Below are positions 1 through 48,634 of a stretch of DNA of 48,634 bases, one piece after another. The notes under the pieces were generated by a model that saw only the letters and a list, made by a program, of their open reading frames with translations, did no database searches and had not been told where the DNA came from. A program made the position numbers and the translations under genes. Source of the DNA: a virus. The DNA lies in the IMG/VR virus record IMGVR_UViG_3300032893_000077, positions 1-48,634 of that record. One strand, written 5' to 3'. Numbering within the stretch: the first letter of the stretch is position 1; every line of letters begins with the position of its first letter.

Positions 1-127
1 CCACGGGCTCGGCCACCACCGGCGCATACACCTTCTGTTCCCGCTTTCTCCCCTCCACCCTTGGCAGATAGTGTCTCAGCGTCTGTACCCCATCCTGCCG
101 ATGCCACACCGCCACCCCCGCCAACTC
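1..127. repeat. Terminal direct repeat, left copy (circular genome closure)
   Basis: The first 127 bases are identical to 48508-48634. A repeat of exactly 127 bases at contig ends is the usual sign of a circular assembly graph closed with a k-mer of that size. It therefore shows circular or circularly permuted DNA rather than biological ends. It lies inside the methyltransferase gene, which reads through it without a break. Confidence 0.95.
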
Positions 128-349
128 GTACCGCTCCTGACTTATCGGCGGCAGATCCCAAAACCTCCACAACGTCACTATCTCTGCCGCTTCACACCTT
201 TCAAAGAATTCGTCCACCGCCGCTGGCGCCTCAAACCACGGAGGCGCTGTCACCACCACGCACTCCTTACCAACCCACTCCAGATACTCCAGACAGTCCA
301 TGTGAATCAGGTTCACCAGCCCGTCTGCGTACACCGAACCAGGCATCAT
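1..349 (-). CDS. DNA methyltransferase, N-terminal part (gene crosses the circular junction)
   Basis: Adenine- or cytosine-N4 DNA methyltransferase; it would modify phage DNA in the cytoplasm. The gene starts at 349 and continues from base 1 to base 48507, ending at 48287, giving 189 aa. The catalytic motif IV appears as TAPPW at residues 34-38. The SAM-binding motif DPFCGAGTT lies near residues 151-159 in the other part. This order (catalytic motif first, SAM motif last) is the beta-class arrangement. The protein is shorter than most stand-alone enzymes of the class, so the recognition domain must be small. The start ATG overlaps the TGA of the upstream gene (ATGA), implying translational coupling. 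No restriction enzyme is adjacent, so it is an orphan, probably for protection against host restriction. The target site is unknown. Confidence 0.85.
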   Translation of the reverse strand, partial: MMPGSVYADGLVNLIHMDCLEYLEWVGKECVVVTAPPWFEAPAAVDEFFERCEAAEIVTLWRFWDLPPISQERYELAGVAVWHRQDGVQTLRHYLPRVEGRKREQKVYAPVVAEPV

Positions 350-543
350 CGCTTCCCCCTCGGCTTCGTGTCTATGGTCACGGGCTTCCAAGGAAGTGCC
401 TTGCTCGCCTTCTCCACGGCTGTCGGGTCCATCGCTGCCCCAACGCACTTGCTAGTCCACCGCCGCCTCCCATTCTCCCGCGGATCCAACGCCCAACAAC
501 GGTGCTCATGCCCACACTTGCAGGTTCTTAAGGGGTAACTCAT
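346..543 (-). CDS. Small Cys/His-rich hypothetical protein
   Basis: This 65-aa protein has a possible zinc site near the N-terminus: CKCGHEHRC at about residues 8-16 and another Cys near residue 33. The C-terminal half is basic. Its start overlaps the stop of the upstream gene and its stop overlaps the methyltransferase start, both as ATGA, so the three genes are probably translated as a coupled set. I do not recognise the family. A zinc-binding, DNA- or protein-binding adaptor is possible but unproven. Confidence 0.6.
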   Translation of the reverse strand: MSYPLRTCKCGHEHRCWALDPRENGRRRWTSKCVGAAMDPTAVEKASKALPWKPVTIDTKPRGKR

Positions 544-1049
544 CTCCGTCTGCTCTTCTCTGCTGCTTCCATGTGCTCAGGCAGCGCACCCCCACGCGTA
601 TCGTCCTTTTCAATGTCTCGCCAAGATGGTCCATTCTTCATCCAGTCAATGTCTCGTCGCATATCCATCTCGCGGATAGCCGCCGCATGGCGCGCGCAGT
701 GTAGTGAACCATACATCGCGTTAGTCGAATCGAACGGCATGCCAGCGATAGCCTCGATCAGACCGATAAGTTCCCGCTGGAACTTTAGATGGCGAATGTG
801 GAGGAATCGTGAGTAGCGTCCAGCAACATCGCTGCGAAACCAGCAGAACCACTCGTCATCATGACCGACGGGCGTTACTTCAAGACCAATATCTTCGGTG
901 CCAGTCATGCTTGACCACTGTCCCCGCTTCTCCGATTGATGAGTCGCGCAACCAAGCCAGAGCAGCCACTGCTTGTTTGGCTGCCGGTCAAACTGATGCC
1001 ACTTGAAGCCGATAGATTTCAGCCACTCCTCAGTAATGCACTCATCCAT
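540..1049 (-). CDS. Hypothetical phage protein, 169 aa
   Basis: The protein is Trp-rich and mixed-charge, with a C-terminal Arg/Lys tail. There is no signal peptide, membrane segment or motif I can name. It begins at an ATG lacking a clear ribosome site but placed 30 bases after a perfect TTGACA (1080-1085, reverse strand), so a leaderless start is possible. It leads the gene chain into the methyltransferase, with an ATGA overlap at its 3' end. Its length and composition look like a real protein, but no function can be assigned. Confidence 0.75.
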   Translation of the reverse strand: MDECITEEWLKSIGFKWHQFDRQPNKQWLLWLGCATHQSEKRGQWSSMTGTEDIGLEVTPVGHDDEWFCWFRSDVAGRYSRFLHIRHLKFQRELIGLIEAIAGMPFDSTNAMYGSLHCARHAAAIREMDMRRDIDWMKNGPSWRDIEKDDTRGGALPEHMEAAEKSRRR

Positions 1050-1056
1050 AGAGACA

Positions 1057-1085
1057 TGACTAGCCTACCCTCATAGACCTGTCAA
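1057..1085 (-). promoter_or_regulatory. Candidate promoter for the leftward gene at 1049
   Basis: On the reverse strand a perfect TTGACA (1085-1080) is followed after 17 bases by TAGTCA (1062-1057), a weak -10, then 7 bases and the ATG. A/T-rich sequence just upstream (about 1105-1140) could act as an UP element. GAGACATG at 1051-1058 is the same 8-mer that forms each arm of the palindrome at 2064-2080, so one repressor might act at both places. The -10 is poor, so the call is tentative. Confidence 0.4.
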
Positions 1086-1348
1086 GTCTCTGCACCTACC
1101 CTTTCAGAATTTTCTACTAATTTTTTGTGGAAACTTGGGGACGCTGTATCAACGATATCTACAGAAGGCGCTGGGTGGCCCCCCGGCGGGGTCGAAGCAG
1201 GGCATTCCACCTGGCGAACAACCTGATAGCCGTGCTGCATGGGATGCGTGCGTGCCGGCAGTGGTAGCAGCGAGCTCTGTGACGTTGCCACTTGGCAGCT
1301 AGTAGCGTAGTTAACATAATCGATGTTATGCGAACCCCATTTGGGTTA
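1086..1348. other. Intergenic stretch without a convincing gene
   Basis: About 260 bases between two leftward genes. It holds a short dyad TAACAT/ATGTTA (1312-1317 and 1323-1328), a small AACCC/GGGTT hairpin (1333-1347) just after the stop of the upstream gene, and a G/C-rich segment near 1178-1192. An open frame at 1082-1291 (reverse) starts with GTG, has no ribosome site and has unconvincing codon use. The stretch may hold regulatory RNA, but nothing specific is recognisable. Confidence 0.4.
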
Positions 1349-1636
1349 CTATTTCGGTATCATGTCTTGTGGTCTGGGTAAGCTAGCCATTAGCTCATCT
1401 AATCTGCCAGCAGCGTATTCTTGAGCTACGTACCATAGTGGGAGACCTGTTGCTCTTTCGCATAAGGAGTCAACGATAGCTAGCTTGCGACACAATGCTA
1501 AGCGAGCTCTAGTGATGCGACCGATAGCACCGATACGGCGTTGATGTGCGAAGTGAGAGCGAGCGTGAACTTTAGCGGCGGCGCGACCACCGCGGGCACA
1601 GAGAGCGGCGCGGCCAGTTACGCTGTTGAAGCGCAC
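1349..1636 (-). CDS. Small basic hypothetical protein, 95 aa
   Basis: Ala/Arg-rich protein. Its N-terminal third is strongly basic with Gly-Gly-Arg-Ala repeats and His residues, and its C-terminal half is predicted helical and less charged. A DNA- or RNA-binding role would fit the charge, but I do not recognise a domain. It lies 6 bases after the gene at 1643-1927 in the same leftward transcript. Confidence 0.6.
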   Translation of the reverse strand: MRFNSVTGRAALCARGGRAAAKVHARSHFAHQRRIGAIGRITRARLALCRKLAIVDSLCERATGLPLWYVAQEYAAGRLDELMASLPRPQDMIPK

Positions 1637-1642
1637 GGTCGG

Positions 1643-1927
1643 TTAGAAGCGTGAGTGACGGCGATGTCTGTAGCGATTGCGGTAGAGAGAGACAGTAGCG
1701 CCGTTAGGTTTGGTGAGGATCATACGACCTAAGCTATCCGACCATTTAAGGACTAGGTTGTCTGGATTGACTTCCGAAACACTTGGATGCGTTGCTCGGT
1801 CTATCAGATTAGGTGTCAAGGCGTCAAGTTTGGCCTGATTATCACGTTCGCGTTGCTTCTCGAGAGCGGCAGAGCGGATGCCATTAAGACGGCGGATTAG
1901 ACGTTCATGGTCGAGTTGCTTGGACAC
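1643..1927 (-). CDS. First leftward gene of the 2-kb control region, 94 aa hypothetical
   Basis: The first 45 residues are charged and helical (Arg/Lys/Glu heptads) and the last 15 are very basic (RNRYRHRRHSRF). The start is a GTG at 1927 with no ribosome site. A TTGAAT (1964-1959) and CAAAAT (1940-1935) pair lies 31 and 7 bases upstream, again compatible with a leaderless message. As the first gene leftward from the divergent control region it could be a regulator, but this is inferred from position and charge only. Confidence 0.6.
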   Translation of the reverse strand: MSKQLDHERLIRRLNGIRSAALEKQRERDNQAKLDALTPNLIDRATHPSVSEVNPDNLVLKWSDSLGRMILTKPNGATVSLYRNRYRHRRHSRF

Positions 1928-2047
1928 TGGCGATATTTTGCCACATCAAGAGAGAAATATTCAAGCAACCATGTGGCGAGTGACAATCCAATGACAGAAG
2001 CGGCAATATTTTGTCACTTGGAGCATGGTTCAGGAGGGAATAGTTCA
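1928..2047. promoter_or_regulatory. Divergent control region with nested dyads
   Basis: This gap separates the leftward (start 1927) and rightward (start 2048) transcripts. It contains a 64-bp interrupted dyad, 1967-2030, whose 20-base arms match at 16 positions, with outer arms AACCATG/CATGGTT and inner arms AGTGACAA/TTGTCACT sharing one centre at 1998.5. It also contains two near-identical 16-mers, GGCRATATTTTGYCAC, at 1929-1944 and 2002-2017, each roughly palindromic. The first overlaps the leftward -10. This looks like an operator array or a replication-initiator binding region. Confidence 0.6.
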
Positions 2048-2101
2048 ATGAATACGGGAATTAGAGACATGGCATGTCTCATGCTTTGTATTCAATCATG
2101 A
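2048..2101 (+). CDS. 17-aa leader peptide
   Basis: A 17-codon frame follows a strong AGGAGGG site (2032-2038), the best ribosome site in the neighbourhood. Its TGA overlaps the ATG of the next gene (ATGA), which itself has no ribosome site. Translation of the leader would therefore drive the 43-aa protein by coupling. The perfect 17-bp palindrome at 2064-2080 lies inside it. It could be a regulatory leader or simply the first microprotein of the operon. Confidence 0.6.
   Translation: MNTGIRDMACLMLCIQS
2064..2080. promoter_or_regulatory. 17-bp perfect palindrome, operator-like
   Basis: Arms GAGACATG and CATGTCTC surround one central base. The site lies within the leader-peptide codons just downstream of the divergent control region, where a bound repressor could block elongation, or an RNA hairpin could gate coupling to the next start. 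A half-site with the same 8 bases occurs at 1051-1058, at the start of another transcript. Confidence 0.5.
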
Positions 2102-2229
2102 AACGATACAAGCGAATCGACACCACGACTCTCAAGGGACTGAAACAGGCCGAGCGGATGCATTTGAGCGGGAAGTGGAAGCAAATTCAAGTGACGCCAT
2201 TCAGCATCCTGTTCGAGTCAATCGAGTAG
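2098..2229 (+). CDS. 43-aa basic microprotein
   Basis: Starts at the ATG overlapping the leader stop and ends with TAG at 2227-2229. It is Lys/Arg-rich in the first two thirds and ends in a hydrophobic, acidic tail (FSILFESIE). The family is unknown. Translational coupling to the leader peptide and the clean operon spacing support it as a real gene. Confidence 0.55.
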   Translation: MKRYKRIDTTTLKGLKQAERMHLSGKWKQIQVTPFSILFESIE

Positions 2230-2255
2230 GAAGGCAAACAAAGGAGATAGAGACG

Positions 2256-2537
2256 ATGAAAGAAGGGACTATTTGTCGTGAGACCGTCGCATTTATCGAT
2301 GGGGATGGCGAAAAGTATAGCTATGTCGTACCAGTCCGCTATCTGGGGCGCCGGAACGGCAAGTTAACTTATTGCGAAGTCGGTACCCCACCAAATGCCG
2401 AAGCCGTTTTCTTTACAAACGAGCCGTTAGAGGCTTGGCATTCCGCGCCGACTGGATGGGACCATGCATTTGAGGACAGCCCGACGGGCGCTTGTCGCCG
2501 ATGCGGGCGAAATCACATGGGACTTCCGCGCGAATAA
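2256..2537 (+). CDS. Hypothetical protein with C-terminal zinc knuckle, 93 aa
   Basis: The ATG at 2256 is chosen because AAGGAGA lies at 2241-2247, the right distance upstream; an in-frame ATG at 2175 lacks this. The body is beta-rich and acidic/aromatic. The last 15 residues contain CRRCGRNH, a probable half of a zinc ribbon. It lies in the rightward early operon of small genes. Function unknown. Confidence 0.65.
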   Translation: MKEGTICRETVAFIDGDGEKYSYVVPVRYLGRRNGKLTYCEVGTPPNAEAVFFTNEPLEAWHSAPTGWDHAFEDSPTGACRRCGRNHMGLPRE

Positions 2538-2586
2538 CGCGCGAGTGGACAGCAAATCCCATCGAATGGGATAAGGAGGATTCCAA

Positions 2587-2970
2587 GTGAACGAACTACG
2601 CATACGCCACCAAATACAGCCCGAACGCCGTTGTTCCGCTTTCGACAGGATAACCAAAGAGGATGAGCACCTGTATTCATGCGGCAGAACCCCAGAGTTC
2701 AGCTTCGATGCTCCTGGCGAAGTCTGCGAGAATCTGTGCCACTACCATGCGAGAAAGCGCGTGGTGGACCTCATCGACCAGATGCATGCGGATGCCCTTA
2801 GAGCCTGGGATGAACAGACGGAGCGCCTGCGGGAGCTGGGCAAGCCCTGCTTGATTTGCGGAGTAAGGGCAGCTAACCACCCATGGCCTTATGGCGTGCC
2901 TGAATCAGATGCCCACGAATGGACCGATGACGAATCCGATGCTGCTGAATGGGAGCGTGATCACAAATGA
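2587..2970 (+). CDS. Cys/His-rich hypothetical protein, 127 aa
   Basis: GTG start at 2587 behind a strong AAGGAGG site (2573-2579). It has Cys and His residues spread along the chain, including a CENLCHYH cluster near residue 50 and CLIC near residue 90, so one or two metal sites are likely. The C-terminus is very acidic. The stop overlaps the ATG of the next gene. No family is recognised. Confidence 0.65.
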   Translation: MNELRIRHQIQPERRCSAFDRITKEDEHLYSCGRTPEFSFDAPGEVCENLCHYHARKRVVDLIDQMHADALRAWDEQTERLRELGKPCLICGVRAANHPWPYGVPESDAHEWTDDESDAAEWERDHK

Positions 2971-3089
2971 TGGCTGGATCGATTCCATTATTACAGTATC
3001 TGGTTCGCTTGTTTGAATTGGCCGAACGTGGCGATCCATACGCACAAATGGCCGTATTTGTCTTGAGAGTGAAGGAGAAAACCAAGTGA
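2967..3089 (+). CDS. 40-aa microprotein
   Basis: Begins with ATGATG overlapping the upstream TGA and ends in TGA at 3087-3089, itself overlapping the next GTG start. The sequence is an amphipathic helix with hydrophobic stretches and a basic tail. The overlaps on both sides argue that it is translated. Role unknown. Confidence 0.5.
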   Translation: MMAGSIPLLQYLVRLFELAERGDPYAQMAVFVLRVKEKTK

Positions 3090-3244
3090 ACGATGAATGG
3101 ACCAAACTGATCTCAAGTCTCAACGGCATCGAAGCATCACTAGCCATCATCTCGATTGCCATACTTTCCATGACGGACAAAGCAACCAAACAACTCGCCC
3201 AAGAACTGCTCAAGAACTTAGCCGAAAGCCAGAAGACGCGATGA
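3086..3244 (+). CDS. 52-aa helical microprotein
   Basis: GTG start with an AAGGAG site 8-10 bases upstream, inside the preceding gene. The middle is hydrophobic (LAIISIAILSM), possibly a short membrane segment, followed by a Lys/Gln/Glu-rich helix. It overlaps both neighbours in the GTGA/ATGA manner. Unknown function. Confidence 0.5.
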   Translation: MNDEWTKLISSLNGIEASLAIISIAILSMTDKATKQLAQELLKNLAESQKTR

Positions 3245-3324
3245 CCTACCTTATCGCCTACCTCTGGACTGCCGGCCTCATCCTCCTCTGTTGGGCGTGG
3301 CTATGGGAACGGGGACGGCGATAG
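3241..3324 (+). CDS. 27-aa single-span membrane peptide
   Basis: The start overlaps the upstream stop (ATGA). Residues 3-22 form one hydrophobic helix rich in Leu, Ile and Trp, followed by the basic tail WERGRR, a typical inside anchor. It could be a small toxin-like or lysis-modulating membrane peptide, but nothing beyond topology is visible. Confidence 0.45.
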   Translation: MTYLIAYLWTAGLILLCWAWLWERGRR

Positions 3325-3336
3325 GGCAGTGGGCGT

Positions 3337-3367
3337 TTGACATACGGGGATAAGGCTGTGGTACAAT
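3337..3367 (+). promoter_or_regulatory. Promoter with extended -10, predicted leaderless transcript for the HNH gene
   Basis: TTGACA (3337-3342), 19-base spacer, TG at 3359-3360 and TACAAT at 3362-3367, then six bases and the ATG at 3374. Initiation 6-8 bases after a -10 would fall on or next to the start codon, so the mRNA would have little or no leader. No ribosome site precedes the gene. Confidence 0.65.
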
Positions 3368-3373
3368 GCGCGT

Positions 3374-3736
3374 ATGGCAAACAGATATTGGCGTGCAAGA
3401 GTCTACGCATCGGGTGGTTATGGACGCGCTCCGCGCAGGAAACCGAGCGTAAAGGTTCAACAGGAAATCTTGCTTAAGCAGAGTCATCGCTGTGCATATT
3501 GTGAGCGATCATTTGCGACGGAGGTGAAAGTTTGCTGGGACCATTTCCTTCCGTGGGTCGTATTTGGCAATCGTGGTCCTTGGATTGCGTCCTGCTTCTT
3601 GTGTAACTCGGTCAAGCATGATTTGTATTTCGAGTCGGTTGAACAGGCGCAGCTTTATATCGTGCCGCGCATCAGGGAGATTCTAGGCGATGAGTCGATA
3701 CAAACCGAAAGAAAAAGTGACAAAGCGATGCCTTGA
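3374..3736 (+). CDS. HNH endonuclease
   Basis: 120-aa DNA-cutting enzyme of the HNH (beta-beta-alpha metal) type. A Lys/Arg-rich N-terminus is followed by CAYC at about residues 41-44, the catalytic His in WDHFLPW near 56-62, then an Asn/Cys segment (SCFLCN, about 73-78) with conserved Lys-His after it. It has its own promoter and probably a leaderless start, unlike its SD-led neighbours, which suits an independently mobile homing-type gene. Its 3' end overlaps the next gene by 47 bases in another frame. Homing or packaging-related cutting are both possible. Confidence 0.8.
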   Translation: MANRYWRARVYASGGYGRAPRRKPSVKVQQEILLKQSHRCAYCERSFATEVKVCWDHFLPWVVFGNRGPWIASCFLCNSVKHDLYFESVEQAQLYIVPRIREILGDESIQTERKSDKAMP

Positions 3737-3854
3737 GTGCGGCGACCGATTCCTAACTAATCGCGATTCCAAGCTTTACTGCAAGCACCAATGCGCCATG
3801 AAGGCGTGGGCGAAACTGCATCCTCGCGTACATGTCGATTCTATTCAGGCTTGA
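3690..3854 (+). CDS. 54-aa zinc-ribbon protein
   Basis: Starts at ATG 3690 behind AGGGAGA and reads to TGA 3852-3854. It has RCLECG at about residues 13-18 and YCKHQC about 15 residues later, the two knuckles of a small zinc ribbon in a Lys/Arg-rich frame. It overlaps the end of the HNH gene by 47 bases and meets the oppositely oriented VRR-NUC gene tail-to-tail with a 14-base overlap, so the two operons converge here with no terminator space. Confidence 0.6.
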   Translation: MSRYKPKEKVTKRCLECGDRFLTNRDSKLYCKHQCAMKAWAKLHPRVHVDSIQA

Positions 3855-4299
3855 GCCTTTCCTCCAAGTATTGAACGATCCGGTCCCGTGCCTCGTCCCA
3901 GCCATAGGCTATCGTGCAGTAGTAGCCTTGTGCGGTCAGGGCCCCGAGGAAGTGATACTGCTCAAGACTCGGCTTGCTGCCCTTGCGACGCTTGAGCTCG
4001 AGGAACATGCCATTAAAGCGGCCTCGGGGCACCGCCAGCATGTAATCGGGTATACCGCGGACCGTCCCTTCCACCTGTAGGCGTTTAAGACCGGCGGCGC
4101 CCTGGTTGGGAATGGCAAATAACAGCTCGAGCTCCGGGTAGGTTCGCATAAAGGCGCACTTCCACGCTATCAGGTTAGCCGCCTCATCCGTCTCCAATGG
4201 GACCGCCTTGTAGCGTCCCCGGCCCTTACGCTTGCGATCGGGAAACTTTGTCGTCACCACATCACCCGTGAAACTCGCGTATTTATCGTAAATGGTCAT
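3841..4299 (-). CDS. VRR-NUC domain nuclease
   Basis: 152-aa enzyme of the PD-(D/E)XK superfamily, VRR-NUC type, common beside phage replication genes and thought to act on branched or flapped DNA. The acidic and Lys residues sit in GIPDY near the middle and LELKRRKG about 16 residues later, followed by a Gln/His helix and AYGWDEA. The start at 4299 is chosen because it overlaps the upstream TGA (ATGA); an in-frame ATG 21 bases upstream is less likely. It is the last gene of the leftward replication cluster. Confidence 0.8.
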   Translation of the reverse strand: MTIYDKYASFTGDVVTTKFPDRKRKGRGRYKAVPLETDEAANLIAWKCAFMRTYPELELLFAIPNQGAAGLKRLQVEGTVRGIPDYMLAVPRGRFNGMFLELKRRKGSKPSLEQYHFLGALTAQGYYCTIAYGWDEARDRIVQYLEERLKPE

Positions 4300-4499
4300 C
4301 CTTCTTTCACCAAGCCACATTCTTCAAGATGGCCGTAGAGAAACCGGCCCGCCGCCCCTGAATGCACCGAACTCCTTGAGAACTCAAACCAGCCCTTGCA
4401 TCTCGGGCACTGATACCGATGCCGGCCATTGCCTCTATAATGCCCGTCCTCGTGCGGCGCCTGATGCTGAAAGGCTGGTATGTCGTGGTAATCAGCCAT
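4296..4499 (-). CDS. 67-aa zinc-finger-like protein
   Basis: Contains CPRC near residues 31-34 and HLEEC near 58-62, a plausible Cys2-His-Cys site, with a His-rich N-terminus. The start at 4499 overlaps the preceding gene by 8 bases (ATGGCTGA) and the stop overlaps the VRR-NUC start. It may be a nucleic-acid-binding accessory of the replication cluster. Confidence 0.6.
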   Translation of the reverse strand: MADYHDIPAFQHQAPHEDGHYRGNGRHRYQCPRCKGWFEFSRSSVHSGAAGRFLYGHLEECGLVKEG

Positions 4500-4653
4500 G
4501 GTTCGCCCGATTCCAAGTCCTCCGCGATATGGTGACAATATGTCGCGGATTATCAACACCAGTCCAAAGTTGAATACCAGAGGCCCCTTTCGCCAATTTA
4601 AACCCGCACTGTTTCATCCATCGTGCCCAACTCGCTTTAGTTTCTTTTTTCAT
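4492..4653 (-). CDS. 53-aa hypothetical protein
   Basis: ATG at 4653 overlaps the replication-gene stop (ATGA) and the TGA at 4494-4492 overlaps the next start. The sequence has a basic, Trp-containing helix (SWARWMKQCGF) and a beta-rich second half. Its neighbours on both sides are tightly coupled, so it is very likely expressed. No family is recognised. Confidence 0.6.
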   Translation of the reverse strand: MKKETKASWARWMKQCGFKLAKGASGIQLWTGVDNPRHIVTISRRTWNRANHG

Positions 4654-5066
4654 CGGTGCATGGCGCTGATGCGCCCGTTTAGCCGTAGTCTGGAACGCAT
4701 ATCAAGGCGCGCTATCAGCTTCTCCCGCAAATCCTTCAGCAGCTCCAGGTTCTTCTGCCGCTCCTCCTCGGTGATGGGCTCGAATTGAGGCAACCCCGTG
4801 AAGAAATTAGGCCTGCCCTCAGGAACGGCACTTAAGGGTTTAGAGGGTTGGTCCTCCCAACGTCTGCCATTTAACCAGGTCGCCGGATGCGGAATATACT
4901 CCACCTCCTTGCCCGCCCATCCCTCGCACGCAACCGACAACCCGTCCATGATTTCCTTGATGAGGAACACGTCCGGCTTGAGCTTCCCCCATGCCTTTAG
5001 CGCCGCCTGCCTGCCGGTCTTCCGTGGATACTGCGCATAGAATGCGTCAAAGCCTGATTGTTCCAT
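4650..5066 (-). CDS. Replication-organiser / helicase-loader-like protein
   Basis: 138 aa. The first 75 residues match the C-terminal module seen in many phage replication initiators: FYAQYPRKTGRQAA, then Trp-Lys-Leu-Lys and a helix, ending with HPATWLNGRRWED. This module typically contacts the replicative helicase. The rest is a charged Glu/Arg helix. There is no separate DNA-binding initiator domain, so DNA contact may come from another gene in the cluster. The ATG follows GAGGGG at good spacing. The phage has no polymerase, which fits recruitment of host replication enzymes. Confidence 0.65.
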   Translation of the reverse strand: MEQSGFDAFYAQYPRKTGRQAALKAWGKLKPDVFLIKEIMDGLSVACEGWAGKEVEYIPHPATWLNGRRWEDQPSKPLSAVPEGRPNFFTGLPQFEPITEEERQKNLELLKDLREKLIARLDMRSRLRLNGRISAMHR

Positions 5067-5075
5067 GCTTTCCCC

Positions 5076-5297
5076 TCACTTAACCGAATCGCCTTTCTCA
5101 TCTTCAAGCAGGCATTTAAGGTCGTGATTCAATTTCACTAGCGCGATTTTGCCTTGCAATTCCACATCGCGCTGAATACGTAAAGCGGTCGCACGCAGAA
5201 ACGCGGCAGTATTCTTCACACGCCATTCCTCAGTCGGATGTTCTTCCAAGCTTCCGGCACAGTCATTAAGCCGGTCAATGATTTCTCGTATTATCAC
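5076..5297 (-). CDS. 73-aa helical hypothetical protein
   Basis: GTG start at 5297 with AGGAGG eight to ten bases upstream. It is an all-helical, charged protein with no Cys and few aromatics. It lies 9 bases upstream of the replication-organiser gene. Role unknown. Confidence 0.65.
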   Translation of the reverse strand: MIIREIIDRLNDCAGSLEEHPTEEWRVKNTAAFLRATALRIQRDVELQGKIALVKLNHDLKCLLEDEKGDSVK

Positions 5298-5310
5298 TTG
5301 ACTCTTCCTC

Positions 5311-5508
5311 CTAGTGGCGCGACGTTGTCGCTAATTCATCTCGCTGATCCAATTCAAATATCACTCTGCGGAGCCCTTCAACGACTTCTTTCTGCTGTTG
5401 GAGTTTCTTCTGTTCCACTTCCAATAAAGCGAATAGCTGCTCCCGAGTCGCAGGCATAGGACCGCCGGGTCCCCGACCTTGCTTGTCTACGTTCTCCATC
5501 GCTGCCAT
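5311..5508 (-). CDS. 65-aa coiled-coil protein
   Basis: Residues 20-50 form a Gln/Lys/Glu/Leu heptad-like coiled coil. The start could be 5508, with GGAGG about 12 bases upstream, or an in-frame ATG 9 bases later. It is followed by a 13-base gap and the GTG-started gene. No function can be given. Confidence 0.55.
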   Translation of the reverse strand: MAAMENVDKQGRGPGGPMPATREQLFALLEVEQKKLQQQKEVVEGLRRVIFELDQRDELATTSRH

Positions 5509-5555
5509 ATCTATGGTGCGCCTCCGGTACGGCTAACAGTGCTTTAGGGTTGTCG

Positions 5556-5867
5556 TCATCCCCGGCTCCATCTCGCCGGTTTCCATCGTTTACTCGACTT
5601 CAGCAGGCCCCGCCACCCCAGCTCGACTTCCTCGCCTATCGACACATTCGCGCACGGCAAGTCAGGTCTCTGCGGTCCCATCCCTTGCAGACGACCCTGA
5701 TTTCTGTTTGTATATGGATCGTCGTTGTAAGCACCCTGACATTTACGCCGCCAGTCGATAAATGTCAACACGGGGACGATTACTGGCTGGAGCCCCAGAG
5801 ACAAGCACTGCGCCTCCGCACTTCGCGGGGGCGTATTGCTTTTATGGTTCCAAGGTTTTAGACTCAT
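5556..5867 (-). CDS. Hypothetical protein, 103 aa
   Basis: Start set at ATG 5867 because AGAGG lies 8-12 bases before it; an upstream in-frame ATG at 5915 lacks a site. The protein is basic, Trp- and Pro-containing, with a hydrophobic stretch (PVIVPVLTFI) in the first third. It lies between small early genes. The family is unknown. Confidence 0.5.
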   Translation of the reverse strand: MSLKPWNHKSNTPPRSAEAQCLSLGLQPVIVPVLTFIDWRRKCQGAYNDDPYTNRNQGRLQGMGPQRPDLPCANVSIGEEVELGWRGLLKSSKRWKPARWSRG

Positions 5868-5911
5868 CGTTGGTAATCCTCTTTTCCCTCTGCTCTGAAA
5901 GCCCTGCCGTG

Positions 5912-6079
5912 TCACCCCCCGGTGGGGCTTTCTACTTCATCCACCACAGCTTCTATGATGTGGAGATAGTCTTGCCACATATGCTGATCAATGAATGCCT
6001 GCGCTTTGTCCCGCGTTGAAAAGACCGCCTCAAAGTTGCCTTCATCAATCCCCTGAAATTCAACCACGTATACTTTCAT
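5912..6079 (-). CDS. 55-aa hypothetical phage protein
   Basis: ATG at 6079 follows GAGGAAG. Alternating beta and helical segments (KVYVVEF... FSTRDKAQAFIDQH) resemble a small ferredoxin-like fold seen in many short phage proteins that track an incoming value or ligand, but I cannot name a function. The start lies within the end of the upstream gene. Confidence 0.6.
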   Translation of the reverse strand: MKVYVVEFQGIDEGNFEAVFSTRDKAQAFIDQHMWQDYLHIIEAVVDEVESPTGG

Positions 6080-6338
6080 CGCCAACTTCCTCGCTTTCAT
6101 CCACCAGCATTACCTGAAGCGGCATCAAACGCCCCATCCTACGCGCCAGCTTGTTTATGCGCTGTGGGTTGCCCCCTGCCGCCTCGTAATACGCCCAGGA
6201 CAAGGCGAATCTGCTGACAAACAAGCCCTTCGCCAGCACCCGCAGAATCCTCTCTTCCTCGCGGCTTAGGGGCGGGTACGTGAGTACGCGACCGTCGGGT
6301 AAGACCTGAACCTCGGGCTTGGGCTGCTCCTCTACCAT
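6060..6338 (-). CDS. 92-aa hypothetical protein, possible winged helix
   Basis: Reads as an N-terminal beta hairpin followed by a helix pair with ERILRVLAKGLFVSRFAL and a basic RRMGRL segment, a pattern compatible with a winged-helix DNA-binding fold. The ATG overlaps the stop of the zinc-ribbon recombination candidate. A regulator or replication accessory is possible. Confidence 0.55.
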   Translation of the reverse strand: MVEEQPKPEVQVLPDGRVLTYPPLSREEERILRVLAKGLFVSRFALSWAYYEAAGGNPQRINKLARRMGRLMPLQVMLVDESEEVGDESIRG

Positions 6339-7324
6339 TTTATGTCCCCATCTTCGTCCAGATCAGTGCGACCGGCGTCGGCATCCGCGCCATCGTCCGC
6401 CGTCACCCGCTCCACAGCCATGCGCTCCTTGAGCTCGGTCAGCTTTGCCATCAACTCGGCACACGTCCTGACCTTGATGCCTGACCTGACCTTGATGCCC
6501 ATGTTCTGTAATTGATCTGCACACCACGCCTTGCCGTCCTTTGCCCCAAGCAATCGCTTGGCGTGGCTCGTCACCAACGCCCATTGATCATCTGTCGCCT
6601 TGGCTTCCGGGTCGTAGGCGGGAGGCACCGAAGGAGGTTCAGGGTCAGTGCGCTCCCGTTCCGGCATGTCCTCATCGAAGATGGCACTGGCGCCCGTTAC
6701 CAACCTCACCGCGGCGACCAAGGCCCGCTTCTCGGCCATCCTGATAACGGTGGGGAACTGATCCGCCACGTCCTCATTCGGCACCCGTCCTTCGGGTTGG
6801 TCCGTGATGCGGGTATCCGTGTCCTCGAACTTGGCCCCGCAGCCGTCCTTTTTCTTGAAGCACAACCAACCCCCGCCGTACTCCGCGCGGCCCTTTATAA
6901 TGGCTTCGCGACCGCATTGCGGGCACTTCCTGGAAGCCTTCCGGTAGGCGTACTTGGATTCCCGAGACGAGCAGATGGCGATCGCGGACCCAAGCCGCTG
7001 GCCCGATACCTGATGATAGACCGTGCAGGTTGCCACAGCCGTCAGATGGTCGCCTTCCATCACCCGCTCCACCGTGAACTGGGCGTCCAGCCGGAACAGC
7101 ACACAGAGCTTTTCCGCTCCTGCCTTGAGCAGGGTCGGCTTGCTACCCGTGCCAGGAATGACGCCATAGTCCAATCCCGGCTTCATTGCCCGCCGCTGCA
7201 CGTCTTCAATCTTGGCCAGCCTCTCCACGATGTCGGAGGCGGTCAACTCGGTTAGCGCATAGGCTGGCTTCGGCTCCTGAACCGTCACCTGCCGACTCTC
7301 GGTTTCGATTGCTTCATCAGTCAT
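6332..7324 (-). CDS. Conserved phage DNA-metabolism protein with zinc ribbon (recombination/annealing candidate)
   Basis: 330 aa. Residues about 50-75 carry the conserved block KPGLDYGVIPGT followed by KPTLLKAGAEKL. The middle has a zinc ribbon (CPQC near 135, with later Cys in a GCGAKF segment), then a helical block with ADQFPTVIRMAEKRAL. Such proteins sit next to replication genes in many phages. I infer a single-strand binding or annealing role, but this is not proven. The C-terminus is acidic. The start at 7324 overlaps the upstream stop by 8 bases and has GGAG at the right distance; an ATG 12 bases earlier is less likely. Confidence 0.65.
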   Translation of the reverse strand: MTDEAIETESRQVTVQEPKPAYALTELTASDIVERLAKIEDVQRRAMKPGLDYGVIPGTGSKPTLLKAGAEKLCVLFRLDAQFTVERVMEGDHLTAVATCTVYHQVSGQRLGSAIAICSSRESKYAYRKASRKCPQCGREAIIKGRAEYGGGWLCFKKKDGCGAKFEDTDTRITDQPEGRVPNEDVADQFPTVIRMAEKRALVAAVRLVTGASAIFDEDMPERERTDPEPPSVPPAYDPEAKATDDQWALVTSHAKRLLGAKDGKAWCADQLQNMGIKVRSGIKVRTCAELMAKLTELKERMAVERVTADDGADADAGRTDLDEDGDIKW

Positions 7325-7532
7325 GGTTTGCTCCATAGCGCGTCACTTTGCATTTGACGCATATCTCGGCGTTGCACAATGGCAGGTCGGTCCGACGATA
7401 GGGTTCCCACTTATGCACGCGACAGATAGGCGGCCGATTTTGATAACGCTCTGCCGCCGTCGCGAACTCAGGATGGTTGCTCTGTACTCCCGCAGGATAA
7501 CCCGACTCTCGCGGGTGCATGTGATATTTCAT
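7317..7532 (-). CDS. First gene of the leftward replication operon, 71 aa
   Basis: Hypothetical protein with Cys/His residues (ICRVHKW, LPLCNAEICVKC) that could bind zinc. It has no ribosome site. Instead the -10 TAGATT ends six bases before the ATG, predicting a leaderless mRNA. The stop overlaps the next start by 8 bases. Confidence 0.65.
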   Translation of the reverse strand: MKYHMHPRESGYPAGVQSNHPEFATAAERYQNRPPICRVHKWEPYRRTDLPLCNAEICVKCKVTRYGANHD

Positions 7533-7538
7533 GGGATG

Positions 7539-7568
7539 AATCTAATCATGGTGCACAACGAATGTCAA
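7539..7568 (-). promoter_or_regulatory. Leftward early promoter, predicted leaderless
   Basis: On the reverse strand TTGACA (7568-7563), 18-base spacer, TAGATT (7544-7539), six bases, ATG at 7532. Its -35 is one arm of the inverted repeat shared with the rightward promoter, so both promoters could be shut by one bound protein. Confidence 0.65.
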
Positions 7569-7585
7569 CAGACGTGCTTGACATT
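7561..7585. promoter_or_regulatory. Operator-like inverted repeat joining two divergent -35 boxes
   Basis: AATGTCAA (7561-7568) and TTGACATT (7578-7585) are perfect 8-base inverted arms around a 9-base spacer. Each arm contains a consensus -35. The gene reading away on the right encodes a ribbon-helix-helix protein, a class that binds such short dyads, so autoregulation of a two-way switch is a natural reading. Confidence 0.6.
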
Positions 7586-7606
7586 TAGCACGCAATTGTT
7601 TATGTA
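7578..7606 (+). promoter_or_regulatory. Rightward promoter for the ribbon-helix-helix operon
   Basis: TTGACA (7578-7583), 17-base spacer, TATGTA (7601-7606), eight bases, ATG at 7615. There is no ribosome site, so a leaderless or near-leaderless mRNA is predicted, mirroring the leftward promoter on the other side of the shared dyad. Confidence 0.6.
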
Positions 7607-7614
7607 TGTGCAGC

Positions 7615-7791
7615 ATGGAACAAAGCGAGAACAGCAAACACGTTCGGCCCTATGTGTCGCTGCGCATGACGCCGCAACTAAAGAAGCGGCTGGCGCTGCT
7701 GGCGAAGCGGCAACGGCGCACACTTACGGCAGTTGTAGAGATCGTTATCGAACACGGCCTTAGAGCCGTCGAGAAGGAGGCACGAGAATGA
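7615..7791 (+). CDS. Ribbon-helix-helix transcriptional regulator
   Basis: 58-aa DNA-binding protein of the CopG/Arc type. A short beta strand (VRPYVSLRM) is followed by helix 1 (TPQLKKRLALLAKRQ), a turn and helix 2 (TLTAVVEIVIEHGLRAV), the full length of such a fold. It would act as a dimer on short inverted repeats, and one lies directly upstream at 7561-7585. An in-frame ATG at 7606 is disfavoured because it overlaps the -10. The stop overlaps the next start (ATGA). Confidence 0.8.
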   Translation: MEQSENSKHVRPYVSLRMTPQLKKRLALLAKRQRRTLTAVVEIVIEHGLRAVEKEARE

Positions 7792-8093
7792 CCCAAGAGC
7801 AGAAGAGAAAGCACGCATATCTAGACTTGAAGGCAGGGGTGGACAAGGAAGTGGTGCGCCGTAAGTACGGACTCAAGCGCACCTCCATCGGGGGCTTGGT
7901 GTCGGCTGTGCGACGGCATAGCAACGGCAAGAACTACTACGCTGAAGTGTCAGTTCCCGTGGAAGCCAAGAAGCCGACGCTGATGGAGCGGCTGGACACT
8001 CTGGAAACGCGCCTAGACGCTGTGTACCTGCGGTCGAACACCCTCGTTGACCTTGCACAGCGTATCGCCCAGGAGATCGGTCTTGAAAGCTAA
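7788..8093 (+). CDS. HTH plus coiled-coil hypothetical protein, 101 aa
   Basis: The N-terminal half resembles a helix-turn-helix of the homeodomain-like kind (DKEVVRRKYGLKRTSIGGLV). The C-terminal 35 residues form a Leu heptad (MERLDTLETRLDAVYLRSNTL) likely to dimerise. Coupled by ATGA to the ribbon-helix-helix gene, it may be a partner regulator. Confidence 0.6.
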   Translation: MTQEQKRKHAYLDLKAGVDKEVVRRKYGLKRTSIGGLVSAVRRHSNGKNYYAEVSVPVEAKKPTLMERLDTLETRLDAVYLRSNTLVDLAQRIAQEIGLES

Positions 8094-8244
8094 GTTCTGG
8101 AGCCCCGCAGACCTGAGACAGGCCAATGCGGGACTCAACGTGCTCTATTCCTTATCGTTACTATTCGGTTTCAATGACCAATGGTGGCTAGCTGATTATC
8201 TGTTTAAGACCATGATCGAATACGCCGCGAAGGAAGCACCATGA
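8083..8244 (+). CDS. 53-aa hypothetical protein, TTG start
   Basis: A TTG at 8083 lies at ideal distance from AGGAG (8071-8075), which decides the start. Hydrophobic, aromatic segments (LYSLSLLFGF, WWLADYLF) alternate with polar turns. It may be peripheral to the membrane. The stop overlaps the next ATG. Confidence 0.55.
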   Translation: MKAKFWSPADLRQANAGLNVLYSLSLLFGFNDQWWLADYLFKTMIEYAAKEAP

Positions 8245-8375
8245 AAGCTAAGTGGATCACCAATCTCTGCCGCGGCATCGCTTGGGCCAGCCTGCTCGCC
8301 ACTGGTCGCGAGACACGAGAGCTTATCAAGTACTGGGGCGAGGATGGAATCATCACCCGTGAGCTAAGCCAATGA
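8241..8375 (+). CDS. 44-aa microprotein
   Basis: Coupled at both ends by ATGA overlaps. A short hydrophobic stretch (GIAWASLLA) precedes a charged Glu/Arg half. It begins KAK like the preceding protein. Function unknown. Confidence 0.5.
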   Translation: MKAKWITNLCRGIAWASLLATGRETRELIKYWGEDGIITRELSQ

Positions 8376-8470
8376 ACGCACCCTTCCTGACTTGGTTGGT
8401 AATGGAGAGCCTCGGCTTCGTGATTTACTTCGCCTTCGGCGCGGGCGTCATGTGGCTGGTGCTGCACTAA
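8372..8470 (+). CDS. 32-aa membrane microprotein
   Basis: Almost entirely hydrophobic with two short stretches (FLTWLV and FVIYFAFGAGVMWLVL), so a single membrane helix is likely. The start overlaps the upstream stop. Possible antiholin or envelope-modulating peptide; topology is all that can be seen. Confidence 0.45.
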   Translation: MNAPFLTWLVMESLGFVIYFAFGAGVMWLVLH

Positions 8471-8471
8471 A

Positions 8472-8663
8472 ATGACCCTCCCCATTCTCCTATTAGCAGC
8501 CACCATCGCGGCAACTCCGGTGCCTACCGCCACGCCTACGCCGGTAGCCTGTGAAGGCTTCTTCATCGTTACCGCCGGCGCCGTCTCTGCGGCCCTGGCG
8601 CTCTCTATCTACAACGCCGTAGCCCCTGATCAGCATCAGGGCGTGGTGAGTCCAAGCAGGTGA
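8472..8663 (+). CDS. 63-aa membrane protein
   Basis: Residues 1-12 and about 32-48 are hydrophobic, with a Pro/Thr repeat (PVPTATPTP) between them. A signal-peptide-like N-terminus followed by one membrane span is possible. The gene starts one base after the preceding stop. Family unknown. Confidence 0.5.
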   Translation: MTLPILLLAATIAATPVPTATPTPVACEGFFIVTAGAVSAALALSIYNAVAPDQHQGVVSPSR

Positions 8664-8695
8664 AACGAAACGCAATTAAACGCAAAGGAGAACGT

Positions 8696-8992
8696 ATGTC
8701 GAGCAAGAACGGAAAGGGAGTGGTAGTAACTACCGCTCATCGTGGGGTGTTTTTCGGCTACCTGGACGGCAAGAGTCGCAAGGACGCGAAGATAGTCACG
8801 ATCACGCGGGCGCGGATGTGTGTGTACTGGTCTGCGGATGTCAAGGGCGTGCTCGGGCTGGCCGCGACCGGACCATCCAATGACTGCAGAGTTGGGCCAG
8901 CGGTCCCTGCAATCACCCTGCAGGACGTGACCTCAGTCATGGAGGCGTCTAACGACGCGATTAAGGCATGGGAAACAATAATTTGGAAGTGA
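8696..8992 (+). CDS. DUF6948-like phage protein, 98 aa
   Basis: Conserved small phage protein. The diagnostic blocks are VVVTTAHRGVFFGY near the start, ARMCVYWS in the middle, and GLAATGP followed by CRVGPAVPAITL. Its biochemical role is not known. The ATG follows AAAGGAG at good spacing. It precedes the repeat-bearing gene, which starts inside its last codons. Confidence 0.75.
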   Translation: MSSKNGKGVVVTTAHRGVFFGYLDGKSRKDAKIVTITRARMCVYWSADVKGVLGLAATGPSNDCRVGPAVPAITLQDVTSVMEASNDAIKAWETIIWK

Positions 8993-9519
8993 ACGGCTAC
9001 GGCTACGGCTACGGCGACGGCGACGGCTACGGCTCCGGCTCCGGCGCCGGCGACGGCTACGGCTACGGCTACGGCTACGGCAACGGCTACGGCAACGGCT
9101 ACGGCTACGGCTACGGCGACGGTGACGGCGACGGCGACGGCTACGGCGACGGTGACGGCTACGGCGACGGCGACGGTGACGGCTATTGGGCACTCGTTCT
9201 TAGTTCATTCGTACCGACTCAACGGGCGAAAACACCAGAAAATTGCAAGCTGGCCTTCTGGCGCTCAGCTGCCGATGGTCGTCCCGCAAATGGCGGCACT
9301 GGCGGGCCGCGTAAAGTCGGGAGCGTGGAAGAGATTTCTGGTCCCCTCGAAATCTGCACGAAGAACGCCCTGCATGGCACCTTGGATCCAAGTCGATGGA
9401 AAGGTGATCGTCTGTGGGTGGTCGCACTCTATCCGCCATTTGTCAATCAAGGAGACAAGTGGGCCTCGCTTAAGCGAGAAATCATCGCGGAGATCGTGCC
9501 TAATCCATTCAAGGAATAG
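8968..9519 (+). CDS. DUF7666-like protein with Gly-Tyr/Asp repeat N-terminus
   Basis: 183 aa. Residues 10-73 are a 32-unit dipeptide tract (GY, GD, GN, GS, GA), expected to be disordered and aromatic/acidic. The folded C-terminal domain carries KLAFWRSAADGRP, NALHGTL, KGDRLWVVAL and DKWASLKREI, which match a domain I associate with the DUF7666 family, of unknown function. The start may be ATG 8968, overlapping the previous gene by 25 bases, or GTG 8990. The tract resembles repeat linkers that form condensates or sample surfaces, which is speculation. Confidence 0.65.
   Translation: MGNNNLEVNGYGYGYGDGDGYGSGSGAGDGYGYGYGYGNGYGNGYGYGYGDGDGDGDGYGDGDGYGDGDGDGYWALVLSSFVPTQRAKTPENCKLAFWRSAADGRPANGGTGGPRKVGSVEEISGPLEICTKNALHGTLDPSRWKGDRLWVVALYPPFVNQGDKWASLKREIIAEIVPNPFKE
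8995..9186 (+). repeat. Hexanucleotide tandem repeat, 32 units
   Basis: Units of GGC or GGT plus NAC/GAC/TCC-type codons (mainly GGCTAC and GGCGAC) repeat in frame for 192 bases without a break. The array should be prone to slippage in steps of six bases, which would change the length of the Gly-rich segment without shifting the frame. Confidence 0.95.
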
Positions 9520-9523
9520 CCCT

Positions 9524-9925
9524 ATGAAAGACCTAAACGCAGTTCTGGATGACCTGATTGCGAAGGGGGAGAAGGCGACGCCGAGGCCGTGGGGAAGTGC
9601 ATATCATTCTATCGATGAGCACCTAGTTCACGCTGGCATGATGGACCTCGCATTTGTCGCAGGACCGCCTACTGATACCGAAGGACGTAGATTAAACGCC
9701 GAGTACATCGTCGCCGCCGCCAACCTCGCACCCAAGCTGGTGCGGGCGATAAAGCTGCTGCTTGACGCAAATGAAGATTTACGCACTTCGATGGGCGGTC
9801 ACGAGCATTGGGATAAGGAAGGCACGCGTGGGGCCAACTGTCCTCTTTGTACTGGACAACGGCAGGCACGCTCTCGGAATGATAAAACTCTCAAGCAAGT
9901 CGAAGCCGAACTAACCAAGGAGTAG
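9524..9925 (+). CDS. Ead/Ea22-like hypothetical protein, 133 aa
   Basis: Contains the typical NAEYIVAAANLAPKLVRAI block near residues 58-76, as in Ead/Ea22-type early proteins of phages, plus a CPLC motif near the C-terminus. The start at 9524 follows AAGGAA; longer frames running into the repeat are not supported. It lies in the rightward operon between two SD-led genes. Function is unknown in the family. Confidence 0.65.
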   Translation: MKDLNAVLDDLIAKGEKATPRPWGSAYHSIDEHLVHAGMMDLAFVAGPPTDTEGRRLNAEYIVAAANLAPKLVRAIKLLLDANEDLRTSMGGHEHWDKEGTRGANCPLCTGQRQARSRNDKTLKQVEAELTKE

Positions 9926-9928
9926 CCC

Positions 9929-10615
9929 ATGAGCGAGACAACGAAGTGGACGTGGCGAGATGGGCGCTGGTCTGCCAGCCCGAAACAGCTCTACGACAAT
10001 GAGACTGGTCGGTTACTGGCCGAAGTCGAAGCCGACAGCAACGATCTGTGGGACGCTCGCATCTGCCTGAGTTATCCTTACAAACATCTCGGTCAATACG
10101 ATTCGTGTGCCGCAGCTAAACGCGCGGTAGAAGCCTACCTCGGCACCATCCCCGCCGCGCCCACTGCGGAGTCGGCGCAGAAGTCCGAAGCAATCAAGCC
10201 GTGTGGCTATTCTCGATGGCATCCGAATTGTTATCACCACGATGTCCCTACCCCAAAGCCTCCCGAAGCGCCACAGGAATCGGAGCGGGAATACGAGACA
10301 CCTGAGTTGCAAGACTTGGAGCGGGAATACGTAAAGCGAATGACGCAGGAGCGCGATGACCTCCGCGCCAAGCTGGAACGTGTCACCGAGCAGCGGGATG
10401 AGCTGGTCAGGATTTGGGATAATCCGGTGGACAGGGTGAGGCAGGTGCTTCAAACACTAATTGCAGATGTACGTCAAAGGGCTGTCGCAGAAGATGGCAT
10501 CATGGACGTTCGCGCATTACAACTCCACTTTGTCTGTGACCGCGCCGAGAAAGAAGCTGGTGAAGCCGCCGCTCCTGCTCCCGACGAAGCGCGCATCAGG
10601 AATGAATGCGTCTGA
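9929..10615 (+). CDS. Hypothetical protein with coiled coil, 228 aa
   Basis: An N-terminal beta-rich part with Trp repeats is followed by a Cys/His patch (PCGYSRWHPNCYHH), a Pro-rich linker and, from about residue 115 to 165, a Glu/Arg coiled coil. The C-terminus is helical and acidic. AAGGAG lies upstream of the ATG. I do not recognise it; such early proteins often bind host factors. Confidence 0.6.
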   Translation: MSETTKWTWRDGRWSASPKQLYDNETGRLLAEVEADSNDLWDARICLSYPYKHLGQYDSCAAAKRAVEAYLGTIPAAPTAESAQKSEAIKPCGYSRWHPNCYHHDVPTPKPPEAPQESEREYETPELQDLEREYVKRMTQERDDLRAKLERVTEQRDELVRIWDNPVDRVRQVLQTLIADVRQRAVAEDGIMDVRALQLHFVCDRAEKEAGEAAAPAPDEARIRNECV

Positions 10616-10635
10616 ACCAAGGAAGGCCCAGCGAA

Positions 10636-10797
10636 ATGAGCATCAAGGATGAACTATTGAGTGCTCGTGCAGTAGCCGAGAATATGCGCTTAGGATGGCG
10701 AGGCGAACCATCCGGCCTTAATCTCATCGTGAAGCACATAGACCGAGTGCTGAAGGAATTGGAACGCGAAGCCCTCACGCAGACGGAGCAGCGGTGA
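10636..10797 (+). CDS. 53-aa helical protein
   Basis: Start chosen at ATG 10636, 12 bases after GGAAGG; an upstream ATG at 10606 overlaps the previous stop and is an alternative. The chain is all helical with one Trp. The stop overlaps the GTG of the next gene. Confidence 0.5.
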   Translation: MSIKDELLSARAVAENMRLGWRGEPSGLNLIVKHIDRVLKELEREALTQTEQR

Positions 10798-11063
10798 AGC
10801 AAGAGCGGTTCTACTTCCACGCGCCGTCGCCCTGCTTCATGCGGTCTCATGATCACGAATGGTGCGGGCGGTACTACAAGGGACGCTATATTCATAACAC
10901 AGGGGAGCTAATCCAATGCAGATGCCAATGTCACCACGAGAAGCGGCAATCGAACTCATTCAAGGATGGTTTGAGTACGTGGAAACCAGCAGCACCGACG
11001 AGCAAATCCGGGAAATCATCGGTGACGGGGAACTCTGCTCAAAAGCACATGCACGGTGCGTGA
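10794..11063 (+). CDS. Cys/His-rich protein overlapping the next gene, 89 aa
   Basis: GTG start overlapping the upstream TGA. Residues 8-50 are rich in His, Cys and aromatics (SHDHEWC, CRCQCHH), a plausible metal-binding domain. The last 35 residues are Ser/Lys/Pro-rich and lie wholly inside the following gene in another frame, so the natural end may have been extended by loss of a stop. Confidence 0.5.
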   Translation: MKQERFYFHAPSPCFMRSHDHEWCGRYYKGRYIHNTGELIQCRCQCHHEKRQSNSFKDGLSTWKPAAPTSKSGKSSVTGNSAQKHMHGA

Positions 11064-11107
11064 TGTCCGAAGCGCACAAGATTCTCAGGCAACTGAAGCA
11101 GCCATAA
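10916..11107 (+). CDS. 63-aa helical protein
   Basis: ATG at 10916 follows GGGGAG at good spacing, inside the preceding gene. The sequence (REAAIELIQGWFEY, DEQIREII) has the regular helical pattern of a genuine small protein. Its 3' end overlaps the converging transglycosylase gene by 23 bases, so the two operons again meet with no spacer. Confidence 0.6.
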   Translation: MQMPMSPREAAIELIQGWFEYVETSSTDEQIREIIGDGELCSKAHARCVMSEAHKILRQLKQP

Positions 11108-11423
11108 AGCGTTCCGCGTAGGCAACATCCCAAGTGCTCGCACCCTCATACACGATGTGCCCGAGGTGGAAGTGCATCGCGACCTGAACCGGCGTGAAGC
11201 CGTCCGCTGGATGATACTCGAAGAACGCGATCACTAATCTCTGAACGAAGTCGTTCCATCGCTCATCGACCAGGGGCGATAGGCGCAGTCTGCCAGCCCA
11301 ATCGAAGACCCAGGATGGATGAACCTGCCATAGACCTATCGCCCGGCCGTCATCGCCCCACGCAAAAGCGTCGCCGCCCGATTCTACGAGCATTAGCTTG
11401 TGGGTGAACTCGCTACTGGTCAA
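11085..11423 (-). CDS. Lysozyme/lytic transglycosylase-like endolysin
   Basis: Peptidoglycan-degrading enzyme. The catalytic Glu is probably in LVESGGDAFAWGDD near residues 12-25, followed by GLWQVHP, the Gly-Xaa-Trp-Gln signature of goose-type and SLT folds, and a His-rich end. 112 aa is short for the family. The start is uncertain: a TTG at 11423 overlaps the upstream TGA (TTGA), and an internal ATG 30 bases downstream would cut close to the catalytic Glu. It is the last gene of the lysis cassette. Confidence 0.7.
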   Translation of the reverse strand: MTSSEFTHKLMLVESGGDAFAWGDDGRAIGLWQVHPSWVFDWAGRLRLSPLVDERWNDFVQRLVIAFFEYHPADGFTPVQVAMHFHLGHIVYEGASTWDVAYAERFMAASVA

Positions 11424-11752
11424 TGGATTACGCTCGCGGGAGGCGAGGCGACCACCACCGTCGATTGCGGTGGCTGCGTGCAATTCAGAGAACCTGAGTC
11501 AGCGCCAAAGACGGGGAAATACTCGTACGACATTGTGGCGCTCGTGCCGGCGGGAGCAGCCGCGCCTTCCTTGGCCGCGAACTTCGCCCCCTGAGCCGCG
11601 GCACCCAGCATCGAGAGCGCCGTGTTGCCCACGGTACTGCCTGAGAGCGCGAATCCCACGCCCGTACTCGTATCGGGACAGGTTGTGGTCAGGGTAATCT
11701 TCGCGCATCCCGCGAGCCCAATCGCCAACACCACCACTGCTATTCTTCGCAT
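11420..11752 (-). CDS. Lipoprotein (outer-membrane spanin candidate)
   Basis: 110 aa with an N-terminal lipobox, VVLAIGLAGC, so Cys15 would be lipidated after signal peptidase II. The mature part is Ala/Gly/Thr-rich. Position in the lysis cassette suggests the outer-membrane half of a spanin pair with the gene at 13867-14175, but separation of the two genes is unusual. Start ATG overlaps the previous TAA (TAATG) and follows GGAG. Confidence 0.65.
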   Translation of the reverse strand: MRRIAVVVLAIGLAGCAKITLTTTCPDTSTGVGFALSGSTVGNTALSMLGAAAQGAKFAAKEGAAAPAGTSATMSYEYFPVFGADSGSLNCTQPPQSTVVVASPPASVIH

Positions 11753-12525
11753 TAGTTCAGTTCTCCGTTATCAGCGGTCTTTGGGGTCCATGCGCGACCG
11801 CCATATCGTTCGCGATTCCTAAGAACTGATTCAACGATTGCACCGACCGCCGCAGCGGGCGTTGTTGCGGGGCTGGTCAATCCGAAGGTTGCATCATCCC
11901 CACAGTCCCATGAATTCTCGCCCTTGCCGGGGAATGGAATACCAGTCGGTACGTCCACGGTGGTACGTCGCATTCGCTTCGGAAACCACGGCCAACGCGG
12001 GCGAGTCCATGTGCTCTCGAATATCTTGACGGTGCCGTCGTAGACTTTCTCTGGCATGGGAATCTTGACTGGCACCGTTTCTATTTCGCGCTCTTCATAT
12101 TTGGGTCTACCGAGCAGAATGTCTTTTGGGGTGATCAGCCAGCTACGGCTTCCCGGCTGCGTCCAGATATTGCGATGAACGCCGTGGTATGACGGCTCGG
12201 TCCAATCAGACGCGAAGTGAAGATGGATATCTCCGTCTGACCACCGAAGCGAGAAATCGCGCTCCTGCTCGCCGTATTTCCCAAAGCCCCAGCGGCGCGG
12301 CCATGCGCCGTTGAAACTCACGTAGACCTGAAACAGGTACGCAATGCCCAGTGAGAGCATTATCGTTCTTTCATCGCCGCCGAACTTGATGCCGATGCCG
12401 GTGTGCGCGTTTCGGCCGAAAGTCCATTCGGGGTTGAACGTCAGATGCTTGGTCAGATAGAACCACGCCCTACCGTATCGCAATCCAGAGCCACCTTCAT
12501 TTAGATTCTGCCAATGCCAGCGCAT
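11752..12525 (-). CDS. Conserved phage protein, 257 aa
   Basis: Soluble, Trp/Tyr/Arg-rich protein beginning MRWHWQN. Features include GRAWFYLT, IGIKFGGDE, and a C-terminal GENSWDCGDDATFG region followed by ESVLRNRERYGG. I recall similar unnamed proteins in other environmental phages but no function. It sits between the papain-like protease and the lipoprotein in the lysis region. Confidence 0.65.
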   Translation of the reverse strand: MRWHWQNLNEGGSGLRYGRAWFYLTKHLTFNPEWTFGRNAHTGIGIKFGGDERTIMLSLGIAYLFQVYVSFNGAWPRRWGFGKYGEQERDFSLRWSDGDIHLHFASDWTEPSYHGVHRNIWTQPGSRSWLITPKDILLGRPKYEEREIETVPVKIPMPEKVYDGTVKIFESTWTRPRWPWFPKRMRRTTVDVPTGIPFPGKGENSWDCGDDATFGLTSPATTPAAAVGAIVESVLRNRERYGGRAWTPKTADNGELN

Positions 12526-12542
12526 AATTTACCCTCCGAAAA

Positions 12543-13343
12543 TCAGATCGCCTGTAGCACCCAAAAATCGCTGGAGAACTTGTCGAGGTCATACGGCGCG
12601 TAAAAATAACCGTTAATCCCCCAGTCGGCTCCCCACGAATTCCTGACCTTGTAGTAGCCGCCGCTCGGATGCGGCGCCAGCACCGCCTTGTTGGGCAGCG
12701 GCCGCGGGAGCAGCGCGTTGTCGATGTAACCCACCCGCGCGACCGCATGACCGCCAACGATCTTCTCACCCGCCGTCGGCATCGGCATCAACCCGGTAAG
12801 CGCGACCGTCTGCCCCTCGAACGACTCGTAGACGGTAAACCCGAATCCCACCGGGAACCCCGAAGCGAGCGCCGCCTTGATTGCAGCCCGATTCGGATCC
12901 ACCGCGCGATACTGGAGCGACCGCTCCGCCTTCGCATCGGCGAAACACTGCGCAGTGGGTTCGACGGTGAGCTTGCTCAGATCATACGGCCATTCCGTCT
13001 CCGGTATCGTCCCGATCGTAGCGAGCACTTTCAAGGCATCGCGGCATTGAGCGCCCGAATCATAATCGGTGCTGTCCTCGAGCACCCGCTCATTCCAGTA
13101 CAGGAACAAGCGCGAGGGCACGGCGCGGTCGCTGAATGCTTCTTTGTACGCGCAGAACTGCCAGAGATAGGCACCCATGTTCGCGGTACAGCTACCGGCC
13201 TGTCCTTGGTCGTAAACCGGCGGGGAGAGTCCTTCAAGGTCTACTTCGGCGGGTAATACGGCGGCAGGCAGCACCAACTTGTAGTCGCGATGGTCGGGGA
13301 GCTGGGGACGCCAGCCATAACCAGCCATTTTGCGTGGGTTCAT
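12543..13343 (-). CDS. Papain-like (C1 family) cysteine peptidase
   Basis: 266 aa. All catalytic positions are visible: Gln46 and Cys52 in YDQGQAGSCTA, His199 in GGHAVARVGY, and Asn235 in VRNSWGADWG. No signal peptide or long pro-domain is present; the enzyme starts almost directly with the mature fold. In the lysis region it could cut envelope peptides or proteins, or process a virion or secreted protein. Start ATG overlaps the stop of the small membrane protein (ATGA). Confidence 0.9.
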   Translation of the reverse strand: MNPRKMAGYGWRPQLPDHRDYKLVLPAAVLPAEVDLEGLSPPVYDQGQAGSCTANMGAYLWQFCAYKEAFSDRAVPSRLFLYWNERVLEDSTDYDSGAQCRDALKVLATIGTIPETEWPYDLSKLTVEPTAQCFADAKAERSLQYRAVDPNRAAIKAALASGFPVGFGFTVYESFEGQTVALTGLMPMPTAGEKIVGGHAVARVGYIDNALLPRPLPNKAVLAPHPSGGYYKVRNSWGADWGINGYFYAPYDLDKFSSDFWVLQAI

Positions 13344-13516
13344 GGCTTCCCTGTCAGTGGAGGCACGTAGGAGCCCCGCGCGAATCCTGCTGCGACCCCG
13401 ATGAGCGCAACACCCGCCACCTTCAACTCAGGCATGTCGCCCAACCACAGATGATTTACGACGAGCAGGCCAGCGCCCACCACGACATAGCCAAGCATCT
13501 CAAGATACTGAGTCAT
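13340..13516 (-). CDS. 58-aa two-span membrane protein, holin candidate
   Basis: ATG at 13516 follows GGAGA. Two hydrophobic segments (about residues 8-25 and 33-48) are joined by a short acidic loop, and the C-terminus is short and polar. Size, topology and position just before peptidoglycan- and protein-degrading genes fit a small holin. The stop overlaps the protease start. Confidence 0.55.
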   Translation of the reverse strand: MTQYLEMLGYVVVGAGLLVVNHLWLGDMPELKVAGVALIGVAAGFARGSYVPPLTGKP

Positions 13517-13554
13517 CTTGCCGAGTCTCCATGTATCGCATAAGTTCCAAATCA

Positions 13555-13619
13555 GAGGGCGGGGAAGTCGTCACCACAGCCGCATCCCCATTCCAATCGT
13601 TTTTCTAATCCCCGCCCTC
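13555..13619. other. 11-base perfect inverted repeat in a lysis-region gap
   Basis: GAGGGCGGGGA (13555-13565) and TCCCCGCCCTC (13609-13619) could pair around a 43-base loop in the otherwise empty 13517-13664 gap. No T-run follows either arm, so this is not a standard terminator. It may be an RNA structure that separates the XhlA-like gene from the genes after it. Confidence 0.6.
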
Positions 13620-13664
13620 CAATGCCGTTCATACGCTTTTAGCCGCCCTACTGCTAGGGACGCA

Positions 13665-13862
13665 TCAGACGTTCGATAACAGCCCCAATAGACCCCCCAG
13701 CAGCATCGCTAACGCATAGAGTCCCTTCTGATTCGCTCTTTCCGTTGCCTGCTGCTGCTCCAGTATCTTCACTCTCTTTTTCAAATCCTCGTGGTCTGTC
13801 GCGATGATGGTCCTTAGTTCCACCAGGATGTCGTGGTCGGATTTTCCTTCCAGGTCGTACAC
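13665..13862 (-). CDS. XhlA-like lysis protein
   Basis: A charged coiled coil (DHEDLKKRVKILEQQQATERAN) is followed by one C-terminal membrane span (LYALAMLLGGLLGLL), the layout of haemolysin XhlA-type proteins that assist holins. The start is ambiguous. A GTG at 13862 gives 65 aa but has no ribosome site. An ATT at 13877 is 9 bases after GGAGG and gives 70 aa. Confidence 0.6.
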   Translation of the reverse strand: MYDLEGKSDHDILVELRTIIATDHEDLKKRVKILEQQQATERANQKGLYALAMLLGGLLGLLSNV

Positions 13863-13866
13863 ACGA

Positions 13867-14175
13867 TCATCGTGAATGCCGCACGCCCTCCGCCTCCCGC
13901 TTGGCGCAGTCAGCGCACTCATTGGCCATTGCAGCATCCGCCTTCAGGTCTGTCGCCTGCATCTTCTCTTCGTCGGTGGTCAACTTGTCCCACAACTTTC
14001 CTTGGCTGACCTTCATATCGGAATATTGGCTGTTGATGCTCTCGAATCTGGTCTTGATAACCGCCACATCGGTTTGCATCTGGTTGATCGAATTCCATGC
14101 AAATGCGCCCATGAACGCCAACACTGAAAGGAGAATGACGATGATACCTGCGAAGGCTTTTTGCCAATCAATCAT
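13867..14175 (-). CDS. Membrane-anchored coiled-coil protein, inner spanin candidate
   Basis: 102 aa. Residues 6-28 form a membrane span (AFAGIIVILLSVLAFMGAFAW) and the remainder is a charged, helical periplasmic domain with two Cys (ECADC) near the end. This matches an Rz-type inner spanin in layout. The ATG at 14175 follows AAAGGGG; a longer frame upstream is not needed. Confidence 0.6.
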   Translation of the reverse strand: MIDWQKAFAGIIVILLSVLAFMGAFAWNSINQMQTDVAVIKTRFESINSQYSDMKVSQGKLWDKLTTDEEKMQATDLKADAAMANECADCAKREAEGVRHSR

Positions 14176-14291
14176 CCAGAACCCCTTTAGAAGCTCGTAG
14201 GGCCGATACGAATGTAGAATAATCGAGGGGCTAGGCATAGACGGGTTTTACCTACTTTCTGTTGCTCTATTCCCACAGGTGGCTAGCATCC

Positions 14292-14351
14292 TCAAGGACA
14301 TTCAGCAGGCACCGTGAAAATGGCGGTCGATGGAGATGTCCCCAGCACGCA
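14292..14351 (-). pseudogene. Orphan copy of a tail-gene C-terminus
   Basis: Twenty reverse-strand codons encode CVLGTSPSTAIFTVPAECP and a stop. They match the last residues of the gene ending at 14830 (CILGTSPSTAIFEVPACC) in 15 of 18 positions, although many third codon positions differ. The HNH gene lies between the two copies. The copy appears to be the displaced 3' end of a tail gene left by an insertion or exchange. Confidence 0.7.
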
Positions 14352-14393
14352 AGTCGTAGCATAATCACCAATGGGGTGGTACTCTGTATTCCT

Positions 14394-14864
14394 ATGCGTC
14401 GCACTGCCATCGAAAGATTCAATGCGTTCATTCAGAAAACCGACACATGCTGGTTTTGGACAGGCAACATCGACAAAGATGGTTATGGGAAATTCCGTTT
14501 CGGCCCTCGAAAGATGCCAGCTCATCGTTGGAGTTATGAACATTTTGTTGGACCCATACCGACCAAATATGAAATAGATCACACTTGTCATAACAGCGAC
14601 CCGTTTTGTCCAAGGGGAACTGCTTGTATGCATCGTAGGTGCGTCAATCCGGCGCATCTCGAAGCCGTATCTGGAGCGGAAAACAATGCTCGTCGAGGCC
14701 GTCGCATAAAGTTTTGCAAGCGCGGCCATATTTTCGATGAAAAGAACACCTACCTTGTTCCTTTGGGTCGCGAATGTCGAACTTGCGCGAACCAACGTTC
14801 AAAGGCGTGGCGTGTCAAACAACGCATGATTAACAGCACGCTGGCACCTCAAATATCGCAGTAG
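14394..14864 (+). CDS. HNH endonuclease (HNH_3 type), antisense insertion
   Basis: 156 aa, on the strand opposite the late genes. CWFWTGNIDKDGYGKF (about residues 19-34) and the AHRWSYEHFVGPIP strand lead to the EIDHTCHN catalytic core, then CVNPAHLEAV, with a C-terminal zinc knuckle (CKRGH ... CRTC). This is the order of phage homing HNH_3 enzymes. The 3' end overlaps the tail gene's last 35 bases. A TG-TACTCT extended -10 lies eight bases before the start and no ribosome site is seen. Confidence 0.85.
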   Translation: MRRTAIERFNAFIQKTDTCWFWTGNIDKDGYGKFRFGPRKMPAHRWSYEHFVGPIPTKYEIDHTCHNSDPFCPRGTACMHRRCVNPAHLEAVSGAENNARRGRRIKFCKRGHIFDEKNTYLVPLGRECRTCANQRSKAWRVKQRMINSTLAPQISQ

Positions 14865-16176
14865 ACGGGGAAGTCCCTAAGATGCAACTGCCGCCCCATA
14901 GTTGTGCGCCACTTGGACACACAGTCCTACCGCATGTAGTAGGCACGCCAGATGCACAGGAATCACCGCAGAAGCAGGGAGTCCCGGTCACACACACGCC
15001 CAACCCACTGGAATAAGGCTGTACGCAGCCGGGATTCGGGGTGGCTGTAGGGCCTGTCGTCGGAGTCGGGAATGGAGGCGGTACGGTCGGCGTCGGTACG
15101 GCGGTAAAGGTCGGTGTCGCCGTAGGAGCATTATAGGTCGGGGTGGCCGTCGCTACCGCTTGCGTCGGCGTCGAAGTCGGACTTCCACCGGAACAGGGGC
15201 ACGGACCCGATGGATTGCATCCATTGACATAAATCGTATCAGGGAAAGAGAACGAATTTATCAGGGTGCATTGCGCCAAACAGATCGGTGCCGGAGTCGC
15301 CCCTGCCGGATTGGCGGGTCCAAAGAAGCAAATCTGCTGCGCGTCGCACGTACTGGACGGGCACGCCGCACCTGTCGTCTGGGAGGCGCATCCGAACCCT
15401 ACGGCATTAAACCCCGGACTACAGAGCGGCACCGGAAGCCCTCCCAACATGAAACTCTGCAGAATGGACACGGAACTGCCCACTGACGCCGATGCCGTGA
15501 GGTGAGTGCTTAGAGCGGTAGTGGCGGCCGTAATCTTGTAGGTCGTCCCCATCGCCACTTCCTTGCCTGAATCCTGCTTTACCCCCGCCGCAGGCTGCGT
15601 AAAGCCGTTGGTGGCACCTGATGCGCTGGCGATGGTGCTGCCACCACTCTTGTCCAGAAACCCCGCCACAGCCACTTCCGTGACTTGAGACAAGGAGGCC
15701 GTCGTGCCGGCGCTCCAGGTCGTGCTCGAGCCGGCCGCGGTATTGGTAGCGACCGCATCAGGCAGGGCAACGAACAGGTTGCTGAACTCGTACATGTAGA
15801 CAACCTGTCCACAGGTGCCAGTCCCGGCATTGTCGGTGATGGTGATGGTGGTAGCCCCGGATGGGTGATTAGGGGACGTGAATACCGAAATGACCCCATT
15901 AGCTCCGCTCACCATGCCCTGCAGAACCCACGTACCACCATTGTTGTCGGAGACTAAAATGGGCACCGGATTGGTGCTGGAACCTGCCGCGCCCACCATC
16001 ATCACCCACGTATCCCCTGCGTTGGTAGGGGTGAATGACGAGGTAATACTGCCGCAGGTAGCGGTGGCGGTAGGGGATGCGGTTATGTAGGCGGGGGTAT
16101 CTGTGCTTCGTAAGAACGGGGCAAACGCCGCTATGAACAGGAGAGTCAGGAATAGCGGGATGAGATATTTGCGCAC
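14830..16176 (-). CDS. Secreted Cys-rich protein with Pro/Thr linker
   Basis: 448 aa, GTG start. Residues 1-22 are a signal peptide (basic RK, long Leu/Phe core). Next comes a beta-rich domain (about 30-245), a Cys-rich module (about 250-330), a linker of Pro-Thr-Ala repeats (about 333-380) and a second Cys-rich C-terminal domain ending ACC. Disulfides imply an extracytoplasmic fate. It is the last of four adjacent genes with signal peptides. It could be a phage-coded surface protein or a virion protein assembled after export. Its 3' end is repeated at 14292-14351. Confidence 0.65.
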   Translation of the reverse strand: MRKYLIPLFLTLLFIAAFAPFLRSTDTPAYITASPTATATCGSITSSFTPTNAGDTWVMMVGAAGSSTNPVPILVSDNNGGTWVLQGMVSGANGVISVFTSPNHPSGATTITITDNAGTGTCGQVVYMYEFSNLFVALPDAVATNTAAGSSTTWSAGTTASLSQVTEVAVAGFLDKSGGSTIASASGATNGFTQPAAGVKQDSGKEVAMGTTYKITAATTALSTHLTASASVGSSVSILQSFMLGGLPVPLCSPGFNAVGFGCASQTTGAACPSSTCDAQQICFFGPANPAGATPAPICLAQCTLINSFSFPDTIYVNGCNPSGPCPCSGGSPTSTPTQAVATATPTYNAPTATPTFTAVPTPTVPPPFPTPTTGPTATPNPGCVQPYSSGLGVCVTGTPCFCGDSCASGVPTTCGRTVCPSGAQLWGGSCILGTSPSTAIFEVPACC

Positions 16177-16180
16177 ACTA

Positions 16181-16723
16181 TTACGGGACGCATTCGTCGA
16201 TACGAATCAGGCTGGTCAGGGTTAGGTCGGGACCGTTCGCGCACATACCAAAACCGGAGGGTAGGATGGTCGTTCCCTGAAGGCCGCAGCCATACCCCTT
16301 GGGCGAAGGAAGATCGCAAAGGGTGGACATGGAGGGCATCCAGTGCGTGTGGTCAGGTCTGGAGATATGTCCCTCGGACTTTGGAGCGATATTCCAACAC
16401 TGGCCATCTAAACAGAGCATCTCGGTATTCTTGGGATTATGATTCTGTACCGATACCGCGATGTCGAAGTGACAGACATAGATGTTCGGGTCCGAGTCGG
16501 GGCTTGTGATGCCCGCCGGAGGCACCCAAAGGTAGTTCGTCGTGCAATTCTGCCCAGGGCCCATATTGGGCTGGACGGGAATTTTCTCGCCCGCTCCGGC
16601 GTCGCATTCACCAACCATCACGCCATGCGTAGACGCCAAGAATGGGCCGCCGTGGACGCAGGTGGTCTGCGGATGCCCCGTTGCCAACGCAGAAAGAAAC
16701 GCAAGAATTACCAGATGGCTCAT
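16181..16723 (-). CDS. Secreted Cys-containing protein, 180 aa
   Basis: Start at 16723, overlapping the tailspike stop (ATGA). Residues 1-17 (MSHLVILAFLSALATG) form a short signal peptide. The mature protein has about ten Cys residues and HTHW/Trp motifs but no domain I know. It belongs to the coupled group of exported proteins downstream of the adaptor gene. Confidence 0.6.
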   Translation of the reverse strand: MSHLVILAFLSALATGHPQTTCVHGGPFLASTHGVMVGECDAGAGEKIPVQPNMGPGQNCTTNYLWVPPAGITSPDSDPNIYVCHFDIAVSVQNHNPKNTEMLCLDGQCWNIAPKSEGHISRPDHTHWMPSMSTLCDLPSPKGYGCGLQGTTILPSGFGMCANGPDLTLTSLIRIDECVP

Positions 16724-19239
16724 CGCATCTGCTGCCAATTGATGAAGTGCCCCGGGACACCGACTGCAATTACATAATCGGCCACCGAGCTGCAGCCGAC
16801 AGGCCCCGCAGTCTGTGTGTTGCCGCCACCTGAGCCGAGGTCTTGGCAGAAAATCTCCCCGCCTCCGTTAACGCAAGGCGCATAGATTAGCGCCACTCCA
16901 TCGGACGCGCCGAGCGCCACGTTGAATCCTGAGCAAGCGTTATGGCCGTTCAGGTCCAAAGTAAAGCCCGAGCCCGAAGGCGCGACGATCGACACCATGC
17001 CCAGTGCATTCACGCCCGACCCGGTGACATGCGTATCGCAAACGGATTGCGGTCCGGCGACAGCCGCGCCGGTGCCGGGACAGCCGTTGGGAGCGGGGCT
17101 ATTAGCGACCAGATTCACGCACCAAGTATCGTTGAAATCACAATCAAACGTGTTGTTCATGAACGTTTGCGCCCAGACGTTCTCGACCGTGTAGAGAGGT
17201 CCGCTGGTAAAGCCCGCAGGGTCGATATGGAAGGTGTTATCGAAGACATTCAGCGCCCCGCCGCTGGTGTTGTCATCGAACGACACCACAGCTCCAGTGG
17301 TCGGATTGCCGGTGTCCTGAATCTCCCCGTAGAAGTTGGAATGTCTCAACCCTCCCTGCACCCACATTCCCGAGTACCAGTGCTCCGCCACCAAATTCCG
17401 CATCTGGAGGTTGCTGTTACCCCCGCTCAATGCGATAGCGAACTTGGACACGTTGGTGTTCGGATCGCTCGGATTGACGTTGAGGGTGTAGAAATTGTCC
17501 GCGGTCAAGTACCACGCGAAATCCGCCCATAATCCGGGCCCGTAGCCGGTGCTTATGCCCAAATCGTTGTTGAGATGGACGTTCTGGGTAGACCCCGCGC
17601 TGGTCGAAACCAGAGTCTGATACAGCGAACTAGCCGTAGGCGGAGCCACCGGAGTCGCGATGGGCGACGGTAGCGTATAAGGCGTAGGAGACGCCGTAGG
17701 AGTAGGCGTCACGCTAGGCGTAGCCGTTGGACTGCCGCTTCCCGTAGGTGTCGGTGAGGGACGGGTTGGCGGCGCGGCCGGAGTCGGCACCGAAGTGGGC
17801 GCCGCGGTCGAAATAATGACCGGATTGTGGGTGGTGATGACCCAAGGAAAATCACCCGCCATCTGGTCATCATGTGGGTCGGTGACTTCAGCACCGTATA
17901 AATAGATTCCGACGGACAGTACGCCGCCCAAATTAGCTGTGGTCCCTTTGAAGTCCACCTGCACATGATCGATGGTTCCCTGAGCCGCCTGATTGGAAGT
18001 GGACCCGACTCGGCCCACCAATATGCCTCGTCTGCCCCCGTTGCCCGTGTAGGTCGCCCCTGAAATCTGGGACGAGATGAGGAGGTCGTGAATGTGATAG
18101 TAGCTGCTACCTGCCAAGTCCAAGGCATAGTAGGTGGAACCTGCGTCGTTGCAGATGACACTCGGTCCCAGCCCCATCCCCTGTGGCCATCCACCGAAAG
18201 ACAGCCCCTGGAGCATGGTCATATCCAAAGAGGTATGAATCCGGCAGCAGAGATTGGCCGGTGGAGGCACCAATATCGGACGGATACAGGGAGTTTCGCT
18301 TGAATACCCCGTTCCAGCCCCCGAGGACGGGCAGGCAGCGTCAATGGCGTTCATTATGGCGGTGGAATCATCGGTCTTTCCATCGCACTTGGCGCCGTAA
18401 TCCATGATGTTGATCAGACCTGCACTGGACGTGGCCCCGCACATGAGTCGTAGATCAGCCACATTGGTGATGGACCCTCCCGAGGTCGTCACCTGCATCA
18501 GCAACTGGGCGTCCGCCGGCATGGTGGGTCTTGAAGCATCGATAGAATCAATAAGGTAATGGGTGCCTGTTACCCGCGTAAAATTAGCCAATCCCGAGTT
18601 GGAACCCGTGGTATTCTCGTCCATCGCCACCCAAGTAGTGGAACTGTCTTGAAAGACGATGGCGTTACCTCCCGGGCAATCGGAGCCTCCCGTAGGGCCT
18701 GTTACCGAAGAAAGCCCGCAAGTGGAGCGGTAGCCAAAATTATAGGCCACGCAAGCCGTCGCGAACGTCATAGTAAGCCCGGAAGTGGTGGTCCCCAGGC
18801 ATGAGTTCGGATTGGCGGTTCCGGCGGGTTGTATGACGTTGGAGACGCAATTCGCGCCGCCTAATTCCTTGTAGCGGGAGGCATCCTCACCGGAGAGCGA
18901 ATTGTAGAGCTGCCCCGGGTACTGGGAGCCGCCGAAAGCCGAGCTTTGCGGATTGACGGCATTCAGTACATTGGCGACGTTGGAGTCATCGAATCCGCCC
19001 CGGTTATCGCCAAGCATGGACCCCTTGCCGAACGGCTGCGGTCCCCCGAAGGCATTGGGCGAGGACCGTGGCCCCGGCGTTCCCACTCCAGTCGGGGTTG
19101 CCGTCAAAGTAGGTGTGGCAGTCGCGGTCGCCGTAGCGGTCGCGGTAGGCGTCGGCGTTGCCACCTGCGCATGGCTTGTTCTCGCCACCAGCAGCAGCAC
19201 CGCGATCGCGAACCCCAGTGATAGCAATGCCTGCTTCAT
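16720..19239 (-). CDS. Beta-helix tailspike-like protein with signal peptide
   Basis: 839 aa. Residues 1-24 form a canonical signal peptide ending SHA|Q, then a Pro/Thr/Ala repeat linker. After a Cys-containing domain, MDYGAKCDGKTDD at about 279-291 marks a pectate-lyase-type right-handed beta helix, as in capsule-degrading tailspikes. A second Pro/Thr linker interrupts the helix region near residues 490-550. A Sec signal on a tailspike is unexpected because virion proteins normally assemble in the cytoplasm. It may instead be a released polysaccharide depolymerase. Start 19239 overlaps the upstream stop. Confidence 0.7.
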   Translation of the reverse strand: MKQALLSLGFAIAVLLLVARTSHAQVATPTPTATATATATATPTLTATPTGVGTPGPRSSPNAFGGPQPFGKGSMLGDNRGGFDDSNVANVLNAVNPQSSAFGGSQYPGQLYNSLSGEDASRYKELGGANCVSNVIQPAGTANPNSCLGTTTSGLTMTFATACVAYNFGYRSTCGLSSVTGPTGGSDCPGGNAIVFQDSSTTWVAMDENTTGSNSGLANFTRVTGTHYLIDSIDASRPTMPADAQLLMQVTTSGGSITNVADLRLMCGATSSAGLINIMDYGAKCDGKTDDSTAIMNAIDAACPSSGAGTGYSSETPCIRPILVPPPANLCCRIHTSLDMTMLQGLSFGGWPQGMGLGPSVICNDAGSTYYALDLAGSSYYHIHDLLISSQISGATYTGNGGRRGILVGRVGSTSNQAAQGTIDHVQVDFKGTTANLGGVLSVGIYLYGAEVTDPHDDQMAGDFPWVITTHNPVIISTAAPTSVPTPAAPPTRPSPTPTGSGSPTATPSVTPTPTASPTPYTLPSPIATPVAPPTASSLYQTLVSTSAGSTQNVHLNNDLGISTGYGPGLWADFAWYLTADNFYTLNVNPSDPNTNVSKFAIALSGGNSNLQMRNLVAEHWYSGMWVQGGLRHSNFYGEIQDTGNPTTGAVVSFDDNTSGGALNVFDNTFHIDPAGFTSGPLYTVENVWAQTFMNNTFDCDFNDTWCVNLVANSPAPNGCPGTGAAVAGPQSVCDTHVTGSGVNALGMVSIVAPSGSGFTLDLNGHNACSGFNVALGASDGVALIYAPCVNGGGEIFCQDLGSGGGNTQTAGPVGCSSVADYVIAVGVPGHFINWQQMR

Positions 19240-19694
19240 GGAAGGGTGGTAGGACTCACCTTCATGGACGCCGCCGTACACACCGCGTCCCATTCGGAAC
19301 TCAGAATTGACGCTCCACCGGCACTCGGGAAATTGATGACCGTATGCTGCCAGCCGGATCCACCCGTCGGCAGCGGGTATCCCCGGGCGAGGTTGGCATT
19401 GGGTGCCGGACTTGCCGCAGCGCATGGAGACGCTGACGCCGCCGGAAGCACGTAGCAGCTGTCGGTTCCTGCAGTCCCCCCATTCACGGCGAAGTCTAGA
19501 TAGAGAGTCTTCCCACCGGTCCCGTAGAGAGAGGTGGCGCAGGTAACGACCGCAACCGGCGTTGAGGTGCCAACGGAAATGGGCGTAGCCGATGCGGTGA
19601 CTCCCGGGGCATAACCGTTGTTCGTCCAGCTACGCGCTGTTGCCGCCACACAGAGCAGCAAGGCGACCGGAATGAATGGAATCAGTTTCTTCAT
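19236..19694 (-). CDS. Small secreted protein, 152 aa
   Basis: Residues 1-22 form a signal peptide (MKKLIPFIPVALLLCVAATARS). The mature chain is Ala/Ser/Gly/Thr-rich with four Cys and is predicted beta. It is the first of the four-gene exported group and overlaps the tailspike start by ATGA. Unknown family. Confidence 0.6.
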   Translation of the reverse strand: MKKLIPFIPVALLLCVAATARSWTNNGYAPGVTASATPISVGTSTPVAVVTCATSLYGTGGKTLYLDFAVNGGTAGTDSCYVLPAASASPCAAASPAPNANLARGYPLPTGGSGWQHTVINFPSAGGASILSSEWDAVCTAASMKVSPTTLP

Positions 19695-19697
19695 AGT

Positions 19698-20720
19698 TCA
19701 GTACCCAACTGCAAGAAAGTTCTCGAAGGCGGTCGTTATCGCATCATAATCAATCGGTCCCTGCCAGCCCATTCTGCGAATCGTCAGCTTCAAATCTTCT
19801 GGTCCCCGATCGTTGCGAATGGCTCTATTTATCTTGTTCTCGAATTTGCCTTCTTCCTGATTCGATACGTTGCGCCAGAAGGCTGCCTGATCCAAGTTCC
19901 CCATTCGTATCGCCCTGCCTGATTCGTTGCTGGCAAGGTAGGTCTTGGCGTAGGTGCGGATGATGTCCGAATCAATGGTCGGCGGCAGGTAATCCCCATA
20001 GCTCAATAGAGGCGGTGTCTGCCAGAAGGTGTAGTGAAGGGTCACCGAGTTGGACGGATAGGGGTATACCTCCACCATCTTGGGTATGCCGGTCATGTTC
20101 AGGTTGGAGTTCAGTTCCGCCCAATACTCGGGGTAGCTCGAGATGAGAAACCTAGATGGCACCATCCGGTTCATCTGGTCTTCGGAGATGCACCGAAGGG
20201 GTCTGAACACGAAATCGACCATGAACACGCCCAACTGTCTGGCTGTCGGGTCCAAGGGGAAATATCTCGGGATGATGAAATACGTCACGTTGGACTGCGT
20301 GAGTTGGTTGGTCCCCACCAGATACGAATTGTCGTAAGCGAAGGGAGTCTTCAGGATGAGATAACCCACCCCGTTCACTTCCTCGCCATAGGCGATCTCG
20401 TACCAAGTGATGCCTATCTGCGGCCTGAACCACAGCCCCGTCATCCCCTGCGGCCACTGATAGAACGGATTGGTCTGCAGGGCCGCGAGAGCCGTTGAAT
20501 CCAGTGTTATGGTCGGCGTATCGAGGGTGAGCGAGATGGTGCCCGCCTGCATGGGAGCAGGAAGGTAAAGCTGACCGAATTGTCTTAGATGGCGGAACTT
20601 GGCGCGAGCGCAGAGTTCCTGATATCCCTGTGCGCAGTATTGGGTGGCTAGCTCGTACCCCTTGTCGAGGCCGAGTTGTGCAACGGCGCTTCGAGCAATT
20701 GATTGTAGGGTTTCGGCCAC
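19698..20720 (-). CDS. Phage adaptor-like structural protein, 340 aa
   Basis: GTG start. The N-terminal helix (QSIARSAVAQLGLDKGYELATQYC) and the pattern of repeated Pro-rich beta strands, ending in long charged helices (AKTYLASNESGRAIRMGN), resemble head-to-tail adaptor proteins of podoviruses. It is longer than the two putative adaptors near terminase. It may contact the portal or tail-hub ring. Confidence 0.55.
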   Translation of the reverse strand: MAETLQSIARSAVAQLGLDKGYELATQYCAQGYQELCARAKFRHLRQFGQLYLPAPMQAGTISLTLDTPTITLDSTALAALQTNPFYQWPQGMTGLWFRPQIGITWYEIAYGEEVNGVGYLILKTPFAYDNSYLVGTNQLTQSNVTYFIIPRYFPLDPTARQLGVFMVDFVFRPLRCISEDQMNRMVPSRFLISSYPEYWAELNSNLNMTGIPKMVEVYPYPSNSVTLHYTFWQTPPLLSYGDYLPPTIDSDIIRTYAKTYLASNESGRAIRMGNLDQAAFWRNVSNQEEGKFENKINRAIRNDRGPEDLKLTIRRMGWQGPIDYDAITTAFENFLAVGY

Positions 20721-20724
20721 AAAG

Positions 20725-20856
20725 CTATTTCTTGCCCTTCTTCTTGCCCATGAACGGCGATGAGGATGGAGTAAAGGCTTGCTTCACACCGAAAGCGCCG
20801 CCCTTGTCGATGCCCTTCTTGCCGCCGTGGAATCCCTTCATGGATTTCTTCTTCAT
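20725..20856 (-). CDS. 43-aa Lys/Gly-rich protein
   Basis: Starts at ATG 20856 overlapping the upstream TGA. It begins KKKSMKGFHGGKKG and ends MGKKKGKK. Highly basic small proteins of this kind occur in phage structural regions, possibly bound to DNA in the head. No family name. Confidence 0.55.
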   Translation of the reverse strand: MKKKSMKGFHGGKKGIDKGGAFGVKQAFTPSSSPFMGKKKGKK

Positions 20857-21077
20857 GAAAGCGCCTTCCCGACTTCGGACACGACCGCCTTGGACTTGCT
20901 CTTGCGCTTGCTGACGGTCTTTTTCTTCTTCATGGGCAGGTTCTTTTCCTTGGTCTTGGCGAAGTCCCGCATCTGGCTCTTGGTCATGGACTTGCGCAGC
21001 TTCTTGGCCATAGGGAAGTTCGCCCCATGCTCCGCTGCCGCCATCAACCTGCGCTGCTTCTTTGACTTGGCTGGCAT
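20853..21077 (-). CDS. DUF3008-like small basic protein, 74 aa
   Basis: Lys-rich throughout, with the block QRRLMAAAEHG followed by MTKSQMRDFA, which is typical of small DUF3008-like phage and bacterial proteins. A role with packaged DNA is possible. It lies between two other tiny genes with overlapping or near-adjacent ends. Confidence 0.65.
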   Translation of the reverse strand: MPAKSKKQRRLMAAAEHGANFPMAKKLRKSMTKSQMRDFAKTKEKNLPMKKKKTVSKRKSKSKAVVSEVGKALS

Positions 21078-21078
21078 G

Positions 21079-21231
21079 TTAATTCCCCGCTACCTTGCCG
21101 CCACTACCCGCAGAAGTGGGCTTGTTGCGAGTCTCCATCCCGCCATAACCCTTGCGCTGAATCCCATAGGGCATGGGACCGGACTTGGGCGCCGGAGGCA
21201 ACGGAGGCGTCTTTCCACCGAGGGGTTTCAT
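21079..21231 (-). CDS. 50-aa Pro/Gly/Lys-rich protein
   Basis: ATG at 21231 shares bases with the preceding TGA (TGATG). The chain is low-complexity (PPLPPAPKSGPMPYG, GSGGKVAGN), so probably flexible. It is part of the trio of tiny basic proteins after the beta-helix gene. Confidence 0.5.
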   Translation of the reverse strand: MKPLGGKTPPLPPAPKSGPMPYGIQRKGYGGMETRNKPTSAGSGGKVAGN

Positions 21232-22292
21232 CAGCTCGTCGCCGCCACACCGTAGGTGCTGGCCGCACTGCCTGGGTTGTCTCCGAAGACATCCGCATTA
21301 GCAGTCGTCTGGAACTTGGTGAACGATACCGACGCGCCACCAGACAAGCAGTTATGGAGCATGATGACTCCACCAGGGGCGGTTGTCACAGCCAATGCCT
21401 GTGCGCAAATCGAGCCGCCCTGCGACGTGCCCGGGTTGAGCCACAGGGTATCGCGAAAGACCACGAAATCCTGAATCCCACCGGCGCCAATCGTCACCAG
21501 CGCAACCGTGGTCACACTCGCCGCCGTCGCGAAGGTGCATCGCTCGAACCAGTTGCGCGGGGTGTTGGTCTTGAGTTCGATTTCCGTCGAAGTTCCGCCA
21601 CGTTTGACCGTGGTCAGGCCAATGTAGCAATCGCGGAAAGTGTTCTCGCCGCCACCACCGGTTCCGGTTCCTGTGATGACCAGCGACCGGCAGGAGTTAT
21701 CTGCGGCCGCGGTTGCATGTCCACCACCGGAAATCTGGCAGTTCTCAAATACGTTGTACGAACCGGTCACGGACAGAGCCACCGCCGCTTTTGAAGCATC
21801 CGCCCCACCGTTGAAGATTTCGACGTTCTGGAAATAACAGCCACTTCCGCTGACGGTGATGAGCGGAGTAAACAGGTTGGTCGTCAGCCCATTCGTGATA
21901 CGAGCACGCTGCCCGCTCGACCCGGGAGCCGCAAGGCCAATCAGGTGGGTTTCAGACAGATTCCAGAGGAGTCCCGTACTTCCCGATGTGGGCGACCAGC
22001 TATTGCCGGTCGAGAACGACACTGCCGAGGAACCGCCCAGAACATAGATGATTTCGTTCTGGCCACCGGCACAGCGATAAAAAGCCGTGTCGAGATTCTT
22101 CAGGGGATACCGGGGACTGAGGCCGTCGTAGCTATCGGAGCCTTTGGAGGCACTGACAAACTGCACCCCCACGTAACCGTTCATCTGTGCCGCCGCCGAT
22201 GGAAATTGCCCCGTTGGTGCAACTCCCGGCCCCGGCAACATCGGAACTCCGTAACTCGCTACGCCATAAGGAAATCCAGTTGGTCTGCTCAT
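21231..22292 (-). CDS. Beta-helix capsid-decoration or fibre protein
   Basis: 353 aa, ATG after AAGGAGA. Residues from about 45 contain repeating short strands rich in Gly, Asn, Thr and Val (NLDTAFYRC, NVEIFNGG, NVFENCQISGGG), the coil pattern of a right-handed beta helix. No signal peptide. It directly follows the capsid-region genes, so it may decorate the head or act as a fibre rather than as an enzyme. Confidence 0.65.
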   Translation of the reverse strand: MSRPTGFPYGVASYGVPMLPGPGVAPTGQFPSAAAQMNGYVGVQFVSASKGSDSYDGLSPRYPLKNLDTAFYRCAGGQNEIIYVLGGSSAVSFSTGNSWSPTSGSTGLLWNLSETHLIGLAAPGSSGQRARITNGLTTNLFTPLITVSGSGCYFQNVEIFNGGADASKAAVALSVTGSYNVFENCQISGGGHATAAADNSCRSLVITGTGTGGGGENTFRDCYIGLTTVKRGGTSTEIELKTNTPRNWFERCTFATAASVTTVALVTIGAGGIQDFVVFRDTLWLNPGTSQGGSICAQALAVTTAPGGVIMLHNCLSGGASVSFTKFQTTANADVFGDNPGSAASTYGVAATS

Positions 22293-22353
22293 CTATTTCT
22301 CCTTGGAACAACGGACGACTTCACGCCGCTGCCCGTGGGAATCGCACCCACGC

Positions 22354-22974
22354 TTAACCTGCTACCCCTCGCGAGAGGTAGGTGATTGCGTTCATCAGAA
22401 TCTTGGGATCGTCCCGCAAGAAGCCGATCCCTCGATTGCATTGGTCACAAAGAACACCGCGATAGACCATCCGTTCATGGCAGTGGTCGATCTTCATCGG
22501 GCCTTCCTTACCACAGATTTCGCATGGTCCATTGAGTAATCGCGGATAGATTTCCTCGTACTTCTCCCGCGACAGATAGTGCTTGTGCGCACCATAACGC
22601 ATGAGTTTAAGAATCTGTTCCCTGCGCGGTCCCTCGCGTCGCTCTTGGTCGTATCGCTTGCGGTAATCCTTGTTGCGATGATGCCATTCTCGAACTCGCT
22701 GACGGTCGGGTTCCGGATTAGCGGCTCGTTTTTCGCGGCGACGCGGTTCGTATATTTCGCGGTAAAGGTCTTTATTGGCGTCATACCACGCCTTGCCCTT
22801 TTGCTTGTAGTATTCCTTGTTTGCCGCATACTTCGCTCGACTTCGAGCCCGCTCTTTTTCTAGATGTTGCGCACGCCATTCACGTAGATAAGCATGCTTG
22901 GCATCCATCAATTCCGGATCGTTCTTTAGTCTCTCCCACTCAGCTTTGTAGTCACGGTCAGTTCTTTTTTCCAT
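22354..22974 (-). CDS. Endonuclease VII-like HNH enzyme 1
   Basis: 206 aa. A Lys/Arg/Tyr-rich N-terminal region (about 1-130) with repeated helix motifs (YYKQKGKAWYDANKD) probably grips DNA. The C-terminal His-Me finger has CEIC, MKIDHCHE, RGVLCDQCNRGIG and DDPKIL, as in recombination endonuclease VII. It has its own leaderless-type promoter (22981-23009) and sits just downstream of the capsid gene, a classic homing location. Confidence 0.85.
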   Translation of the reverse strand: MEKRTDRDYKAEWERLKNDPELMDAKHAYLREWRAQHLEKERARSRAKYAANKEYYKQKGKAWYDANKDLYREIYEPRRREKRAANPEPDRQRVREWHHRNKDYRKRYDQERREGPRREQILKLMRYGAHKHYLSREKYEEIYPRLLNGPCEICGKEGPMKIDHCHERMVYRGVLCDQCNRGIGFLRDDPKILMNAITYLSRGVAG

Positions 22975-22980
22975 CCCCCA

Positions 22981-23009
22981 ATCATATTAACCTTGCCGGG
23001 GAATGTCAA
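22981..23009 (-). promoter_or_regulatory. Leaderless-type promoter of the endonuclease gene
   Basis: Reverse strand: TTGACA (23009-23004), 17-base spacer, TATGAT (22986-22981), six bases, ATG at 22974. This is an excellent sigma70 promoter, placed in the 39-base gap after the capsid gene. There is no usable ribosome site in the six remaining bases. Confidence 0.75.
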
Positions 23010-23013
23010 TGGG

Positions 23014-23922
23014 CTAAAATCCCAATGTACTGCCATATGCCCAGCGCCAGTCCCCCAGCCTCGTGGCGAACCTTTGATATACCGTGAAGTCAGCCGCCTC
23101 TATGAAGGGGTCGTCAAAGCTCCTGCTACGCGGGCGGTCGCGCCACATGAATTCGGCGTCTGACTGATCCATCGGCGCCAGCAGGAACCAGTCCTGAGTG
23201 CGGGTCAGGTAACGAATGATGCCCCAATCCAACCCATCGTTGAGTAGGGCGTTCATGTCGTTGTCGGCGGTCTGTGTCTTGCCTGAGGAACCGAGCAGTT
23301 CACGAGCCAGATAGCGGTTCGCCGGATTGATGCCCAGTCTGGTCGCTGCAACGTCCTGCGGGCGGCTACGGTCGTCGTTCAGGTTGTCGAAGTTGATCTG
23401 TCCTGCCTGAATGCCGGTCTGACTGAGTGCGATGTCAGGGGTGGGCCGGTTCACCTGTGTGGTGCCATCCAGGTCGGGATGCGGAGCGGCCGCGTTGGTG
23501 ATGAGCGGCACGTTGTCGTATCCGGTGTTCACGGAAAAGGCGTTGTTGAGCATGGAGAACGCCTGCACTTCCTGCCGGAGCCGGTTGGAGCGGCCCATGT
23601 CGCCCCACATCTCCCCCATCACACCGTATTTGTCGTCACGCCACATTTCCCATGTGACCGAGAACAACTGCCCGTAGGGAGTAGCGGTCACTTGGAAGGA
23701 CGACCCGATGATGGGCAAGTCCTGCGGGAACTGCTGGCCTTCCGGCTTGACGTACTGGATGCCCATTCCCGAAATCTTCTCGGAGATGTACGGGTTGGTA
23801 TCCATGTCAACGGCCTTGAACCACTCCGGCCAGAGACGTCTGTACTCTTTCCCGGTATTGACGAGGAAGGTTTGGAAGCGGGTACTCAGGAGGTCCGCGA
23901 ACGCAGACGTTACAGCAGGCAT
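23014..23922 (-). CDS. Major capsid protein (HK97-fold type)
   Basis: 302 aa. The N-terminal helix, the GMGIQYVKPEGQQFP segment, the aromatic WEMWRDDKYGVM spine-helix region and the NRYLARELLG P-domain-like part fit an HK97-fold capsid protein without a protease-cleaved delta domain. Two endonuclease genes flank it. Its ribosome site GGGAGT lies in the last codons of the upstream endonuclease. Confidence 0.85.
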   Translation of the reverse strand: MPAVTSAFADLLSTRFQTFLVNTGKEYRRLWPEWFKAVDMDTNPYISEKISGMGIQYVKPEGQQFPQDLPIIGSSFQVTATPYGQLFSVTWEMWRDDKYGVMGEMWGDMGRSNRLRQEVQAFSMLNNAFSVNTGYDNVPLITNAAAPHPDLDGTTQVNRPTPDIALSQTGIQAGQINFDNLNDDRSRPQDVAATRLGINPANRYLARELLGSSGKTQTADNDMNALLNDGLDWGIIRYLTRTQDWFLLAPMDQSDAEFMWRDRPRSRSFDDPFIEAADFTVYQRFATRLGDWRWAYGSTLGF

Positions 23923-23925
23923 ATT

Positions 23926-24504
23926 CTAACTCCCATCGAGATATTTAATTGCTGCCGCGAGTAACTCTGTGTTATCGCGGAAATGACCAATGCCGAAGTT
24001 GCAATGTCGGCACAATAAACCACGAAATTTACCAGTTGCGTGATTGTGGTCTGGATACATCTGTCCAGTGATTCCACAAATCTGGCATGGACCTGTCTTG
24101 AGACGCGCGTAAACGTCACGTGCTTGTTCGTCGGTGAGTCCGTAGTTATAACGCAAGCGGCTGTGTGGGTGCCGCTGCCGGTACTTTCGCGAATATTCTC
24201 GCTGATAGTTGGCAACGTGCTCGGGATGCGCCTCGCGCCATTTACGAGTTTGCTCGCGCGCGTTAGCACGTACCCACTCATCGCCTTTTTTAGCGCGCCA
24301 TCGTCGAAGATTCTCGCGATATACTTCGCGATTCTTTTTCTGATATGCAGCGCGCTGTTCTCTGCCACGACTGACTGCAGCTTTATATTTCTCAGGATTA
24401 GCTGCTCGCCATTTCTTGGCATATTCGCGATGGTATTTGCGCTTCCGTTCAAGTCTCTGTTCCGGAGTCTCGTTTACGTATTTCGGTTTTCTTCCTTTTG
24501 CCAT
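23926..24504 (-). CDS. Endonuclease VII-like HNH enzyme 2
   Basis: 192 aa. The first 110 residues are basic, Tyr/Trp-rich repeats (REYAKKWRAANPEKYKAA). The C-terminal catalytic part contains CQICG, YPDHNHATGKFRG and CRHCNFGIGHFRDN. It lies just upstream of the capsid gene. A perfect TATAAT six bases before the ATG predicts a leaderless transcript. Confidence 0.85.
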   Translation of the reverse strand: MAKGRKPKYVNETPEQRLERKRKYHREYAKKWRAANPEKYKAAVSRGREQRAAYQKKNREVYRENLRRWRAKKGDEWVRANAREQTRKWREAHPEHVANYQREYSRKYRQRHPHSRLRYNYGLTDEQARDVYARLKTGPCQICGITGQMYPDHNHATGKFRGLLCRHCNFGIGHFRDNTELLAAAIKYLDGS

Positions 24505-24510
24505 GTGACC

Positions 24511-24539
24511 ATTATAGTCAATGGCAAGTATGAAATCAC
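24511..24539 (-). promoter_or_regulatory. Promoter with perfect -10, leaderless type
   Basis: Reverse strand: TATAAT (24516-24511) followed by six bases and ATG 24504. The -35 at 17 bases is weak (GTGATT, 24539-24534). It probably serves the endonuclease gene and may add transcription of the capsid gene behind it. Confidence 0.6.
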
Positions 24540-24543
24540 GTCA

Positions 24544-25050
24544 TCAAGTCCAAATCGTTACGCTGGTCAGAATCCGTGCGTACACGGGACCGTTGATGGT
24601 GGAAGCCAGAGTCGGGTCGTAGCCCACGATCTGGAACACCGCGTTGCTGGTGCCGGTGCCGACGTAGTAGTTGCCCGAGGTGCTGTCCTCGAGAAGCTGA
24701 TACGTCCCTCCGACGTTGAAGTCGGTCGGCTTGCCCGTACCGAGCGCCGCCGTTCCCGAGGTGGTCGTAGTGTCGCAACTGACTGCGAAAACCACGCTGG
24801 CCAAGGGTACAACCGTCTGGATATTGGCAGTCGCTTCCGTGGTCGAGGTGCCGCTGGCGTTGGATAGCGCGATGCCGGCGATCGATGGAGTCAGCACGTT
24901 GGCGGTGATGATCAACTTGCCGCTCGAGAAGCTCAGCGGTGCGCCGATCTTGAAAGACTGGCTGGCGCCTTCCGGCCAGAGCTGCTGCGGCTGATCGCCC
25001 CAGCCCCCCATGATGTAGGCAACCTTTATCGGCTGAATGTTGCTTGCCAT
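24544..25050 (-). CDS. Head decoration / structural protein, 168 aa
   Basis: Beta-rich, Ser/Thr/Gly-rich protein with no charged helices after residue 40 (ANIQTVVPLASVVFAVSCDT, GTYQLLEDS, VFQIVGYDP). Position between scaffold and capsid genes fits a cement or decoration protein. The ATG is at 25050, one base before the stop of the upstream gene. Confidence 0.6.
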   Translation of the reverse strand: MASNIQPIKVAYIMGGWGDQPQQLWPEGASQSFKIGAPLSFSSGKLIITANVLTPSIAGIALSNASGTSTTEATANIQTVVPLASVVFAVSCDTTTTSGTAALGTGKPTDFNVGGTYQLLEDSTSGNYYVGTGTSNAVFQIVGYDPTLASTINGPVYARILTSVTIWT

Positions 25051-25887
25051 TTAGACTCTCCTGCCATAGGCACGCGCCGCCATTTCGGGCGTGTATGTTT
25101 GACCGTTGGGCATCTTGAGACTCCCGCGGCGGAAGTCTCCTTCCGTGGCGGGCGACGAATTGACCATGACTCCCGGATTGATTCCCACGGTGATGGTTTC
25201 CGACCGCAAAGAACCCGCGCCCACGTTGCGCTCGCGTTGCTGTACGAAATTGTCGGTGGGATCCGCGATGTTGTGCATCACGTTCATTCCCAATCTCTCG
25301 CGAGCGTATACGACGGCTCTGTCTTCGATGATTCCCTGGCGTTGCGCCTTTTCGCGATCCTCTGCCAGAGTCGCCTGATAGTCCTCTTCACGAATCTTGT
25401 GGAGAAAAACATCGCCTACTCCGCGGAGAGTAGTCCCCGACACGCCGTCGCCACCCTCGTATTCCGCGCCGGCGGGGTCTTTGCCTTGAACCGGCACGTA
25501 TCCCACGGACTTGGCGTCCGATAATTGCTGGCGGATATTCGCCTGCGCCTGACTCCCATGATTCATGGAGTTGGTCAGAAAGGCGTATCTGTAGCCGGGC
25601 TCCATGCCCTTGACGGGAATGCCGCTGGACTTGTCGCGCCGCCGGATATGGCGCTGAATTTCGTTGTCCTTGCGTTCCAGCTTGGAGCGGTCGATGCCTT
25701 CGATACCCTGCTTGTTTACGCGAGCCTCCATCTCCTGTTCGAGATGGTCCTTATTGATGGCCCTCAGTTCGTCGCGTTGAGCACCGGCAGGAAGGGCACG
25801 AGCATCAGCCGCCTGCTTGCGTTCCAATGCCTTGCGTGCGCGTCCTGCGGCCATTGCCGCAAGATGTTCGGGACTACGTTTAGACAT
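25051..25887 (-). CDS. Structural or scaffold-associated protein, 278 aa
   Basis: ATG 25887 follows AAGGAA, chosen over a TTG-type extension. The basic helical N-terminus (LAAMAAGRARKALERKQAAD) is followed by a mixed region with RRRDKSSGIPVKG. It overlaps the scaffold candidate by 8 bases. It could be a minor capsid or maturation factor; no catalytic motif is visible. Confidence 0.55.
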   Translation of the reverse strand: MSKRSPEHLAAMAAGRARKALERKQAADARALPAGAQRDELRAINKDHLEQEMEARVNKQGIEGIDRSKLERKDNEIQRHIRRRDKSSGIPVKGMEPGYRYAFLTNSMNHGSQAQANIRQQLSDAKSVGYVPVQGKDPAGAEYEGGDGVSGTTLRGVGDVFLHKIREEDYQATLAEDREKAQRQGIIEDRAVVYARERLGMNVMHNIADPTDNFVQQRERNVGAGSLRSETITVGINPGVMVNSSPATEGDFRRGSLKMPNGQTYTPEMAARAYGRRV

Positions 25888-26749
25888 AGGTTCCTTCTGC
25901 ATGGGACTTGAGGCAGCGTTGGCAGGACTTCATGCCGTGTGCGGTACATTGCCAGTCGGAATCAAGGCCGAATGTACCGGCTGTCTCTTCCTCAACCTTT
26001 TCGTTCTGTTTGCGAATCTCGACGAAAGTCTTGAAGTCGCGATACCCGAGCTTGCGCAACTCCTCATCATCCGACCGGCCACCCGTTTCCCGCTGCTTGA
26101 CGCGGAATTCGGATTTCCAGTCGCCCTTGAGGATCTGTTGTAGATTCTCGGGTTCCGGTTCCTGAATCTGTTGGGGACGGCGGCCTTCGGGAGTCAGCGA
26201 TTCCTCGGGCTCCCGCGCCTTGCGAATGGCTTCCTGACGCGCCTCTTCGATAAGGACATCGGCATTCTGTCCCTTAACGATCTGGAATGCCCTTTCATGC
26301 ATTTCGAGAGTCTCGACGGCACCGCTACTTTGCACGTAGCTATCGACCATCGCCTGAATGTCTTTCTTGAAGCGTTTATAGACGGGACCAAGCGTCTGCT
26401 CGGCCACGCTGCGGGCCATCGACCCAATGGCCGCTCCACCGCTCGTGGTTAGATTCGCGACCGCAAGATTGCGCTGCTGGTCATCGTAGGCGCGTTGCTG
26501 GCGGAGGAGGGCCGCTACCTTGCTCTTATTGCCTTCCACCATTGCGTCGGCAATTTCGTCCTCGCTGGGACGGGTTAATTGCGCAACGGGCTCTTGGCGA
26601 ACGGGCGCGGCGACAGGAGCAGGTTTGAATTGCTCCGTGATTTTGGGCATAGCCGCAGCGACACCGGCTGTGACACCGGCGGTGATGCGGTCTATCTGAG
26701 CTTGTTCAGCTTTTTGTTCGGGGGTGAGTTCTTTTGTCTCTTCGGACAC
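25880..26749 (-). CDS. Scaffolding protein candidate, 289 aa
   Basis: GTG start after AGAGG. Long, highly charged and helical (TPEQKAEQAQIDR, KKDIQAMVDSYVQ, EARQEAIRKAREPEE), typical of procapsid scaffolds and lying before the capsid gene. The last 30 residues add CTAHGMKSCQRCLKSH, a probable zinc knuckle that might bind capsid subunits or the portal. Confidence 0.6.
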   Translation of the reverse strand: MSEETKELTPEQKAEQAQIDRITAGVTAGVAAAMPKITEQFKPAPVAAPVRQEPVAQLTRPSEDEIADAMVEGNKSKVAALLRQQRAYDDQQRNLAVANLTTSGGAAIGSMARSVAEQTLGPVYKRFKKDIQAMVDSYVQSSGAVETLEMHERAFQIVKGQNADVLIEEARQEAIRKAREPEESLTPEGRRPQQIQEPEPENLQQILKGDWKSEFRVKQRETGGRSDDEELRKLGYRDFKTFVEIRKQNEKVEEETAGTFGLDSDWQCTAHGMKSCQRCLKSHAEGTYV

Positions 26750-26800
26750 GAGAAGCCTCTACATACGGGGGCCTCTCGCACTTCCCTTAGAGAAAGAATT

Positions 26801-27274
26801 CTACTTTACAGCAAAGAGCATTAACGGATGCTTGTACGCTTTGTCAATAGGGATGCGCACGTCCCGTAAATATTTGGCGGCCTTACGAAGCCACTTTGGA
26901 TTGTCACAAAACTGCCCCAGTCCGTGATTACATCGCTGACAGAGTAAACCCCTAACCTCGTCGGTCTTATGGTCGTGGTCGATGTAAAATCCTTGATGGC
27001 GTCCATCCATAACGAAACGCACTTCACAGATGGCGCAGCGATGACGTTGCTTAACAAGCAATTCCTCGACTTCCGCCCTGTCCAACCCGTATTCCCGTTG
27101 CCAGATCATCTGCCTGAAATATTCGGGATGGTTTGCTCTCCATTCGCGTTGCCATTGTCGATTTTTCTCACGACAGCAGGTTTTACACCATGATTGCAGC
27201 CGGTCCTTCGTCTGTTTATTCGGGCCGAATTCGGTCAAGGGTTGGACTTTCTTGCAGCGCGAGCACGGTTTCAT
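26801..27274 (-). CDS. Endonuclease VII-like HNH enzyme 3
   Basis: 157 aa. It has an N-terminal zinc ribbon (CSRCKK near 4-9, CKTCC near 30-34) and a basic Trp-rich linker. The catalytic His-Me finger follows: CAIC, FYIDHDHKTDEVRG, CQRCNHGLGQFCDN. The ATG 27274 overlaps the preceding stop (ATGA), so an upstream TTG at 27283 is rejected. Unlike the other two, it appears coupled to its neighbour rather than leaderless. Confidence 0.85.
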   Translation of the reverse strand: MKPCSRCKKVQPLTEFGPNKQTKDRLQSWCKTCCREKNRQWQREWRANHPEYFRQMIWQREYGLDRAEVEELLVKQRHRCAICEVRFVMDGRHQGFYIDHDHKTDEVRGLLCQRCNHGLGQFCDNPKWLRKAAKYLRDVRIPIDKAYKHPLMLFAVK

Positions 27275-27447
27275 GGCTGGCAATTCTTCTCGTTATGATT
27301 GTCAATAAGGGCCTGATATGCAGCGCCCCTTTTCCACTTGAACTTGCGAAACTGCTGGCGGGACGGATACACACCGGCCTTTTCACAGGCCGCGCGGAAT
27401 ACCGGATCCGTTTTTGCCCGTTCTCTGTTCGTCAACCTCGTCTCCAT
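27271..27447 (-). CDS. 58-aa basic protein
   Basis: Starts at ATG 27447 inside the preceding gene (65-base overlap in another frame) and ends at TGA overlapping the endonuclease start. The sequence is Arg/Lys/Gln-rich with FRAACEKAGVYPSRQQFRKFKWKRG, compatible with a small DNA-binding helix bundle. A natural amino-acid pattern and tight coupling support it. Confidence 0.55.
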   Translation of the reverse strand: METRLTNRERAKTDPVFRAACEKAGVYPSRQQFRKFKWKRGAAYQALIDNHNEKNCQP

Positions 27448-27649
27448 CCCGCAGCCTCGCTAATCGTTTGAGTTCAAATTTGAGCGTGTTTATGGCCCTA
27501 GCTTCGCCCTGTATGCGGTAGACCTCGGTGCCTTCCGCCCGGGCTAGCCGTTCCATTGCTTTTTGCCGTTCCTCATCCAACCACTTATTGATGCCAGTCA
27601 GCATGGATACATCGGCTTGAATGGCACGAATGAGTTTATCCGGACTCAT
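27383..27649 (-). CDS. 88-aa helical protein after the portal gene
   Basis: Charged, helical protein (KWLDEERQKAMERLARAEG). The ATG overlaps the portal stop. Its last 22 codons overlap the next gene. It could be a small portal-associated or head-completion factor; unknown. Confidence 0.55.
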   Translation of the reverse strand: MSPDKLIRAIQADVSMLTGINKWLDEERQKAMERLARAEGTEVYRIQGEARAINTLKFELKRLARLRDGDEVDEQRTGKNGSGIPRGL

Positions 27650-29499
27650 TGCTGCGCGCTCCCGTTCTGCTGCATGCCGCCCGTCATGCCCTGAATCAGT
27701 CCGTTCATCTGCCCCGGTATCTGCTCCATGCCAAGTTGAGCCATTACCGGCTGGATTTCATCAATGTCGATAGTGAGTTTCTTCACTTCGGCAATCTGAT
27801 CGAAGGTCTTTAGAAGCTTGTGCATGACCTTGTTTATCATTGCGGCAGCCTGATCGGCCACCTTATCCGCACCCGGGAACGGCGGATGAGCCTTGATAGG
27901 AGCCAATTGCTGAATCGCCTGAAAATAGAGGGGATACACCTGAGTCGCCAACTGCATGAGGTTCTGTCGGTCGGCCTCACGATTCACGGATACCGACGCC
28001 GCGGTTAACTGGACTTCTACCGACTCCACCAACGGGCGCTTCTGTTTGAGAAGCTGAATCACCAACTCCCCATCTTCGTCGCCCAGCACGTCCATAATTC
28101 CTTGCGTTACCCGCCTCTGGTTGGGACCGCCTTTTACCTGTTCCTGCAGACGGTAGATGCACTGCATCACGCAGTCGGCCAGACCATTTCTCATGTTGTC
28201 GAATTGAGGGGTGAACCTCGTATTCGACTGCTGCGACATCATCGCCATCGTGTTGGCGGGGGTACGTGAATTGTTCCTGATGGGCTGATTCAGGAGCTGA
28301 GTGCCGGTCCTCTCGCGGACCATCTGCATCAGCATGGTAAACGCTTGAATGGACGCGGGGTTTACATTGCCCATGTCCATCGTCTCTACGGCGCCATTAT
28401 CGTCTACTAGGAACTTGCCGGGATAGATTTCCTCGGCTTCCTGCATGGCGGAAGAAGGCCCTTTGAACACCTTCATGTTGGCGATCATGGCGTTCCAGAT
28501 GTGGTTGTTCCATAACTCCGTCGCCATGCGCTCGAATTGCTCCGACATCTGCATGGTGCCCATGCCCACCCACGTATGCGCTTGGTCCTGGTAGGCTTCC
28601 ATCACGAAGGGACGGCAATCGTAGCGGTTGAACATGCACTTCAGGATTCCCCCTGAACTCATGTTCCAGATGACCTCTAAATCGTATTCGCGACCGTCTC
28701 CGTCAAGGTCGAAATACAGAAACGTATCCGCGATCGCGACTTCTTCGTACTTCTCCCCCGAGATACCCGCTAAGCCTGCCGCTCTCAGGCGTGTATACCG
28801 AGGCGCGTTGGAATCTCCCCCGCTTCCGTATCCGCCACCTAAAGCATCGTCTATCGACCAGTTATTGAGTCGAGCTTTGAGATTCAGGTCGTTACGACCC
28901 ATCCAGAAACGGGCGGTGGCAAATCGAGCCGTCTGAATGTCCTTGGTGGAATTGGCGGGAATGATGAAATCTTCCAAGGGAAGGCAGTAAATCTTGGGGC
29001 CGAAAGTGGTGACTTCCTCGATGTCCGTCACTCTAACGGTTTTGGTAAAAGGCACATACCAAACCACGTTGCCTTTCTTCACCACGTCGGTCAGACCTTC
29101 TGTGGCACCGCCGCGAAAGTTCCACATCTTGCTCTTGACTTCTATGTCTACGAGCCTCTGAAGGGCGTCGGCGTGCTTCTCAAATTCTTCCTTGGTCGGC
29201 GCAATGGTCAGGATAGGTTCCGTCTGGAAGATGAGATTATTGGCTTGAGCAATGACCGCATCAGTGACCATCGCCCCTATGGTGACTTCGATTACTGGAG
29301 CCTCTTTGTAGGGCGTCCAGCGCGGATCGGCGGGCGATTGGCCGACATAGGAGTTGTCGCACCTTTGCCACATCTTCTCAACGCCGAATCTCTGGTCCAA
29401 GGCGTCACGATGAGAAGATTGGAGATGCGAGCGAAGCCGTGAGCGTTGCTCCGGCGTCAGGCTGATGGGTTTGCCGAGCCCGACTCCTACGGTACGCAC
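27646..29499 (-). CDS. Portal protein
   Basis: 617 aa, the DNA-entry ring of the head. The N-terminal block around FGVEKMWQRCDNSYVG, the central TDVVKKGNVVWYVPF and the long helical clip/wing region (MSEQFERMATELWNNHIWNAMIANMK) match podovirus portals, with a Gln/Met/Gly-rich C-terminal tail. GTG start, three bases after the preceding stop. It follows two small structural genes and precedes the scaffold and capsid group. Confidence 0.8.
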   Translation of the reverse strand: MRTVGVGLGKPISLTPEQRSRLRSHLQSSHRDALDQRFGVEKMWQRCDNSYVGQSPADPRWTPYKEAPVIEVTIGAMVTDAVIAQANNLIFQTEPILTIAPTKEEFEKHADALQRLVDIEVKSKMWNFRGGATEGLTDVVKKGNVVWYVPFTKTVRVTDIEEVTTFGPKIYCLPLEDFIIPANSTKDIQTARFATARFWMGRNDLNLKARLNNWSIDDALGGGYGSGGDSNAPRYTRLRAAGLAGISGEKYEEVAIADTFLYFDLDGDGREYDLEVIWNMSSGGILKCMFNRYDCRPFVMEAYQDQAHTWVGMGTMQMSEQFERMATELWNNHIWNAMIANMKVFKGPSSAMQEAEEIYPGKFLVDDNGAVETMDMGNVNPASIQAFTMLMQMVRERTGTQLLNQPIRNNSRTPANTMAMMSQQSNTRFTPQFDNMRNGLADCVMQCIYRLQEQVKGGPNQRRVTQGIMDVLGDEDGELVIQLLKQKRPLVESVEVQLTAASVSVNREADRQNLMQLATQVYPLYFQAIQQLAPIKAHPPFPGADKVADQAAAMINKVMHKLLKTFDQIAEVKKLTIDIDEIQPVMAQLGMEQIPGQMNGLIQGMTGGMQQNGSAQQ

Positions 29500-29502
29500 G
29501 GC

Positions 29503-29871
29503 TTAACTGTTCCCGTAAATGGCGATGGTGATATTGGCGGTCGTGGTAGACGAGGGATTGTTGTACTCGACCAGCGTGGAGGTGCTGAAGCTAATTCCCG
29601 CGAATAAAAGGGCACCCGCCGCATCAAGAGCGAATACATCGGAACCGCCGTTGAATTTGAGGTTGAGGGTCTGGTCGCAGGTCAGATACAGCCACGAAAT
29701 CGTGGTGATGTTCAGATTTACGGCATGGTAGGAAGTTGTGTTGCTATCCGCCGTAGCGGCGATGGTTACGACGCCAGTGGATTCAGGGTAAATCTGCCGG
29801 AATACCGCAGGCATATCCGGTAGAGGACTGCCATCCTGCTCGAAGTTGAGGGTAGAGCGGATTTCCGGCAC
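29503..29871 (-). CDS. Beta-rich structural protein, 122 aa
   Basis: After a short polar N-terminus the protein is Thr/Ser/Asn-rich with alternating hydrophobics (VVTIAATADSNTTSYH, LLFAGISFSTSTLVEY), the look of a beta-sandwich decoration or fibre-tip protein. It lies just before the portal gene. Specific role unknown. Confidence 0.6.
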   Translation of the reverse strand: MPEIRSTLNFEQDGSPLPDMPAVFRQIYPESTGVVTIAATADSNTTSYHAVNLNITTISWLYLTCDQTLNLKFNGGSDVFALDAAGALLFAGISFSTSTLVEYNNPSSTTTANITIAIYGNS

Positions 29872-29880
29872 ATTCTGACC

Positions 29881-30234
29881 TTAAAAATAGATGATGAGTT
29901 CGTATCCGGCGTCGAATTGAGTGATGGTCGGCGTCAGGGGACCAGCTTCGTAGGTGGCGCGCTTCCATTCAAGGGGCTGCATGAAGTCGTCATTCGCAGC
30001 CACCCACTTCACCCAATCAGACGAGCTTGCCGCGTCCTGAATGATGATCTTATTGCCCGCTGAGCCACCATCCATTGTGGCGACGGCGCGACGGGGCAGA
30101 AACGGCTTTTTCTGGTTCAGGTCGGTAGACGCCGGCCAAAGCTGATAGGGGAGCGTGAACCCTGCCGCTGCGGACGCCGAATACGTGATCGTCCATTGCG
30201 TGGCGTTCGTGGTGATTGCGATGCCTGCTGCGAT
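29881..30234 (-). CDS. Structural protein with probable non-AUG start, 117 aa
   Basis: The open frame runs from a TAG at 30252-30250 to the stop at 29881. Protein-like sequence (TPIAAGIAITTN, YSASAAAGFTLPYQLW) extends well upstream of the first ATG at 30075. The only ribosome site is AGGGAGGGG at 30249-30241, and the codon at the proper distance is ATC at 30234. A start at ATC would give 117 aa, against 64 aa from the ATG. No ATG, GTG or TTG lies between. Confidence 0.55.
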   Translation of the reverse strand: MAAGIAITTNATQWTITYSASAAAGFTLPYQLWPASTDLNQKKPFLPRRAVATMDGGSAGNKIIIQDAASSSDWVKWVAANDDFMQPLEWKRATYEAGPLTPTITQFDAGYELIIYF

Positions 30235-30249
30235 CGGAGTCCCCTCCCT

Positions 30250-30441
30250 CTACGCGCGAGGAGCCGGCATCTTTTTCGGATTAGACTGCATGCCTTTCTC
30301 GGAACCGAAGCCCTTTTTCAGATAGGGCGAATTCGGGATGGCGGCGCCGGCGTCGGTCTTGCCGTTGCCTCGGCTGGAATTGAATCGCTCCTGTGCGCTG
30401 ACTCGGCTTGTTTCAATTGAGCTGTTGCTCCCACGGGGCAT
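30250..30441 (-). CDS. 63-aa basic low-complexity protein
   Basis: ATG 30441 follows AGAGG. Ser/Arg/Gly/Lys-rich with the ending NPKKMPAPRA. It resembles the small basic proteins at 20.7-21.2 kb in size and composition. Its stop TAG is directly followed by the purine-rich ribosome site of the next gene. Confidence 0.55.
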   Translation of the reverse strand: MPRGSNSSIETSRVSAQERFNSSRGNGKTDAGAAIPNSPYLKKGFGSEKGMQSNPKKMPAPRA

Positions 30442-30500
30442 GTTATTTACCTCTAATTGCGAGTGTCTCGAAAACTCCCCATGAGATTTACGCCAGACGC

Positions 30501-30529
30501 TTGGCGTCGTCAATACGTAGGGGTAAAGT
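30501..30529 (+). promoter_or_regulatory. Leaderless-type promoter of the antisense cargo operon
   Basis: TTGGCG (30501-30506), exactly 17 bases, TAAAGT (30524-30529), seven bases, ATG at 30537. It points against the late operon and would drive the rightward four-gene island ending at 32241. Confidence 0.55.
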
Positions 30530-30536
30530 GCGTCTC

Positions 30537-30725
30537 ATGGAACCGAATATCGTGCTGACCGACGAGAACGGCAAGAAGTACCGCTACCATGTCGAATGCA
30601 GTGAGGAAGCCTTCAATTTTCTTTGGGGTCTGTTTCAATCCGCCTTTATGAAGCGCGGGCGACAAATGACCTTTGAAACCGCCGGACCAACGGGCCACGA
30701 GCCGTTCTCGGGTTTAGCGACATAA
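30537..30725 (+). CDS. Cargo-operon first gene, 62 aa
   Basis: A small beta/helix protein (NIVLTDENGKKYRYHV, FNFLWGLFQSAFMKRGRQ). The start follows the promoter at leaderless distance and has no ribosome site. It lies on the strand opposite the surrounding structural genes. Unknown family. Confidence 0.55.
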   Translation: MEPNIVLTDENGKKYRYHVECSEEAFNFLWGLFQSAFMKRGRQMTFETAGPTGHEPFSGLAT

Positions 30726-30729
30726 ACAG

Positions 30730-30801
30730 ATGGCAGTAGCGTTCATCCTGATATTCGCGGAAGACGACGACTTCGATTCCATCTCGTTGTATGGCTGTTG
30801 A
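30730..30801 (+). CDS. 23-aa putative microprotein
   Basis: Starts four bases after the preceding stop and ends overlapping the next ATG region. A hydrophobic start (MAVAFILIF) is followed by an acidic stretch. Without a good ribosome site it is only a candidate; it may act to couple translation. Confidence 0.3.
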   Translation: MAVAFILIFAEDDDFDSISLYGC

Positions 30802-31027
30802 TTGGCAACGGCTGCGCATCCGATACTTGGAAGGCTCCCGATTAGGCGAGTGGATTCTAGGGCTATGGAACGGTTATCCTCCATGCTGCATCCGATGGTT
30901 CGTCCATGTCCGATTGACTTTGCATCAACTCCCCGGAAAACAATGGCGCGAAACTGACCCAATCAGCTACGACAAAGCCCGCACAGTCGGCTACGTGATG
31001 TGCCCCAAATGCAGAAACCTCTTGTAA
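30791..31027 (+). CDS. 78-aa protein with C-terminal zinc knuckle
   Basis: Trp-rich chain with PPCC near residue 30 and CPKC close to the C-terminus, plausibly one metal site. Its end overlaps the ATP-grasp gene by up to 28 bases. It may be a partner peptide or protein of that enzyme, judged by coupling only. Confidence 0.5.
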   Translation: MAVDWQRLRIRYLEGSRLGEWILGLWNGYPPCCIRWFVHVRLTLHQLPGKQWRETDPISYDKARTVGYVMCPKCRNLL

Positions 31028-32241
31028 TTGACAATGGGCTCTACACCAACTTGGCCGCGAAGATGGCCGAAACTGCGGAAGTCGCGTACTACAGCTCGTG
31101 GCACAATTCGTTCCCAACCTCGCGCGAGTTCGCCCCTGGCACGGGATTACCGAACGTTGAGAGAGTGGATGACCCAATCACCTTCATGCTCGAAGGCAAG
31201 GCCTCTCACGTCATCGTCCCCGACCTCTATCTCGGCGGATTTGAAACTCTGGCTCGACAGCTTGGAATACCATCATGGGGCTGCAACGGCGGGTCGGAAA
31301 TAGAAACCGATAGATGGTTCCTGAAGCAGTTCCTGTCCGACAATAATCTCCCCGTCGGTTACGCCATCCAAATCGAGGGCATCGACGGCTTGGCTGAGCA
31401 TCTCCAAGAGAACAAGAACAAGTACGTCAAGGTTTCCACGTACCGGGGTGATTTAGAGACGGTTCATCATCGCAACTGGGACGCCTCGGAAGCCTCGTGG
31501 TTCTCATCTCTGAAGCACAGACTCGGCATTATCGGTAAGTCCATGAACTTCATCGTAGAAGACCCGATTCCCGATGCTCTTGAGATAGGGATAGACACCT
31601 TCGTTAGAAATGGACGTTTCGACATTCCCGCTCTGATGGGAGTGGAGAACAAGGACTCGGGTTACTTCGGCTTCATCGTGGATGAATTGCCGGAAGCCTT
31701 GGGGCCATTGGTAAGTGTACTGTCTGGATATTTCCAGCAGCACAAGTATCAGAACTTCTTTTCTAACGAGATGCGCATCACCAAGGACGGCACCATCTAC
31801 ATGACCGACGCTACCTGCCGTGTTCCATCGCCTCCAGGTGGCGTGATGATGGCAGCTATCAGGAATCTGAACGATGTCATCTTGAACGATGAGACACCCG
31901 ATTACGGAGATGCTCGCTACTGCTACGAAATCGTCCTCAAGTCCGATGTGGTAGCGAAAGATTTCCTTCAGGTTGAGTTCCCCAAGAAATTCGCTGACCG
32001 ATACGCCTTTCACAACCACTGCGTCAGGGACGGGAAGGTATGGATCATTCCCCATGATTCGCAGTATGTGGAATTCGGATCGGCATTAGGATGGGGAGCG
32101 TCGAAGGATGACGCGCGCGAGATGTGCGAAGAAGCGGCCGATGCGCTGGAGGCGGACGGCATCCGATTCGATAAATCCAGCCTGAAAGCAGCGGAAAAAG
32201 AGATAGAAAAGAAGGGCGGGTTTCTAGGAATTACGGCCTAG
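31009..32241 (+). CDS. ATP-grasp-like ligase
   Basis: 410 aa. ATP-grasp enzymes join a carboxylate to an amine or thiol through an acyl-phosphate. Visible pattern: a substrate-binding N-domain (about 1-90), KYVKVSTYRGDLETVHH near 138-154 as the nucleotide-binding strand-loop, and EMRITKDGTIYMTDATCRVPSPPG near 250-273, where the acidic residues and Arg would hold Mg-ATP, in the order seen in glycinamide-synthetase-like members. The substrate is unknown. GTG 31000 is an alternative start. The gene runs against the late operon and ends 11 bases inside the convergent ejection-protein gene. Confidence 0.6.
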   Translation: MQKPLVIDNGLYTNLAAKMAETAEVAYYSSWHNSFPTSREFAPGTGLPNVERVDDPITFMLEGKASHVIVPDLYLGGFETLARQLGIPSWGCNGGSEIETDRWFLKQFLSDNNLPVGYAIQIEGIDGLAEHLQENKNKYVKVSTYRGDLETVHHRNWDASEASWFSSLKHRLGIIGKSMNFIVEDPIPDALEIGIDTFVRNGRFDIPALMGVENKDSGYFGFIVDELPEALGPLVSVLSGYFQQHKYQNFFSNEMRITKDGTIYMTDATCRVPSPPGGVMMAAIRNLNDVILNDETPDYGDARYCYEIVLKSDVVAKDFLQVEFPKKFADRYAFHNHCVRDGKVWIIPHDSQYVEFGSALGWGASKDDAREMCEEAADALEADGIRFDKSSLKAAEKEIEKKGGFLGITA

Positions 32242-34132
32242 CGCCTGCTACTTCAGTTCCCGGCAACGGATTCGGATTGGTCTCGGGTTGCTCTTCCAAT
32301 CGCGTCCCGTAGGAGCCTGCCGCCCCACCCGCTACCCGCGAGAACTGTTCCATCGTATCCAAACTCGGATTCAGCCTGAAATTGACGTAAGCGTTCTGCA
32401 CTTTCGGGGAACCGTAGGCCATCACTTTGTCACCGAACCACGGCGCTGCAAATATCCCACCGAGCATCAACAGGGCTTCCGGCTTGCCTTTTGACAGATC
32501 ACCAAAGAATCGACCACCAGTCAGAGCACCATACCCCCCGAACAACACACCAGCACGGAGGGCGTATCGTTGCCAGCTTCTCATAGACAACGCAGAGCCG
32601 GATTTCGCGATGCCCTGCACTACCGCTTCGGGTTGAGTTCCCAAGTAGCGTGCCATCGTAACTGGATCACTGAGCGGAGAATTGTCACCGAATAGCGCCC
32701 GCACAACCTGTTGCGTACCTTTCTCGCCGCCCCATTGGCGCTGCGCCGTTTGAAGGGCGCGCATTTCTTCAACGGGAGCGTTACCAGTCGCTGATTCATT
32801 GAACAGCTTTTGCAGAAAGGCTTCCTTGATTTGCGGCATCACCTGACCGGGATGAATGTCCTCAGCCCTCTGCGCCAACCGAATCAGGTTCACCGCATCT
32901 TCGGGATGTCCCTTGATCATCGGGTCAAACAACGCCTGCGCGGCCTTCAGACCGTAATTTTCATCGCGTGGGTCGAATGCGTAGATGGTGTCCTGCATCA
33001 TCTTCCATTCTTGATCCAGTCCCTTGATACGAGACATCTGCTCTGGCGTGGCGCCCGCATCATCAAGAGCTTTTTGATAGCTCTGCGTGGCGGTATCAAA
33101 CACCTGATTGTAAGCCTGCTGCTCGAAGTTGTTGGCGCTCTTGGGCAGCTTGTAACGAAGTTCAGTCCGCAATTCCTTGGCATCCCGAGCGGAGAATGAT
33201 GGGCCAGTTTTCGCCTTTTCGCGTGCTTCCTGCGCGATCTTCCTTAATTGTGTGTTGTCGGTAATTCCTTTTTGCTGTGCTTCAATCTGCGCTTGAACAC
33301 CGGGGTCTTTCGTTACGTCGGCACCTTCGCCAGTGATTTCATTAACTTTGGCTTCCAGCCAGTTCTTGAATCCTGGTCGGATGTTCTCGGTCTGCGCAGC
33401 TTCCCGCATCTTTGCTGCGAGTCCCTGCGCATCAGCGGGAGCGTCCCATTTGGTGCCTACTTCTTCATAACGGGTGTTGAAATCAGAACGGGTCTGATTG
33501 AGCGTGGTCTGCCATGCGCCCTTGTATTTCTCGGCCTGGCTTACGTTGTCAAGCCACTCCTGCTGAAGCTCGGGAGAATCGCGCATCGCATCAATCTGCT
33601 CGTCGCTCATTCCGAGTTCGTGCCATACGTCTCGATTCTTGAGAGCCTGCTGGAGATTGGCGCGAGTACGCGGCACCTTCTCCATCTCGGGAGCAACCGC
33701 CTCTGCTCCACCCTTGCCTGCCACGGTTGCGGCGACAGGGCCGAGCATCCCCCAATAAGCGTTCATCACGGATGACTTGATGGCATCGTCCATATTCGGT
33801 GGGCGCACATGCTGTCCCATCGCTTTGCGCGCATAATACTCGGTAGCAGGACCAGAAAATCCGCCGATAGCAGCGCCGGCTACACCACCAACAAGAGCAG
33901 TAGCAGGGGCAAATGGCCCACCCACCGCCGCGCCAATTTGCGCACCCATCTCCCCACCAGCAACCGCGGGAGAAGCGCCTGCGGTCTTGGCAATGGTTTC
34001 GGTGCCTATCTGTTTGCCGATACGACGAATCTTCTGGCCGGTTGGCTCCATGATGGAACCACCTGCACCAGAAGCAAAGTCTTCATCAGTTAGGGTCTTG
34101 GCAAAATCTGCGTCGGTAAGAGTATCGGGCAC
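32231..34132 (-). CDS. Internal virion / DNA-ejection protein, 633 aa
   Basis: GTG start. The N-terminus repeats TLTDxDFA twice. Residues about 55-100 are Gly-zipper membrane-active segments (GAQIGAAVGGPF, GGVAGAAIGGFSG). The rest is a long helical, charged rod (QLRKIAQEAREKAKTGPSF). This layout resembles ejection proteins that line a channel through the envelope when DNA enters the cell. It lies next to another ejection candidate. Confidence 0.65.
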   Translation of the reverse strand: MPDTLTDADFAKTLTDEDFASGAGGSIMEPTGQKIRRIGKQIGTETIAKTAGASPAVAGGEMGAQIGAAVGGPFAPATALVGGVAGAAIGGFSGPATEYYARKAMGQHVRPPNMDDAIKSSVMNAYWGMLGPVAATVAGKGGAEAVAPEMEKVPRTRANLQQALKNRDVWHELGMSDEQIDAMRDSPELQQEWLDNVSQAEKYKGAWQTTLNQTRSDFNTRYEEVGTKWDAPADAQGLAAKMREAAQTENIRPGFKNWLEAKVNEITGEGADVTKDPGVQAQIEAQQKGITDNTQLRKIAQEAREKAKTGPSFSARDAKELRTELRYKLPKSANNFEQQAYNQVFDTATQSYQKALDDAGATPEQMSRIKGLDQEWKMMQDTIYAFDPRDENYGLKAAQALFDPMIKGHPEDAVNLIRLAQRAEDIHPGQVMPQIKEAFLQKLFNESATGNAPVEEMRALQTAQRQWGGEKGTQQVVRALFGDNSPLSDPVTMARYLGTQPEAVVQGIAKSGSALSMRSWQRYALRAGVLFGGYGALTGGRFFGDLSKGKPEALLMLGGIFAAPWFGDKVMAYGSPKVQNAYVNFRLNPSLDTMEQFSRVAGGAAGSYGTRLEEQPETNPNPLPGTEVAGARP

Positions 34133-34133
34133 A

Positions 34134-35186
34134 CTACTTCACCGGATGCCAGATACCGCTGGCATCTCGTTCGTATGTGACGCCATTTTTCGCTTGACGA
34201 TCACCGGCTACAAACAACCCATCGGGACGAGGCAGGTCCAAGGCCTTGGCTACTTCGGGATCGGTCTGCCAGATATGGGCATTGCGCTTGTCCGTCCAAT
34301 CCTTCATCAAATCGCCACCTTGAGCAGATGCTATTGTTCGTAGCGCGAGACTCGGCGGCGGATTTGCTGTGGCGTAATTGGCGAAGGCATTTTTGGCACG
34401 AGCCTGAATCCCATTCGAGATTTTCTCTGTTTCTGCCTTGGTGAGCGGTGCCTCACCCGCCGCCTTACGGCGTGCATTTTCCGCGACGGTCGCTTTCTTT
34501 CCAGCCAGATCCAATGCTTGTTGAGATGCGTCCACCGCCAATCGAGCACTGGCACCCGCGCCCGCTTCTGCGGCGGCGGTTCCCACCTTGGCAGCACGCG
34601 CCTCGCCGGTATTTTCTGCAACCGTTCGCGCCGTTGCGATATCTGCCCCCTGCTTCGCCTTTGCTGCCGTGATATCAGGAGCCAATTTTGCCCTTTCGGT
34701 TGCTTGAGCCTTTTCTGCTTCAGCAGGTATCTCGCCGTAGGTCTTTAGAATCCCGTTGGCGAGTTCAAATTGCTTGTCCATCTCCTTCTGCACGTGGGGT
34801 GGAAGATTCTGATAGTGCGGAGAATTGACGAACTGGTTGTGCCAATTCACGTAGGTCTGGGCGACGGTGCGTTGGTCCTGTCCTTGGGTAGCTTCAGGAG
34901 TGCCGCCGATAAGCGTCGGTTGCGGCGCGGTCTGCGCTTCCTGTGTAGCCTGCTGACGCATCGCCTGATGGTGCTGCAGTGCCATTTGGATCGTCTGCAA
35001 ATAATCCTTGCCGCGAGCCTTGGTGACGATCTTCTGCGCTTCAGGAGAATCAAGAATGCTCGGGTCCTTGCCCGCTTGGGCAATCAGCAGATCGGCTGCA
35101 TTCTGCGCGCCCTGCTGTTCCTGCATGTATTTGTTGCGAGCGGCACCCGCACCAAAGCCAAACAATAATCCCAATGCTCCGGCCAT
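34134..35186 (-). CDS. Ala/Gln-rich internal virion protein, 350 aa
   Basis: A Gly/Phe-rich N-terminus (GLLFGFGAGAARNK) is followed by a long helical Ala/Gln/Lys region (KAKQGADIATARTVAENTG) and a compact C-terminal domain. Composition and its neighbours make it a likely second ejection protein. It starts one base before the stop of the upstream gene. Confidence 0.6.
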   Translation of the reverse strand: MAGALGLLFGFGAGAARNKYMQEQQGAQNAADLLIAQAGKDPSILDSPEAQKIVTKARGKDYLQTIQMALQHHQAMRQQATQEAQTAPQPTLIGGTPEATQGQDQRTVAQTYVNWHNQFVNSPHYQNLPPHVQKEMDKQFELANGILKTYGEIPAEAEKAQATERAKLAPDITAAKAKQGADIATARTVAENTGEARAAKVGTAAAEAGAGASARLAVDASQQALDLAGKKATVAENARRKAAGEAPLTKAETEKISNGIQARAKNAFANYATANPPPSLALRTIASAQGGDLMKDWTDKRNAHIWQTDPEVAKALDLPRPDGLFVAGDRQAKNGVTYERDASGIWHPVK

Positions 35187-35744
35187 TTATGGACCCATCG
35201 ATATGTTTATTGGACCACCGCCAGAAGACGGTGGCGGCACGTATCCAGAGCCCGCATTCGCACCCTGCATGAAGTAATCCCAGAAGGATGGCGTGGAAGT
35301 GCTCCCCCCATAGAGACCGCCCGCTGTACCCAATGCGCTCACTCCTTGGGGAGCCTGCCCCGCGACTGTGGGCAGCGCACCAGAGATGAATTGTTCAGTC
35401 ATTTGGGAGGGGATGTTCGCTATCTCCTGCCCCCCCTGCATCTGCGCCTGTCCCAAAATCTGTTGGCCGAAGCTGCTGTTCAAAAGACCCGATTGTGCCA
35501 ATTGATTCTTCAGGTTCTGGTAGCTCGTGCTGTACGCTTGCCTTGCCGTTGCGACGTTTGCGTTTACGAGGGGGATACGGCTGTTCACCCCGCCCGTCTG
35601 GAGGCCCTCCGCCGTCTGGCTGGACAGCAGGCCCAGAGTCGGCTGGGCGTTCTTGAACAATTGGTTCCCGAACTTCGCCAACAGAGGCGCGTAGGGACTC
35701 TGCCAACTTTGACTTGAGGTCTTGCCGCCGCCACTTCCGCCCAT
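35187..35744 (-). CDS. Structural protein, ejection-group member, 185 aa
   Basis: ATG 35744 follows a strong AAGGAG. Gly/Ser/Gln-rich with NLKNQLAQSGLLNSSFGQQILGQ and a Pro/Gly-rich C-terminus (PPPSSGGGP). Such proteins occur just before long ejection proteins in podoviruses. Its first 350 bases are also read in another frame by the preceding gene. Confidence 0.65.
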   Translation of the reverse strand: MGGSGGGKTSSQSWQSPYAPLLAKFGNQLFKNAQPTLGLLSSQTAEGLQTGGVNSRIPLVNANVATARQAYSTSYQNLKNQLAQSGLLNSSFGQQILGQAQMQGGQEIANIPSQMTEQFISGALPTVAGQAPQGVSALGTAGGLYGGSTSTPSFWDYFMQGANAGSGYVPPPSSGGGPINISMGP

Positions 35745-36198
35745 CGCGGGACTCCTTGGTCAAAAAATAAATTCCTGCATCGTGACCATCGAATAGAAAA
35801 GGGATGTCTCCCTGTTTGACGAATCCTAGTCTTTCCATCTCGTCTTGTAAACGCGCCTGCTTGGTGATTGCCATCAAGACGGGGAATTGCGTGAGGGAAT
35901 AGTCCAGCACCTCATCAACATGCTTCAGCATTCCCTTGGTCTGCCGCTTGTCCTGCCGGACCCATAGACCATAGTAGGCGCCCGAAAGAACCGGCTCGAC
36001 CCACGAAGCTATCCAGATACCGCCGTTGTCCATCTCGAACATGATCTTGACGGTGTGCTTGGCCCATCCGAGGATTTCGGTGAGAGAGCGGAGCGGGGAG
36101 GCGAACAGATTTTCGAGTTCTTCGGGATGGCCACGCAATTGGCGGAGGAACCAATCAACTACCAAAGTCTCATGGCGGTCAGGATCGTAGATCAGCAT
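35395..36198 (-). CDS. GNAT-like acyltransferase with frame-extended C-terminus
   Basis: 267 aa from ATG 36198, which overlaps the upstream stop (ATGCTGA); ATG 36222 is an alternative. Residues 1-145 look like a GNAT fold (strand-rich core GIWIASWVEPVLSGAYYG, then LLxxxxxQARLQDEMERLGFVKQGDIPFLFDG). The last 115 residues are Arg/Gly/Pro-rich and lie entirely over the next gene in another frame, so they are probably read-through sequence rather than a domain. It may acetylate a virion or host protein; the substrate is unknown. Confidence 0.6.
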   Translation of the reverse strand: MLIYDPDRHETLVVDWFLRQLRGHPEELENLFASPLRSLTEILGWAKHTVKIMFEMDNGGIWIASWVEPVLSGAYYGLWVRQDKRQTKGMLKHVDEVLDYSLTQFPVLMAITKQARLQDEMERLGFVKQGDIPFLFDGHDAGIYFLTKESRDGRKWRRQDLKSKLAESLRASVGEVREPIVQERPADSGPAVQPDGGGPPDGRGEQPYPPRKRKRRNGKASVQHELPEPEESIGTIGSFEQQLRPTDFGTGADAGGAGDSEHPLPND

Positions 36199-36383
36199 AG
36201 CGGCAACTGACGTTCTCGCCATTGCTTCAATAACATACTCTCAAGGTTCAGAATCGCGGAATATAATTCCTGCCGTGCAAGGTCGGGTTGCGAATCAATA
36301 CATTCCAAGCCTGGGAACTCATCAGCGTATGCTTTCCATCTACGGGGCGATATCCTTTGCGTTTTGATGGCGATAACATTCAT
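36192..36383 (-). CDS. 63-aa hypothetical protein
   Basis: Preceded by GGGAGCAGCAGGAATGA, the repeated start element of this region. Beta strand (MNVIAIKTQRIS) followed by helices with LNLESMLLKQWRER. Overlaps the GNAT-like gene by 7 bases. Unknown. Confidence 0.5.
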   Translation of the reverse strand: MNVIAIKTQRISPRRWKAYADEFPGLECIDSQPDLARQELYSAILNLESMLLKQWRERQLPLC

Positions 36384-36625
36384 TCCTGCTGCTCCCGATG
36401 TAGGCAGGTATCTAAATCAACGAATTCTTCAAGGGTCAGAGACAACGATGAACCACTACTTCCAAAGGTTTGGCCAGTCACCTCTTCTTCCGATTGAGTG
36501 CGATTGTATGCGTCAATCCCAATAGCGACCGCCTCCTCGAATGTCCGCGCTACGATCATTGGTGAAGCGGAAATAGCGCCATTTCCGTGTTGCCGAAGAA
36601 CGTAATGGAATTTATATAGCTTCAT
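36380..36625 (-). CDS. 81-aa hypothetical protein
   Basis: Ferredoxin-like pattern (KLYKFHYVL, FEEAVAIGIDAYN) followed by a Ser-rich acidic tail ending REQQE. Start preceded by GAGCAGCAGGAATGA, and its own end forms the next copy of that element. Unknown function. Confidence 0.55.
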   Translation of the reverse strand: MKLYKFHYVLRQHGNGAISASPMIVARTFEEAVAIGIDAYNRTQSEEEVTGQTFGSSGSSLSLTLEEFVDLDTCLHREQQE

Positions 36626-36634
36626 TCCTGCTGC

Positions 36635-36856
36635 TCACTGCACCGAATCAGCTTTCACCAATCGGAGTTTCAATCCGCCCGCATTATCGGGCTCCCACAG
36701 GGGCGCCAAACTCCGATGTTGCGCGACTTCAAAGAGAAGGTCTAATGCCTCTTCAGGGGTCGCCATCAGGGGCACCTGATACACGCCCGCCTGATTCGCA
36801 TCCACCAGTGCCTTCGTAAACTGAACCAGTTGTGCCAATCTTTCATCATTCATCAT
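36635..36856 (-). CDS. 73-aa helical protein
   Basis: ATG 36856 overlaps the upstream stop (ATGA) in a GGGGAGCAGCAAGAATGA element. Helical with QLVQFTKALVDANQAG. Longer frames reaching 36943 lie inside the previous gene and are not used. Unknown. Confidence 0.5.
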   Translation of the reverse strand: MMNDERLAQLVQFTKALVDANQAGVYQVPLMATPEEALDLLFEVAQHRSLAPLWEPDNAGGLKLRLVKADSVQ

Positions 36857-37053
36857 TCTTGCTGCTCCCCGTACCATAGCGGACCTTCGTCGATCTCCTT
36901 GAGTTTGTCCGCATCTATCGCGACCGACATCATTTGCACCCAACCCTTTCGCTTACGGTCGGTGCTGAGCTTACGGAAACCCAATGCTTTGTAATGCCAC
37001 CACATAGCTGCAGGTGCCCATTCCACGACTTCCGTCTTTAGGGCTTTCTTCAT
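36853..37053 (-). CDS. 66-aa basic hypothetical protein
   Basis: Trp- and Lys-rich (WWHYKALGFRKLSTDRKRKGW), ending WYGEQQE like the tail-hub protein's end. ATGA overlaps on both sides and the repeated start element upstream. Possibly a small virion or host-interaction protein; no family. Confidence 0.5.
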   Translation of the reverse strand: MKKALKTEVVEWAPAAMWWHYKALGFRKLSTDRKRKGWVQMMSVAIDADKLKEIDEGPLWYGEQQE

Positions 37054-39770
37054 TCCTGCTGTTCCCCGAGCCAGACATCGGCTGAGATGTTGTAAATTTC
37101 CACCCTGCCCGTCAAATTGCCGGTCAGCCGGACACCGTCGAACAACCTGCCTACCATCTTGGGCGCGAGCTCGTATGTGAATCGCCCAGACTTGGCGGGA
37201 AGGACGGGCAGGGTTCTCTCTACCCCATCAATGATGAGCGTAGGAGTCAGAACCTGCCCTACCGCCGACACATTTAGATTCGCCGCAATGTAGAGCCTCT
37301 GGGTCGTGAATTGAGCGCCCGGGTCGGGGAAATCCCCCGGACTCTGCACCTCAAACGCAATCGGGTTGGAACCATCCAGCAAGGTTCCCGGCTGCTCGAA
37401 TTGGTAGATGTTCTGCCCCCATGAGGCTTGTACCTCACCCGTCTGCTCATCGTGGTAGGCCGCCGTCATGACCGGACCCGGCACCCGCCAGATGAGTTCT
37501 CCCGATTTAAGGCCATCGTAGGCAAGGGCAAGAGTGAGCCGCTGCCCATCGGAAAACAGGATTTCGTCCTTGATGCGGGCGCTCCAGGTCGGAGGCGTCA
37601 GGTAAGACCATGCGGGGATGTTCTCTTCCATCTGCCCGCGGAGAATAGGGGAGATTTCAGGGAAGGCAATGAGCCTCGAGGAACCCCACGACAGGATCCT
37701 GATTCCATCGTGCGCCCAGTAGATAAGTCCTATCCCGTGTACTCGCGTCAACGTGTAGGGTTGCGTCGTTCCATGGGCACCCATGACGGCGACAAAAGCG
37801 ATCGATGGATACGTTCCTTGTGCGTAGAAAGCATGGTCTTGAGACAACGCCCACAGAACCCCGTCGTACTCCATCAGCTTCTGCATCGGGTCATTCTGAG
37901 ACGACACAAAATAGACCTGTCCTACTGATTCGGGGCGGCCGGGAGGCGATGCGTAGACGTTGCGCTCGTTCCCGGGGTAGGAATCCCGAGTCCAGAACAT
38001 GCTTCCCTGGAAAGGTCCATATGCATCTCCGTAGGTGATTAGAGGGGGGGCATTGTCCAGCAGAACCTCATCGTTGCCCAGAACCGGAACGGCGTTCAAG
38101 CCTTGTGTCTGCCAATTCACCAGGCCATCGGAAGTAATCAAGGGACCAATGTTTTGCCACGTAACCGTACCGTCTACGATGGTATCGCCGACAGACGGAA
38201 CGGAGAGCCAGTTGGGTTCGACTACTCCCGTCACGCCCGCACTTAGGGCCTTGAATGCCGAGTAATTGGCGGTCTTGGTTTGAGACGGGAGTAAAGTTTC
38301 CCCGGCTACATCGATGGGTTCCTTGGCCGCCCATGTAGTCGTCGGAATGTTCCAATTAGGCGGGGTATTGCCCGTCGTGCCACCGGATACCGTGAAGGCG
38401 TAGTACCCGTTCCCCTCATTGACGTAATAGGCGGGCAGAATGGTGACGTTCTTTACCCAGGGAGTCAGGATGAGTTCCATCGGGATAGATGAGGTCACGT
38501 CGGTGTAGGTGGTGGTGGTATTGTCGGGAATCTTATCCAGATAGAACAGCGCCGCCCCTCCCTCCTGCGTTCTCCACAGTTTACGATTCGTCACCTGCGG
38601 ATCGGAAGAAATCGGGACGTTGTAGAGGACTACCGGCTGTTCAGCGACATTCGAGATGACGAGAGGGGTGTCGTTGGGGTTGGAATCGTTCCCTGTGATG
38701 TCGTTGCCGTATGTCACCTGATACTGGAAGGTCGCGCCGCCTTGAAGGGCGATGGGCCCCGTTCCCAAGGGATACCCGCCGAACATGGTGAAATTGTCTA
38801 CATAAACAGGCGCATTCTGGGGGGGATTGCTGTCGGGGGGTAAATAGCCGCCTTGAATCCTGATGGCCTGCACCATGCTCCAATCGAGATTGAGATTGGT
38901 GCCGGTCCTGAGCCACTGGCTCTTGGCGATCGCTACTTGAAACCACGCATCGGCAGGCGCCGAGATGATGACCGCGGCATCGGCGGCGTGCTTGTTGGCC
39001 GTCGTGGGGACGACCTGAATTACCGCCGAGTAATAGTCCTTTTTGAACGACCCATCGTTCACGTCGAACAGGACCTCGAGCCAGATAGTCGTGGTCGGAT
39101 GCTTGCAGTTGAACCAGAGCGAGATGTAATCCGTGGTAAGCGAGATGATGTTGTCCGCATAAACCGCGAGATTCAGAGTGGACACCAGAGTCCACGTGAT
39201 GCTCCACGGACCTGCGGTAGGTGTAATCTTGAGACTCCCCGTACCCGCCTGAACGATGGTCGATTCGTTGGCTACCGAGCAATTAACTGGGGTCCAATTC
39301 GCCGCGGAACTATCGAAGGTATCGATGGTGGTGGTGTCGGTAGCCGCGGTGCGCGCCTGCATGCCGTCCAGAGGAGCCACGATGCCCCAATTGGACGTGG
39401 TGCCGTCAGGGGCAATCTTGAACGGGGTCTTTCCGCCCCCGAGGATGAACAAGTAGTCCTCCACTCCGGTGCCGGGAGGCATGGAATTGAAGGTTAGTTT
39501 GGAACCGTCAAAGCCGGACAGGAAGATGACCCCATTCTTGTAGAGATTGGTGCCGTCGTAGGCGTAGCGGTCGCCGCCCCAGTAGTAGAGCTGGATAGCC
39601 CCGATGTTGGGATAGAGGAGCGGAGAGCCCCATCTGGACATGATAGAAGTGGTCTGCTCTGGAGCCACGCCGGACGCTCTGCGCAGGCCCGCCAGACCCG
39701 TTTGCTCGCGACCGCCGGCAACGACCAAGCGACGGTCAAAGGATGAGAACGAAATTCGTTTCTGAGGCAT
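37050..39770 (-). CDS. Large tail-hub / nozzle-like structural protein, 906 aa
   Basis: No signal peptide. The N-terminus (FDRRLVVAGGREQTGLAGLRRASG) and repeated beta motifs with Trp-Gly/Tyr-Asp (YYWGGDRYAYDGTNLYKNG) suggest a beta-propeller-like hub, as in P22 gp10-type nozzle proteins, though much longer. A central part is carbohydrate-binding-module-like (FDSSAANWTPVNCSV). It lies between the tailspike and small inserts, fitting a tail knob component. Confidence 0.55.
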   Translation of the reverse strand: MPQKRISFSSFDRRLVVAGGREQTGLAGLRRASGVAPEQTTSIMSRWGSPLLYPNIGAIQLYYWGGDRYAYDGTNLYKNGVIFLSGFDGSKLTFNSMPPGTGVEDYLFILGGGKTPFKIAPDGTTSNWGIVAPLDGMQARTAATDTTTIDTFDSSAANWTPVNCSVANESTIVQAGTGSLKITPTAGPWSITWTLVSTLNLAVYADNIISLTTDYISLWFNCKHPTTTIWLEVLFDVNDGSFKKDYYSAVIQVVPTTANKHAADAAVIISAPADAWFQVAIAKSQWLRTGTNLNLDWSMVQAIRIQGGYLPPDSNPPQNAPVYVDNFTMFGGYPLGTGPIALQGGATFQYQVTYGNDITGNDSNPNDTPLVISNVAEQPVVLYNVPISSDPQVTNRKLWRTQEGGAALFYLDKIPDNTTTTYTDVTSSIPMELILTPWVKNVTILPAYYVNEGNGYYAFTVSGGTTGNTPPNWNIPTTTWAAKEPIDVAGETLLPSQTKTANYSAFKALSAGVTGVVEPNWLSVPSVGDTIVDGTVTWQNIGPLITSDGLVNWQTQGLNAVPVLGNDEVLLDNAPPLITYGDAYGPFQGSMFWTRDSYPGNERNVYASPPGRPESVGQVYFVSSQNDPMQKLMEYDGVLWALSQDHAFYAQGTYPSIAFVAVMGAHGTTQPYTLTRVHGIGLIYWAHDGIRILSWGSSRLIAFPEISPILRGQMEENIPAWSYLTPPTWSARIKDEILFSDGQRLTLALAYDGLKSGELIWRVPGPVMTAAYHDEQTGEVQASWGQNIYQFEQPGTLLDGSNPIAFEVQSPGDFPDPGAQFTTQRLYIAANLNVSAVGQVLTPTLIIDGVERTLPVLPAKSGRFTYELAPKMVGRLFDGVRLTGNLTGRVEIYNISADVWLGEQQE

Positions 39771-41960
39771 CTATCCACCCGCCGTCGTTGAATATACCAG
39801 ACGGCATTGCACATGTACGCCGCTCATATTGGCATTAGTCAAGAAGGATGAGCTGGCATTGCTCAAAAACTGAAGATGGTTGGTGCTCGTGATATATGCG
39901 ACCACATCGGTCGATAATCCTGGCGCCGCTATAGCGGCGACCGCGACGCCGCTGATCGCGGAAGGACCGGTAATCGAAATGCTCGCGGTATGGGTATCTG
40001 CGGTCGAAGGGTAAGTTATGTCCGCGTACAAAAATACCAGATTGGCAATTGCCGTGTAGGTGCAGCGTGTGTTCGTCAATGATAGACCGCCGCCGCTAAT
40101 ATCGGCTGGAGTCCAAGTATTGACGCCGTAATCCGAAATGTTGGACATCGCGGGTTGCGCACCCGAGAGGACCCCCGCCGAATTGATAGAATTGGCGAAG
40201 TTGTTGGCACCGAGCGTATTACCCGCAAGTGCAGCGGGAGCGCCAGACGTACTGGCCACCACCACGCCACTGATCGCCGCTCCAGTGACTTCGTTGCCCG
40301 TCGCACCATTCTTGTAATAGGGAATGTCGTATTGAGCGGAAGTATCTACGGTCCCGCTACCCGCACCCGCTCCAAACGACACCCATGCACCATTTTGTCG
40401 CGACACTAGACAACCGCTACCGCTCCCAGTCACAGGATTGGTATTAGGCGTCCCGTCAGACGCATAGACATGAGAACCATTTGCGACGGTGGGCAACGTT
40501 GCAACTGTGAACGGAGGACCATCAAGCAGGGTAACACTGGCGTTGAGTCCTGAATAATTAGTGGTGACGCCGCTGAAAAGATTTGGGCCGATAGTTCCAG
40601 TTGTCGCGCTGCTTACATTGATGCCAACCGAACCATTCTGGAACTCATTACCATCTACGATGATACTCAATACTCCCGGCATCGTAAGGGAGGTGGGAAC
40701 CCCATTGATAACATTACCCTGTATAGACACACCCGAAATCGATGCACCGCCACCACCGGCCACGCTGAACGCAATTCCGGCGGTTCCGCCACCCAGTATT
40801 TCATTGCCCTGAATGACAATCTGCGCCAATTGGGCACCCGACGCCCCAGTCTGGATGAGAATGCCAAAAGAACCACCCGACGGTAGCTCTATACTATTGT
40901 CTTGAATTAAAAAGACGCTGGTAACGCCAGACGCGGTGACGTTCGACACCGCAAGACCAGCGGTGCAGTTGGCGGTCAGAATCTTGTTGCCAATAAACTT
41001 AAGCCCGCCACCCGACAGCCAATTGAGCGGAGTGTTACTCGCGACACTTGAGTCGAAGAAATTACCGTAAACCGCCATGTCGCCGGAATCAATCGCGTTG
41101 GTGTTGTTGATGAGCAACCCATAGTTGACGAAGTTCAGGAAGGAATTGTTATTCGCCATCCAGGTGTTGGCTTTGAGAAAGGCGAGCTGATTCCATCCTT
41201 GTAAAAACTCGCAATCGTGGACAACGCTATTGCCGCTCTCAAATGCACCCGCAGTGGTGATGGTGAGCAGCGCACCAGAGACGGCAGCTACGTTACCCTC
41301 GATGGTCAGATCATGAACTTGCACCGACCCTTGGGCGATCGTGTCAAAGACAAGTCCATCGGCGGTGGTGGAATTGAGCGAAATGAGACTGACGTTCTTA
41401 CCGGCCCCACGAACAGCAAGAGAGCTAATAGCTGAAGCTGTGATAGCGCTGGAAATAATACAGGTGCCTGGGGGAAATTCCACGATCCCGCTCGCGCCAC
41501 AAGCGTTAAATGCCGCTTGCACTGCAGCAGTATCATCAGTGATGCCGTCGCATTTGGCGCCATAAGTCAGGACGTTAATGACTTTGTTCGGGTTGAGATA
41601 GACGAAGTTCGTCCCTGATGATGCTACTTCGGCGGCGTTAGCCGGATAGTAAGCTACGAAGGGCGTCACGCCAGTCTCCACGACGCCCGTAGAACCCGGG
41701 GGAATTGGTGTACCGCCACCCCCCGGTTGTCCCTGCGCCCCAGGATAGGTGGGCAACGTGAGTTGGTTCAGAGTCGCCGTATTGAGCGCCAACTGGTTTT
41801 GCGCCAAGCCGACAGCGGCATTCAACGCATTGATGTTCTGGTTGAGAATGTTGAAGTTGTTCTCAAGGTCGTAGATGAGCCGATTGCCCTGCTCCGTATC
41901 GACGGTAGGACCGGAGAACCTGCGAAACTGGTTGGGAGGCGTGGTCGGTAGAGTGGCCAT
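39771..41960 (-). CDS. Tailspike protein, pectate-lyase beta helix
   Basis: 729 aa without a signal peptide. Residues 20-65 form a coiled-coil head-binding region (NRLIYDLENNFNILNQNINALNAAV), then a Gly/Pro hinge. YGAKCDGITDD at 133-143 opens a long right-handed beta helix with many Asn/Gly/Ser turns, and a C-terminal beta domain follows. It would recognise or cut a host surface polysaccharide. Start ATG abuts the adaptor stop. Confidence 0.8.
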   Translation of the reverse strand: MATLPTTPPNQFRRFSGPTVDTEQGNRLIYDLENNFNILNQNINALNAAVGLAQNQLALNTATLNQLTLPTYPGAQGQPGGGGTPIPPGSTGVVETGVTPFVAYYPANAAEVASSGTNFVYLNPNKVINVLTYGAKCDGITDDTAAVQAAFNACGASGIVEFPPGTCIISSAITASAISSLAVRGAGKNVSLISLNSTTADGLVFDTIAQGSVQVHDLTIEGNVAAVSGALLTITTAGAFESGNSVVHDCEFLQGWNQLAFLKANTWMANNNSFLNFVNYGLLINNTNAIDSGDMAVYGNFFDSSVASNTPLNWLSGGGLKFIGNKILTANCTAGLAVSNVTASGVTSVFLIQDNSIELPSGGSFGILIQTGASGAQLAQIVIQGNEILGGGTAGIAFSVAGGGGASISGVSIQGNVINGVPTSLTMPGVLSIIVDGNEFQNGSVGINVSSATTGTIGPNLFSGVTTNYSGLNASVTLLDGPPFTVATLPTVANGSHVYASDGTPNTNPVTGSGSGCLVSRQNGAWVSFGAGAGSGTVDTSAQYDIPYYKNGATGNEVTGAAISGVVVASTSGAPAALAGNTLGANNFANSINSAGVLSGAQPAMSNISDYGVNTWTPADISGGGLSLTNTRCTYTAIANLVFLYADITYPSTADTHTASISITGPSAISGVAVAAIAAPGLSTDVVAYITSTNHLQFLSNASSSFLTNANMSGVHVQCRLVYSTTAGG

Positions 41961-42575
41961 TTAAGGGTGCGGTCCCAGGAAGATGTCGGATAATTGGTCA
42001 ATCAGGAGCTTGCCGATTTCCTTGCACATGATGGCAAACGCCACGTCCATGTGGTCACTCTCCCGAATATATTCGCGCTCGAGGATGTAGAGGGAGATGG
42101 GCAGCACGAGATAAGGGAGGCAGTCGTCCGCTACCTGCTGCGCGTAAATGGCGATGCCATTCCCGGGGGTATAGTCCTGCCCGGTAGGAAGGCCGTGAAC
42201 CGGAATGATGAGCGGGGAGGTGATTTGCGGTATCGGGTAGACTTCCACCGTCTTGACGTTCTCGGCTTGACGGGTGAACGAGATGGGCTTGCCGGTGACA
42301 TTGCGCCACCCCGGATTGAGCGATTCCAGTTCCCTGAGCTCCAAGTCGGATAGAACGGTATCGTCGTAGATTAGGGTGATGAGATTCAGCAGAGCAGGGG
42401 GAAGATTTACCGTGGAGGTCTTGGCGGTGAAGGTGATGGGAGTCGCCACGGTATGGAAGCGGGCGATTTCCGCTACGGCCATTGTGTAGGTGTAGAACCC
42501 ATCGAACAGGGACGTGTCGAACTGCCCGTTGGAAAGAAGGGTACAGAGAGTCTGGCAGTCGGCTTTAGTGCCCAT
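41961..42575 (-). CDS. Head-tail adaptor-like protein 2, 204 aa
   Basis: Helical N-terminus (CQTLCTLLSNGQFDTSLFDGFYTYTM), beta-rich middle with TLIYDDTVLSDLELRELESLNPGW and a helical C-terminus (ILEREYIRESDHMDVAFAIMCKEIGKLL). Similar in plan to the protein at 42765-43358. Both lie between terminase and tail genes, as expected for ring adaptors below the portal. The start overlaps the gene before it by 11 bases. Confidence 0.55.
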   Translation of the reverse strand: MGTKADCQTLCTLLSNGQFDTSLFDGFYTYTMAVAEIARFHTVATPITFTAKTSTVNLPPALLNLITLIYDDTVLSDLELRELESLNPGWRNVTGKPISFTRQAENVKTVEVYPIPQITSPLIIPVHGLPTGQDYTPGNGIAIYAQQVADDCLPYLVLPISLYILEREYIRESDHMDVAFAIMCKEIGKLLIDQLSDIFLGPHP

Positions 42576-42768
42576 TAGGCTCGCCTTTCATTGCGCCCGG
42601 AGTCACTTCAAGCCACGCCAATACGCCTTCACCAAATAACTTTCCACGGTAACAAGTGTGATCATCATCGAATTCGATTGCAAATTCCTCAATAGGAGTA
42701 AACGTCGCAATCACCGTGAACACTCGCCCGGACGCCGCAAGTTTCCCTTTGCATCCAACGTAACTCAC
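42565..42768 (-). CDS. 67-aa hypothetical protein between adaptors
   Basis: GTG start overlapping the upstream TGA. Beta-rich (VFTVIATFTPIEEFAIEFDDD), resembling a small barrel. Function unknown; its position suggests a minor structural or assembly role. Confidence 0.55.
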   Translation of the reverse strand: MSYVGCKGKLAASGRVFTVIATFTPIEEFAIEFDDDHTCYRGKLFGEGVLAWLEVTPGAMKGEPNGH

Positions 42769-43358
42769 CGGTGCTCCGCCTTTAGTTCCGTGATTCTGCT
42801 CAGGAATCGGGTCATGGTCTGCTTGACGGCATTGAGGTCGCGGCCCTTGAGAAGAAGCAAAGCCTCGGTCAGGGCATTGATGGGGGTGTTATCCTCATTG
42901 GGCAGAACGGTGTAGTCCGCCGCGGTCGCCAGAGCCGGGGTGAGTTGCGAATACTTCACCGTCAGCGTCTGCACCCGGCTGGTGCCCGGGTAGAGAATCA
43001 GGACATCGGCACCCACCTGTACGAAGTTCCGCGGGGAGTTGGCTAAAGAAGTCGGCCAGGTCATATTCAACCACTGGAGAGCTTCTGCATTAAAAAGAGG
43101 ATTCAAATCCCGTCCAGATTCGTCCGTTACCGCCAGCACCTTGATAGCGGACGGGAAGTAGGTGGAGAGCTGGTAAATCAGGGTGCGAGGTTGAATGGTG
43201 AGAGAACCGGACAGCACCGAATCATGGAGGATACCGTTGGTGACTTGCTGGCTGTAGGACAGGAGATTGATGACCTGACTTTGGCTAGTCCCCATGAATT
43301 GGGGGTCGCGAACTCTATTCGCTATCTCTACGGACGCAGCGCCGGCGTTCTCAGGCAT
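42765..43358 (-). CDS. Head-tail adaptor-like protein 1, 197 aa
   Basis: N-terminal helix, then LLSYSQQVTNGILHDSV, beta-rich centre with TVKYSQLTPAL and a helical end (LTEALLLLKGRDLNAVKQTMTRFLSRITEL). This fits phage adaptor or gp6-like connector proteins. It follows the terminase nuclease by 9 bases. Confidence 0.55.
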   Translation of the reverse strand: MPENAGAASVEIANRVRDPQFMGTSQSQVINLLSYSQQVTNGILHDSVLSGSLTIQPRTLIYQLSTYFPSAIKVLAVTDESGRDLNPLFNAEALQWLNMTWPTSLANSPRNFVQVGADVLILYPGTSRVQTLTVKYSQLTPALATAADYTVLPNEDNTPINALTEALLLLKGRDLNAVKQTMTRFLSRITELKAEHR

Positions 43359-43367
43359 GGAGTATAT

Positions 43368-43997
43368 TTACTTGAACTGGTCTCGCGCGGCAATTCGCTC
43401 CCGGATCATATCGTCGGGCAGGCCCATCCTGCGCATGTAGGCGAACAATTGGGATTCCGAAAGCAGCTTCATGTGAGAGGGCAGGACCGTAGGTAAGAGC
43501 CGTATTGCCCACGCCAGAGTGTCCATCGCATCGAGGTACATGCCGGTCGGGAACTGCCGCCACTCCTCCATCAGGGTATGGCACTCAATTTCCTTGGGCC
43601 GGATGAGTCTGCCGGCGGCGGCGATGGGTTGAATGGCCTTTTCGATGGAGTCAATCTTGTCCATCTTGGAGGTGATCTGCCGGGGGTTCCACTTGACGCC
43701 TCTCTCGCGCGCCTCCTTGAGCAGAAGCTGATAGAAGGGCAACTGGGGTCCGGTGGCGTCGATGCCGAACACGGACGGGCGCCAGCGTTCCTGTACCTCG
43801 AAGATTTTATTGATGAACAGGTCGGGGGCGATGCGCTTGGCGAAGGACTCGAGAATGACCATCCGCTCCATGTCGTCCTCGCCAAGGACGCAGATGGCGG
43901 AACGGGATAGGCCCGACTGCCTGCGACCGAAGGTGGGTCCACCGGCAGGGTCGGCCATGCAGACCTTATAGAGTCGGTTTACGACGATTGTCTGCAT
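43368..43997 (-). CDS. Terminase large subunit, nuclease domain (separate gene)
   Basis: 209 aa. RNase H-like nuclease that cuts concatemeric DNA during packaging. Conserved acids appear in MADPAGG near the start, FGIDATG near residue 95 and LDAMDTLAW near 155. In most phages this domain is fused to the ATPase; here it is a separate chain, split off from the gene at 44190-45518 with a 54-aa gene between. Together 442+209 aa make a typical full terminase length. ATG is at 43997; no strong ribosome site. Confidence 0.75.
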   Translation of the reverse strand: MQTIVVNRLYKVCMADPAGGPTFGRRQSGLSRSAICVLGEDDMERMVILESFAKRIAPDLFINKIFEVQERWRPSVFGIDATGPQLPFYQLLLKEARERGVKWNPRQITSKMDKIDSIEKAIQPIAAAGRLIRPKEIECHTLMEEWRQFPTGMYLDAMDTLAWAIRLLPTVLPSHMKLLSESQLFAYMRRMGLPDDMIRERIAARDQFK

Positions 43998-44028
43998 CTA
44001 CAAATTGGATTGGCTTTCCAGACGTGAG

Positions 44029-44193
44029 TCAATCGTGCTGTTCCTTCGCCATTTCCAACAGGTTGCGTGCCCATATATTGTAGACGACTTCATCCAATAA
44101 TTTGCGATGAATGAAGCGGTCGCGTTCGAGGTCGTACCAAGGATTAGCCTCGAAGGAATCAATGATCTCGATGATGAGCCGATCGCGTCTCAT
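44029..44193 (-). CDS. 54-aa protein between the two terminase parts
   Basis: ATG 44193 overlaps the ATPase stop (ATGA) and the TGA at 44031-44029 ends 31 bases before the nuclease ATG. Charged, helical (RRDRLIIEIIDSFEANPWYDLERDRF). It may bridge or regulate the two packaging subunits, or be an inserted gene. Confidence 0.6.
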   Translation of the reverse strand: MRRDRLIIEIIDSFEANPWYDLERDRFIHRKLLDEVVYNIWARNLLEMAKEQHD

Positions 44194-45518
44194 CTTTGGC
44201 CGAGCCACCTGTATCCGAAATCAGTATCGGTCACGGAGGAATGGTTGCAGGTGGGAGTGCCATCGGGATTCTTCTCCAGCCCACAGGAAGGGCAGCGCCC
44301 GTCCTTGATCCTCATATGAGTCACAAAGTCCGAGTCCATGTTTGATGGGATTTTGGTTCTCGGCTTCGCGTTCATGGGATCGTAGCGGGCGCTGCCCAGC
44401 ACAAATCCTAGATTCTTCGAGATGGTCTTGTACCTGAATTCGATCCGCTCATCCATTTCGGATTCGTGGAAGTAAAGTTCCTTGCCATCGGGACTCATCT
44501 GATATTCCCGCAGGTCTTCCCACCTAAGCGCCGTGTAGCCCGACGCTACGGGCTTGTTCATGTACCAGAGCGCCCATTCGATGGCGTCGTTGGTCTTGCG
44601 CATCTGCTCGACTACATCGGGGGGATACTTCTCGGGCCACAGCACCTTCTCGGTCTTGGTGTCCTCATCGAACTCGAGAATGGAGCGGATCATGGTTTCC
44701 ACTCTCATGTCCTTCTTCCATTCCACGTACACATCATCGGCGCCCCAGTGGGTTCCTACCCCGATATGAATGCCCGCCTTCTTGTCGTGGAACCTGGTCA
44801 TGGAAGCTCGACGGAACTTCTTACAGCGTTCCATGAGAGGGGGGTCCATGGATGCCTGTAGAGCGGCGATGTCGTCGGCAATGATGATGTCGTAGTAGCC
44901 CCCGATGAATCCGCCCTTGATGCCCAGCGCCTTGACCGATGGCTCCGCCTTGATGGTGTTCCTTTTGACCTCGATGTAGTCGTCGGTCCAGCGTTTGGCT
45001 TCCTTGCGATGAGCCCAGAAGACATGGGGCCAGAGCCAATAGAGCCAGTCGTTGGTCAGGGCGTGTTCGGAAAGGACCTGCAGATTCTCCTTGCATTTCT
45101 CGCCATTCTCGTTGACGAGCCAGATAGTCGTATTGCACCCATTCATGCCGGGGAAGTAGATGTTGGTGGAGGCATGCTGAACCAAGGCATGAAGGGGCAG
45201 AGAACGAGATGCGACAGTGGTTTTCAGGTGCCCGAATGGGAGCATCAGAAGCTTGAAGCGGGCGTGGCTGAAATCGGTCAGGAAGGGGCAGACTTCGGTG
45301 CGGTGGAACTTGCCCAGAGAGAGGAAGTCGTTGCCCAGAATCCAGCGGGAGAAGAACCACAGTTCCTTTTCGGACTTCCGCTGCAGCCATTCCTTGAAGG
45401 TATCTTCGGAGCCGGAGGGGACTTGCTCGCCTTCCGCCCGCATCTGATTGGCGAACGCCTCTATGACTTGAGGGCGCGGCTTATCGCGGGTCAGTTCTCG
45501 TTTGTTAGGCCTGCCCAT
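44190..45518 (-). CDS. Terminase large subunit, ATPase domain
   Basis: 442 aa. DNA-packaging motor. Walker A is the variant LPFGHLKTT (about 93-101), Walker B is YDIIIADD (about 209-216), and a coupling motif follows. The C-terminus has a zinc-type pair (CPSC ... C-x-H, about 412-427), after which the chain stops instead of continuing into the nuclease. It abuts the 48-aa gene and precedes the 54-aa gene. Confidence 0.85.
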   Translation of the reverse strand: MGRPNKRELTRDKPRPQVIEAFANQMRAEGEQVPSGSEDTFKEWLQRKSEKELWFFSRWILGNDFLSLGKFHRTEVCPFLTDFSHARFKLLMLPFGHLKTTVASRSLPLHALVQHASTNIYFPGMNGCNTTIWLVNENGEKCKENLQVLSEHALTNDWLYWLWPHVFWAHRKEAKRWTDDYIEVKRNTIKAEPSVKALGIKGGFIGGYYDIIIADDIAALQASMDPPLMERCKKFRRASMTRFHDKKAGIHIGVGTHWGADDVYVEWKKDMRVETMIRSILEFDEDTKTEKVLWPEKYPPDVVEQMRKTNDAIEWALWYMNKPVASGYTALRWEDLREYQMSPDGKELYFHESEMDERIEFRYKTISKNLGFVLGSARYDPMNAKPRTKIPSNMDSDFVTHMRIKDGRCPSCGLEKNPDGTPTCNHSSVTDTDFGYRWLGQR

Positions 45519-45665
45519 TCAATTCCGACGAATGATTTCATCCATCGCTTTCGGCATCATGCGCAGGAACTTCTCACGATTCGCCTTACCGTTCCCGATG
45601 CCATGTTGTTTGCGGAAGGTCTGGAAGGCAGCTTCTATCCAGACCGCTTCAAAGAACTGCTCCAT
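45519..45665 (-). CDS. 48-aa helical protein before terminase
   Basis: ATG 45665, one base after the preceding stop; the TGA directly touches the terminase ATG. Helical and basic (FRKQHGIGNGKANREKFLRMMPKAMDEI). Possible small-terminase fragment or DNA-binding helper; not proven. Confidence 0.5.
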   Translation of the reverse strand: MEQFFEAVWIEAAFQTFRKQHGIGNGKANREKFLRMMPKAMDEIIRRN

Positions 45666-45666
45666 T

Positions 45667-46080
45667 TCACTGGTAGATTTTGACCTTGCGATTCTCGGCT
45701 TCGTCCTGCAACGCCAGAGCATCGAGTTCGTTCGCGCACATCTCCATCATCCGTTCGCAGAGGTAGCCCGTAACTCGCCATTGGTCGATTTCCGTGCCGT
45801 ATGTTTCGGGCAGGTGCTTGGCGAACCATTGTTCAGTGGGTTCCTTGAGAGACGAATATTTGCCGCCCAAAGCGAAGGGTAGCGGCTGCTTGATGCCATC
45901 GCCCTTGATTTCGTGCAGTCGATTGCTCGCCGTCACCTTGAGCAATTCGCAGAAGGCGTCAATAATCCTCAACTGCTCGGCCACATCAGGGATATCGCGG
46001 TCGAGTTGCTCATGGAAGAAATCCGCGAAGGGTTGATGAAGTTCAGCGGCTTTTCGTTTCACTTCCTCGGTGCTTTTCAT
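45667..46080 (-). CDS. Hypothetical protein, possible small-terminase position, 137 aa
   Basis: Helical, acidic/basic mixed protein (KRKAAELHQPFADFFHEQLDRD, IIDAFCELLK). The ATG follows GGAGG, inside the end of the glycosyltransferase gene. Its place just before terminase is where small terminase genes usually lie, but no helix-turn-helix is evident. Confidence 0.5.
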   Translation of the reverse strand: MKSTEEVKRKAAELHQPFADFFHEQLDRDIPDVAEQLRIIDAFCELLKVTASNRLHEIKGDGIKQPLPFALGGKYSSLKEPTEQWFAKHLPETYGTEIDQWRVTGYLCERMMEMCANELDALALQDEAENRKVKIYQ

Positions 46081-46768
46081 TCTGAGCCTCCAGCCAGTTA
46101 CGTTGCATCAGGAACCAGGTTAAATCCAGCACTACGGGCTTTTCATGTCCAATCGCCCCTATGGACGGGTCGCCCCAGACCTTGAATCCCTTTTCTCTCG
46201 CCCTTCGACAGAACGATAAATCCTCACCAATAGAATCCCGTTGACCATCAGCCCCCAGCACAAGGTCGTGAGTAAACCACGAAGCAAAGTTATCGTACTC
46301 CCACATAGCCTCGAGAACGCGGCGATGAATGAAGGTGAAGCCCATCGCGACGGCACCCAGTTCCATGAGCTTTCCTTCGACTTCCGGCACCGAATGATAG
46401 GCACGCGGACCTCCTTCCAGATACCAGTTGGGGGTGATGATGCCGTTCTTCAGGCCGAAGTACATGCCGGCCACCACGTCCAAATCCCGGGTCTTGGCGG
46501 TGTAGTAGAGTCCGTAGAATTGATGGGGTAGGAACACCATGTCGGAATCCACGAAGAAGAAGTACGAGTTGGACTCGAAGCGTGGATCGTTCAGGAAGGT
46601 GTAGACGCAGCGGTTCCGGTTCAGGTCGATGAGAGAGGATTCGTGGCTGATGCGCTCGGCGATGAGTTGATGAGTCTTGCGATCGAAGTCCATGAGGATA
46701 TCTACTGCATGGGAGAACTTGGCTCCTACATGGGAGCCGCTCACCCACGAGAGCACTACGTCACTCAT
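46043..46768 (-). CDS. GT-A family glycosyltransferase
   Basis: 241 aa. FFFVDSDMVF near residues 71-80 gives the DxD metal/nucleotide site of GT-A enzymes. Later MELGAVAMGFTFIHR and GEDLSFCRRAREKGFKVWGDP carry the acceptor-loop and catalytic acid pattern. It would transfer a sugar from a nucleotide donor to a host surface glycan, phage protein or modified base. The start overlaps the preceding stop by 8 bases. It is grouped with a CDP-glycerol-type transferase. Confidence 0.8.
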   Translation of the reverse strand: MSDVVLSWVSGSHVGAKFSHAVDILMDFDRKTHQLIAERISHESSLIDLNRNRCVYTFLNDPRFESNSYFFFVDSDMVFLPHQFYGLYYTAKTRDLDVVAGMYFGLKNGIITPNWYLEGGPRAYHSVPEVEGKLMELGAVAMGFTFIHRRVLEAMWEYDNFASWFTHDLVLGADGQRDSIGEDLSFCRRAREKGFKVWGDPSIGAIGHEKPVVLDLTWFLMQRNWLEAQNEKHRGSETKSR

Positions 46769-46988
46769 CGAACTTGTATCCACTTGCTGCAGCTTCGGCC
46801 TTATCTTCTTGGCTGCTAGGAAGGATGCTAATGATGGTTGATGGCGCTCCCCAGAAAGGCCCAAGAGCGGCAATGATGATCACCTTCCCGACTGGCTCAA
46901 CGTTTCCAAGAGCCTTGCGTACGTCTTCGGTGGAGTTGGCTTCAACAACGCACCGTTCAGCCTTTAACGTCGTCACTGTGTAGAACAT
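46761..46988 (-). CDS. 75-aa hypothetical protein
   Basis: Beta/helix pattern (MFYTVTTLKAERCVVEA, DVRKALGNVEPVGKVIIIAAL) with no named motif. It overlaps both flanking transferase genes by 8-16 bases, which suggests co-translation with them. Confidence 0.55.
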   Translation of the reverse strand: MFYTVTTLKAERCVVEANSTEDVRKALGNVEPVGKVIIIAALGPFWGAPSTIISILPSSQEDKAEAAASGYKFDE

Positions 46989-47887
46989 ATAAACTCCAGA
47001 ATAGCTTCCGCAGCTACCTCGCCGTCCTGACCTTTGGTCGTGGAGAACAGGAACTTGGGGTCCAGATTCTCCACCACCAACTCGGAACGATCGCCCAAAG
47101 GTTCCAGCGCCTTCCCTATCAGGAGAGCTTCGGGAAACGCTCCGGACGATACATCGGTGAGAACGTGGTCCGCCTGCCGGTAGAGTCCTTCGATTGGAAC
47201 ATCGTCCAGACAGAGGTCTACCATACCCGTTCCGCGCCGGAAGGATTGGAGCAATTCCATCCTTTGGTACTCGTGCTGAATGGTGCAGTGATGGGGCTTG
47301 ATGATGAGCCAGTCTTTTCGGTACTTCTGAACCAATTTCAGGGCGTGCTCCTCAATCGATGATCGCTCGCCCCACGTCGGCATATAAAGGATGGTGATGC
47401 GGTCCTGCCGGGTTTGCTCGAGCGACCAGTACCCATCGAGTTTGGGGTAGCCAATCACCGCTACCTTCTCAGGAGGCAGGGAAGGGGAATACAGGGCGTG
47501 GTCGCTGAATTGCTGCTTCACTCCGAGAGGTCCATGCACGAGGTGGAAGTCCATCGGTCGCTCGTCCACCATCTGTTCCTTGGGCCGTACCAACCCCACC
47601 CCGTACATCATTCTTCCCTTCTTGCAGGGATAGTCCTGGACGAAGCCGTAGTTCTGAGTCGTGATGACGCACTGAGCGTCGTGCCGGCGGCTTTTCCAGT
47701 ACGGTAATTTGAGAGTCCTTAAGAGCTTGTCTATTCTCCAGGGGTCGTCCCAGCCAATCTGATTGGAGTGCAGGTCGAGTCCAGGGGAAATGCAGCGGGC
47801 GTCCACTCCGCGGGCGCACAGGGCGCGCACGATGGACTGGTAATGCCAGACCTCCATCGTTGAGATGGTGAGGAAGTCAATCTTCAT
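46973..47887 (-). CDS. CDP-glycerol glycerophosphotransferase-like enzyme (GT-B fold)
   Basis: 304 aa. ILYMPTWGERSS, WLIIKPHH and HVLTDVSSGAFPEALL follow the order of TagB/TagF-type glycerophosphotransferases, which extend polyglycerol-phosphate chains on surface polymers. The N-terminal half is a shortened Rossmann-like domain. No membrane anchor is seen. In a phage it could build or alter a capsule-like polymer or protect virions. ATG 47887 overlaps the previous stop by 11 bases. Confidence 0.7.
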   Translation of the reverse strand: MKIDFLTISTMEVWHYQSIVRALCARGVDARCISPGLDLHSNQIGWDDPWRIDKLLRTLKLPYWKSRRHDAQCVITTQNYGFVQDYPCKKGRMMYGVGLVRPKEQMVDERPMDFHLVHGPLGVKQQFSDHALYSPSLPPEKVAVIGYPKLDGYWSLEQTRQDRITILYMPTWGERSSIEEHALKLVQKYRKDWLIIKPHHCTIQHEYQRMELLQSFRRGTGMVDLCLDDVPIEGLYRQADHVLTDVSSGAFPEALLIGKALEPLGDRSELVVENLDPKFLFSTTKGQDGEVAAEAILEFICSTQ

Positions 47888-48053
47888 CGAACAGATATTT
47901 ACGACCGTACTTGCGCACGGCCTGTTTTAATTGATCATAGATAATGCGGGCTTCGTAGGGATGCACCACCAATTGCTCCGCAGACAGGTCAATGAATATG
48001 GTTCCTTCTTCTTTCGGAACTACATCAACCTCTGCAGTTCGTACGATCTTCAC
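47877..48053 (-). CDS. 58-aa hypothetical protein
   Basis: GTG 48053 directly after the lipoprotein TAG, with a GGGGG stretch upstream. Beta-rich then helical (KIVRTAEVDVVPKEEGTIFIDLSA, YEARIIYDQLKQAVRKYG). Unknown family; coupled to the transferase gene. Confidence 0.55.
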   Translation of the reverse strand: MKIVRTAEVDVVPKEEGTIFIDLSAEQLVVHPYEARIIYDQLKQAVRKYGRKYLFDED

Positions 48054-48290
48054 CTAGAACCCCCGAATGAACCCGTTGCCGCCCGCTCCCTGCACGAGGT
48101 AGTTCCCGCCGCCTAATCCGCGGTAGAAGGTGGTCTGTCCTCCGGGCCCCACGTATCGATACTGCTGGCCGAAGTTATCCTGTGGCACCTGATACACGTA
48201 GGGCTGATACCCGTATCCTCTATATGCGTAGGGATTCGCCCAGCATCCACTCAGGATCAGGACGGCGATAAGGGTAAGAATTGTCTTCAT
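48054..48290 (-). CDS. Small lipoprotein, 78 aa
   Basis: Lipobox VLILSGC places the lipidated Cys at about residue 16. The mature part is Tyr/Gly-rich (YAYRGYGYQPYVY) with a Gly-rich end. Exported and anchored in a membrane, it might act in superinfection exclusion or surface change. The ATG overlaps the methyltransferase stop (ATGA). Confidence 0.7.
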   Translation of the reverse strand: MKTILTLIAVLILSGCWANPYAYRGYGYQPYVYQVPQDNFGQQYRYVGPGGQTTFYRGLGGGNYLVQGAGGNGFIRGF

Positions 48291-48634
48291 CTCTCAAGCC
48301 TCCGACGCGCTATCTCGCAGACCTTCTCATTCACCTCTATCCCTACCGCCTTCCGCCCCATCATTCGCGCCGCCACCAAGGTCGTGCCCGCCCCACAGAA
48401 CGGGTCCACCACCACCTTCTCCTTGTCCTCCACCATCTCCAGCGCCCTTCTCATCACCACCAACGGCTGCTGCAGGCCAAACCCCAACCACTCGTCATGC
48501 TCGGAATCCACGGGCTCGGCCACCACCGGCGCATACACCTTCTGTTCCCGCTTTCTCCCCTCCACCCTTGGCAGATAGTGTCTCAGCGTCTGTACCCCAT
48601 CCTGCCGATGCCACACCGCCACCCCCGCCAACTC
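48287..48634 (-). CDS. DNA methyltransferase, C-terminal part (wraps from base 1-349)
   Basis: Continues the gene from 349-1. The segment beginning at 48508 equals bases 1-127. It holds the SAM-binding motif DPFCGAGTTL and the GIEVNEKVCEIARRRL helix typical of DNA methyltransferases. No start codon belongs here; an apparent start near 48631 is an internal Leu codon (TTG). Confidence 0.85.
   Translation of the reverse strand, partial: ELAGVAVWHRQDGVQTLRHYLPRVEGRKREQKVYAPVVAEPVDSEHDEWLGFGLQQPLVVMRRALEMVEDKEKVVVDPFCGAGTTLVAARMMGRKAVGIEVNEKVCEIARRRLER
48508..48634. repeat. Terminal direct repeat, right copy
   Basis: Identical to bases 1-127. See the left copy for its meaning; unique genome length is 48507 bp. 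Confidence 0.95.

Follow-up and report, generated by a model that had tools for sequence, protein, structure and literature searches.

A putative cassette of Sec-exported, fibre-like proteins in an uncultured clade of podovirus-like phages

The gene at 16720-19239 of the window (the whole stretch of DNA analysed, a virus record of 48,634 bases that is podovirus-like by gene content) probably encodes a late phage protein with a cleavable Sec signal, which would be one of several exported proteins resembling fibres or spikes whose genes form a conserved cassette in an uncultured clade of podovirus-like phages (Table 1). The best reading is that the cassette is clade-wide and that its Sec-exported, disulfide-bonded, fibre-like products would act at or beyond the envelope of the infected cell. 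For the protein itself, we lean slightly towards an exported, spike-like and glycan-directed protein that would act at the envelope or in the medium. The usual view is that fibres and spikes of tailed phages both fold and assemble inside the cytoplasm. If the reading is correct, some phages would use their host-recognition toolkit on the exterior of the infected cell, to remodel, guard or digest it; alternatively, part of the virion would be built outside the cytoplasm.

Table 1. Features of the window that bear on the putative exported cassette.
Feature	Position	Strand	Basis or remark
Predicted exported spike-like protein (main finding)	16720..19239	-	839 aa; ATGA overlap with upstream gene
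Signal peptide, residues 1-24, MKQALLSLGFAIAVLLLVARTSHA	19168..19239	-	Putative SPI cleavage between SHA and Q
Pro/Thr/Ala linker PTPTATATATATATPT, about residues 25-58	19066..19167	-	Direct reading
DDSN domain, residues 84-264, two invariant Cys	18448..18990	-	Alignment
Pectate-lyase-like start, residues 275-398, with YGAKCDGKTDD	18046..18417	-	PF12708, E 1.2e-5, below curated cut-off
Second Pro/Thr linker, in C-terminal part, about residues 478-538	17626..17808	-	Direct reading
Predicted exported small protein, upstream, MKKLIPFIPVALLLCVAATARS...	19236..19694	-	4 Cys after signal removal
Cys-rich protein, downstream, ATGA-coupled, MSHLVILAFLSALATG...	16181..16723	-	10 mature Cys
Predicted exported 448-aa protein, Pro/Thr linker, MRKYLIPLFLTLLFIAAFA...	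14830..16176	-	22 Cys; cleavage site uncertain
Small lipoprotein, LAGC box	11420..11752	-	Signal rule
Conserved connector-like gene anchoring the cassette	19698..20720	-	Homologues in 13 further contigs
Conserved 906-aa tail protein marking the second fibre slot	37050..39770	-	Role by position; no family match
Signal-less tailspike, second fibre slot	39771..41960	-	PHROG tail spike, E 7.6e-10

The reading frame is open to 19425, and the chosen start, the ATG at 19239, shares an ATGA with the stop codon of the upstream gene; the stop overlaps the ATG of the downstream gene in the same manner. A wrong start is disfavoured by the ATGA overlap and the independent starts of the relatives, and a signal that arises as an artefact of such a start was therefore set aside. 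The N-terminus comprises the n-region MKQ, a core (LLSLGFAIAVLLLV) of 14 uncharged residues with a mean hydropathy of 2.9, and the c-region RTSHA, which is followed by Q. It passes a home-made signal rule that asks for a positive n-region, an uncharged core and either an AXA site or a lipobox, and its features are of the Sec/SPI type, namely a hydrophobic core and an AXA-type site behind a positive n-region. The signal peptide ending in SHA, the Pro-Thr-Ala linker and the YGAKCDGKTDD block described in the initial annotation are all present. A lipobox cysteine is absent from the window copy, which has no lipid anchor, and the mature protein contains an even number of cysteines (20).

The rule accepts 4 of the 41 gene models in the window (16720-19239, 19236-19694, 14830-16176 and 11420-11752) and 30 of 496 spurious ORFs. 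The product of the downstream gene fails it, having a hydrophobic, uncharged N-terminus that amounts to a weak signal, and the small lipoprotein is possibly an outer-membrane spanin. The connector-like gene, which lacks a family match, is a putative adaptor by its position. Across six genomes, the positives concentrate in two fibre slots, whose limits were set with the pattern already in view (19 of 29 genes, compared with 13 of 268 elsewhere; Fisher p = 1e-14). A gene for a papain-like C1 protease (12543-13343, minus strand; PF00112) adjoins the exported cassette, and similar proteins are encoded in the equivalent place in G006 (30348-31166) and G007 (23687-24520).

Relatives were collected via the whole protein, the conserved DDSN domain, the connector and the tail protein; because an identical gene order recurs in independent contigs, a chimeric origin of the cluster was set aside. 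The DDSN family displays conserved predicted signals, lipoprotein versions, and modular and swappable C-terminal parts, and the exported proteins as a set show a predominance of even numbers of mature cysteines. An export signal stands in front of the domain (approximately 180 aa) in each of the ten phages that carry it. Four of these signals are of the Sec/SPI type (window, G002, G003 and G009) and five of the lipoprotein type, with a lipobox in G001, G006, G007 and L011 and an atypical, lipoprotein-like VFGC in L018, whose protein has the motif CxxVN...YxTG common to the lipobox relatives; the remaining one (L005) can be read as either type. Mean identity among the members is about 37% for the signals and about 60% for the domains, and the low value for the signals is as expected if they are preserved for their character rather than their letters. 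Both signal and domain are still present in a distant phage (G009), whose connector is only 34% identical. The C-terminal parts behind the domain differ between phages, and viral contigs contain no close relative of the one in the window protein. The domain has no match in Pfam, PHROGs, the PDB, cultured phages or a profile scan of genome contigs, its AlphaFold model is poor (pLDDT 36 for the domain alone), and a search of PHROGs and Pfam for a known virion-binding N-terminal domain gave no match at a meaningful level.

The lipoprotein forms in five relatives would agree with superinfection exclusion, whereby receptor-binding-like proteins at the envelope would sit on the receptor of the infected cell or block it; phage-encoded exported exclusion proteins are known (TP-J34 Ltp, P1 Sim and T5 Llp). 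However, the large fibre genes comprise up to about 12 kb per genome, far above the need of known exclusion proteins, which are small, and the window copy is not lipidated. This explanation is therefore improbable.

Independent support for export is provided by the parity of cysteines in the predicted mature proteins. Exported proteins of Gram-negative bacteria favour even cysteine numbers, which is thought to limit wrong disulfides (PMC7678975). An even count was found in 26 of 29 non-redundant mature exported proteins (binomial p = 1.5e-5) but only in 14 of the 29 with the signal left on, and the non-signal genes of the same genomes have 87 even and 92 odd counts; the p-values for parity are guides, given the non-independence of homologues and the manual choice of cut sites. 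Among the three exceptions (G003_25022, G007_713 and G006_lipo31316), the last turns even once its lipobox cysteine is omitted, as was done for the other lipoproteins, and an out-of-sample gene found afterwards (in L066) goes from seven to six cysteines upon signal removal. Cleavage of the signal, together with pairing of the cysteines in an oxidising compartment, would be expected to produce such parity. Cysteine content is also higher in the exported proteins (2.2%) than in the virion-type proteins of the window (0.6%; p = 6e-6). Besides its invariant pair, the DDSN alignment contains two further cysteines (in TCWVAMD and YLxDC) that G006, G007 and G009 possess as a pair, whereas the other five have neither; since G006 and G007 are near-identical, the coupled pair represents about two independent occurrences. 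The comparison of parity before and after signal removal would offer a cheap sequence test for exported phage proteins in any virome.

The signals in all ten DDSN relatives, the five lipoproteins and the parity that appears only after signal removal support the export of the window protein, as had been proposed initially. A tailspike without an export signal that assembles in the cytoplasm would not carry the signal that is present here. An ordinary virion tailspike, whose hydrophobic N-terminus would be a contact with virion or membrane rather than a working signal, could account for the tail-spike-like C-terminal segment. It is nevertheless very unlikely in view of the lipobox versions, the export-type c-regions, the parity pattern, and the cysteine richness and clustering of such genes.

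The exported genes vary in a modular fashion. Signal-bearing large genes (collagen-like, NHL-propeller and others) follow the connector in relatives with and without DDSN, and in those without it, other exported fibre-like genes occupy the equivalent slots. The matches of collagen-like sequences to tail-fibre PHROGs rest on Gly-X-Y repeats and were not accepted as homology. A second exported N-terminal domain (YGTCxGYQPGxGGDFC) is common to G001, G005, G006 and G008, where it precedes different bodies. Moreover, C-terminal modules are common to both slots, as exemplified by the slot protein of G003 and the DDSN protein of G006 (66%); G001_9563 and the slot protein of G002 share 64% over 47 residues. 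Between G006 and G007, two exported genes have been replaced, whereas identity is 93-99% for most of the core proteins and 97-99% for those of tail, portal, coat and terminase. At the level of sequence, such replacement of exported genes and sharing of modules is the behaviour of host-interaction genes. In the same two phages, a break near residue 805 divides the 906-aa tail protein (G006, C1:11660-15665; G007, C1:40803-44820), with the last 104 residues encoded by a second gene that also brings a new N-terminal part.

In the window, a signal-less spike occupies the slot before the 906-aa tail protein; signal-bearing fibre-like genes are found there in G002, G003 and L066, and G009 has the DDSN gene itself behind the connector gene located ahead of this slot. 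The assumption of the initial annotation that phage fibres lack export signals does not hold for this clade, although the signal rule confirmed that the spike of the window has none. The same observations are in favour of true receptor-binding fibres, which would be exported, oxidised in the periplasm, and attached to finished virions at or after lysis via the DDSN or YGTC domain. A conserved N-terminal domain with variable C-terminal modules is the architecture of tail fibres, the genes lie in tail and connector slots and are connector-coupled in several relatives, and no separate signal-less spike is seen in the second slot of G006, G007 and G008. On the other hand, the predicted lipidation of several relatives would tie the proteins to the membrane, the signal-less spike of the window could act as its receptor-binding protein, genes may be missing from the linear contigs, and we know of no precedent among tailed phages for exported fibres that join virions. 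We consider virion fibres of this kind unlikely, although they and superinfection exclusion are the main alternatives to the preferred reading. Marginally less likely still is a whole clade of tailed phages in which receptor-binding fibres leave by the host Sec system to fold oxidatively and, once disulfide-bonded, join the virion beyond the cytoplasm, at lysis or later.

The pectate-lyase-like segment of the exported protein and the signal-less spike are 28% identical over about 125 residues (E 2e-7). The earlier suggestion that the two proteins deliver one activity by two routes goes beyond what this likeness shows, and the spike has no match in eight relatives. The match to PF12708 (Rhamnogalacturonase A/epimerase) covers only 28 residues and scores 25.7 bits against a curated cut-off of 27, the AlphaFold model of the mature protein is poor (pLDDT 41), and no catalytic residues were recognised. 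Pro/Thr linkers and a pectate-lyase-like segment are also found in secreted polysaccharide enzymes, which would be compatible with auxiliary metabolic genes whose products would break down polysaccharide in the environment as food for the infected host. A relative encodes an exported protein (L043:4508-7225, minus strand; G006, 905 aa) with glycoside-hydrolase-looking motifs (GPNEPN and TETGWP, by eye) in its C-terminal half, but no family match supports the glycoside-hydrolase reading. An auxiliary metabolic role has very little probability, as no hydrolase family was matched and the genes lie in the tail module instead of with accessory genes and show the variability of host-range genes.

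In the preferred reading of an envelope- or medium-acting protein, host signal peptidase I would cleave the signal, and the protein would fold outside the cytoplasm with disulfide bonds. The DDSN domain would either remain at the envelope or present the variable C-terminal module there. More speculatively, the pectate-lyase-like module may bind or trim a glycan on the surface during late infection and lysis, which might free the progeny from the matrix, or mask and remove the receptor. The fibre-like slots argue against an envelope function in so far as they are equally expected of virion proteins.

The window phage is only distantly related to cultured phages, with matches restricted to the coat protein (approximately 28% identity) and the portal; the latter matches four uncultured records (23-25% identity). 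Neither the 906-aa tail protein nor the connector has a match in 50,697 phage records, two profile scans of genome contigs for a host (with the adaptor and the DDSN alignments) returned no relative, and the cultured relatives QDWS535 and CRP-902 contain no large signal-bearing genes by the home-made rule. Three endonuclease VII-like genes (PF02945, E 1e-15 to 3e-21) and one HNH gene (22354-22974, 23926-24504 and 26801-27283 on the minus strand; 14262-14864 on the plus strand) are situated between structural genes and resemble free-standing homing endonucleases. A 413-aa gene without a Pfam match (31000-32241, plus strand) lies on the opposite strand within the structural region, and similar proteins are encoded in varying orientation in G003, G006, G007 and G008. 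Near the terminase, a glycosyltransferase-like gene (PHROG) and a weakly Glyphos_transf-like gene (PF04464, just below cut-off) at 46043-47887 (minus strand) have a possible role in surface-glycan modification. A tandem array of the hexamer ACGGCT (8993-9185; 32 copies, 88% matches) forms a Gly-Tyr/Asp repeat ORF on the plus strand.

An exported fibre cassette of this kind was not found described in the open-access literature, to which the search was confined, but several known systems share individual traits. Sec-exported lysis proteins of phages include the endolysin Lys44 of an Oenococcus phage and RI of T4 (PMC6116005); they use the same host Sec export by a signal peptide, whereas the cassette consists of large fibre- or spike-like proteins, with several per genome. 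According to PMC10367356, phages of Porphyromonas gingivalis (proposed Nixviridae) have several genes of unknown function with general-secretion signals, and some apparent signals of capsid proteins are cut by prohead proteases, which calls for caution; compared by description, the features noted from that paper do not include an exported domain that is conserved while the fibre modules attached to it are exchanged.

TP-J34 Ltp and T5 Llp are likewise phage lipoproteins at the host envelope, but they are small, whereas the bodies of the five lipoprotein relatives found here are large and fibre-like; the window copy itself is not of the lipoprotein type. The window protein resembles the P22-type, right-handed beta-helix tailspikes and EPS depolymerases in its YGAKCDGKTDD block, its location in the tail module and its 28% identity to the phage's own spike, a likeness by sequence in which the Pfam match lies below the cut-off and the fold is putative. 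By contrast, its Sec signal, 20 mature cysteines, Pro/Thr linkers and unrelated conserved N-terminal domain set it apart from P22-type tailspikes.
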